A stretch of 38,273 bases of DNA from Gelidibacter salicanalis (GTDB lineage: Bacteria > Bacteroidota > Bacteroidia > Flavobacteriales > Flavobacteriaceae). Shown piece by piece: positions 1 to 38,273 of this stretch. Under the pieces are notes generated by a model, which saw only the letters and a program-made list of their open reading frames with translations, did not search any database and was not told the origin of the DNA. The stretch is from assembly GCF_016469035.1 (NCBI RefSeq), contig NZ_JAEHJZ010000059.1:1-38273 (forward strand), written 5' to 3'. Positions within the stretch are counted from its first letter, which is position 1, and each line of letters starts with the position of its first letter. The position numbers and the translations under genes are program-made.

Positions 1-227
1 CCGATAAAGAATTAAGATCGCTGCGCTTATAGTCGCGATAACTATCGGGAAAAGAACAAAGACTTTATTGTAACTAACTGATAAACAGCACTTATTATAA
101 ATTAGATTTGCCCAATCACTCTAAGTGAAATTGGTTTCAAAAACAAGGTGTCATTTTTAAGTTCTCGAACCAGATCATGCTTTAAGGGGGTTTGCAAACT
201 TTTTACCTGTTTTACCGGACGCTGATG
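1..227 (+). repeat. Copy A of a ~225-bp non-coding inverted repeat
   Basis: This stretch is about 80% identical by eye to the reverse complement of 10253-10476. Shared blocks include the outer end CCGATAAAGAATTAAGA, a GGGAAAAGAACAAAGA block, an AAGGTGTCATTTTTAAG block and the inner end TTTACCTGTTTTACCGGAC followed by CTGATG. It begins at the window edge, so it may extend further left. It holds no open reading frame of note. It contains a small inverted core, CGATAACTATCG, of the type seen again near 3950. The two copies point their CCGGAC ends at each other across a 10-kb gene block. Confidence 0.85.
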
Positions 228-279
228 ATTTTTTGGTTTAAAATTCAAAAAACAGGAATTGCTTTAAGCAGTTATGGTA

Positions 280-309
280 TTGATTTTTTTTACTCAAATT
301 GTAACTTTT
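280..309 (+). promoter_or_regulatory. Candidate promoter of the acyl-CoA synthetase gene
   Basis: A TTG at 280-282 is followed after 19 bases by TAACTTTT (302-309). This is one base off the Bacteroidota -7 consensus TAnnTTTG, with the usual -33 spacing. Transcription would start near 316, giving a leader of about 58 nt to the ATG at 374. The match is imperfect, so this is a weak call. Confidence 0.3.
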
Positions 310-373
310 TATACTCCTTGGCATTGCATATGTAATTTATATGCATAATTTTAGTAATTCAAAGTAAATATTT

Positions 374-2071
374 ATGGAAGCTTTAGAATTATACCAACGG
401 GTAGCTCGAGCTATAAAAGAAGGACACTTTGATGGTTTACATGATCTTACCCCTGTAAAACCGAAGTATTTTAATTGGGTTACCGATATTTTTGAGCCAC
501 TTAATGTCGAGCAATACCCCAATGACAACGCTTTGCTATGGAAATACAATCAGCAGCAAGAAGTTTATACTTTTGAACAGATCTCTTCTTTAAGCAACCA
601 GTTCTTGAACTTACTACGAAAGTATGGTATTGCGCAACACGATAAAATATTCATCCAATTACCTCTTGTGCCACCTAATTGGTACGGATATCTGGCATGT
701 ATTAAAGCTGGGATTGTAATCATTCCTGCTTCTACAAGTTTAGAAACACGTGATTTAGAGTTTCGGTTTGAATCCGTGTTTCCTCAAGTAGCTCTGGCCG
801 ATTCTGCAAATGCGATTAAAATTGATGCCGCGGAAAGAACTGTTGGTGGTCGCATAAAATTAAAGATCATAACCGATGGAACCAGAAAAGGATGGGTTTC
901 CATAAATCAGATTCAACTGGAGTCTAAAAATGCCACCGGTGCCAAAACACGTCCTGATGATGATCTATTTTATTTCTTTACATCGGGTACCACGGGGATG
1001 CCTAAAATAGTGGTCCATACACATTACGGCTATCCTACGGGTCACTTAACAACAACGTCTTGGGTTGGTGTGCAACGTGGCGATTTACATTATAATATCT
1101 CACAACCGGGTTGGGCGAAATTTTCTTGGAGTAGTTTTTTTGCACCGTGGAATGTAGGAGCAACTATTCTAGGATATCATTGTGATCGTTTTGTGCCAAA
1201 AGAACAACTACAAACTATTCAAGATTTAAAAGTCAATACTTTTTGCTCTCCTCCTACCTCCTTGAGAATGCTCATTCAGGAAGATTTAGAATCTTATAAC
1301 TTTTCCTTACGGGAGTGTGTTGCTGCGGGCGAACCTTTAAACCCAGAAATTATTGAAGTTTGGAAAAAAGCGACGGGTATTCTTATCCGTGATGGCTATG
1401 GGCAAACCGAGGCCACAGCGTTGGTTGTAAATTTGCCGGGCCAGAAGGTGAAATTTGGGTCAATGGGCAAACCAACGTTTATGTATGATGTTTTGATTGC
1501 GGATGATAATGGCCAAGAAGTGCAAACTTTGGAGGAAGGAAATATTTGCCTCAGGCACCATCGAGATCTGGTCACGGGCGTCTTTAAAACGTATTTAACC
1601 GATCCGGAACGCAATGCTTCGGTTTTTAAATTTGGACTTTATTACACGGGAGACAAAGCCTACAAAGATGAAGAAGGTTATTTATGGTTTGTGGGGCGGG
1701 ACGATGATGTCATTAAAGCCTCTGACTTTAGAGTTGGCCCTTTTGAAGTGGAAAGCATATTACTAGAACATCCTAAGGTATTAGAAACTGCGGTGGTGGC
1801 CAGCCCCCATGTATTGAGAACTAATGCCATCAAGGCTTTTGTGGTTTTGGCAAGTGGAACGGAAGCATCTGAGGCACTGGCAAAAGAACTGTTCCACTAT
1901 TCTGAGGCGCATCTATCACGTTATAAAATTCCCAGAATCATCGAGTTTACTGAAGCGTTACCTAAGACTATTTCGGGAAAAATAAGGCGCGTTGAACTTC
2001 GCGCCCACGAAGCACTGAGCAAACAACAAAAAGAAGTACGTACCAATGAGTATTTTCATGATAAATATTAA
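374..2071 (+). CDS. AMP-forming acyl-CoA synthetase (acetyl/medium-chain type)
   Basis: This enzyme would activate a carboxylic acid with ATP and CoA to an acyl-CoA through an acyl-adenylate, in the cytoplasm. The 565-residue length fits the ANL superfamily. Visible motifs are the phosphate-binding loop FFTSGTTGMPK (201-211), GYGQTEAT (341-348), the ribose-contacting Asp in YYTGD (D427), the hinge GRDDDVIKASDFRVGP (441-456) and the C-terminal lysine in PKTISGKIRR (K536), which is essential for adenylation. The W-rich stretch around QPGWAKFSWSSFF (244-256) resembles the medium-chain (ACSM) and acetyl-CoA synthetase branch, but the substrate cannot be fixed from sequence. It stands alone, with a convergent neighbour 36 bp downstream. 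The ATG at 374 is the first in frame. Confidence 0.88.
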   Translation: MEALELYQRVARAIKEGHFDGLHDLTPVKPKYFNWVTDIFEPLNVEQYPNDNALLWKYNQQQEVYTFEQISSLSNQFLNLLRKYGIAQHDKIFIQLPLVPPNWYGYLACIKAGIVIIPASTSLETRDLEFRFESVFPQVALADSANAIKIDAAERTVGGRIKLKIITDGTRKGWVSINQIQLESKNATGAKTRPDDDLFYFFTSGTTGMPKIVVHTHYGYPTGHLTTTSWVGVQRGDLHYNISQPGWAKFSWSSFFAPWNVGATILGYHCDRFVPKEQLQTIQDLKVNTFCSPPTSLRMLIQEDLESYNFSLRECVAAGEPLNPEIIEVWKKATGILIRDGYGQTEATALVVNLPGQKVKFGSMGKPTFMYDVLIADDNGQEVQTLEEGNICLRHHRDLVTGVFKTYLTDPERNASVFKFGLYYTGDKAYKDEEGYLWFVGRDDDVIKASDFRVGPFEVESILLEHPKVLETAVVASPHVLRTNAIKAFVVLASGTEASEALAKELFHYSEAHLSRYKIPRIIEFTEALPKTISGKIRRVELRAHEALSKQQKEVRTNEYFHDKY

Positions 2072-2107
2072 GTCAACTTTTAGGTAAAAACGGCACTTTG
2101 GTTTTTC

Positions 2108-3421
2108 TCAATTCTTTGAAGTGTTTATGTGTTTCCAAATTTTCGGACTAAAATCATCTTCATACATCAATCTGTTGCTTCGGGTTGGATTGACACGATT
2201 GGTAAGAATAATCAAAAATTGATCATTATCAGGGTTCATAAAGAAAAAAGTCCCGGTATAACCCGTATGGCCAAAATCGTGTTTTTTATAAAACTCATTG
2301 GGTTTTCGTTTATCAAAACCAATGCCACGATAAATTCCTTTTTTGGTCAGTGGCGATTTGGTGAACTTTCTTACCACTTTTGAATTGAGAATTTGTTTAT
2401 CTTGATGTACTCCTTTATTAAGTAGCATTTGGCAAATGACAGAGATGGAAGCGGCATTGGCAAATAAGCCTGCATTTCCTGAAACACCACCCAAGATAGC
2501 AGCAGTTTCATCGTGTACATACCCCTTTAAAGTGTCTTTTCTGAAAAAATTGTCAATCTCGGTCGGTATCACATGTTGTGCAGTTGTCCATTTTAAAGGA
2601 TTATATCCAATTTTCGATATGCCTAACGGACTGAAGTTATCTTTGGCAAGAACGTCCAATGGTCTACCGGTTTTAGCCTCCACCATGTGTTGTACAAGAA
2701 TCAAATTCAAATCGCTGTATAGATAATTACCACGAGGATGGATGCGCGCCAAAGCTATTTCATTTGAAACGGTTTTATAAAATTCTGGATTCAGCCACAT
2801 GTTTTTATAAATCTGAATATAGGTGTCGTTTGGTTCGAAAACGAGATATGTTGAATTGTAAACAATGTTTTTATTCACATACATATTGTCAAATAACTCA
2901 GGATAATCAGAGGATTTTTCCGCACTTAAAAGCGATGAACCATTGGGCGTTGATAACAAGTTTTTATAGAACGTAATTCCTGATTTCAAACCTGAGGTAT
3001 GGGTTAACAATTCAAAAAGGGTTAAATCGGCAATGGCTGTATATTTATAAGTGTTGACCACGTCACCCAATTTATCGTCTAAATCTATTTTACCATCGCT
3101 AACCAAACGCATTGCTACGAGGGTGGCTCCCAAAACTTTGGACATAGAGGCTAAATCATACACGTCATCTGTTGTAACCGGTTGTTGTTTTGAATAATCA
3201 TGATACCCATAATTTTTCATAATAAAAATAGAATCTTTATGACCCACCACAACTTGAGCCCCAGGAAAAAAACCTTTTTCGAGTGCATTGATCATCATGG
3301 AATCTATGTAGACTTCATTTTGCCTTGTGTCGAAAGTGTTTTTTGAATGTTTTAGAGATTTGCAGCCTATCTGAGAACCGATCAAAAAAACAAGTACCAT
3401 ACCAATTCCTATTTTTTTCAT
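2108..3421 (-). CDS. Serine hydrolase of the beta-lactamase/DD-peptidase family, lipoprotein
   Basis: This is a 437-residue exported penicillin-binding-fold hydrolase. Residues 1-20 form a lipoprotein signal ending in IGC (C20), so the protein is probably anchored in the outer or inner membrane. The three active-site motifs of the class C beta-lactamase/esterase group are present: SMSK (S92, K95), YSD (Y235) and HTG (385-387). Family members include beta-lactamases, D-aminopeptidases, esterases and cell-wall recycling enzymes, and the substrate is not readable here. Some homologous domains are fused to GH3 beta-N-acetylglucosaminidases, which would suggest a peptidoglycan substrate, but no such domain is present. 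The gene converges on the acyl-CoA synthetase and seems monocistronic. Confidence 0.82.
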   Translation of the reverse strand: MKKIGIGMVLVFLIGSQIGCKSLKHSKNTFDTRQNEVYIDSMMINALEKGFFPGAQVVVGHKDSIFIMKNYGYHDYSKQQPVTTDDVYDLASMSKVLGATLVAMRLVSDGKIDLDDKLGDVVNTYKYTAIADLTLFELLTHTSGLKSGITFYKNLLSTPNGSSLLSAEKSSDYPELFDNMYVNKNIVYNSTYLVFEPNDTYIQIYKNMWLNPEFYKTVSNEIALARIHPRGNYLYSDLNLILVQHMVEAKTGRPLDVLAKDNFSPLGISKIGYNPLKWTTAQHVIPTEIDNFFRKDTLKGYVHDETAAILGGVSGNAGLFANAASISVICQMLLNKGVHQDKQILNSKVVRKFTKSPLTKKGIYRGIGFDKRKPNEFYKKHDFGHTGYTGTFFFMNPDNDQFLIILTNRVNPTRSNRLMYEDDFSPKIWKHINTSKN

Positions 3422-3814
3422 TTTGTGGGGATTTAATCTTGAGTTTTGACCAGGAATAAGTGGGTTATTATCGGTCTTAAATTGAGTTTATTAATTTTTT
3501 CACAGTGTTAGAATTCCAAAGCACCAAAGTTCTTCATTACAGTGTTTTATGTCTTAGTCGTTTAGAAAAGAAAGGTGATTAATTTTTTAAAATTATCTTT
3601 CACTATCGGCTAAATTTGTTCAGCGCATGAAGTGAACACTTATTATTTTAAATCATCGGAATCTAATTTAATGTGTTGAAGAGCTTCTCAACACTATGAT
3701 GAGATAGTTTCTTATGATACTTATTTCGAATTTTATTTTTAGGCTTCCATAAACCACTATGGATTTCAAATCCATTGTTTTAAAGAAAAGAATGAAATTC
3801 TTTTCTGAGAATAG

Positions 3815-3900
3815 TTTGTCATTCCGAATGAGGCACGAAGAGGAATCTCAATATTATAAGATTTCTCGTCACTCGTTCCTCGCTCTGTCGAAATGACAAA
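3815..3900. repeat. Imperfect palindromic intergenic repeat (REP-like)
   Basis: The ends TTTGTCATTCCGA and TCGAAATGACAAA are near-perfect reverse complements. Between them the arms GAGGCACGAAGAGGAATCT and AGATTTCTCGTCACTCGTTCCTC-type sequence pair partially, so the whole 86 bp can fold into one long hairpin. Sequences of the form GTCATTCCGA...TCGGAATGAC are a familiar class of intergenic repeat in Bacteroidota. It lies 139 bp downstream of the minus-strand gene ending at 4039. Confidence 0.7.
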
Positions 3901-3942
3901 ATACCCTTAACAATTTATAGAAACTAAAGTAACTGCAATGAA

Positions 3943-3958
3943 TCCCGATAGCTCGGGA
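3943..3958. repeat. Short TCCCGA/TCGGGA hairpin
   Basis: TCCCGA (3943-3948), loop TAGC, then TCGGGA (3953-3958), directly followed by an AGCAGGGTTTTT run. Related cores (CGATAACTATCGGGA and TCCCGCTATCGGGA) occur inside both copies of the large inverted repeat. It is either a mobile hairpin family or a weak terminator. Confidence 0.45.
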
Positions 3959-4038
3959 GCAGGGTTTTTACCTTTAACTAGATAATAAAAAATGTGCGCT
4001 ATAGCCTTGCCATACCGCACATTAATGCTATTTAATTT

Positions 4039-4860
4039 TTATTTTCTTTCAGAAACTTTAACATCACCACTAATTCCGCTTAAATCCGCACGGTAAATCC
4101 AAATTTCAGTCTCGCCCCCATCAGTAACAGCCATCCAGTCGTTTAAGAAGGTCTTCCAACTACCGGCACCGTGAACCGTTTCATATTTTTCAACAAAATT
4201 GTTATTCCGACTTAGCCAAGCCGATTTATCGAAGAATGAAATTACTGCCATGTCCCGTCCTTCTTTGGTACTTGAAAATTCATTAGTATAGATCCCGTAA
4301 GTTTCATCAGGACTTTTATCAGCATATACTTTAGTTATTTTTTCAACTAATTTTTTAGCGTCCTCCATTTTGCCGCGTTTAACATCCCAATAATCCACCT
4401 CCATATTTTTTATGGTGAAATCTTTTGAGAACCTGGACAGATCAGATTCAAAGCGCCAATAACTCTGAACACCACTTCCTACCGTTGTATATGCCGCTAC
4501 ATTAGTGTTCCAATCTGCGTCATGGCTTTCTTTTTGAGCAGGTCTACCGTCTAAAGAACTCCATGGAAATGGTCCCATATTCCAAACATAATTCCCTGTA
4601 TTAGGCCCGTTGGAAATCCAATACACACGTACGCCATAAGGTCCGTCTCCGTGGTATTTTTTGTTGTGTGCCATAACCCCTTCTTCAAATTGGGTTATTT
4701 GCGCTGGGTTGGCTATTAACAATGCATTTTCGAATATGGCGTACTCAGTGCTATTTTGCGATAGTGCCAAAAACGGCAGCAAAAGCATAATAAAGATTAA
4801 TTTTTTACTCACGCTCCAAATTTTGCTTTGGCGTTCGTGATTCTTCCTTGAAAAATTCAT
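4039..4860 (-). CDS. Secreted protein of unknown function
   Basis: The protein has 273 residues and I do not recognise its family. The N-terminus carries a hydrophobic signal segment (LIFIMLLLPFLALSQ, about 21-35) ending in a plausible signal-peptidase site, so it is exported. The polar N-terminal extension of about 19 residues is unusually long; a GTG at residue 17 is an alternative start that would give a normal signal peptide. The mature part has two alpha/beta halves (about 40-150 and 160-260) rich in aromatic residues. Their rhythm (strand, helix, VISFFDKSAWLSR-type strand) recalls dimeric alpha-beta barrel domains, but this is only an impression. It is 72 bp downstream of the tandem SnoaL-like gene on the same strand and probably shares its transcript. 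Confidence 0.75.
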   Translation of the reverse strand: MNFSRKNHERQSKIWSVSKKLIFIMLLLPFLALSQNSTEYAIFENALLIANPAQITQFEEGVMAHNKKYHGDGPYGVRVYWISNGPNTGNYVWNMGPFPWSSLDGRPAQKESHDADWNTNVAAYTTVGSGVQSYWRFESDLSRFSKDFTIKNMEVDYWDVKRGKMEDAKKLVEKITKVYADKSPDETYGIYTNEFSSTKEGRDMAVISFFDKSAWLSRNNNFVEKYETVHGAGSWKTFLNDWMAVTDGGETEIWIYRADLSGISGDVKVSERK

Positions 4861-4932
4861 AATGTTTGATTTGTGTTCATCATTGACGAACTGATTAGAA
4901 TAGACTTGTTTTATTTACAATTGTTAGACTCT

Positions 4933-5865
4933 TTAGTCCAATAATTTTGCGTTATAATACGCTGTTTCTGAAGTTATTTTTCCTTCTTTATTGAAATCCA
5001 TTAGATAATGAATGGGTAGAATAATAGCTTTTTTGTCCGCTTTGCGGATTAAATTTATATTCCACCACGATTGTACCACACGGGCGTCTCCCATTTCATA
5101 ATGTAAATAGTCAGGATAGCCTACCATATCGATGCTGGTAACTTCAAATTTGTCTAAAATTTGTTTGTCCACGACTTTCTGTTCCTCCAAAGAAACACTC
5201 TCAAACGTTGGAGAGCTCGAGTCCAGGAAGCGTACGTCTTCATCATAAAAACTGTACGTTTTGTCCCAATCGTTGTTTTCCATGGCATACATCAATTTCC
5301 TAACGGTATTGATGTTTTCATGATGGTTGTAAATAGTGCCATTAGTTCTATCGGCGAAGCTTGCCCTGATTTCGTCTATAACACCTTCATTATCATAACC
5401 AATAATGGTTTTGATCTTATTGTCTTTGGTAAGGGTGTATAATCTATGCGCTGCGGCATCAATTTTAACCCCGGTGTTTTTTTGTACCCCTTTCATTATG
5501 TTCCAAGTTTGTACCCAAACCTCTTTATCGGGATTGTCTTTTTTATATTCAATGGCATCAGCGTAAGATCCTGGATAGGTTTCTATAGCGTAATAGTCTA
5601 GCTGATCATGATACACCATTTGGTTGTTAAGAAATGCTTCTTTGTCCCTTCCCTTATCATTTTGGTTATTGGAGGTTCCGTTATAAGCTTTAAAATCGTC
5701 AGTTAAATAACTCCCCATTTTAGATCTATCTCCAGCAACGGAGGCTTTTACAAATTGATCAACAACATCTATTGTAGGATGTTCCATATAAACGGTTCCA
5801 TTATTTTTTTGTGCGTAGCCAATAAACACTGATAGCAAGAGTACTACAAGAATTGTTTTTTTCAT
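4933..5865 (-). CDS. Secreted tandem SnoaL/NTF2-like protein
   Basis: This is a 310-residue exported protein if translation starts at the ATG at 5865, which gives a textbook signal peptide (MKKTILVVLLLSVFIGYAQ). An ATG at 5889 would add eight polar residues and is less likely. Two NTF2/SnoaL-like repeats are visible. The first starts near TIDVVDQFVKASVAGDRSKM and the second near NINTVRKLMYAMENNDWDKT, each with the family's pattern of a helix followed by FY/YLTDDFxA-type strands. SnoaL-like folds serve as enzymes or ligand-binding modules, and no catalytic set is identifiable. It is divergent from the propeller sensor kinase across a 452-bp gap and upstream of the unknown secreted protein. Confidence 0.75.
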   Translation of the reverse strand: MKKTILVVLLLSVFIGYAQKNNGTVYMEHPTIDVVDQFVKASVAGDRSKMGSYLTDDFKAYNGTSNNQNDKGRDKEAFLNNQMVYHDQLDYYAIETYPGSYADAIEYKKDNPDKEVWVQTWNIMKGVQKNTGVKIDAAAHRLYTLTKDNKIKTIIGYDNEGVIDEIRASFADRTNGTIYNHHENINTVRKLMYAMENNDWDKTYSFYDEDVRFLDSSSPTFESVSLEEQKVVDKQILDKFEVTSIDMVGYPDYLHYEMGDARVVQSWWNINLIRKADKKAIILPIHYLMDFNKEGKITSETAYYNAKLLD

Positions 5866-6239
5866 AATATTTGGTTTTGTGTCCGTCATAGACGTACGGG
5901 TTAGTATTGCATTGTTTGTCTTAGTTGTTCAACTCCAACTTTATCAATTGAATGGTTTTTGTTTTATGTGGGTAGAAACAGATGACATTTGTTTCTTTTC
6001 CCCACAATGGCGGGCTATTATGTGTATTTGATGAAATAATTGATTTCCGTTTTTCATAATAATTGTATGGATTAGGACAACTTTCAAAAGTGTAAGCCAT
6101 TTTGAAGCTGAGTGTTTTATGCTATCAATTATTATAAGCCAAATCAGGTTCTAGGGGAAGTGTGTTCGATTAATTAAAAAGTGTGATTTACAGCAACTGT
6201 TTAATGACTACTAAATTAGGATGTATAATCCTCATTGTC

Positions 6240-6259
6240 AATCACATATTAATGTGGTT
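6240..6259. promoter_or_regulatory. Operator-like palindrome upstream of the sensor kinase
   Basis: The arms AATCACAT (6240-6247) and ATGTGGTT (6252-6259) flank a 4-bp spacer and are 7/8 complementary. The same two arms recur, in reverse orientation, at 9358-9377 just upstream of the response-regulator gene. The site covers the expected -33 region of the kinase promoter. A NarL/LuxR-type regulator binding site is the natural reading, with autoregulation by the pair encoded here. Confidence 0.5.
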
Positions 6260-6276
6260 TTAACCCTATCTTTTTG

Positions 6277-6284
6277 TATATTTG
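6277..6284 (+). promoter_or_regulatory. Promoter -7 box of the sensor kinase gene
   Basis: TATATTTG is a perfect match to the Bacteroidota -7 consensus TAnnTTTG. The predicted transcription start near 6291 leaves a leader of about 27 nt before the TTG start codon at 6318. No TTTG-like -33 element is evident at 19-21 bp, where the operator-like palindrome lies instead. This suggests activator dependence. Confidence 0.5.
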
Positions 6285-6317
6285 AGAGTTACCTAATACT
6301 ATGCACCCTTAAAAGCT

Positions 6318-9300
6318 TTGAAACCTCTTGTAAAGAAAATAGCTTTTGTTACTCTTATTTATTTGCTTCTTGTAAATAATGTGCTCATTGCGCAGAATCC
6401 TTCACAAATAGATGTCCTCACTACTGAACAAGGTTTAATCTTTAGAGATGTTACCTCCATTACACAAGACCATAACGACGCCATGTGGTTTGGTACAGAC
6501 CTCGGTTTGGTACGTTATGATGGCTATCATTTTAAGGTCTACAATTCTGATAAGAGCAATCCGTTTTATATTGAAAAAGAATTTATTACAGGAGAATTGG
6601 TTTTTGATGAGACTACCAATGAATTATGGTATATGGCGAATGAAAACCTGTTTAAAATTCAATTAACTACTGATGAAGTCATTGCGTTTGGCAAGACAGA
6701 TAATTTAAAGGGAAACGTCTTACGGTTATTAAAAGATTTAGAAAATAATATTTGGGTTATTACGGATGATTTTTTAACTGCTAGGCATGGGCAAGCAAAA
6801 CAATACCTCCAAAAATTAGTAAACGGAACATTTGATGTGAAGTATGCCATACCTAGAAATAAACATCCCTATAGTAGATTGATCAGCGATAAAAATGGTG
6901 ATCTTTTATGGAGTACACCCTTAGAAAGTTTGAAATTTGATACCAAGGGCAATTTATTAAAGACCTTTAATTTTTCAACCTTTCAATGGCATGGAAATGA
7001 GTTGCAATTTACAGTATCCTTCTATGATAGTCAGAATACGCACTACTACTTTCCACAGAAGGAACGCGGTGTTTTTAGTTTAAACGAAACAGATTTATCT
7101 TCAAAACGCGTTTTTGATATCGTGCATCAATTTTATTATGGTATAGAAGATTATCAAAAACACCTCTGGTTTGCCAGTAACAAAGAATTGATTCGTATGA
7201 GTCCGGATGGTAAATTCACGGACTATACTGCGCAATTGCAGGCTCGTTTTGAATATACCAAAATCAATGACCTTTTTATAGATGTCAACAAACTGCTTTG
7301 GGTAGCAACTGATAACGGCTTATTTAAAATACGCATTGGAGAAGAGTTATTTACACCACTCTTTAAATCGAATAGTGAAGGTTGGGGCCATACGATGCGG
7401 GGCATTTTTGAAGATGCCAACGGAACCATATTTGCGAAATGTGAAAGCAAAAACAAGCTTATTTATAAAACAATTACAGGAAAGATTGATACCCTAACCA
7501 TTCAACTTGACCCTTTGTCATTAGAGGGGTTGCAGTACACCGCTAATTTTTATGTTCTAGATGGTAAAAAGCAGAATGTGTTTACCCTTGGAGAAAATTT
7601 ATTGAAAATAAATTTAAAAAATGGCGCCACAAAAAGCTATGAAGAATTTAGACCCAATGTCACCTTTAAAGAACACAACCCATTAATTAAGCTCAAGGAT
7701 GGAAGATTACTGTTTGGCCAAAGCCTCTCAAGACTGGTACTTTTTGATCCTGACACCGAGACAAGTGAACCTGTTTTTAAAGACTTCAATAATGAAACTG
7801 ATATTGCCGACTTTACTTATTTTAAGGAAAGTGTCTCCGATAGTATGTTCTGGATTGGAACCCGAAATGATGGCTTGTTAAAAGTGCATCTTAGCGGCCG
7901 TATTGAAACCCAATACACTACAAATTCGCAACCAAATATCTCTAGAAATTTTGTCCTGGTTATTGAAGAAGAACCCAATGGAAGCCTGTGGGTAGGAACC
8001 TACGGTGGCGGTTTGAACTTTATTTCTGAAGATGGCCAAACAGCGAAAGTCTATACCAAATATCAAGGGTTGCCCGATGAGAATATTGTGGGCATTTTAA
8101 CTGATGCTCAAAACAACCTCTGGATCAGTACTTACAATGGCTTGTCGCATTTTGATAAAAAGTCTGAAATCTTTCAGAATTTTTACACTGAAGATGGTCT
8201 CTCGCATTTTGAGTTTAACTATACCTCGTTCTTTAAGGATAGCCAAGACAATTTCTACTTTGGAGGCATGAACGGACTTAACCAGTTCAAACCTACAGAG
8301 GTATTAAAATATTCAGAACCACCAACCTTGCGTCTCTTGGGCATTGCAGGGTATAATAGCAAAGACCGAAAGGGCTTCAGTACAGATTATAGTCAAACAG
8401 AATTTACATCATTAGAGGTGTCGCCTTACGATCAGTATTTTGAAATCAATTGGACAATGCCAAGTTATTTTCAGAATCAAAAACACACCTATAGCACGAA
8501 GTTGGAAGGTTTTGAAGACCGTTGGTTTTATCGTGGCAATGTGGCGTCTCTGCGTTACAACCAATTACCAGCAGGTAATTATGTGCTAAAAATTAAAGGC
8601 AAGGATTCTCGAGGCAATGAGAGTGCGGCCATGTTATCCATTCCAATACACGTAGGTCAAATATTTTATAAAAAATTGTGGTTTATAATGCTTGTCATGT
8701 TGGTAATGGTGGGATTTATGTATGCTATTTTCAGATATCGATTTCAACAAGCCCTAGCTATGGAACGGCTGCGCACTAAAATATCGAGCGATTTACATGA
8801 TGATGTTGGCTCCCTGCTTTCAGGATTGGCCATGCAAACAGAGCTCATGGAAATGAATGCCAGTGAAGCAGATAAATTTAAACTCCAAAAGATTGCCAGC
8901 ATCAGTAGAAATGCCATTTCTCAAATGCGCGACTTGGTTTGGAGTATTGATAGCAGACGCGAAACTGTAAAAGACTTGATAGAGCGTATGCACGAATTAG
9001 CTGAAGAATTGTTATTGCCAAAAAACATTTCATTTCAAATTGACAGTAGCAGCGTTAGGCATCCTAACAGAAAGCTGTCAGCGCAAACCAAACAGAACCT
9101 TTTTATGATCTATAAAGAAGCGATTACCAATATTTTAAGACATTCTGATGCCACACGGTTAGCCGCCAGTATTATAAACCAACCAAATGGATGCGACATT
9201 GTTATTAAAGATAATGGCAGTCTTAAAAAGTCCTATAAATCGACGGGGTTTGGATTGGCTAATATGGCCCTGAGAGCTGAAAAACTTAAAGGCAAGATTC

Positions 9301-9356
9301 ATTTTAAAAAAGAAAGTGGCTTTACGGTTCATTTACATCTCCCCTTTCATTTGTAA
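6318..9356 (+). CDS. Propeller-type sensor histidine kinase (periplasmic sensor, HisKA_3)
   Basis: This 1012-residue membrane sensor should phosphorylate the response regulator encoded next door. A signal peptide (about 1-25, ending VLIAQ) is followed by a long periplasmic region of two-component-regulator propeller blades (about 30-690, repeats such as DLGLVRYDGYHFKVY and NGLSHFDKKSEIF), a Y_Y_Y domain (about 700-775) and one membrane helix (about 785-805). The cytoplasmic part has a HisKA_3 box SSDLHDDVGSLLSG with phospho-acceptor His827, then a HATPase_c domain with N-box Asn938, DNG (965-967) and GFGLANM. Unlike SusR-type hybrids it has no receiver or AraC domain. The start is TTG: an in-frame stop lies eight codons upstream, no ATG lies between, and the promoter at 6277 fits this start. 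The input ligand is unknown. Confidence 0.9.
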   Translation: MKPLVKKIAFVTLIYLLLVNNVLIAQNPSQIDVLTTEQGLIFRDVTSITQDHNDAMWFGTDLGLVRYDGYHFKVYNSDKSNPFYIEKEFITGELVFDETTNELWYMANENLFKIQLTTDEVIAFGKTDNLKGNVLRLLKDLENNIWVITDDFLTARHGQAKQYLQKLVNGTFDVKYAIPRNKHPYSRLISDKNGDLLWSTPLESLKFDTKGNLLKTFNFSTFQWHGNELQFTVSFYDSQNTHYYFPQKERGVFSLNETDLSSKRVFDIVHQFYYGIEDYQKHLWFASNKELIRMSPDGKFTDYTAQLQARFEYTKINDLFIDVNKLLWVATDNGLFKIRIGEELFTPLFKSNSEGWGHTMRGIFEDANGTIFAKCESKNKLIYKTITGKIDTLTIQLDPLSLEGLQYTANFYVLDGKKQNVFTLGENLLKINLKNGATKSYEEFRPNVTFKEHNPLIKLKDGRLLFGQSLSRLVLFDPDTETSEPVFKDFNNETDIADFTYFKESVSDSMFWIGTRNDGLLKVHLSGRIETQYTTNSQPNISRNFVLVIEEEPNGSLWVGTYGGGLNFISEDGQTAKVYTKYQGLPDENIVGILTDAQNNLWISTYNGLSHFDKKSEIFQNFYTEDGLSHFEFNYTSFFKDSQDNFYFGGMNGLNQFKPTEVLKYSEPPTLRLLGIAGYNSKDRKGFSTDYSQTEFTSLEVSPYDQYFEINWTMPSYFQNQKHTYSTKLEGFEDRWFYRGNVASLRYNQLPAGNYVLKIKGKDSRGNESAAMLSIPIHVGQIFYKKLWFIMLVMLVMVGFMYAIFRYRFQQALAMERLRTKISSDLHDDVGSLLSGLAMQTELMEMNASEADKFKLQKIASISRNAISQMRDLVWSIDSRRETVKDLIERMHELAEELLLPKNISFQIDSSSVRHPNRKLSAQTKQNLFMIYKEAITNILRHSDATRLAASIINQPNGCDIVIKDNGSLKKSYKSTGFGLANMALRAEKLKGKIHFKKESGFTVHLHLPFHL

Positions 9357-9357
9357 G

Positions 9358-9377
9358 AACCACATCTTAATGTGATT
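9358..9377. promoter_or_regulatory. Operator-like palindrome upstream of the response regulator
   Basis: AACCACAT (9358-9365), spacer CTTA, ATGTGATT (9370-9377). Read on the minus strand its arms are identical to those at 6240-6259 (AATCACAT-N4-ATGTGGTT); only the spacer differs. It starts two bases after the kinase stop codon and 52 bp before the regulator ATG. Confidence 0.5.
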
Positions 9378-9428
9378 GTGTAAGTATTTTAATATAAGTA
9401 CTTTACATTGGTTTATAATAACAATACT

Positions 9429-10061
9429 ATGAAAAATATTAGGCTAGCTATAATAGAAGACGATGCCTTAGTACAAGAGAGTTTATGTGATTTTTTTGAT
9501 GTGCTTTCTCATACCGAATGTGTGTTGGTAGCATCTTCTATTGAGTCTTTCCTAAAAGATTTTCCTCATTTAGAAAAAACGTTGGACATTATATTATTGG
9601 ATATTAATTTATTGGGAATGTCAGGTATTGACGGTATTCCATTATTAAAAAATGAATTGCCAAATACAGATATCATCATGCTGACCACGTTTGAAGATAG
9701 TGATAGTATTTTTAAAGCTTTGTGTGCAGGCGCCTGCTCTTACTTATCCAAAAAGACCTCCTTGAAAAAAATTCAGGAAGCTGTTGAAATTGTAGTTGAC
9801 GGTGGTTCTTATATGTCGCCCTCCATCGCTAGAAAAATAGCCAATCATTTTGCGCCAAAATCTATAAAAAATCAACTGCTTACACCACGACAACAAGATA
9901 TTGTGATCGGTATTGTGGATGGAAAAAGTTATAAAATGATTGCTGATGATCTATTTGTATCGCTAGATACGGTGCGGAGTCATATTAAGAATATTTATAA
10001 AACTTTAGAAATTAACAGCAAGGCTGAATTAATCAAGAAATCTTATGATAAGGAGATTTGA
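9429..10061 (+). CDS. Response regulator, NarL/LuxR family
   Basis: This is a 210-residue DNA-binding regulator, the likely partner of the propeller kinase 72 bp upstream. The receiver domain (1-120) has the acidic pair ED-D (E10, D11, D12), phospho-acceptor Asp58 in ILLDINL, the TT of MLTTF (86-87) and the conserved Lys in YLSKK. A LuxR-type helix-turn-helix (about 150-205) begins LTPRQQDIVIGIVDGKSYKMIA and continues through SLDTVRSHIKNIYKTL. I chose the ATG at 9429 because the alternative TTG at 9408 adds seven residues not expected before the first receiver strand (IRLAIIEDD). The palindromes at 6240 and 9358 are candidate binding sites. Confidence 0.92.
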   Translation: MKNIRLAIIEDDALVQESLCDFFDVLSHTECVLVASSIESFLKDFPHLEKTLDIILLDINLLGMSGIDGIPLLKNELPNTDIIMLTTFEDSDSIFKALCAGACSYLSKKTSLKKIQEAVEIVVDGGSYMSPSIARKIANHFAPKSIKNQLLTPRQQDIVIGIVDGKSYKMIADDLFVSLDTVRSHIKNIYKTLEINSKAELIKKSYDKEI

Positions 10062-10160
10062 TTTTATGGTGTTGGAAACTGCTCGCTACCTATTATTTGA
10101 AGTGTCTGATAGCAATTACCAAGCTTATTAATTTATGGGTTGGCCTTGTTAAAATAAAAT

Positions 10161-10196
10161 AAGGCCCATAAATCTTATGATTTATTGGGCTTTATT
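10161..10196. terminator. Terminator after the two-component operon
   Basis: GCCCATAAATC pairs with GATTTATTGGGC across a TTAT loop (one bulge), followed by TTTATT on the plus strand and preceded by an A-rich tract, so it can work in both directions. An alternative pairing of GGCCTT (10142-10147) with AAGGCC (10161-10166) overlaps it. It lies about 100 bp after the response-regulator stop. Confidence 0.7.
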
Positions 10197-10198
10197 CC

Positions 10199-10236
10199 TC
10201 GGGGTGTGACTAATTGAAAACTCACAACACCCTGTA
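10199..10236 (-). repeat. Short repeat next to a terminator, copy 1
   Basis: On the minus strand this reads TACAGGGTGTTGTGA, then TTTTCAATTAGTC, then CACCCCGA, running into the terminator hairpin at 10161-10196. A second copy with the same order of blocks is at 19739-19779, again abutting a terminator. The arms GGGTGTGA and TCACAACACCC can themselves pair. Confidence 0.5.
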
Positions 10237-10252
10237 AATTATATTTGTAAAA

Positions 10253-10476
10253 CATCAGTGTCCGGTAAAACAGGTAAAAAGTTTGCAAACTCCATAAAAG
10301 CATGACCTGGCTCGAGATCTTAAAAATGACACCTTGTTTTCCAAAACTAATTTCACTAATAGTGATTGGGCCAAATTTGATGTAGATAACGATTGTTTAT
10401 CAGTCAGTTATAATTAAATCTTTGTTCTTTTCCCGCTATCGGGACTATAAGCGTAGCGGTCTTAATTCTTTATCGG
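10253..10476 (-). repeat. Copy B of the ~225-bp inverted repeat
   Basis: This is the reverse-oriented partner of 1-227, with similarity along its whole length and a few small indels. It ends at CATCAGTG (10253-10260) on the inner side and TATCGG (10471-10476) on the outer side. It lies between the response regulator and the stop of the cytochrome gene. The remaining bases of the gap 10062-10549 hold the terminator, the 38-bp repeat and AT-rich sequence with no gene. Confidence 0.85.
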
Positions 10477-10549
10477 ATAATAATATTTTTTAAAACATTT
10501 CAAAATATTTTATTAGAGCGATCACAGTTGGAGGTGTAAACCCCAGGTC

Positions 10550-12793
10550 CTAATTTAAGTTTTGTAAAAAACGTTTATATTCATCATTTGCGGGATATAG
10601 TTGAACTAATTTTTTTAGTATTTTTTTTGCTTTTTCTATTTCCTTGTTGTTATAATAATGGAAGGATAAGGCATATAATAGACTCTCATTTGTTCCATCC
10701 TTTTTTAATCCGTCAAGAAGTGTTATTTCGGCTTTTGAAACATCTTTATTTTTATCGAATAATAAGCTTAAATTATAATATACCCGAATGTTTTCTGGCA
10801 TTACACGCATTGCTTGTTCCATGTATTCAATGGCCTCCTCTGTGCGATTAAGTTCAGCATATAATAATCCTAATGAGTAATATACAGGACCGTATTCAGG
10901 TTCTTGGAACACCACTGTTTTATAAGCCTCTTCCGATTTTTTAAACTCTTGATTTCTATAATAAAGGTTCGCCAAATTAAGTCGGATTCTATTATCGGTG
11001 CCATCTATCTCTAAAGCCTTTTCATGCCCTTCTATTCCCATTGGAAGGTTGCCTTGTTTCAAATAATAATTGGCTTTTTTTATTTGTCCGCCTACAAAAT
11101 CTGAATTCGTATTCAAATAGGTAGAAAATTCCGTTTTTACTTTTTGATAACTACTTCTGTATTTTTCGGGTATTTGCAGTTCTGTTGTGCCGCTTAAAGC
11201 ATAAAAAGCTTTTATTCTAACGGTTCTTTTGCTGTCATTTAATAAGGGTAAAAAGTAGCTATCGTAATCTGTTGTATTAATTTCGCCTAAAACATCCAGA
11301 GTAGCGCCACGTACTAAGGGAGACTCATCATTTAATAAGGCTAAATACTTATCGATCAAATTGTTTGTTTGATACTGTGACAATGCCTTTACGGCCGATG
11401 CTCTCACCATTTCTGGCTGATGATGATCATTTATTAAGTCTGATAAACCCACATCGGCGCCTGGCTCACCTAAAATACCGGGCGTTAATTTATCCGAAAA
11501 ATGAAGAGAATCCACTTGTCCATAAAGCGTTTTAAAAGATTCCCAGGCCCATTCGTTCGTTTTGTCTTTATGACATCCGACACACGCATTTGGCGTGCCA
11601 TATTTTAAACTCAAATCAGGTCTTGGCACTCTAAAACTATGGTCTCTTCTAAAATCATTGCCCATATAGTATTTGCCCGGCATATGGCAATTTATGCACA
11701 GGGCACCCTCTGTCCCATTGGCGTGAAAATGATGTTTTGGTGTGTCATATTGTGGAGAACTGTGGCATTGCGTACAAAGCATATTTCCTTCAAATTTCAA
11801 ATTTAAGGAATGTGAATTATGGCAACTGTTGCAGGCTACGTTGTTTTGATACATTTTACTTTGAATAAATGAGCCAAATACATAATCCTCATCCAATATT
11901 TGTCCGTCGGCATGATAAATAGGAGTTTCTATCAATTGCGGAAAATAATGATCTAACAGAGTACCTTCAAAGTTATAGGATGCGGAAAACTGTTCGCGCC
12001 TCATATGACATCGAGCACATTGGTCAATTAAATTTTTTGGAGCAGTTTCCATGGTCATCCGCATCGCTCCCGAGGCTTTATAATGTTCGCCTAGTTTATT
12101 GACGTCTTCTACATGCTGTTTGCCGGCTCCATGACAGGCCTCACAGTTAACGTTAATGATGGCGTATGTCGTGTTGTAGCTGTGCGTTTTTTCGTCATAA
12201 TTTTTTCTAACATTGGTAGAATGGCAATCAGCACACATATTATTCCAATTTAAAGCACCTCTGGACCAATGCAACCATTCTGAATGCACTACTTTAAAAT
12301 CTGGATACAAATCAAACCACTTGTTTTCAATGACATCCCAAGCCGTTCTTAGGCATTGGTAATGGCCATTGGGAAACTGTACAATGTATTGTTGCAATGG
12401 GGTGACTCCGAAGGTATATATGATTTTATAATCCTGATTGATGCCGTCTGGTCCTTCGGTGTTTACAAAAAAATCAGAACCTTTTTTATAAAAATGCGAG
12501 GTGACACCTTGACTCGAAAAGGTAGTATTATTAAAATCTCCCAGAACAGATAAACTGTCTGCCGTCTGCATTGCTTTATCATGGTGAGATCCTTCCCAGT
12601 CCTTAAACTCCTGTTGGTGGCATTTTTTACATTCTTGATCTCCTAGGAAATGACTGTCTGGTATTTTCTTTGTAGAGAGAAAAAAGGCATTCTGCGTTAT
12701 GTCCTCATACTTGGTGTCGTCTTTGCATGAAAAGAGTACCAAAATACAAGCAAATAAAAGTTGTATTCTTCGAAATATCAATTTAAATCCCAT
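10550..12793 (-). CDS. Octahaem c-type cytochrome lipoprotein with HEAT and TPR repeats
   Basis: This 747-residue exported electron carrier or oxidoreductase has a lipoprotein signal (lipobox LFSC, C23). Eight CxxCH haem-binding motifs start at residues 55, 187, 217, 259, 321, 340, 366 and 404. Extra conserved histidines (for example in YHADGQ and HHFHANG) could be distal haem ligands. The haem part ends near 415, followed by HEAT-like repeats (about 455-535, e.g. SPLVRGATLDVLGEI) and at least four TPRs (about 570-740). The haem layout recalls the cytochrome c554/multihaem nitrite reductase-like superfamily, but the CxxCK motif of NrfA is absent. It is usual for this type to be paired with UnbV/FG-GAP proteins in Bacteroidota; here such a protein is 7 kb away and in another operon. 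Its physiological role is unknown. Confidence 0.85.
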   Translation of the reverse strand: MGFKLIFRRIQLLFACILVLFSCKDDTKYEDITQNAFFLSTKKIPDSHFLGDQECKKCHQQEFKDWEGSHHDKAMQTADSLSVLGDFNNTTFSSQGVTSHFYKKGSDFFVNTEGPDGINQDYKIIYTFGVTPLQQYIVQFPNGHYQCLRTAWDVIENKWFDLYPDFKVVHSEWLHWSRGALNWNNMCADCHSTNVRKNYDEKTHSYNTTYAIINVNCEACHGAGKQHVEDVNKLGEHYKASGAMRMTMETAPKNLIDQCARCHMRREQFSASYNFEGTLLDHYFPQLIETPIYHADGQILDEDYVFGSFIQSKMYQNNVACNSCHNSHSLNLKFEGNMLCTQCHSSPQYDTPKHHFHANGTEGALCINCHMPGKYYMGNDFRRDHSFRVPRPDLSLKYGTPNACVGCHKDKTNEWAWESFKTLYGQVDSLHFSDKLTPGILGEPGADVGLSDLINDHHQPEMVRASAVKALSQYQTNNLIDKYLALLNDESPLVRGATLDVLGEINTTDYDSYFLPLLNDSKRTVRIKAFYALSGTTELQIPEKYRSSYQKVKTEFSTYLNTNSDFVGGQIKKANYYLKQGNLPMGIEGHEKALEIDGTDNRIRLNLANLYYRNQEFKKSEEAYKTVVFQEPEYGPVYYSLGLLYAELNRTEEAIEYMEQAMRVMPENIRVYYNLSLLFDKNKDVSKAEITLLDGLKKDGTNESLLYALSFHYYNNKEIEKAKKILKKLVQLYPANDEYKRFLQNLN

Positions 12794-13392
12794 TCTATAT
12801 TTCTATTGATTGAAAATCATGTAAGTGCAAGTCATAGGTGCTACATATAAATTTAAACCATTTGGGACGAATCACAAGTGTTTAGGGTTAACATATTGCA
12901 TGATTTTAATTATTACTTTTTCTTTACTATTCTCTATAATAAAACTATAATCCCAAGAGCCATTTGAGTCAACACCAAGTGTTTTTTGTATCCATTGTGG
13001 TACGTAAGTTTATGAGGGTTTTCTCTCAATCAGATCCTGCCTACATTTAGTCCAAGCGCCAATGCTTGTAGAATAACAATCAATCAATCAATCAAAATCA
13101 GTAGGCAAAATTTTAAAAACATGAGTCTTAAAGGTTTCATAATGTGATGTATAAATTTAGGTTCCATTAAATGAAATTCCAATCTCGGATTATTATTTGC
13201 CTAATTCCACTTTTCTTGTGCATCGTTTTTGAGGATAACTGTGAAAAAAACATGAACTTTAATGATCTTGTTCCCATCTCATTCGGGTCATTTTACTTTT
13301 TCCGAAAACTGGACAACGTTGGCGAAGACATACTCTTTCGCAATTTTTGGCTTGAGCAAATTGCAAATGTGTATTGGCTTTATGCATTGGCA
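12794..13392. other. Gene-free gap between the cytochrome and the restriction operon
   Basis: About 600 bp without a convincing gene. It contains a (CAAT)n microsatellite at about 13078-13095 and a TGCCTAC...GTAGGCA inverted pair (about 13038 and 13101) around it. From about 13170 to 13400 two overlapping plus-strand frames are open but look like chance or relic reading frames. The left boundary of the restriction-modification island should lie here. Confidence 0.5.
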
Positions 13393-14490
13393 TCACATTG
13401 CTGAAATTATTTCATTCCATTTTTTCTTGTGTTCATATTTCAAAGCTGTGTCAGATTCTATCAAATCCACATAGTTTGATATAAATTCAGACGTTTCAGA
13501 TAAAAGGCGTAAATAATACTTCAGAGAGTTTATAAGTCCATTTGCAATGACATGGCAACCGTGAATGTTCTTTATTCTTTCTATCTCTTTATCGATCTTT
13601 TCCGATTCACTTGACTCAATGTCAGCAGTGGATAATAGGTAATATCTATTTACTTGTGTTGTCTTGAATTTTTCAAAAGCGTCTTTAACGAGTTGTGCAT
13701 TAATTTGTATTCCGTGTTTAACTTCTACTGCCTCAAACTCTTTTCCTCTCTCATCAACAATATCAATATCTCCAATCCTTCCACTTCTAGTATCAGCCGA
13801 AGTGTGACTTTCAATTTCAAGAAGAGTTTTTCCTTCAAACCTTTTAGCTTCTTTCATAAGACATTCATAAGCTGCAAACAATGCCAATACAGGAAGACGA
13901 GAAACTCCGTCTGCTGTATATTTGGCATTGAAATGTTTTGTAAGCAATTCAATTATTGTTGCAATGGGAAGATTTAAAGGTTTTGCCAAGTCAATTTCCT
14001 GACTATTTCTTTTGATGATTAATCCTTGCATTAAATAGCTTAAGCACTTATCTAAATCTTGACCTTTTTGGATAAAATCAATAGTTTCTAAAAATGATGT
14101 TTTTAGTGTGTCAGGTCTTATTGCTCCTGAGTAATTTTTATCATAAGGAACTTTTTGCTCAAGAGAACGTGTCAACCAACCGCTTTCCGCCATTGAAGGA
14201 AACTTTATGCTTTTTAGAAATGGTGTTACATACTTTGTATCAAATGTTCTACCAGAATATCCGTTATCAATACTTGTCTGGTGATTTCTAATATCCTGTG
14301 TTGGTTTTAGAGTTTTATAGATTAAGCTAGTAAGAACAACTGTTAGTACTCCTTTTGAAGATTCTGACTTACTAATAATCACATCCAAATGTTTTGTTAT
14401 TGTCTTTGGTAAATCCGATTTGATTGTGTTGTCAGAACCAACTAATTTCATTGATTTGTCAAATGTTTTTCTAAGAAATGTATTCGGCAT
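13393..14490 (-). CDS. Type II restriction endonuclease (possibly SacI-like family)
   Basis: This 365-residue protein sits last in a three-gene operon after an HTH protein and a C5-cytosine methyltransferase, and starts 20 bp inside the methyltransferase gene. It carries a PD-(D/E)XK-like active site: D241-I-D243, then E256-V-K258 in EFEAVEVKHG, following a conserved TRSGRIGDIDI segment. Together with position this makes a restriction endonuclease likely. The N-terminal blocks NHQTSIDNGYSGRTFDTKYVTPFL and MAESGWLTRSLEQ look to me like the SacI family (GAGCTC cutters), but this is from memory and not verified. Cleavage specificity should match the partner methyltransferase. Confidence 0.75.
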   Translation of the reverse strand: MPNTFLRKTFDKSMKLVGSDNTIKSDLPKTITKHLDVIISKSESSKGVLTVVLTSLIYKTLKPTQDIRNHQTSIDNGYSGRTFDTKYVTPFLKSIKFPSMAESGWLTRSLEQKVPYDKNYSGAIRPDTLKTSFLETIDFIQKGQDLDKCLSYLMQGLIIKRNSQEIDLAKPLNLPIATIIELLTKHFNAKYTADGVSRLPVLALFAAYECLMKEAKRFEGKTLLEIESHTSADTRSGRIGDIDIVDERGKEFEAVEVKHGIQINAQLVKDAFEKFKTTQVNRYYLLSTADIESSESEKIDKEIERIKNIHGCHVIANGLINSLKYYLRLLSETSEFISNYVDLIESDTALKYEHKKKWNEIISAM

Positions 14491-15715
14491 CCTTTATCTT
14501 GATTGATGTAATTAACTGTTCTTTTATTTGTGAAGCTACTTCCTTAATCATTGGAACAGCAACTGAATTACCGACTTGCCTATACAATTCAGACTTATTG
14601 TTTATTAGTTTAAATTTTCTAGGAAAGCCCATAATTTTGTAACATTCTTGAATCGTGAGTTTTCTAACTTCATTTTCGTGATATATCCAAAATCTTCCTG
14701 ATGATTCTTGAGATGGTAATGCTGGGTGAACACCATCTGTAGAGTATATTCGGTTTGGTTGCTTGTGAACACGAGACAAATGTTCTGTATTTGGTCGCAC
14801 ACCTGCTTTTCGTATCGTTTTATTTCTATAACCTGCGAATATTAAACCTGAATCTTGAGTTTTCATTTCCTCAAGAATAGTATATGGTTCATTTAAAAAC
14901 TCAAAGTCATTTTCTTTATCTAAAAAGCTTTTTAAAACCGGTTTAGATTTTGTTTTTAATTTAGAGAAATCGAATTTTTTATTTTTATGACCCACGATTA
15001 TTATGCGTTCTCTGTTTTGAGGTAAGCCAAAATCTGATGCATTTAAAACTTTTTTAGAAACCTTATAGCCTAATTCTTCTAAATGCTGGATGATTGTGGT
15101 AAGCGTTCTTTTTTTATCGTGGTACAAAAGATGTTTTACGTTCTCTAACAATACTACGTCTGGTTCTCTTTTTTCTATAATTTTAAAAATGTGATAAATC
15201 AGAGTTCCTCTCGTATCTTCAAAGCCTTTCATTTTTCCTGAAATGCTAAAGGGTTGACAAGGAAATCCCGCACATAATACATTATGTTTTGGAACAGCAT
15301 TTAAGTCCAATTTAGTTATATCTCCAAATGGAACTTCTCCAAAATTCAATTCGTAAGCTCTTTGTGCGTGATAATTAAACTCGGATGAAAACACACATTT
15401 GCCACCAATTTCTTGCATAGGGATTCTAAAACCACCAATTCCTGCAAATAGGTCAATAAAAGTAAATTCTGGCTTTTGAGGGCTTGGAAATGGAATATCC
15501 CATTTAATAGGAAGCATTGCTTGTAACTCTGGTTCAGAAGCAATGCTTAAGTTGGTGTTTTGTTGGTTGTAATATTCAACCGCTCTTTTCTTAAATGATT
15601 TAGAAACACCATTTGTATGATTCTGAAGATAATGAGTGAAAAATGCTAAATCTTCAGCATTTCCATTCATATTTTCAATGTCCAAATCTTTACGGATTTT
15701 TGAATATTTAAGCAT
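14471..15715 (-). CDS. DNA (cytosine-5-)methyltransferase
   Basis: The 414-residue enzyme transfers a methyl group from S-adenosylmethionine to C5 of cytosine in a fixed DNA site, protecting it from the partner nuclease. All core motifs are in order: motif I DLFAGIGGF (88-96), motif IV GFPCQPFS with catalytic Cys153, motif VI ENV (191-193), motif VIII GLPQNRER (230-237), motif IX RKLTIQECYKIMGFP (351-365) and motif X YRQVGNSV (378-385). The target-recognition region (about 285-345, with LSRVHKQPNRIYS) is short, as in mono-specific type II enzymes. An 85-residue N-terminal extension precedes motif I. The start codon overlaps the upstream HTH gene by 8 bp and the stop overlaps the nuclease start by 20 bp, which suggests translational coupling. 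Confidence 0.95.
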   Translation of the reverse strand: MLKYSKIRKDLDIENMNGNAEDLAFFTHYLQNHTNGVSKSFKKRAVEYYNQQNTNLSIASEPELQAMLPIKWDIPFPSPQKPEFTFIDLFAGIGGFRIPMQEIGGKCVFSSEFNYHAQRAYELNFGEVPFGDITKLDLNAVPKHNVLCAGFPCQPFSISGKMKGFEDTRGTLIYHIFKIIEKREPDVVLLENVKHLLYHDKKRTLTTIIQHLEELGYKVSKKVLNASDFGLPQNRERIIIVGHKNKKFDFSKLKTKSKPVLKSFLDKENDFEFLNEPYTILEEMKTQDSGLIFAGYRNKTIRKAGVRPNTEHLSRVHKQPNRIYSTDGVHPALPSQESSGRFWIYHENEVRKLTIQECYKIMGFPRKFKLINNKSELYRQVGNSVAVPMIKEVASQIKEQLITSIKIKDAEYIS

Positions 15716-16046
15716 TTTTAAAATCTATTTTTCCTTGTTTCAAATTTGTGAGTTTTTTATACTCAGCCTTTTGTTCAGCGAGTTTTAGAAATTCACTTGA
15801 GTTTTCCTTTGGATAAATCATTTCAGCTATTTTTTCACTGAAATATTCTTTTTCCAACTGGTCAATATTTAAATGGAAAATGTCAGCTAATTTGGGAAGA
15901 ATTTCTTCTGGAATATTTCTCTTTCCGTTTTCAATTTTAGACAAGGTTGACTGGTCTATATCGAGAGCAGCTGCAAGTTTTGTCAGAGTTAGTGACGCTT
16001 CTGTCCTTAATTTATGAATATACTCTCCAAATGTTTCTTTCATCAT
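15708..16046 (-). CDS. XRE-family helix-turn-helix regulator (restriction-operon controller)
   Basis: This is a 112-residue DNA-binding protein, first in the restriction-modification operon. The helix-turn-helix spans about residues 8-60, with LTKLAAALDIDQSTLSKIENGKR as the two-helix core. The remaining 50 residues are helical and lysine-rich. Position and size match C (controller) proteins, which time the expression of methyltransferase and nuclease, although classical C proteins are about 80-100 residues and lack such a tail. A perfect palindrome over its own promoter (16062-16077) is the obvious target. Two adjacent ATG codons make up the start; the first is used here. Confidence 0.88.
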   Translation of the reverse strand: MMKETFGEYIHKLRTEASLTLTKLAAALDIDQSTLSKIENGKRNIPEEILPKLADIFHLNIDQLEKEYFSEKIAEMIYPKENSSEFLKLAEQKAEYKKLTNLKQGKIDFKNA

Positions 16047-16061
16047 CTTGAATATTTTGCC

Positions 16062-16082
16062 TTGACAATTTTGTCAAATGTA
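16062..16082 (-). promoter_or_regulatory. Promoter and palindromic operator of the restriction operon
   Basis: On the minus strand TACATTTG (16082-16075) is a perfect Bacteroidota -7 box. Overlapping it and the predicted start site is the palindrome TTGACAA-TT-TTGTCAA (16062-16077), with perfect 7-bp arms. The palindrome lies 16 bp upstream of the controller ATG. A protein bound here would block RNA polymerase, so autorepression by the HTH protein is expected. No good -33 element is visible. Confidence 0.55.
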
Positions 16083-16633
16083 AAGAAATTTATTCAGATT
16101 ATACGAATATTGCGTTGGCAATTTTAGCTTTTTCGGTTTTTGGAGCGTAGGCTTTGTGTATAGCAAAAACAGAAAGTGATAAATATACGGCTGGTCAGTA
16201 TGACTCACAATAATTGTATAACATAAGCTCATTATATGTGTTATAAATATCTCATTTTTAAAAAGACTCCGAAATGTTTTGACCGTTAATATTCTCTAAA
16301 AATATGATGTAGTATTGCTAAATGGTAAATTTTTGGAGTAACAGAGTTTGCGTCTTAAGTAAATTATATCTGCAATTTGATAGGTTGAAATTATTGAGGT
16401 TTGTATAAGAAAAAAGTAACGAAGAGCCTCATTTTATATTTTCAACTCGTTTACTTTCAGTAACAGAATCAGTCCTATAAACTTGATTATTCAGCAATTT
16501 ATAAGAGGAACTATTACGTTATTATTTATTTAAGGTCAATTTTATATCAAATAGTTGACATAAGGTTAAAAATTAGCTTTTAGACTTTAAAGCATTGAAT
16601 TTTAATTATTTATATTTATAAAAACTTTTTATT
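16083..16633. other. Gene-free gap between the restriction operon and the patatin gene
   Basis: About 550 bp of AT-rich sequence between divergent genes with no convincing reading frame. The promoter of the patatin/EEP pair should be within the last 100 bp. TAGCTTTT (16574-16581) and TATATTTA (16611-16618) are one base off the -7 consensus but lack well-spaced -33 elements. Confidence 0.5.
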
Positions 16634-18364
16634 ATGGAAGAGGGTTTTATAAAACATAAAGAAGAAATCTCATGGAATCCCTTAGAGCGAATTGCTCTTT
16701 CAATGAGTGGTGGCGGCTACCGAGCAGCCAGTTTTCACTTGGGCATTTTAAGTTATCTTAACGCTATACAATATAACAACAAGCCCCTTCTAGAAAATGT
16801 AAAGGCTATCTCTACAGTATCTGGAGGTACAATTACAGGCGCATTCTATGCGGTGGGTATTCAAAAAAACAAACCATTCAACAAAATTTATCATGAGCTG
16901 CTGAAATGGATGCGGGAACAAGATTTGGTAAAGGACGCTTTGACCAAAATAAGTACCAAGGGAATTTGGAAATATGCTTATAAAAAGAAAAATCTGATCA
17001 ATGCATTTGCAGAAATATATGATGAAACTTTATTTAAAAATGACACTCTTGAGGTTTTAAATAGTCTGGAGAATTCTCACTTGGAATTTGTCTGTTTTAA
17101 TGCTACCGAATTTCTGACGGGACTTCAGTTTAGATTTCAACATGGTGGCAGTTATAATTTCTTCGGAACCAATGAACTTAGAATATCAAATAATCATTAT
17201 ATTGACGTTCGTGTTGGGGATATAGTGGCGGCTTCTTCGGCTTTTCCGGGAGGGTTTGAACCCTTATCCCTTCCTGATGATTTTTTTGATCCAGATTCAG
17301 AGGTTTATCGCATGATTCAAAAAAAATTAAAAGATGAAGGTGGCAGTATGGGACTAATGGATGGCGGCATTTTTGACAATCAAGGCACCTCGTCCTTATT
17401 ACGCTATGAAAATAAAAAGAGTACAACAGCCTTCGATTTGTATTTTTTATGTGATGTGTCTTCTCCATACCTGGCACCCTTCCGGTTTTCAGAAGAAAAA
17501 GCAGGCAGATTTAGAGACCGTACGCTGGGAGACCAATTGAATAGGCTTAAAAAAATCAAAAAGAATTCTATTTGGCTACCGATTATTATTTGTGCCATTG
17601 GTTTACTATTGATCGCTCTTGGAAACCTTCAAAATAATATTACCTCAGGAATTGGAATAGCTATATTCATATTAGGAGTTTTTTCTGCAGTTGCCAGATC
17701 ATGGTTGGTAAAAAAAGCTAAAGGATGGGTTGAGGATTTTAATTTATATCTAAAGAAACTCATCCCAGATTTTTTTGAAGAACGTCTAACGTTCTTTGAT
17801 TACAAGAAGACGAAAATAGGAAGGCTGGAAGTGCTGTTGCTAGACAGGATAAATTCTTTAAAATTGTTATTTCCTGATATTTTTTTAAAACGAATTAGAC
17901 AATTACAATACAATGGGTTGTACGAAAATGAGCGATTTGACTTTCGTAGGGTATCTTGTCTCATAAAGGAACTTACCGTTGTTGACTTTAAAAAAACCAG
18001 TAAAAATTTTGCATTTATGGCGACATTTTATCCTGAATTAAAGGGAGAAACCTATCTGGAGATCATTGGTAAGAACATTAAGGAATATGTTGACAAAGCC
18101 TCTGAATTTAGCACTACCCTTTGGTTTACCAATGATGATTTTAAGCAAGAAAAGATTAAAGCATTGGTTGTTAGTGGTCAGGTAGGCTGCTGTCAGGATT
18201 TAATGGTTTATGTATCAGAAATTATTAATAGTAAAGAAAGTGGTTTTGAATCTCTCGACACTGCCGTTCAAAATAGTTTAAAAGAATTACATGCCGAATT
18301 ATTACGGGACTGGTTGCAGTTTAAGGATCAGCCAGACTGGCTATATCCGAAATTAGATAAATAA
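16634..18364 (+). CDS. Patatin-like phospholipase with internal membrane segments
   Basis: The 576-residue protein should hydrolyse acyl esters of lipids with a Ser-Asp dyad. The patatin domain (about 18-280) has the oxyanion loop SMSGGGYRA (23-31), nucleophile Ser63 in STVSGGT and catalytic Asp243 in LMDGGIFDNQG. After it come two hydrophobic helices (about 314-330 and 337-355) and a C-terminal region of about 215 residues that I do not recognise. There is no signal peptide, so the lipase domain is probably cytoplasmic and tethered to the inner membrane next to its substrate. The gene for an EEP-fold protein starts 6 bp downstream, which implies co-expression. Patatins act as effectors in several anti-phage systems (CapV-type), but no cyclase is present here. 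Confidence 0.88.
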   Translation: MEEGFIKHKEEISWNPLERIALSMSGGGYRAASFHLGILSYLNAIQYNNKPLLENVKAISTVSGGTITGAFYAVGIQKNKPFNKIYHELLKWMREQDLVKDALTKISTKGIWKYAYKKKNLINAFAEIYDETLFKNDTLEVLNSLENSHLEFVCFNATEFLTGLQFRFQHGGSYNFFGTNELRISNNHYIDVRVGDIVAASSAFPGGFEPLSLPDDFFDPDSEVYRMIQKKLKDEGGSMGLMDGGIFDNQGTSSLLRYENKKSTTAFDLYFLCDVSSPYLAPFRFSEEKAGRFRDRTLGDQLNRLKKIKKNSIWLPIIICAIGLLLIALGNLQNNITSGIGIAIFILGVFSAVARSWLVKKAKGWVEDFNLYLKKLIPDFFEERLTFFDYKKTKIGRLEVLLLDRINSLKLLFPDIFLKRIRQLQYNGLYENERFDFRRVSCLIKELTVVDFKKTSKNFAFMATFYPELKGETYLEIIGKNIKEYVDKASEFSTTLWFTNDDFKQEKIKALVVSGQVGCCQDLMVYVSEIINSKESGFESLDTAVQNSLKELHAELLRDWLQFKDQPDWLYPKLDK

Positions 18365-18370
18365 ATTATT

Positions 18371-19339
18371 ATGGCCACTATTTTAGACGCTCCACCAGAT
18401 GATATACAAATGAATATAAATCTTTTAAATAAAGATTTGGATGCACACCTTCCTTTTAAGGAAATTGATAGAAATCTTCTTATTGCTACGTGGAATATTC
18501 GCGCTTTCGGTAATTATACCAGAAAATGGAAGTCAGAAGAAGAAGATAGTCCTAAGCGCGATATGCATTCTATCTTATGCATTGCCGCAATTATAAAACG
18601 CTTTGACGTAATCGCAGTTCAGGAGGTTAAAGCTAATATTAGAGGCTTAAGAGATGTAATGAAGCTTTTAGGGAGTCATTGGTCCCTAATATTAACGGAC
18701 GTAACTAAAGGCAGTAGTGGCAACGGAGAAAGGATGGCCTTTATATTTGATACCCGTAGGGTAAATTTATCCGGATTGGCCTGTGAATTAGTTGTGCCAA
18801 AAGAAAGGCTAAAAGGAGATATCTCTAAAGATGCTTTAGAAGAGCAATTTGTCAGAACTCCTTATGCGGTAAGTTTTAAATCCTGTTCCCAGACCTTTAT
18901 TTTGGTGACCCTTCATATTAAATATGGAAAAAAATCAAGTGAAAGAATTCGGGAACTTAAAGGTATAGCACAATGGCTATCTGATTGGGCAGGCGACATG
19001 AATGCTTATCATCAAAACTTAATCACCCTTGGCGATTTTAATATTGATGCACGCGGCGATCTTTTAGATAAAACATTTTTATCTGAAGGGTTATATGTGC
19101 CTGATGCTTTACAAGATCCATTGATTACCCGCTCTATTTTTAATGAAACCAAATATTACGACCAGATTGCTTGGTTCAATAATAATAGTAATGTACCAAA
19201 TTTATCTTTGGACTTTTTAGGAGCCGGTAATTTTGACTTTTTATCTATTGCATTAAGAAATCGGAATTTATCTAAAAGGAGTATCTCTTATATGCTTTCA
19301 GATCACTATCCTCTTTGGGCGGAGTTTAGAATTGCTTAA
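18371..19339 (+). CDS. Endonuclease/exonuclease/phosphatase (EEP) family protein
   Basis: This 322-residue protein has the metal-dependent EEP fold of DNase I, exonuclease III, sphingomyelinases and inositol phosphatases. Catalytic markers in order are Asn42 in ATWNIRAFG, Glu85 in VQEVK, Arg121 in GERMAFIFD, a TLHIKYG strand with His182, the GDFNID motif (Asp222, Asn224), and the terminal SDHYP (Asp311, His312). All key residues seem intact. There is no signal peptide or membrane segment. The substrate may be DNA or a phosphodiester of lipid origin. The 6-bp spacing from the patatin gene makes a phospholipid (acyl-ester plus phosphodiester) or a nuclease/lipase effector pair equally attractive readings. 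Confidence 0.85.
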   Translation: MATILDAPPDDIQMNINLLNKDLDAHLPFKEIDRNLLIATWNIRAFGNYTRKWKSEEEDSPKRDMHSILCIAAIIKRFDVIAVQEVKANIRGLRDVMKLLGSHWSLILTDVTKGSSGNGERMAFIFDTRRVNLSGLACELVVPKERLKGDISKDALEEQFVRTPYAVSFKSCSQTFILVTLHIKYGKKSSERIRELKGIAQWLSDWAGDMNAYHQNLITLGDFNIDARGDLLDKTFLSEGLYVPDALQDPLITRSIFNETKYYDQIAWFNNNSNVPNLSLDFLGAGNFDFLSIALRNRNLSKRSISYMLSDHYPLWAEFRIA

Positions 19340-19586
19340 ATTTAAAACCATGTTTTAACCCTCACCCCTATTTTCTTTTATTTCACAAGAGTCAGATTTC
19401 GGAAACAAAAAGGCTGTACGGAGATCTCTGCTCTTTTTCAGTTAACTCTAATCCTAGAATAAAGGGGATGCATTTCTTTTCTTGAAAGCCAGTTGCGGCC
19501 AGAACAGAATACTGAAGATCTATTTAAAGTTTTCATACGTTTTTGTTTTAATAATTGAACATCAAAACAAAAGTCAAATCAATACA

Positions 19587-19628
19587 TTCGGTTACCTTTT
19601 TTATACATTTTAGAACAAGGTAACCGAA
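19587..19628. repeat. Perfect 12-bp inverted repeat with 18-nt spacer
   Basis: TTCGGTTACCTT (19587-19598) and AAGGTAACCGAA (19617-19628) are exact reverse complements separated by an AT-rich 18-nt stretch. There is no T-run after the right arm, so it is not a typical intrinsic terminator. A recombination site, a protein-binding pair or an RNA 3'-end structure are possible. Confidence 0.6.
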
Positions 19629-19680
19629 CAGGTCACGTTTTAATCAAATCAAACCAACTTAATGATTACCATAAAACCAA

Positions 19681-19714
19681 AAAAGCTTGATAATCATACG
19701 ATTATCAAGCTTTT
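19681..19714. terminator. Strong bidirectional terminator
   Basis: AAAAGCTTGATAATC (19681-19695), loop ATAC, then GATTATCAAGCTTTT (19700-19714): a perfect 15-bp stem with A and T tracts at its ends. It serves the EEP gene from the left and the large operon from the right. Confidence 0.88.
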
Positions 19715-19738
19715 GTTGCTATTTGGTTTACTAAAAAG

Positions 19739-19779
19739 TCGGGGTGGCAGGACTAATTAAGCAATCATAACACCCTGTA
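19739..19779 (-). repeat. Short repeat next to a terminator, copy 2
   Basis: On the minus strand it reads TACAGGGTGTTATGA, then TTGCTTAATTAGTC, then CTGCCACCCCGA, and leads into the terminator at 19681-19714. Block order matches copy 1 at 10199-10236. The segment AGTCCTGCCACCCCGA resembles the 3' end of a tRNA (T-arm and acceptor), but no tRNA body is present. Confidence 0.5.
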
Positions 19780-19913
19780 TGTCAAACTTTTAAAACACTA
19801 TTAACTGTAGTTGTTCACCTGATTGTACACTAAAGTCAAAAAGAACGGTTTAAAAACAAATTTTATTTGTCTTTGTTAGTATAAAGGTACAAATTACATT
19901 AATATATCAACTT

Positions 19914-22900
19914 TCAATTAACTAAGATAAATTGTAAATAACCATCATTTTTTGTCGCTATCAAAAAATCACGTCCCTTTACAGTAACTTTATCTAAATC
20001 TTTAACATCGCCAGGAATAAACAACCCACTTTCTGATGGTGATAAAGCCTCGAACTCCCCCTTACTATTTCCTTTTAAATAAAGACTGAATCCAGCATCG
20101 TTACGTGGTGTTTCTACTTCAGAGCTAAAGAAATTACCAGCAATTACAAAATCTAAAGCCCCATCTTTATCATAGTCATCTACCAAGATTTTATTGATAC
20201 TAGATATTTGAGCTTCAACAGTTAATTCATGAATAATAAATTTACCATCTTTATTTTCCAAATATACACTTGCAAAGGATTTTACTTGATAATGGATAGC
20301 AGATTCTAAGGCATCTTTTTCGTAAACATCAACAAGTGTGGCATTTGAAAAGGTCTCATAGTTTTTAAATTTTTCTTTAATATTTGGATTTTGCTGCGAT
20401 GAACATTCGCGACCTCTAACAGGATATTGTTTGCCTTCATTGTAGTAACTTAAAACAATGTCTTTTTTATTATCGTTATCAAAATCATTCGCATAAATAT
20501 CGAAGGTTTCATCTTCTGTGGCTTTGTATTTATAATTTAAACCATTGTTTCCAACAATATAATCCATGTCGCCATCGCCATCAAAATCGCCTTCATTAAT
20601 GCTCCACCACCAACCTGTAGTATCTTTATTAAGTCCGACTTCTTCTGAAATTTCTTTAAAAATTCCATCCGTATTTTCAAAAACACGAATAGGCATCCAT
20701 TCTCCTACAATAATAATATCTTCTGAATTATCATTATTAAAGTCAGTTATAACCGCCGATGTTGCCATACCTAAATTCTGAAATGCTTTTGCGTGAATCG
20801 CAGTAACATCTTCAAATTTCACAATACCATTTTTACTCTTATTTTCTAATAAATATGTGTTGGCAGGAGCAGGGTAATTTCCAGGAATTTGTCTACCCAA
20901 GACGAGTAAATCTTGTTTACCATCTTTATTAAAGTCTAGGTTATAAACATTTGAACCACTTGTAATCATCTCAGGGAGCGCACTTGATTTTGTAAAGTTT
21001 CCTGAACCATCGTTAATATAAAGACGGTCTTGAAGCATTTTAGATTTCGACGAGAATTCATAACCACCACTAACTACATATAAATCATTATCGCCATCGT
21101 TATCAGCATCAAAAATTAAAGCACCAACATCTTCACTTAATTGATCTTGTTCTAGAACTGAGTTTTCTTGTTTTTCAAAACCGCTTTCAGTTTGAAAGTA
21201 TAAACTTCCTGTTCTATTAAAAGCCCCACCAACAAAATAATCATCTAATCCGTCGTTATTTAAATCGCCTACAGCAAGCGCAGGACCAAAAGCGGACATT
21301 TTATGTGGCAATAAGACTTGATATTTAAAATCGTCAAAGGGGTTTTCATCATGTTTATGCTCTGGAAAAAGTCCTTCAATCTTAGAATTAAAAATAGGTT
21401 TATTCAGGTTTATTTGTTCGTTTTCAAGACTTGCATTGGAATGATTAAAAATTAGCGTTTGATTTGCTTTGACATCCTTTTTAATTTCTACAGAACCATC
21501 TGACCAAACTACTTTTAGTTCTGCAATTTTATCTGATTGACCCAAACCGAAATGTAATTCTGGTGCAACAGAAGATTGGAAACCACGGGTTAGTGTCAAC
21601 TCTTGCATTTGCGTTTCTCCATTTACAGTAACGAAAACACGATTTCCTAAACCAAATTTATTATTGGTTGTGCCTTCAAATTGAAGAGTAATATGGTTAT
21701 TTATTTCTGAACTGTTATTTTGAAAAACAGAAGCTTTATCGTCAATATTATTAGTGATGATTTCTAAATCTCCATCGTTATCCAAATCAGCGTAAGCCAC
21801 ACCATTTGAAAACCCTTTAAATTCAATTCCCCAATCTTTATTGGCTTGCGTAAAGTTTAAATCCCCGTTGTTTTTATAGATGAAATTATCAATTTTTTCT
21901 GAAGGAATTTTTAAACTCATCTCCAACGTTTTATCACTATCGATAGTAAAGGCATCATCAATCTGATTGAAGAAATCACGGTTGTTCACTTCACGACGTG
22001 TACCGTTTGAAACGAATAAATCTTTTAAACCATCATTATCAAAATCTGCAAAAAGTGGTCCCCAACTCCAGTCTGTAGATGACACCCCTGTAATTCTAGA
22101 TACGTTTGAAAAAAATGGGTTTCCATTTTCAAAAACACCAGTATTCATTTGTAAACAATTCTGCATATATTGGTAATGAAAACCAGCATCAACAACACCC
22201 CAAAACAAATCGGGATTCATACCTGCCATATTTGCTTTTTTACGTTTATTGGTTTTAGCATCCATATCCACTTGAAAAACATCTAAATTTCCATCATTAT
22301 TAAAATCGGCAATATCAACACCCATACCATAAAAGGCTGTATGTGATGTGGCCTCTTTTACCACCTCTCTAAACGTGCCATCCTGATTATTCATATATAA
22401 ATAATCAGGAGAAGCAAAATCGTTTGAAATGTAAATATCTGGCCAAGAATCATTATTTAAATCTCCAACGGTTGCACTTAAGGTTAACCCGAAACTTTTA
22501 ACACCAGCTTCATTGGTAACATTAGTAAATTTGCCATTATCATTTCTATACAAATGATCAGATTCAATGTCATTTACAGTTTTCATTTTTTGCTCATAAA
22601 CATAAACTGAAGCGTTGAATTTTGTTATTGGATAGTTTGCAACATAAACATCTAAATCACCATCTTTATCATAATCAAAAAACGTTGCTTGCACACTCTG
22701 TCCGGCATCAGCTAATCCGTATTCTTCGGCTTTTTCCGTGAATGTTCCGTCTTGATTATTAATATAGAGTTCGTTAGATTTTGGAGTAAATTTTCCAGCT
22801 ACTGAGCAATAAATATCTAAAAAACCATCCGCATTTACATCAGCCATCGTAACTCCTGTATACCATCTTTCATCACCTGAGACCCCTGATTTTTTAGTGA

Positions 22901-23216
22901 TATCTTCAAACTGAAGATTGCCTTTATTTAAGTATAACTTATTTGACACTTGATTGCCTGTAAAGAAAACGTCTTTTAGCCCGTCGTTATTGATATCACC
23001 AACAGCAACACCACCTCCCATATATAAATAGGAGTATGTGAAATAGTTTAAACTATCGTTTTCTGTAAGTGTGTTTGAAAAATCAATTCCTGAAACTGAA
23101 GCGTCAAGGGTGTTAAATATCTTTTTTGTAGTAGCTTCTTTTTTCTCTTTTCCACAACTGATAAAGAGTATCAATATAAATAAAAAAGTCACTAAATTCA
23201 ATGCTCTATTTTTCAT
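19914..23216 (-). CDS. UnbV/FG-GAP (VCBS repeat) lipoprotein of the glycerol-glycoside operon
   Basis: The 1100-residue surface or periplasmic lipoprotein has a signal peptide ending FISC (C21). It consists of many FG-GAP/VCBS beta-propeller repeats with calcium-binding loops of the form GDxNNDGxxD (e.g. VGDINNDGLKD, DFDNDGLKD, DYDKDGALD), interrupted at about 505-592 by an ASPIC/UnbV domain (GLGNRVFVTVNG ... ELKVVWSDGSVE). No catalytic motif is visible. Proteins of this type often accompany SusC/SusD pairs in Bacteroidota and are thought to act at the cell surface, but the exact role is not established. It begins 14 bp after glpD and is the last gene of the operon, before the terminator at 19681-19714. 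Confidence 0.85.
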   Translation of the reverse strand: MKNRALNLVTFLFILILFISCGKEKKEATTKKIFNTLDASVSGIDFSNTLTENDSLNYFTYSYLYMGGGVAVGDINNDGLKDVFFTGNQVSNKLYLNKGNLQFEDITKKSGVSGDERWYTGVTMADVNADGFLDIYCSVAGKFTPKSNELYINNQDGTFTEKAEEYGLADAGQSVQATFFDYDKDGDLDVYVANYPITKFNASVYVYEQKMKTVNDIESDHLYRNDNGKFTNVTNEAGVKSFGLTLSATVGDLNNDSWPDIYISNDFASPDYLYMNNQDGTFREVVKEATSHTAFYGMGVDIADFNNDGNLDVFQVDMDAKTNKRKKANMAGMNPDLFWGVVDAGFHYQYMQNCLQMNTGVFENGNPFFSNVSRITGVSSTDWSWGPLFADFDNDGLKDLFVSNGTRREVNNRDFFNQIDDAFTIDSDKTLEMSLKIPSEKIDNFIYKNNGDLNFTQANKDWGIEFKGFSNGVAYADLDNDGDLEIITNNIDDKASVFQNNSSEINNHITLQFEGTTNNKFGLGNRVFVTVNGETQMQELTLTRGFQSSVAPELHFGLGQSDKIAELKVVWSDGSVEIKKDVKANQTLIFNHSNASLENEQINLNKPIFNSKIEGLFPEHKHDENPFDDFKYQVLLPHKMSAFGPALAVGDLNNDGLDDYFVGGAFNRTGSLYFQTESGFEKQENSVLEQDQLSEDVGALIFDADNDGDNDLYVVSGGYEFSSKSKMLQDRLYINDGSGNFTKSSALPEMITSGSNVYNLDFNKDGKQDLLVLGRQIPGNYPAPANTYLLENKSKNGIVKFEDVTAIHAKAFQNLGMATSAVITDFNNDNSEDIIIVGEWMPIRVFENTDGIFKEISEEVGLNKDTTGWWWSINEGDFDGDGDMDYIVGNNGLNYKYKATEDETFDIYANDFDNDNKKDIVLSYYNEGKQYPVRGRECSSQQNPNIKEKFKNYETFSNATLVDVYEKDALESAIHYQVKSFASVYLENKDGKFIIHELTVEAQISSINKILVDDYDKDGALDFVIAGNFFSSEVETPRNDAGFSLYLKGNSKGEFEALSPSESGLFIPGDVKDLDKVTVKGRDFLIATKNDGYLQFILVN

Positions 23217-23230
23217 ATTAAATCTATGAT

Positions 23231-24916
23231 TTATTCAAACTCTTTTTCGTAATAGGTGGATGCATCCTCTAAAAGCAGTTCCATATTTTCTTTTTCTGAA
23301 GCGATACGTTTTATACCCCAATTTAAATAACTTGAACAATCATCAAAAATGAGTTTCATATATTTTTTCACACTTGGAATATCGAAATATAGTCTTCCTG
23401 TTCGACGTACAAAGAAATCTGTTAAGCTATTAGTCATTTCGTGATGTATAGCGTACCAAAGTTCAGCTCTAATTAAGCGTTCTAAGGCATCTTTATTATC
23501 AAATGTTTTTGATTTATCGATAATGATATCTGATTGTTTTCCATAAGTAGCGCATAAATACCAAGCATGGTACGTATCTAAAATCCCCAATTCTAAAAGT
23601 TTTATTTCTAATTCCTTTTGATAAATTTCTACGTTATGCGAATTTTCAAGGGAAGGACTTACTAAAGGTATTTTTTCTGTTTTAGACTTTTTTAGGCCTT
23701 TTTTATGCTTACTCTTCATGGTTTTTAAAACCGCTTCAATAACACGATGCGCCATTCTACGATAGCCTGTTAGTTTTCCTCCAGCAATTGAAATCAATCC
23801 ACTTTCAGAAATAAATAATTCATCTTTTCTTGATAATTCCGAAGGGTCTTTATCTTCTTCATGAATTAATGGCCTTAAGCCCGCCCAATTTGATTCAATA
23901 TCATCAATGGATAAATTAACATCTGGGAATGTGCCATTAATGGCATTTAAAAGATACTCCGCATCGTTTTTAGTGGCAACAACACGGTCTAAATTTCCTG
24001 AATAATTGGTGTCTGTAGTTCCAACATAAGTAGCACGACCTCTTGGTATAGCAAAAATCATTCTACCGTCTGGCACATCAAAATAAAGTGGTTGTTTTAC
24101 GGGTAGTTTTCCATTCGGAAATACAATATGAACACCTTTTGTTAAGTGTAAATATTTGTTGGTCATGGAGTGGTCTTTGGTGCGTAATTTATCAACCCAT
24201 GGACCAGCAGCAGAGACATAATTTCCTGCTTTAATTTTGAAGGTATTTCCCGTATTGTGGTCCTTGCAATTTAGACTTTTAATTTTAGAATCATCATTGT
24301 AGTTAAAAGATTTCATTTCACAATAGTTGATTATGGTAGCTCCAAAAGAAGCTGCTTTTTTAAGCACCTCAATAGTTAATCTAGCATCATCTGTTCTATA
24401 TTCTGCATAAAGACCACTTCCTAAAATAACATCTTTATTTAGTAATGACTCTTTTTCTAAAGTTTCTTGTTTATTTAACATTTGGCGTCTGTCATCTCCT
24501 TTTACATCAGCTAAAAAATCGTAAACTTTTAGCCCGATGGACGTCATCATTTTTCCGTAAGTACCACCTTCTACAAGAGGTAACAACATTTTTTCTGGAA
24601 TGACCAAATGCGGTGCTAATTTATGAACAATGGCACGCTCAGAACCGGATTCTCTTACCAAACCAATCTCAAACTGTTTTAAATAACGTAAGCCACCATG
24701 AATTAATTTTGTGGATTTATTGCTAGTTCCAGAAGCAAAATCATTTTTTTCCACAAGAGCCACTTTTAAACCGCGTGAAGCTGCATCCAAAACTATTCCT
24801 GCTCCAGTAACACCGCCACCAATTACTACCAAATCAAATTTTGTGGTTTGTAGTTTTTCAATTTGAGCTGCTCTATTTAAAACTGAAAATTCTTCGGTTC
24901 TTTCCATCTCCAACAT
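23231..24916 (-). CDS. glpD: Aerobic glycerol-3-phosphate dehydrogenase
   Basis: The flavoenzyme oxidises sn-glycerol-3-phosphate to dihydroxyacetone phosphate and passes electrons to the quinone pool at the inner membrane. The 561-residue length is typical. The FAD-binding motif VIGGGVTGAGIVLDAASRG (31-49) is near the N-terminus, followed by the family signature GTSNKSTKLIHGGLRYL; FAIPRGRATYVGTTDTNYSG and GLRPLI lie in the substrate domain. It starts one base after the glpK stop, so the two are translationally linked and supply the whole route from glycerol to glycolysis. An internal ATG four residues in is an equally good start. Confidence 0.95.
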   Translation of the reverse strand: MLEMERTEEFSVLNRAAQIEKLQTTKFDLVVIGGGVTGAGIVLDAASRGLKVALVEKNDFASGTSNKSTKLIHGGLRYLKQFEIGLVRESGSERAIVHKLAPHLVIPEKMLLPLVEGGTYGKMMTSIGLKVYDFLADVKGDDRRQMLNKQETLEKESLLNKDVILGSGLYAEYRTDDARLTIEVLKKAASFGATIINYCEMKSFNYNDDSKIKSLNCKDHNTGNTFKIKAGNYVSAAGPWVDKLRTKDHSMTNKYLHLTKGVHIVFPNGKLPVKQPLYFDVPDGRMIFAIPRGRATYVGTTDTNYSGNLDRVVATKNDAEYLLNAINGTFPDVNLSIDDIESNWAGLRPLIHEEDKDPSELSRKDELFISESGLISIAGGKLTGYRRMAHRVIEAVLKTMKSKHKKGLKKSKTEKIPLVSPSLENSHNVEIYQKELEIKLLELGILDTYHAWYLCATYGKQSDIIIDKSKTFDNKDALERLIRAELWYAIHHEMTNSLTDFFVRRTGRLYFDIPSVKKYMKLIFDDCSSYLNWGIKRIASEKENMELLLEDASTYYEKEFE

Positions 24917-24917
24917 C

Positions 24918-26399
24918 TTACTTACTTTTAGTTCGTTTTGTAGCTTTTTTCCAGCCTTTATAATTTATTTTTCGTGTTTTTTTATCCATTTTCGGACTAA
25001 AAACTGTATCTATTTCTCTTATTTGAGCGATGTCACTTTTTGTCCAAACTCCAGCTTTTATCCCTGCTAATAGCGCAGCACCAAAAGCGGTAACTTCTAT
25101 CATTTTAGGTCTATCAACTTCAACATTCAAAAGGTCTGATTGAAATTGCATCAAGTAGTTGTTTGCACTTGCACCACCATCTACTTTTAAGGTTGTTATT
25201 TTTTTCTTGCTATCTTTTTCCATAGCACCAATAACGTCTCTGGTTTGGTATGCTAAAGCGTTAACAGTAGCTTTAATGAGTTCTTCTCTTCCTGTGTCTA
25301 AAGTCATACCATACACACTTCCTTTTGCTTTAGCATCCCAATGTGGAGCCCCTAATCCCGCAAAAGCTGGTACGACATACACGTTTTCTAATGGTGGAAT
25401 ACAGTTGCAAATGGCTTCGGTATCACTAGCTTTATCTATAATTTTTAGGCGGTCTCTCAACCACTGAATGGAAGCGCCTCCAGCAAAAATGCTGCCTTCT
25501 AAGGCATAGTTTACTGGTTCGAAATCTAAACTGCAGGTTAGGGTAGTAAGTAATCCTTTTTTAGATTTCACATGTTTTTTACCCGTATTTAAAAGAATAA
25601 AACAACCCGTGCCGTATGTGCTTTTTGCAATACCTGCTTCAAATCCTCCTTGTCCGAATAAGGATGCTTGTTGATCTCCTGCTACACCATAAATGGGAAT
25701 TGAAGTTCCTTTATAATCAATTGTTCCAAAATCAGAAGATGAGGTTTGAACAGTTGGCAATAGAGATTCAGGAATGTTTAATTGGTCAAGTAATTTTTTG
25801 TCCCACTCTAGATTTTTAATATTGTAAATTAGGGTTCGGGAAGCATTGGTATGATCCGTAACGTGTTTTTTACCGTTTGTAAATTTATAAATTAACCAGC
25901 TATCAATAGTTCCAAACATTAATTTTCCAGCTTCAGCTTTTTCTTGAGCACCTTCAACGTTATCTAAAATCCATTTTAATTTGGTGCCTGAGAAATAAGA
26001 ATCTATAACTAGACCAGTATTATTTTTGATATAATTTGAAAGCCCCTTTTCTTCTAAATTTTTACAGATATCTGTTGTTCTTTTATCTAACCATACAATG
26101 GCTTTGTGAATGGGCTTGCCTGTTTGCTTGTCCCAGACAACCGTTGTTTCTCGTTGGTTTGTAATTCCAATAGCAGCAATGTCTTTTGGGTTTATACCGG
26201 AATCTGACACGGCTTGATTGAATGTTTCAAGTTGGTCGTTATAAATTTCTTCAGCATCATGTTCTACCCATCCAGATTGCGGGTAATATTGTTTTAATTC
26301 TTTTTGAGAAATAGCAATAATACTGCCTTTTTCATCAAAAACAATGGCTCGGGTACTCGTTGTGCCTTGGTCGAAAGCAATCACATATTTTTTACTCAT
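24918..26399 (-). CDS. glpK: Glycerol kinase
   Basis: The enzyme phosphorylates glycerol with ATP to sn-glycerol-3-phosphate. With the ATG at 26399 it has 493 residues, the family length, and begins MSKKYVIAFDQGTTSTRAIV with the FGGY-kinase phosphate-1 motif. Other markers are TNQRETTVVWD, WLDKRT, the GxGAPHWD stretch and the adenosine motif DGGASANNYLMQFQSD near residue 405. An ATG at 26486 would add 29 residues overlapping the symporter gene and not belonging to the fold, so it is rejected. It is 17 bp after the symporter stop. No glycerol facilitator (GlpF) is present nearby, suggesting that its glycerol is produced inside the cell. Confidence 0.96.
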   Translation of the reverse strand: MSKKYVIAFDQGTTSTRAIVFDEKGSIIAISQKELKQYYPQSGWVEHDAEEIYNDQLETFNQAVSDSGINPKDIAAIGITNQRETTVVWDKQTGKPIHKAIVWLDKRTTDICKNLEEKGLSNYIKNNTGLVIDSYFSGTKLKWILDNVEGAQEKAEAGKLMFGTIDSWLIYKFTNGKKHVTDHTNASRTLIYNIKNLEWDKKLLDQLNIPESLLPTVQTSSSDFGTIDYKGTSIPIYGVAGDQQASLFGQGGFEAGIAKSTYGTGCFILLNTGKKHVKSKKGLLTTLTCSLDFEPVNYALEGSIFAGGASIQWLRDRLKIIDKASDTEAICNCIPPLENVYVVPAFAGLGAPHWDAKAKGSVYGMTLDTGREELIKATVNALAYQTRDVIGAMEKDSKKKITTLKVDGGASANNYLMQFQSDLLNVEVDRPKMIEVTAFGAALLAGIKAGVWTKSDIAQIREIDTVFSPKMDKKTRKINYKGWKKATKRTKSK

Positions 26400-26416
26400 A
26401 TTTTGAAGTATTTTAT

Positions 26417-28072
26417 TTAAAAAATAAGATAAGTACTTAACACTAAAATAGTAATGGCAATTCCAACCACTTTGGCATATTTCCAAGGCGTAATATCAAT
26501 TTCTTCTGTAATTTTAGGTGTGTACACATTTTTATTTGTATTGAGTTTACCCATTATTAACATGAATCCTACATTGATGACAAAAAGAATTCCCATAATA
26601 TGTAAGAAATGAGGATATGCTTTTGCTTTAATTATACCGAGTTGTTTTACATCGGTAATACCATTTGCGGCAGCTTCAGTTAAAGCGGCATCTATAAAAT
26701 GTGGACTTAAAACAAACTGACTTATTAAATACATCAATACGCCAACAGTTAGAACAATTTTTGCACTTAAGGCAGGAACATTTTTGGTAGCCATTCCAAC
26801 AGCAACAACGGCTAAAATAGGCACACTTAAACTTCCTAAAGATTCTTGAATATATGAGAATAAACCATCGGGAGCATTTGCTATATATGGCGCAATACTC
26901 ATTGAAATTAATGCCAATAAAAGACCAAATATTTTTCCGGCTTTTACCATTTTTCGTTCGGACGCATTTTTATTGAAAAACTGACGGTATAAATCCACTC
27001 CAAATAAAGTGGAACTACTGTTTAATAAACTATTGAAAGAACTTAATACTGCGCCAAATAAAACGGCAGCGAAAAACCCTAAAAATACTCCTGGTAAAAC
27101 TTTTTTAACCAAAGCAGGATACGCTTGGTCAGCGTTGGCTAAATCATTTCCGAAGACATGCCATGCAATAATTCCCGGCAACACCACAATAATTGGAATT
27201 AAGAATTTTACAAATCCTGCAAGTATCATTCCTTTTTGTCCATCGGCTAAACTTTTAGCCCCAAATACACGTTGTAGAATAGATTGATTTGTACCCCAAT
27301 AATACATTTGGGCAATCATCATTCCTGTAAAAATTGTGCTAAAAGGTATAAACGAATCTATCTCGCCTTTGGCATTAAATTTATCTGGATTTTCGAGCCA
27401 TAATTCACTTATTCCATCAGAAACACTTCCATCTCCAATTAACATCAAACCAAACACAGGAATCAACAAACCTCCTATTAACAAACCTATTGCGTTAACT
27501 AAATCTGAAACTGCCACCGCTTTTAACCCACCGAAAATGGCATAAATAGAACCAATAATTCCGATAGACCACACACAGACCCAAATTACAGCAGATTGTG
27601 ATATGCCCAGGGTTTCAGGTAAATCGAACATGGTGCTAAATGCTAAAGAACCAGAATATAAAATAGTTGGTAATAATACCCCACCAAAGGCTACTAAAAA
27701 TAATATGGATAATATGGATTTTGTTTGGGCATCAAAACGTTCTTGAACAAATTCAGGAATAGTTGTAATGCCTGAGCGCATGTATTTTGGTAATAAATAA
27801 ATGGCAGTAACTATCATGGAGATTGCCGCCAAAGTTTCCCAAGCCATTACTAAAACACCTTGAGCAAAAGACTGTCCGTTAAGTCCAACTATTTGTTCCG
27901 CAGAAAGATTGGTTAAAAGCAAAGACCCTGCAATGGTTATTGGACCTAAACTTCTACCAGCAAGATAATAGCCGTCAGCTGAATTTTCATCTGTTTTACT
28001 TGTGGCATACCACGCAATAAAGGCTACCAATAAAGTAAAACCTAGAAATGAAACAATTGATAGCGTATCCAT
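26417..28072 (-). CDS. Sodium:solute symporter (SSS/SGLT family)
   Basis: This 551-residue inner-membrane transporter has about 13-14 hydrophobic helices with the SSS pattern, including the early conserved stretch LLLTNLSAEQIVGLNGQSF (TM1 region) and a YYWGTNQSILQRVFGAKS segment typical of the sugar-transporting branch. It should couple sodium influx to uptake of a sugar, glycoside or related small solute. It lies 8 bp after the GH36-like gene and 17 bp before glpK. In this setting it most likely moves the intact glycoside from periplasm to cytoplasm, where the signal-less glycosidase acts. Confidence 0.92.
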   Translation of the reverse strand: MDTLSIVSFLGFTLLVAFIAWYATSKTDENSADGYYLAGRSLGPITIAGSLLLTNLSAEQIVGLNGQSFAQGVLVMAWETLAAISMIVTAIYLLPKYMRSGITTIPEFVQERFDAQTKSILSILFLVAFGGVLLPTILYSGSLAFSTMFDLPETLGISQSAVIWVCVWSIGIIGSIYAIFGGLKAVAVSDLVNAIGLLIGGLLIPVFGLMLIGDGSVSDGISELWLENPDKFNAKGEIDSFIPFSTIFTGMMIAQMYYWGTNQSILQRVFGAKSLADGQKGMILAGFVKFLIPIIVVLPGIIAWHVFGNDLANADQAYPALVKKVLPGVFLGFFAAVLFGAVLSSFNSLLNSSSTLFGVDLYRQFFNKNASERKMVKAGKIFGLLLALISMSIAPYIANAPDGLFSYIQESLGSLSVPILAVVAVGMATKNVPALSAKIVLTVGVLMYLISQFVLSPHFIDAALTEAAANGITDVKQLGIIKAKAYPHFLHIMGILFVINVGFMLIMGKLNTNKNVYTPKITEEIDITPWKYAKVVGIAITILVLSTYLIF

Positions 28073-28080
28073 ATGGTTGT

Positions 28081-29874
28081 TTATTTTTTAGTAAGTTGAG
28101 CTAAACCGCAGTCAGGAATATTGATTTCAATGACGCCTTTGTTAAGATGCACCTCGGATTGATTTACTATTTCGCCAATGCAATTAAATATACTGCAATT
28201 ATAGCTTCCAAAATTCTTACTAATTTTTGCAATAACACTTTCTGTTAATTTTGCATTTAAAATATCAATATTGTCAAATGATTCATCTAGTTGAACAACA
28301 TGGTCGTCATGTAGACCAACTAGCAGTTTTTTATTATTACTTACTTTTTGAATTGGATAATTAGCCAATGGTCTGTAAGGTGTAAAATGCCCTTTTGTTA
28401 TAAGTTCTTTATTGATATTCCAATATTGAGTATAAAACTTAACCATTTGAAGATGGTCTTTAGGAATATCTTTAAGTATTACTGAAATTTGAGGAACACC
28501 AAAAAGCGTGTTGACCATTTGTAAAGCAGCGACTTCTAATTTTTCATCATTATGCCAAGTTATCATATCTGAATGTACCGCGGTATTTCCTGCTAACATT
28601 TTAATATCTGCAATTCTAATACGGTTCATAGTCGCATCTCCAGGGCAATCAAATGCTCTAAACATGTTACCATATTTTCGCATCGCAGGACCTACATATT
28701 TTTGTCTGAATTCTATAAAAACCTCTGGGTTAATAGCTCTTAGGGTAGTGCTAACGTCTGTTAATAATCTATCTACAGCAGCATTTATGGAAACGAAATC
28801 CATTTCAGAATTTACTTTAGGTGTATCAACATACAATCTAAAATCATCAATAAAATCTAGTTTAAATCCATCTAAATCCCAATCAACTAATGCGTTTTTA
28901 TATATGTTTATAAGATATTCTCTAACTTCAGGATAGCGGGGGTCAAAAACAGGTGCCCAGCGATGGTTTTCAGTTAAAAACTTACCTTTAAAACGTTTGT
29001 ATGCTTTCGATTTTTTTCCGCAGAATGGAACTGAATACCAAAATCCAATTTTCATACCTGTGGCATGAATATCTTCAACAAATGCTTTTGTTTTATTTAA
29101 ACGTTCTGGTTCCCAATCGCCTGTAAAATCATAACCTCTATTATCATCATTGGTTTGCCAGCCATCGTCAATAATAATAGCTTTATAACCTAAACTGTAG
29201 GCTGTTTTACATTCGTCAATTAGAATATCTTCATCTAAAGTTTGATGAAAATTATACCAAGTAGAATAGAGTGGCACCAATGCGATATCTGGAACAGAGG
29301 TTGGTTTTAAATTTTCAAAACTCTCCCACCATTTAGAAACTCCTTTTAAGGCTTCTGAAAAGTGTTTTTCACCTTCATCAATTCTTAACTGAATGTTGTA
29401 GTTATCTATTTTAGATTGTTGTTCTAAAAATAAAGTGACATGACAGTAAAAACAATCATCTTCTTCTCTTATCTCAGCATTAAGTTCTAATTTGTTTATC
29501 GCGTTAGAACATGCAAATGTATGATAATTACTATCATCATGACCAAACAAACTAATAACTGGTGCGTCAATGGAAATTCTAGATTCCATACCCGCCATTT
29601 CCCAATCTGCTTGAATGCGTTTAGCAAAATCTGTTGTTGGTTTCCAAACCCCTTTTACATTGTGCGCCGGGATTTTCCATTTAATCTTTAACGGATCAGG
29701 TTTTTTTGGAGTATCAGAAGTGATTTGAATATTATATAAAGACACATTTGCCTCTTTGGAAATAGTAGTTATTTCAGTTTTGAAATTATTACAACCACTT
29801 TTAATAATGATGTCTTTTTGTGTTAGAGTTTCGGCCATTTGTGTCATATTTATCAATTGTAATAGGCGATTCAT
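28081..29874 (-). CDS. GH36-like alpha-galactosidase, cytoplasmic
   Basis: The glycoside hydrolase has up to 597 residues and belongs to clan GH-D by its motifs. The (beta/alpha)8 barrel starts near 197 (LVPLYSTWYNF), carries IIIDDGWQ (233-240), GDWEPERLNKT, GMKIGFWYSVPF (273-284) and the nucleophile motif DGFKLDFID with Asp340. The RAFDCPGD segment (406-413) probably holds the acid/base, Asp409 or Asp413. An N-terminal beta-domain (about 20-190) and a C-terminal beta-domain complete it. It is shorter than the 700-residue GH36 enzymes. No signal peptide is seen, and the first ~13 residues may be untranslated since ATGs at residues 10 and 13 also fit. With glpK and glpD downstream, an alpha-galactosyl-glycerol is the most economical substrate. 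Confidence 0.85.
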   Translation of the reverse strand: MNRLLQLINMTQMAETLTQKDIIIKSGCNNFKTEITTISKEANVSLYNIQITSDTPKKPDPLKIKWKIPAHNVKGVWKPTTDFAKRIQADWEMAGMESRISIDAPVISLFGHDDSNYHTFACSNAINKLELNAEIREEDDCFYCHVTLFLEQQSKIDNYNIQLRIDEGEKHFSEALKGVSKWWESFENLKPTSVPDIALVPLYSTWYNFHQTLDEDILIDECKTAYSLGYKAIIIDDGWQTNDDNRGYDFTGDWEPERLNKTKAFVEDIHATGMKIGFWYSVPFCGKKSKAYKRFKGKFLTENHRWAPVFDPRYPEVREYLINIYKNALVDWDLDGFKLDFIDDFRLYVDTPKVNSEMDFVSINAAVDRLLTDVSTTLRAINPEVFIEFRQKYVGPAMRKYGNMFRAFDCPGDATMNRIRIADIKMLAGNTAVHSDMITWHNDEKLEVAALQMVNTLFGVPQISVILKDIPKDHLQMVKFYTQYWNINKELITKGHFTPYRPLANYPIQKVSNNKKLLVGLHDDHVVQLDESFDNIDILNAKLTESVIAKISKNFGSYNCSIFNCIGEIVNQSEVHLNKGVIEINIPDCGLAQLTKK

Positions 29875-29901
29875 AAAATATAGCTTGTTTTATAATGATT
29901 A

Positions 29902-29931
29902 AAAACCAAGTCAAACTATAAACTCGGTTTT
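29902..29931 (-). terminator. Weak hairpin between susD-like and GH36-like genes
   Basis: On the minus strand AAAACCGAGTT, a short AT-rich loop, and CTTGGTTTTT form a stem of six pairs plus three after a mismatch, ending in a T-run. It sits in the only sizeable gap (91 bp) of the operon. It could act as a partial terminator or processing site that lowers downstream expression relative to SusC/SusD. Confidence 0.35.
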
Positions 29932-29965
29932 ATTCGAATAATCAAACTAAACAAAATCATATATT

Positions 29966-31561
29966 TTAATTGTAACCAGGGTTTTGGTTAAGATTAGGGT
30001 TTGCGTCCTTTTCAGGATTCGGAATCCAGATTAATTCATGTTTTCCATTTTCAAAAGTTCCACCACTTAAAGATTTTGGATGGGTACTATGTAAAGAAGT
30101 AGCGCCCATATAATCATCAGCAAGTCCCCATCGAACCAAATCGAAGAAACGATGTCCTTCTCCTGCTAATTCCATAGCACGTTCGTTAATAATTGCTTGA
30201 CGCATATCTGTTTGGTTAATGCTAGGGTTAGTATCTGCAATTAAAGTTAAGCCTGCTCTATTTCTTACTTCGTCTATATGTGGAATTGCTGCAGCAGGAT
30301 TATTCTCTTCATTTAAAGCTTCTGCTAGCATTAATAACACATCAGCATAACGTATTACTCTCCAGTTGTTACCTACGTTGGTCCCTAAGAAATCTACTTG
30401 ATCTCTAGTGCCTAACTCCATTCCGGCATATTTTTTAGAGAATATTGGTTCTACACCTGCATCAGTTGCAATTTGAATATCATTATTCCCATCAGAATTA
30501 TCTGTTGAAAAATCAGTAAGGAAAGCTACCCCCCCGTAACCTGTAGCTCCTGGATAGTCATAAACTAAAGTTTGATTTCTTCGAACAACATCACTATTCG
30601 CATCATATAAGTCTCTTAACCACGGATTTACTACGTGACCTCTATCTGGAGATTTTGCTGGTGGCGCATAATCTATATGAAAATTACCCATGCTCCCTGT
30701 TCCAGGGATATCAGACCCCCAAATAAAGGTGTCTTGACCCAAAAATTGTAACTCGAATAAAGACTCCCTATTGTTCTCGTTTGTAGTTGTAAAGTTATCT
30801 CCAAATTGAGAACCTGGTAATAGGCTATATTTCCCTACTAAGCTTCCTAAAGCAGTAGCTGCTGGTCCGTATTGTTTCATGTATAAATAACTTTTTCCTT
30901 TTAAAGCAGTTGCTGCGCCAGAAGTAGGCCTTCCTAAATTGTCTCCAGTCCAGGTTTCAGGCAACATACTTTCAGCCATTTCTAAATCTGAAATAATTTG
31001 AGCCCAAACAGCATCAGAAGTTGCTTGCTTTACTAAAAGATTATCTAAATCTGGCAACTCGGTAATTAACGGCACATTTCCGTAAAGATTAACTAAATAC
31101 CAATAATCAAAAGCTCTTAAAAAGTAAGCTTGACCAACTAAATTTTCTCTAGTAGTTGTATCTGAAATACCTTCTTCGGTAACATTGATAATGATGTTGT
31201 TACATCTAGCAATAGATTTGTAAAGTTCTTGCCATGGTTCTGTTGCCCAACGATCCCCAGGATTTCCTTGGAAAGTGGACATAGCAGTATTAGAACCAAA
31301 TGGAAATACATTAAATTCATCTGAACGTAAAATAGCTCCTGTATGTACAATTCTTCCCCAGAAAAAAGTTCCTGTTATTGGGTGGAAAGCACCATTTATT
31401 GCAGATTCTACTTGATCTACAGAGGTGCCAAAGTTTGCTGTTGAAGTAGCATTGTTGTTATTTTGATCTAAAATATCATCAGAACAAGCAACACCAATTG
31501 TCATTAATAACGTAACTGCTATTATGCCTAATGAGGACTTTATTTTTATTATATTTTTCAT
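29966..31561 (-). CDS. SusD/RagB-family glycan-binding lipoprotein
   Basis: This 531-residue surface lipoprotein is the lid of a SusC transporter and captures the ligand. The lipoprotein signal ends GVAC (C26). The TPR-rich SusD fold is recognisable from FLRAFDYWYLVNLYGNVPLIT, the ADVLLMLAEALNE helix and the family's C-terminal stretch RAMELAGEGHRFFDLVRWG ... with GGTFENGKHELIWIPNPEKDANPNLNQNPGY. It starts 10 bp after the SusC-type gene and forms an importer with it. Ligand-contacting residues cannot be named from sequence. Confidence 0.95.
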   Translation of the reverse strand: MKNIIKIKSSLGIIAVTLLMTIGVACSDDILDQNNNNATSTANFGTSVDQVESAINGAFHPITGTFFWGRIVHTGAILRSDEFNVFPFGSNTAMSTFQGNPGDRWATEPWQELYKSIARCNNIIINVTEEGISDTTTRENLVGQAYFLRAFDYWYLVNLYGNVPLITELPDLDNLLVKQATSDAVWAQIISDLEMAESMLPETWTGDNLGRPTSGAATALKGKSYLYMKQYGPAATALGSLVGKYSLLPGSQFGDNFTTTNENNRESLFELQFLGQDTFIWGSDIPGTGSMGNFHIDYAPPAKSPDRGHVVNPWLRDLYDANSDVVRRNQTLVYDYPGATGYGGVAFLTDFSTDNSDGNNDIQIATDAGVEPIFSKKYAGMELGTRDQVDFLGTNVGNNWRVIRYADVLLMLAEALNEENNPAAAIPHIDEVRNRAGLTLIADTNPSINQTDMRQAIINERAMELAGEGHRFFDLVRWGLADDYMGATSLHSTHPKSLSGGTFENGKHELIWIPNPEKDANPNLNQNPGYN

Positions 31562-31571
31562 ATTCTATATT

Positions 31572-34500
31572 TTAAAACTTAGCTTGTAAACCTAACATGA
31601 ATGTTCTTGCGTTTGGATATGCTCTTTGATCTAAACCTCTACCAAGTAAAGGATTTACGTTTGATCTTACACCTGGCACACCAGAGTTAATATTGGCTCT
31701 ACCACTATTTGTTGATGCCACATCAGGATCGTAACCTGAGTAATTAGTAAGTACAAAAACGTTTTGAACGTTTAATGATACTCTTACGCTTTTAATCCAG
31801 TCTACACCAAGTGCCTTTTCTCCAAAGTTATAGCCAACTTCCATGTTTTTAAGTCTGAAGTAAGACCCATTTTCCACGAAGAAAGATGAAGGTGCTTTAT
31901 TTCCAGCAGGATCATCAACAGAAGCTCTAGGAATACTAGTATTTGTATTGCTAGGTGTCCAAGAATTTAAAACATCTGTTAACTTACCACCATCTTGCCA
32001 TAAGATATTGTAATATCTACTTAGGTTATAAATTTCGTTACCAGAAACCCCGTTGAAGTTTAAAGCAATATCGAATTTTTTATATTTCCCGTTGAAATTA
32101 AGACCATAAGTAAAGTCTGGTGTTGGATTACCGATAATGGTTTGATCGTCTGATGTGATACCAGCGACACCATCAGTATCTACTCTGATAAAATCTCCCG
32201 TTGCGGGATCAACTTTATCTTCAACAATGTATCCGTAAAATGCGCCAACAGGACCGTTAGCTTCAGTTCTATTAACTACACGTAAATCTTCATCAATTCC
32301 AGGACCTAAAATAGTTGCCGGAATATCTTTCGCTTCATTTTTAAGGTTGAAAGAGAAGTTTGTACCTACACTATACGTGAAGTCTCCTTCAGATTTTCTG
32401 TAGGTTAAATCAAATTCAAATCCATTGTTTACCAATGTACCAGCATTTCTTGTAACAGGTAAACTAACACCGGCAGTAGAAGGAATACTAATTGGAACAA
32501 GCGCATCTTCAACATCTTTTGAATAATAATCTGCGGAAAATGTAAGTGCACTATTTAATAAAGACATATCAACACCAAGATTAAATGTTTTTGTAGTTTC
32601 CCAAACTAGATTCTCATCGGCCAAAGTTGTTTGTGCTAAACCATTAGCCGTTCCGCCACCAAAACTTGTGTTAGATTGGTTGGCAAGAAAAACAGCCTGT
32701 GTTGGATAAAACACATCAGGATAAGATCCCAATTCTCCATAAGACACTCTTAATTTGAAGAAGTTAATCGTTTCAGATTTCCAAAAATCTTCGTTTGATA
32801 TGTTCCAACCCGCAGAAATCGCTGGGAAGTAACCTACTTGATTCGCTTTTGCAAATCTTGAAGAAGCATCACGTCTCATAGTTCCAGAGAACAAATATTT
32901 ACCGTTAAAGTTGTAGTTTAATCTTCCAAAATAAGATATTAAACCAGCTTCGTTATTTTGACCTAATAATATATTTTGGTCGTTTGAAGGTAATGCTCCA
33001 ACAACTCTAATATTGTTTGAAGGCGTTCCTTGACCGTAAATACCGCTACTATTCTGATTTTCAATAAAACGTGTATAACCAACTACTGCTGAAACTTTAT
33101 GAACATCCTTAAACGTTTTGTTGTAAGATAGTGTTGGCTCAAACAATAGATTAACGTCTTCTTGATTAAATTCTGTAAGATCATTTAATTCGTTTACGTT
33201 TCTTACGGCATCAACAGTACTCATAAAGTATGTAGGTGTAAACTGAAAGCGTTTTTGAGTTGTATAATCAACACCTAGATTAATACCAGCTGTTAAATCT
33301 TCGGTAATCTCATAGTCTAATTTTAAACTCGCAAAAAGTGTGCGGGTAGTTTCTAAATTATCTTCTAAAGTAGCTAAACCAAATTGGTTTACTCCACCAG
33401 GGCCTTGAACACCAGTTGATGGTGCTTCAAAACCACCATCGTTAGTAGCGTTTCTTAAAGCTACTGTTGGCGCTGTTGTTCCATCAAAACCATACCAGTT
33501 ATTTTCCTGTAGTTTTCCTTCGGCTAAACCTAAAGACTGAGATAATTTAAATTTACCAAATTCATGCTCACTGTTAAAACGAGTATTTAATCTTTTAAAC
33601 CCAGAACCAATTAATATACCATCTTGATTAAAGTAGTTAATTGAAGAATAGTAAGATGATTTTTCACCACCACCCGATAATGAGATTCCGTAATCTTCAA
33701 TAATACCACTTTGCAAGTTTTCATCCTGCCAATCAGTATTTACACCATTAGAAGCAACAGTTGTAGAACTTCCATCATTTGCAAAACGCTGATTTAAATA
33801 ATCAGTGTATTGTTGTCCGGTTATAAAGTCTAACTTTTTACTTGGTGTATCAAAACCTATTCTAGAATTGAAAGTAACTTCCAAATCTCTGTTTTTTATA
33901 CCGTGATTTGTTTTAATTAAAACCACACCATTGGCAGCTCTAGAACCATAAATTGCAGCAGCGGCAGCGTCTTTAAGAACCGAGATATTTTCGATGTCTT
34001 GCGGATTAACATAACTCATATCGTTAACAAACAACCCGTCAACAATATATAATGGATCTGCATTGCTTAGTGAGTTTACACCTCTAATGAAAACATTTCC
34101 TTTAGCTCCTGGCTTACCTCCTGGGTTTTCAACTTGAATACCTGTTAATTTACCTTGTAAAGCTGAGGTTGGGTTACCAGCTACAGTGGTTGTCATAGCC
34201 TCTCCCTTAATTGTACCAACAGAACCTGTTAGTTCTCTTTTGTTTGAAGTACCATAACCTACAATAACTACTTCATCTAAAGAAGCAGCATCTTCTATTA
34301 ATGTTACGTTAATAGTAGTTTGATTTCCAACTGCAATTTCTTGCGTTTTATAGCCTATATAGCTAAAGACAATAATGTCAGTAGCGTTTAAATCACTTAA
34401 GCTATAGTTTCCGTCAAAATCTGAAGTAGTTCCCTTTGCTACGTTTTTGACGATAACGTTAACTCCTGGAAGCGGAGATTGTTTATCTGAAACTGTTCCA

Positions 34501-34586
34501 GAAACAGTTGATGTTTGAGCAATAGCACTAATCCATGATAAGGATAGGACTAAGCAAAATAATAGTCTTAGTACGTTGTTTTTCAT
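31572..34586 (-). CDS. SusC/RagA-family TonB-linked outer-membrane transporter
   Basis: This 1004-residue outer-membrane beta-barrel imports an oligosaccharide or glycoside with TonB energy. A signal peptide (1-23, ending AIAQ) is followed by a carboxypeptidase-regulatory-like domain (about 28-103, VSGTVSDKQSPLPGVNVIV), the SusC signature LDEVVIVGYGTSNKRELTGSV, a plug domain (about 115-235, with NADPLYIVDG and ISVLKDAAAAAIYGSRAANGVVLI) and a large barrel ending LGLQAKF with the usual terminal Phe. It is the first gene of an operon of seven genes and is preceded by the promoter/operator region at 34625-34696. Confidence 0.96.
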   Translation of the reverse strand: MKNNVLRLLFCLVLSLSWISAIAQTSTVSGTVSDKQSPLPGVNVIVKNVAKGTTSDFDGNYSLSDLNATDIIVFSYIGYKTQEIAVGNQTTINVTLIEDAASLDEVVIVGYGTSNKRELTGSVGTIKGEAMTTTVAGNPTSALQGKLTGIQVENPGGKPGAKGNVFIRGVNSLSNADPLYIVDGLFVNDMSYVNPQDIENISVLKDAAAAAIYGSRAANGVVLIKTNHGIKNRDLEVTFNSRIGFDTPSKKLDFITGQQYTDYLNQRFANDGSSTTVASNGVNTDWQDENLQSGIIEDYGISLSGGGEKSSYYSSINYFNQDGILIGSGFKRLNTRFNSEHEFGKFKLSQSLGLAEGKLQENNWYGFDGTTAPTVALRNATNDGGFEAPSTGVQGPGGVNQFGLATLEDNLETTRTLFASLKLDYEITEDLTAGINLGVDYTTQKRFQFTPTYFMSTVDAVRNVNELNDLTEFNQEDVNLLFEPTLSYNKTFKDVHKVSAVVGYTRFIENQNSSGIYGQGTPSNNIRVVGALPSNDQNILLGQNNEAGLISYFGRLNYNFNGKYLFSGTMRRDASSRFAKANQVGYFPAISAGWNISNEDFWKSETINFFKLRVSYGELGSYPDVFYPTQAVFLANQSNTSFGGGTANGLAQTTLADENLVWETTKTFNLGVDMSLLNSALTFSADYYSKDVEDALVPISIPSTAGVSLPVTRNAGTLVNNGFEFDLTYRKSEGDFTYSVGTNFSFNLKNEAKDIPATILGPGIDEDLRVVNRTEANGPVGAFYGYIVEDKVDPATGDFIRVDTDGVAGITSDDQTIIGNPTPDFTYGLNFNGKYKKFDIALNFNGVSGNEIYNLSRYYNILWQDGGKLTDVLNSWTPSNTNTSIPRASVDDPAGNKAPSSFFVENGSYFRLKNMEVGYNFGEKALGVDWIKSVRVSLNVQNVFVLTNYSGYDPDVASTNSGRANINSGVPGVRSNVNPLLGRGLDQRAYPNARTFMLGLQAKF

Positions 34587-34624
34587 AAGTTAATAATTAA
34601 AATTAGTTTTATATATGATATAGT

Positions 34625-34696
34625 ATGCTACTTTAAAATCAAAGCATGCTACTCTATGCTACTTTGCTAATATATACTTTTTTTTAATAGTAACAA
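34625..34696 (-). promoter_or_regulatory. Promoter and phased ATGCTACT repeats of the operon
   Basis: On the minus strand TTG (34696-34694) is followed after exactly 19 bases by TATATTAG (34674-34667), one base off TAnnTTTG. Just downstream lie three direct repeats, ATGCTACT on the plus strand (AGTAGCAT on the minus), at 34625-34632, 34646-34653 and 34656-34663. The first and third extend to ATGCTACTTT. Offsets of 21 and 10 bp place them on the same face of the helix. Overlap with the predicted start site (~34660) and leader suggests repression by the adjacent GntR-type regulator. Confidence 0.5.
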
Positions 34697-34757
34697 TAAA
34701 TAAGTAAAAAATACGTATGATTTTTATGAAAATCTTTTTAAATAGCCATTTCTTATA

Positions 34758-35774
34758 CTATAATGACTTTCTTTGGATTAGCTGAGAAGGGATTATTTTT
34801 TGTACATGTTCTTTCAATTTTAAATAATTAGCAGATTCTTTAGCCATTTTTTTAAAGTCGATGGAAATTGTTGTTATTCCTCCACATATAATTTCTTTAA
34901 TAGCGTTATCATTATGGGCTAATAAGCCTAAGTCTTTCCCAATAACATAGTTTCTTGTCTTACTATCTTTTAGAATTTCCCATAAATCGCTGTCATTAAT
35001 AAAAAAGTATAACCTGTCTTTTTTTATACTCCCTGGTTCGTATTGGGCTTCAACCTTTGCATTGATATTAAATTCTTTAGTGAATTTTTTAAAGGCATTT
35101 AATATCCCAATAGGATAATCAGAATCGTTATTAAAGAATAAAACGAATTGTTTGTATTTATTTATTTCGATAAGTAATTTTTTTAATTGCTCATAAGTTG
35201 AACTTTCAAATTCTTGAGTAATATATGAATATTGACTAGGAAGTGAAACATGTCTATCAATAACTAGCAACTTATCTGAAGGGATTTTTTTTAGCAATAA
35301 ACTTACCTCGGGAGTCTGGATAGGAGCAACAACATACATACCATATCTGCCTGAGATTCTAGTAAGAATATCTTTAAATACATCTAAATTATTATGATGA
35401 AAAAACACGTTAATAATGTATTTTTTACCTAACTCCTTTCTAAATGTGTTATAGAAATCTTCTTGAAACGTATGAAATGCATAAAGCACAAGAGCAACTC
35501 TTAGTTTAGTTTTAGTATTAACATCGGCAATATAATAACCTTTAAAATTTTTAGATTCTACAATACCTCTACCTTTTAAATCTTCATAAGCTTTAACAAT
35601 AGTCTTTCTGGCAAAGCCTACCTCAGCAACCATTATATTAATTGAAGGTAACTTGTCTCCTTTTTTTAAATCTTTAGCCTCTATTACACCCTCTATCGCT
35701 TTAATTAACTTTTCATGCTTAGTTAAAGTAGAAATTTTTTTTAACTCGTTTATTTTTTCAAATAGTAGCTTCAT
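34758..35774 (-). CDS. GntR-family transcriptional regulator with sugar-binding-like domain
   Basis: This 338-residue regulator is encoded 171 bp upstream of the SusC-type gene on the same strand. A GntR-type winged helix-turn-helix (about 15-85) is visible in KGDKLPSINIMVAEVGFARKTIVKAYEDLKGRGIVESKNFKGYYI. Residues 92-330 resemble a LacI/periplasmic-binding fold, with alternating strands and helices (LRVALVLYAF, GMYVVAPIQTPE, KLLVIDRHVS, GGITTISIDFKKMAKESANYL). This combination is typical of Bacteroidota sugar-operon regulators, where a sugar or its metabolite releases DNA. It is the likely controller of the operon via the ATGCTACT repeats. An IS element has inserted 122 bp upstream of its start codon. 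Confidence 0.88.
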   Translation of the reverse strand: MKLLFEKINELKKISTLTKHEKLIKAIEGVIEAKDLKKGDKLPSINIMVAEVGFARKTIVKAYEDLKGRGIVESKNFKGYYIADVNTKTKLRVALVLYAFHTFQEDFYNTFRKELGKKYIINVFFHHNNLDVFKDILTRISGRYGMYVVAPIQTPEVSLLLKKIPSDKLLVIDRHVSLPSQYSYITQEFESSTYEQLKKLLIEINKYKQFVLFFNNDSDYPIGILNAFKKFTKEFNINAKVEAQYEPGSIKKDRLYFFINDSDLWEILKDSKTRNYVIGKDLGLLAHNDNAIKEIICGGITTISIDFKKMAKESANYLKLKEHVQKIIPSQLIQRKSL

Positions 35775-35949
35775 ATGTTATAACTCAGACATTATATTAA
35801 TCTTTTTAGAACTTTATTTCTAACCAAAAAAATCTTTTTAAATTAGAAATGTAATCACAATCATCTAATTTTTAAATTTAAATATATTATATAAATACTC
35901 AAGTTTCGCACCCATTATTTACAGGGTTTAAACGACAAAAAATAGCATG

Positions 35950-35974
35950 AAAACCAAGGGTAACCCTTGGTTTT
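35950..35974. terminator. Hairpin inside the IS, ahead of the transposase
   Basis: AAAACCAAGGG (35950-35960), loop TAA, CCCTTGGTTTT (35964-35974): a perfect 11-bp stem flanked by A and T tracts. Between the left inverted repeat and the transposase ATG it would stop outside transcription from entering the transposase gene. Confidence 0.75.
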
Positions 35975-36011
35975 ACTGTATCTTTAAGTTACCAAACACA
36001 AAGTACAAAAC

Positions 36012-37445
36012 ATGCTACAAAACGAAGATATTGCAAAAATTCAAGAAATAAAAGGGAAGTTTAATAAGGTTTGGGTCAGTTCAGAATATTTACAGGCGCA
36101 TCTGAATATTATAGGATTCAATAAAATAAAAAGTCGGTTCAGTTGGTGTAAAAAAGCAGGGTATTCATTCGAGAGTTTGATCGCTACACTTTTAATTTTA
36201 CCACTTATTGGAATCAATTCCATTTATGGACTTACAACCGGCAAGGACGCGGGAGTAAGTAAATGTGGAAAAGATTCATACTATCGGATTTCAGCAAATC
36301 AAAAAATCAATTGGAGAGCCTTTTTAGCTCAGTTCGTAAAGCAATACTTATTAAAGGATGAACTTTTCACACCCTCGGCGGATGCTACAAGATGCTTGGT
36401 TTTTGATGATACTGATCTTTCAAAAACAGGAAAGACCATTGAAGGAGTTTCAAAGATTCACAACCATGTATCAAAAACCTATTACTTTGGTTTTAAGCTA
36501 CTCGTAGCTGGGTATTGGAACGGAAGTGTCTTTATCCCCATTGATTTTAGTTTGCACCGTGAGAGCAAAACATCAAAATTAAAATATGGCTTAACAGCAA
36601 GGCAGCGCAAGGCCCAAAAGAAGACTCCAAGATGTTTTAAGACATTTGCGGCAAAGAGGTACAAGGAACTCAATAAAAAGAAAACAGACATGTTAGTGCA
36701 AATGTTCTCAAGGGTTGTAAAGCGCAAAATTTCTGTAGATTACATTTTAATGGATACCTGGTTTACCAGCGTAAGCCTACTTAAAAAGCTGCGAAGCATT
36801 TGTGGCACGACCCATATTATTGGGATGTATAAATACAATAGTAAAATTGGAGTCAGATCAAAGGTCAAAACGTTGACACAACTCAAAAAACAGAAAGCAA
36901 AACCGAAGCGGTGCCGTAAATTTAAGTACTACTACCATCATTACATATCTGAAATTGATGGACTTAAGGTTGCTGTCTTTATTTCAAAACGTGGGAATAA
37001 CGGCAAATGGCACACGTTAATAACAACGGACACAACACTGAAATTCGTAAAAGCAGTTGAAGTATACAGTATTCGATGGTCAATTGAGGTCTTTTTTAAA
37101 GAAGCTAAGCAGCTCTTTGGGCTTGGAAAATGTCAGTCTACCAATTTTGATGTTCAGATCGCACAAATAACAATTACAATGACTCAATATTTGCTCACAA
37201 GTATTCGATACAGGATGGAAGCTTATGAGACCATAGGTGGATTATTTAAAGATTTGAAGCAAGATTATATTGAAAACAAGTTAAATATCAGGATATTAGC
37301 AGTTGTAAGCTTAATACTGACCGTTTTGGAAAAACTAATAGAATCAATTGATATTGAATATATTACTTCTAAAATAATATCAAATATCGAGGATTTTGGA
37401 TTTATAACAAATACTCATGAGTTTAGATATCAATCCATTACGTGA
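36012..37445 (+). CDS. IS4-family transposase (DDE)
   Basis: This 477-residue DDE transposase catalyses cut-and-paste movement of the element. Candidate catalytic residues are an aspartate of FDDTDLSKTG (132-135), Asp248 in YILMDTWFTS and Glu359. The IS4 hallmark Y-(2)-R-(3)-E-(6)-K is exact: Y352, R355, E359, K366 in YSIRWSIEVFFKEAK. The reading frame is intact. The nearest known group within IS4 was not determined. Confidence 0.93.
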   Translation: MLQNEDIAKIQEIKGKFNKVWVSSEYLQAHLNIIGFNKIKSRFSWCKKAGYSFESLIATLLILPLIGINSIYGLTTGKDAGVSKCGKDSYYRISANQKINWRAFLAQFVKQYLLKDELFTPSADATRCLVFDDTDLSKTGKTIEGVSKIHNHVSKTYYFGFKLLVAGYWNGSVFIPIDFSLHRESKTSKLKYGLTARQRKAQKKTPRCFKTFAAKRYKELNKKKTDMLVQMFSRVVKRKISVDYILMDTWFTSVSLLKKLRSICGTTHIIGMYKYNSKIGVRSKVKTLTQLKKQKAKPKRCRKFKYYYHHYISEIDGLKVAVFISKRGNNGKWHTLITTDTTLKFVKAVEVYSIRWSIEVFFKEAKQLFGLGKCQSTNFDVQIAQITITMTQYLLTSIRYRMEAYETIGGLFKDLKQDYIENKLNIRILAVVSLILTVLEKLIESIDIEYITSKIISNIEDFGFITNTHEFRYQSIT

Positions 37446-37540
37446 AATTAATCTGGTGCGAAACTTGAGTATAAATTATAATCATTAATGCTATTAAAAA
37501 TTGTAAGCACATTACTTCTTATTAATGTCATCTTCAATTG

Positions 37541-37587
37541 TAGTGAGTTTTCCCCGATAGAAAGTTAACAATTAAAGAAACTCACTA
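37541..37587. repeat. 10-bp inverted repeat TAGTGAGTTT
   Basis: TAGTGAGTTT (37541-37550) and AAACTCACTA (37578-37587) are perfect reverse complements separated by 27 bp. There is no T-run and no nearby gene. Confidence 0.5.
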
Positions 37588-37630
37588 ACATATATATAAT
37601 GCCTAAATAAAGCGTGTTCACTAAACTAAG

Positions 37631-37675
37631 GGGAATAGCAAGAGGGTAACGGGCAAAGCCACGTTACATATTCCC
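37631..37675. repeat. Nested hairpin
   Basis: An inner stem GTAACGGGC / GCC-A-CGTTAC (37646-37667, loop AAA, one bulged A) is enclosed by an outer stem GGGAATA (37631-37637) / TATTCCC (37669-37675). The asymmetry (8 unpaired bases on the left, 1 on the right) gives a bent, imperfect hairpin rather than a terminator. Confidence 0.6.
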
Positions 37676-38131
37676 ATCCCAGTACAATTTATTGATTATC
37701 AATCAGTTAAAAATATACTGTTTTTTAAAATTTCATCGATTTGCGTCAAATGGTCTCAAACCGCCTGTAAACAGGGAAGAATTTGCGTCAATTGATGAAT
37801 TATCGAGTCTTTATGGGGAAGTTTAAGAATGTCCAAGAGTGTTTAAGAATTTTCAGAAAACTATTCAATTCACATAGTGTCGTAACGGCTATAATGTTTT
37901 TTTTTCTTTTCAATAGCAATTATCACTATAAGGAAAAAAGTGGAAACGTGTAAAGTTTTCAGAAAGACAAGAATGATTTTAAAGTAAAATTTTTGTAACT
38001 ATTCAGCCTATCTAAAGAAACTCATAGTTGTTAACAATTTAGATTTTACCTTTTGTAAAAACAGCTGTGCTATTAACATTTGTTCGTTACTGCCTAACAA
38101 CTATGCGTCTGGTTTTTAGCACCTTTGACCA

Positions 38132-38273
38132 ATGTGTGTTTACTTTGGGTCAAACACAAAGAATTTGAACTCCGACAAAAATCGTATTGCAGAACTAGAG
38201 TCCAAAGTTATTCGATTGGAAGCGATAATTGAAAAATTACTTGATAAAATTGAAGACTTAACACATCGAAAAA
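38132..38273 (+). CDS. N-terminus of a probable IS66-family transposase (cut by window edge)
   Basis: The frame opens at ATG 38132 (or TTG 38165) after a stop at 38126 and is still open at the window edge, giving 47 codons. The peptide IAELESKVIRLEAIIEKLLDKI is a leucine-zipper-like coiled coil followed by EDLTHRK. This is the form of the N-terminus of IS66 (TnpC) transposases, where an asparagine/serine-rich segment normally follows. No TnpA or TnpB gene is visible upstream, as in single-gene Bacteroidota members. The call rests on a short peptide. Confidence 0.5.
   Translation, partial: MCVYFGSNTKNLNSDKNRIAELESKVIRLEAIIEKLLDKIEDLTHRK

Follow-up and report, generated by a model that had tools for sequence, protein, structure and literature searches.

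What ligand would call for a SusC/SusD pair, a single glycosidase that appears to be cytoplasmic, a sodium symporter and two enzymes of glycerol catabolism in one operon? The question is raised by eight genes in the window, the whole 38,273-nucleotide stretch of Gelidibacter salicanalis DNA analysed here. Our answer, to which we give a probability of roughly 0.8, is that they make up an operon dedicated to the catabolism of an alpha-galactosyl-glycerol, with floridoside (2-O-alpha-D-galactosylglycerol) and/or isofloridoside as the likeliest ligand. The gene content, its conserved order, a clade-restricted linkage to glp and gal genes and a motif at unlinked glp genes are direct observations, while the identity of the substrate, its transport, the catalysis and the direction of regulation are what we infer from sequence. 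According to the ORF list and profile matches, all eight genes lie on the minus strand between 35.8 and 19.9 kb; with two hairpins they are as follows.

34758..35774, minus strand: GntR-type regulator, with a GntR-HTH (PF00392, 31.5 bits) and a LacI/periplasmic-binding-like effector region
31572..34586, minus strand: SusC-type TonB-dependent outer-membrane transporter (TIGR04056, 787 bits)
29966..31561, minus strand: SusD-type lipoprotein (PF07980, 139 bits)
28081..29874, minus strand: GH36-like enzyme, predicted cytoplasmic, proposed alpha-galactosyl-glycerol hydrolase (PF02065, motifs, fold)
26417..28072, minus strand: vSGLT/YidK-type sodium symporter of the SSS family (PF00474; NF007790, PRK10484 type, 720 bits, cut-off 401)
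24918..26399, minus strand: GlpK glycerol kinase, ATG start (TIGR01311, 693 bits, cut-off 590)
23231..24916, minus strand: GlpD FAD glycerol-3-phosphate dehydrogenase (PF01266, DAO; PF16901, DAO_C)
19914..23216, minus strand: FG-GAP/UnbV lipoprotein (PF13517, PF07593)
19681..19714: hairpin with a 15-bp stem downstream of the operon, possible terminator
35950..35974: hairpin with an 11-bp stem between the regulator and an IS4 transposase gene

The ORFs and family profiles bear out the one-strand operon of these eight genes that the preliminary description had proposed. It had given the gaps as 1-17 bp with a single exception of 91 bp, which is correct for SusC-SusD (10 bp), SusD-GH (91), GH-SSS (8), SSS-GlpK (17), GlpK-GlpD (1) and GlpD-UnbV (14), but it omitted the 171 bp between the regulator gene and susC, a gap that contains the operator-like motif described below. 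The longest GlpK ORF, with a TTG start at 26486, overlaps the symporter gene and was rejected, so the ATG at 26399, 17 bp after that gene, is the likely start of a 493-aa protein. GlpD stays below the NCBIfam equivalog cut-offs (NF008899, 317 against 360 bits; NF033461, 480 against 840), and it is from the DAO and DAO_C domains and the adjacency or fusion to GlpK that we would expect it to work like a glycerol-3-phosphate dehydrogenase. In the GntR-type protein, a probable cytoplasmic sensor-repressor, the HTH exceeds the PF00392 cut-off and the effector region, which in AraR-like GntR regulators is LacI-like, matches PF13377 (Peripla_BP) weakly (20.3 bits, cut-off 26.5); minimal loci (L051, L084 and L120) still have a GntR gene beside the glycosidase gene. 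The FG-GAP/UnbV lipoprotein, whose gene differs in place among loci and is absent from some, is a possible surface accessory of SusCD.

This arrangement is not a chance one, since all eight genes recur in unchanged order, with proteins 69-93% identical to those of the window, at nine further loci of named genomes (L033, L034, L035, L036, L038, L039, L041, L044 and L054). Named carriers of a locus of this kind include Aquimarina latercula, Flavivirga algicola and Maribacter vaceletii. An enzyme phylogeny was built from 74 rows of at least 520 aa with duplicates removed, leaving out shorter or broken copies such as L066, L077, L089, L092 and L094, and it places the window enzyme with its relatives in a clade of 35 rows with 100/100 support. 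Linkage to glycerol and galactose genes is confined to this clade. Counting neighbours within 9 kb that reach 40% identity or more with flavobacterial references, 22 of the 35 clade loci have glpK/glpD, 12 have galK/galT/galE, 8 have both and 26 have either, against none of the 39 rows outside, although the rows are not phylogenetically independent and some contigs are short. One locus outside the clade (L072) has a GlpD-like gene about 9 kb away which, at 28% identity, was not counted. GlpK and GlpD are fused in eight enzyme loci (L042, L043, L046, L047, L049, L050, L091 and L115). At the level of whole genomes, glpK is found at E<=1e-80 in all 17 genomes with the enzyme and in 120 of 282 others, in a search that scored the best first-look candidates per genome, such that weak copies may escape.

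If the glycerol genes were passengers, the substrate could be some other alpha-galactoside, of the raffinose/melibiose type or a galactan side chain. The fold and motifs of the enzyme are those of alpha-galactosidases generally, galK, galT and galE would suit any galactoside, and 6 of the 35 clade loci (L048, L051, L052 and those of G026, G102 and G050, some on short contigs) have no glycerol or galactose link at all. Against this stand the linkage counts for glp given above and the operator-like motif GTAGCAYA-N3-TAKCAYA. In the window its sites, together with a promoter element that we take to be of a -7-like type, lie upstream of susC.

34667..34674, minus strand: -7-like promoter element TATATTAG, mostly TAnnTTTG in relatives
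34645..34662, minus strand: operator-like site with one mismatch, 4 nt past the -7-like box
34614..34631, minus strand: operator-like site GTAGCAYANNNTAKCAYA, the sole exact match in the whole genome

Of 17 sampled genomes with the enzyme 16 carry the motif, as do 9 of 282 without it; the one enzyme-bearing genome that lacks it (G050) has no GntR match in its examined stretches. Both glp and gal genes are absent within 9 kb at nine of the 35 loci in the clade, and in three of their genomes (G001, G236 and G018) the motif stands directly upstream of an unlinked glpK; in a fourth enzyme-bearing genome, G211, it stands directly upstream of an unlinked glpD. Passenger genes would not be expected to be marked by the motif where they are unlinked, and on this ground together with the clade restriction we reject chance neighbourhood and consider another alpha-galactoside very unlikely. 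Comparative clues to a substrate are seldom as clean as this sharing of the motif with unlinked glpK and glpD.

The controls on the motif point both ways. In its favour, the glpK loci of two genomes with no close enzyme (G096 and G247) have no site within 2 mismatches. On the other side, the reversed pattern gives 12 matches in 12 genomes against 34 in 25 for the motif itself, and even at 2 mismatches no site is present at glpK in the enzyme-bearing genomes G026, G102 and G050, nor in the galT-galK stretch of the window genome. In 3 of the 9 motif-bearing genomes without a close enzyme the site falls inside unrelated genes; in G075 it lies at glpK though no close enzyme is present, and in G075, G222, G231, G164 and G286 no gene matching the enzyme follows the GntR-SusCD-UnbV locus that carries the motif. 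The GntR-type regulator probably binds the tandem motif at the predicted susC transcription start. A promoter scan was dropped as evidence (71 found, 69.2 expected).

The GH36-like label of the window enzyme is fair but distant. PF02065 (Melibiase) scores 30 bits, over its cut-off of 27, across residues 204-340 only, a partial match (profile positions 46-190 of 347), and all 50 family members match it at E<=0.001. The AlphaFold model has a mean pLDDT of 91.6, and the best 24 of the 50 Foldseek matches listed are alpha-galactosidases or alpha-galactosaminidases, at TM scores on the query of 0.57-0.66, followed by GH31 and others; the closest solved folds in that list are of the GH36 kind. As modelled, the fold and motifs are alpha-galactosidase-like and place the enzyme with GH36/GH31. 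In the alignment D236, D237, G238 and W239 (DDGW) and K338 and D340 (KxD) are invariant in 50 of 50 members, D340 presumably being the nucleophile by homology and D409 a possible acid/base. The enzyme shares fold, DDGW and KxD with the GH36 alpha-galactosidases AgaA and SpAga and the Flavonifractor galactosaminidase 9awt, but it has 12-14% identity to them, is 597 aa long where they are mostly over 700, and matches PF02065 along only 137 residues. Where the GH36 acid/base region reads C-S-G-G-G...SDNTD, the window enzyme has EFRQ...FDCPGD, with EFRQ...DC and D409 invariant in the family; this region lies outside the GH36 structure alignments examined. As had been described at the outset, the enzyme has no signal-peptide-like N-terminus, nor have the other 34 clade members (35 of 35 by a crude hydrophobicity test).

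Galactose genes favour the alpha-galactosyl-glycerol reading over one in which an alpha-glucosidase from the same clan would act on alpha-glucosylglycerol, a cyanobacterial osmolyte that the preliminary description had offered as an alternative. DDGW and KxD, both present here, are typical of galactosidases. Genes over the TIGR00131, TIGR00209 and TIGR01179 cut-offs (GalK, GalT, GalE) are found at L053, L120, L122, L125, L046, L115 and L181, and at sister loci galK, galK-galT or galE stands inside or next to the operon. An Aquimarina-type order runs GntR-SusC-SusD-UnbV-GH-[GlpK-GlpD fusion]-SSS-GalE, with galK-galT directly past gntR in G177. The window operon contains no gal gene; its genome has galT, galK and an aldose-1-epimerase gene on one contig and galE on another. 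The enzyme does have partial GH31 similarity in profile searches, and the glycerol logic would be that of Synechocystis Slr1670, whose gene is upstream of glpK in the available text of PMC5002435, but as 12 of the 35 loci in the clade have Leloir genes within or next to them, we reject glucosylglycerol as the main substrate and leave it the slimmest of chances.

A galactolipid or glycolipid headgroup, that is galactosyl- or digalactosylglycerol of algal membranes, would likewise yield galactose and glycerol, and such headgroups are abundant in algae. However, MGDG is beta-linked, digalactosylglycerol would need a beta-galactosidase as well, and the clan of the enzyme acts on alpha links; no second glycosidase recurs among the labelled neighbours in the locus gene tables, and we regard this source as very improbable. 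An alpha-galactosyl-glycerol ligand, as originally proposed, is supported by the linked glp and gal genes, the motif and the fold. The window genome also has two agarase-CBM matches, a hint of a red-algal diet.

The symporter matches PDB 2xq2 (E 1.2e-59) and, at the positions that we take to form the vSGLT sugar site, keeps counterparts of Q69, E88, Y263, K294 and Q428 but has A for S91 and Q for N260, suggesting a changed sugar site. Eight genomes that lack the enzyme also have a symporter of this clade, and since G218 and G206 carry the symporter, GlpK-GlpD and gal genes together with no such enzyme nearby, the gene set is not tied to the GH36-like enzyme alone.

If these assignments hold, SusC/SusD, perhaps with the FG-GAP lipoprotein, would bring the heteroside across the outer membrane, and the sodium symporter would carry it intact across the inner one. 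The cytoplasmic enzyme would then release galactose and glycerol from it. GlpK and GlpD would take the glycerol to DHAP and the Leloir pathway encoded elsewhere in the genome (galT-galK-aldose epimerase; galE) would receive the galactose, while the GntR-type regulator would sit on the tandem motif until released by substrate or product. A broader proposition, to which we give somewhat better than even odds, would join all of this into an undescribed marine Bacteroidota regulon for scavenging heterosides of the floridoside type. It would comprise a new glycosidase subfamily of clan GH-D with specificity for galactosyl-glycerol, a tandem operator that lies at the transcription start and recruits unlinked glycerol genes too, a GlpK-GlpD fusion enzyme with both activities, and a symporter clade whose members work alongside either a GH36-like or a GH13 enzyme and import algal and cyanobacterial osmolytes intact. 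Floridoside-like sugar-glycerols are a red-algal salt-protectant, and with these dedicated, probably co-regulated genes marine flavobacteria seem equipped to import them, split them intracellularly and use both halves. Because the locus supplies named genes, a candidate regulator site, a confidently modelled enzyme and named carriers, bacterial osmolyte turnover becomes directly testable.

None of the papers listed by our literature search concerned a bacterial floridoside uptake locus, though Barbeyron et al. 2016 (Zobellia) might mention floridoside. The operon shares with the SusCD polysaccharide utilization loci of Bacteroidota a SusC/SusD pair, a glycosidase and a dedicated regulator, but differs in having a single glycosidase, without signal peptide, and no extracellular one, and in its polyol catabolism genes, GntR regulator and proposed small-molecule substrate, a glycerol monoglycoside. 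Synechocystis Slr1670 (GHL5) is, in the available text of PMC5002435, required for glucosylglycerol hydrolysis and encoded next to glpK; like the window enzyme it is a presumed sugar-glycerol osmolyte hydrolase whose gene neighbours one for glycerol kinase, but it belongs to another enzyme family and releases glucose where the window locus would release galactose, and its system re-assimilates the cell's own osmolyte, with no SusCD or symporter described in that text. The floridoside pathway of Neoporphyra haitanensis, as far as the available text of PMC8703398 sets it out, includes GALE, glycerol kinase, GPDH, alpha-galactosidase and GALT, the same activities as the locus set, but there a eukaryote makes and turns over its own floridoside, whereas the window locus would scavenge it.

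The operon's eight genes run on the minus strand from 35774 to 19914, in a draft genome of 5.16 Mb, and family profile matches for all eight bear out the gene families assigned in the preliminary description. Intergenic distances, from regulator to UnbV lipoprotein gene, are 171, 10, 91, 8, 17, 1, and 14 bp; the 171-bp gap between the regulator and susC had been missed in the preliminary description. We put the probability that this operon serves the catabolism of an alpha-galactosyl-glycerol at roughly four in five. Other features of the window are as follows.

10550-12793, protein with multihaem cytochrome-like, HEAT, and TPR stretches
13393-14490, 365-aa gene neighboring the methylase gene, no Pfam match
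14471-15715, C-5 cytosine DNA methylase gene (PF00145)
19681-19714, hairpin
35950-35974, hairpin
36012-37445, IS4-type transposase gene, upstream of the operon

Judged by sequence, the enzyme of this operon is a remote relative of GH36 and may deserve a family of its own. The Melibiase profile matches residues 204-340 only, at 30 bits, the top PDB sequence match (6lcj) scores 31.5 bits, and a 50-member profile of the enzyme scores 61.8 bits against 3mi6. In a Foldseek search with an AlphaFold model built from 50 aligned sequences (pTM 0.90, mean pLDDT 91.6), the top 24 among the 50 matches listed are chains of alpha-galactosidases or alpha-galactosaminidases, sharing 12-14% identity, with GH31 and others ranked after them. 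In GH27 and GH36, an aspartate pair and a lysine contact the galactose hydroxyls and the aspartate of a KxD motif is the nucleophile; D236, D237, G238, W239, K338, D340, E388, R390, Q391, D409, and C410 are invariant in all 50 aligned enzymes.

Searching 299 family genomes with the enzyme gave any match in 58 and a copy of at least 54% identity in 17, and scanning the named genomes gave 62 loci. In a 74-row tree, the window enzyme falls in a 35-row clade (support 100/100) from Flavobacteriaceae or same-family genomes plus two Saprospiraceae. A crude hydrophobicity test found a signal-peptide-like N-terminus in 0/35 clade members and in 11/39 rows outside, and for this reason the clade is probably cytoplasmic and several outside relatives are predicted to be exported.

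Of the 35 clade loci, 22 have glpK/glpD within 9 kb of the enzyme (with the window locus tallied by hand), 12 have galK/galT/galE, 8 have both, and 26 have either, versus 0/39 rows outside the clade reaching the same threshold (Fisher p ~1e-12, ignoring the relatedness of rows). Nine GalK, GalT, and GalE proteins were scanned, and every one scores above the cut-off of TIGR00131, TIGR00209, or TIGR01179; so do the products of galK and galT adjoining gntR in genome G177. The remaining gal labels were assigned by BLAST to these profile-confirmed proteins. Representative gene orders, with fused genes in square brackets, are as follows.

L034: GntR-SusC-SusD-GH-SSS-GlpK-GlpD-UnbV
L046: GntR-SusC-SusD-UnbV-GH-[GlpK-GlpD]-SSS-GalE
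L122: GntR-SusC-SusD-GH-SSS-GalK-GalT
L053: SusC-SusD-UnbV-GlpD-GH-SSS-GalK

Neither glp nor gal genes accompany the enzyme in nine clade rows: L048, L051, L052, L084 (G018), L116 (G001), L117 (G236), L118 (G026), L121 (G102), and L123 (G050). Three of their genomes (G018, G001, and G236) carry the operator-like motif at a separate glpK, which in G236 lies ~114 kb from the enzyme; no glycerol or galactose link was found for the other six loci. A sugar O-acetyltransferase-like gene lies between the enzyme and symporter genes in L116 (10523-11083), L117 (10458-11018), L048 (4717-5274), and L123 (1953-2510); the L116 protein, the one scanned, falls below NCBIfam cut-offs. In many Flavobacteriaceae, at loci with and without the enzyme, GlpK and GlpD are fused in one ORF of ~1053-1091 aa (L042, L043, L046, L047, L049, L050, L091, L115, L097, L098, L101, L102, L103, L104, and L107).

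The motif, GTAGCAYA-N3-TAKCAYA, stands 5' of susC, or of the enzyme gene where SusCD is absent, in most GntR-linked loci, usually a few bases past a TAnnTTTG box, which we take to be the -7 promoter element. In the window genome, this operon has the sole exact match, and 31 bp upstream of it is a copy with one mismatch. One-mismatch sites occur at two other places in the genome; the reversed control yields one. Exact matches across the 299 genomes number 34 places in 25 genomes versus 12 in 12 for the reversed control: 17 upstream of susC in enzyme loci, 3 upstream of the enzyme gene, 5 before glpK or glpD elsewhere (glpK in G001, G236, G018, and G075; glpD in G211), 6 upstream of susC in GntR-SusCD-UnbV loci that lack a close enzyme (one of these genomes, G032, has a 44% relative downstream), and 3 within unrelated genes. 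The motif occurs in 16/17 genomes with a close enzyme versus 9/282 without (p = 2.6e-19). G050 is the exception: near its susC and its glpK there is no site within two mismatches, and the stretches examined contain no GntR match. At five of six other glpK loci scanned (G096, G247, G102, G026, and two in the window genome), no site within two mismatches was found; L111, one of the six, has a one-mismatch site ~3 kb from glpK. Loci L166, L167, L168, L169, L170, and L171 combine GntR-SusC-SusD-UnbV and the motif with no close GH36-like enzyme, and G075 carries the motif at glpK besides its GntR-SusC-SusD-UnbV locus.

Contig 123 of the window genome carries a group of galT, galK, and an aldose-1-epimerase gene, and contig 2 carries galE. 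Two more glpK copies (53% identity), each adjoining a GlpD-like gene (29%), are present elsewhere in this genome. The operon therefore does not hold the genome's only glycerol genes, and this speaks against reading it as simply a housekeeping glycerol operon.

The symporter is of the vSGLT type by profile and PDB matches. Among the residues that we take to line the vSGLT galactose site, the counterparts of Q69, E88, Y263, K294, and Q428 are kept, and S91 is replaced by A and N260 by Q. Of the 299 genomes, 23 have a symporter of at least 68% identity; the enzyme is present in 15 of these (in G086, on a different contig from the symporter, L198), and surroundings were examined in all eight genomes without it.

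L096: SSS-GlpK-GlpD
L103: SSS-[GlpK-GlpD]
L097: SSS-[GlpK-GlpD], adjoining galK-galT
L104: [GlpK-GlpD]-SSS-GalE
L194: SSS, GH13 gene, divergent glpK-glpD
L196: SSS, GH13 gene, GlpK-like fragment, sugar kinase, ScrB-family gene
L197: SSS, sugar kinase and ScrB-family gene (both by position only), contig end
L195: no glp, gal, GH13, sugar-kinase, or ScrB-family gene beside SSS

The GH13 proteins score above the cut-off of NF008183, a phosphotrehalase subfamily model, although among PDB entries the L194 protein matches an oligo-1,6-glucosidase best. We infer that this symporter clade serves small glycosidic osmolytes; L194, L196, and L197 are possibly glucosylglycerol, trehalose, or sucrose loci.

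Directly 3' of GH-SSS-GlpK-GlpD in L037 lies an MGH1-like family lipoprotein gene (16688-18613), whose product has as best PDB match Thermus TTHA0978 (2z07), presumably a mannosylglycerate hydrolase; a link to digeneaside, the other red-algal heteroside, is possible. Distant enzyme relatives in Lentisphaerota (L085, 5590-8638; L086, 8571-11635) adjoin a glycerate kinase gene (PF02595, matched in L086, the one scanned), which suggests glycosyl-glycerate substrates.

Among the matches listed in the open-access literature, no bacterial floridoside uptake locus appeared; these matches include work on algal floridoside and isofloridoside synthesis with a GH36 enzyme. The main texts of PMC6298971 and PMC8072126 name digeneaside but neither glycerol nor GH36. 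Floridoside or isofloridoside, either isomer, fits the chemistry and the organisms best as the natural source, and the operon is a variant of the SusCD-locus kind.
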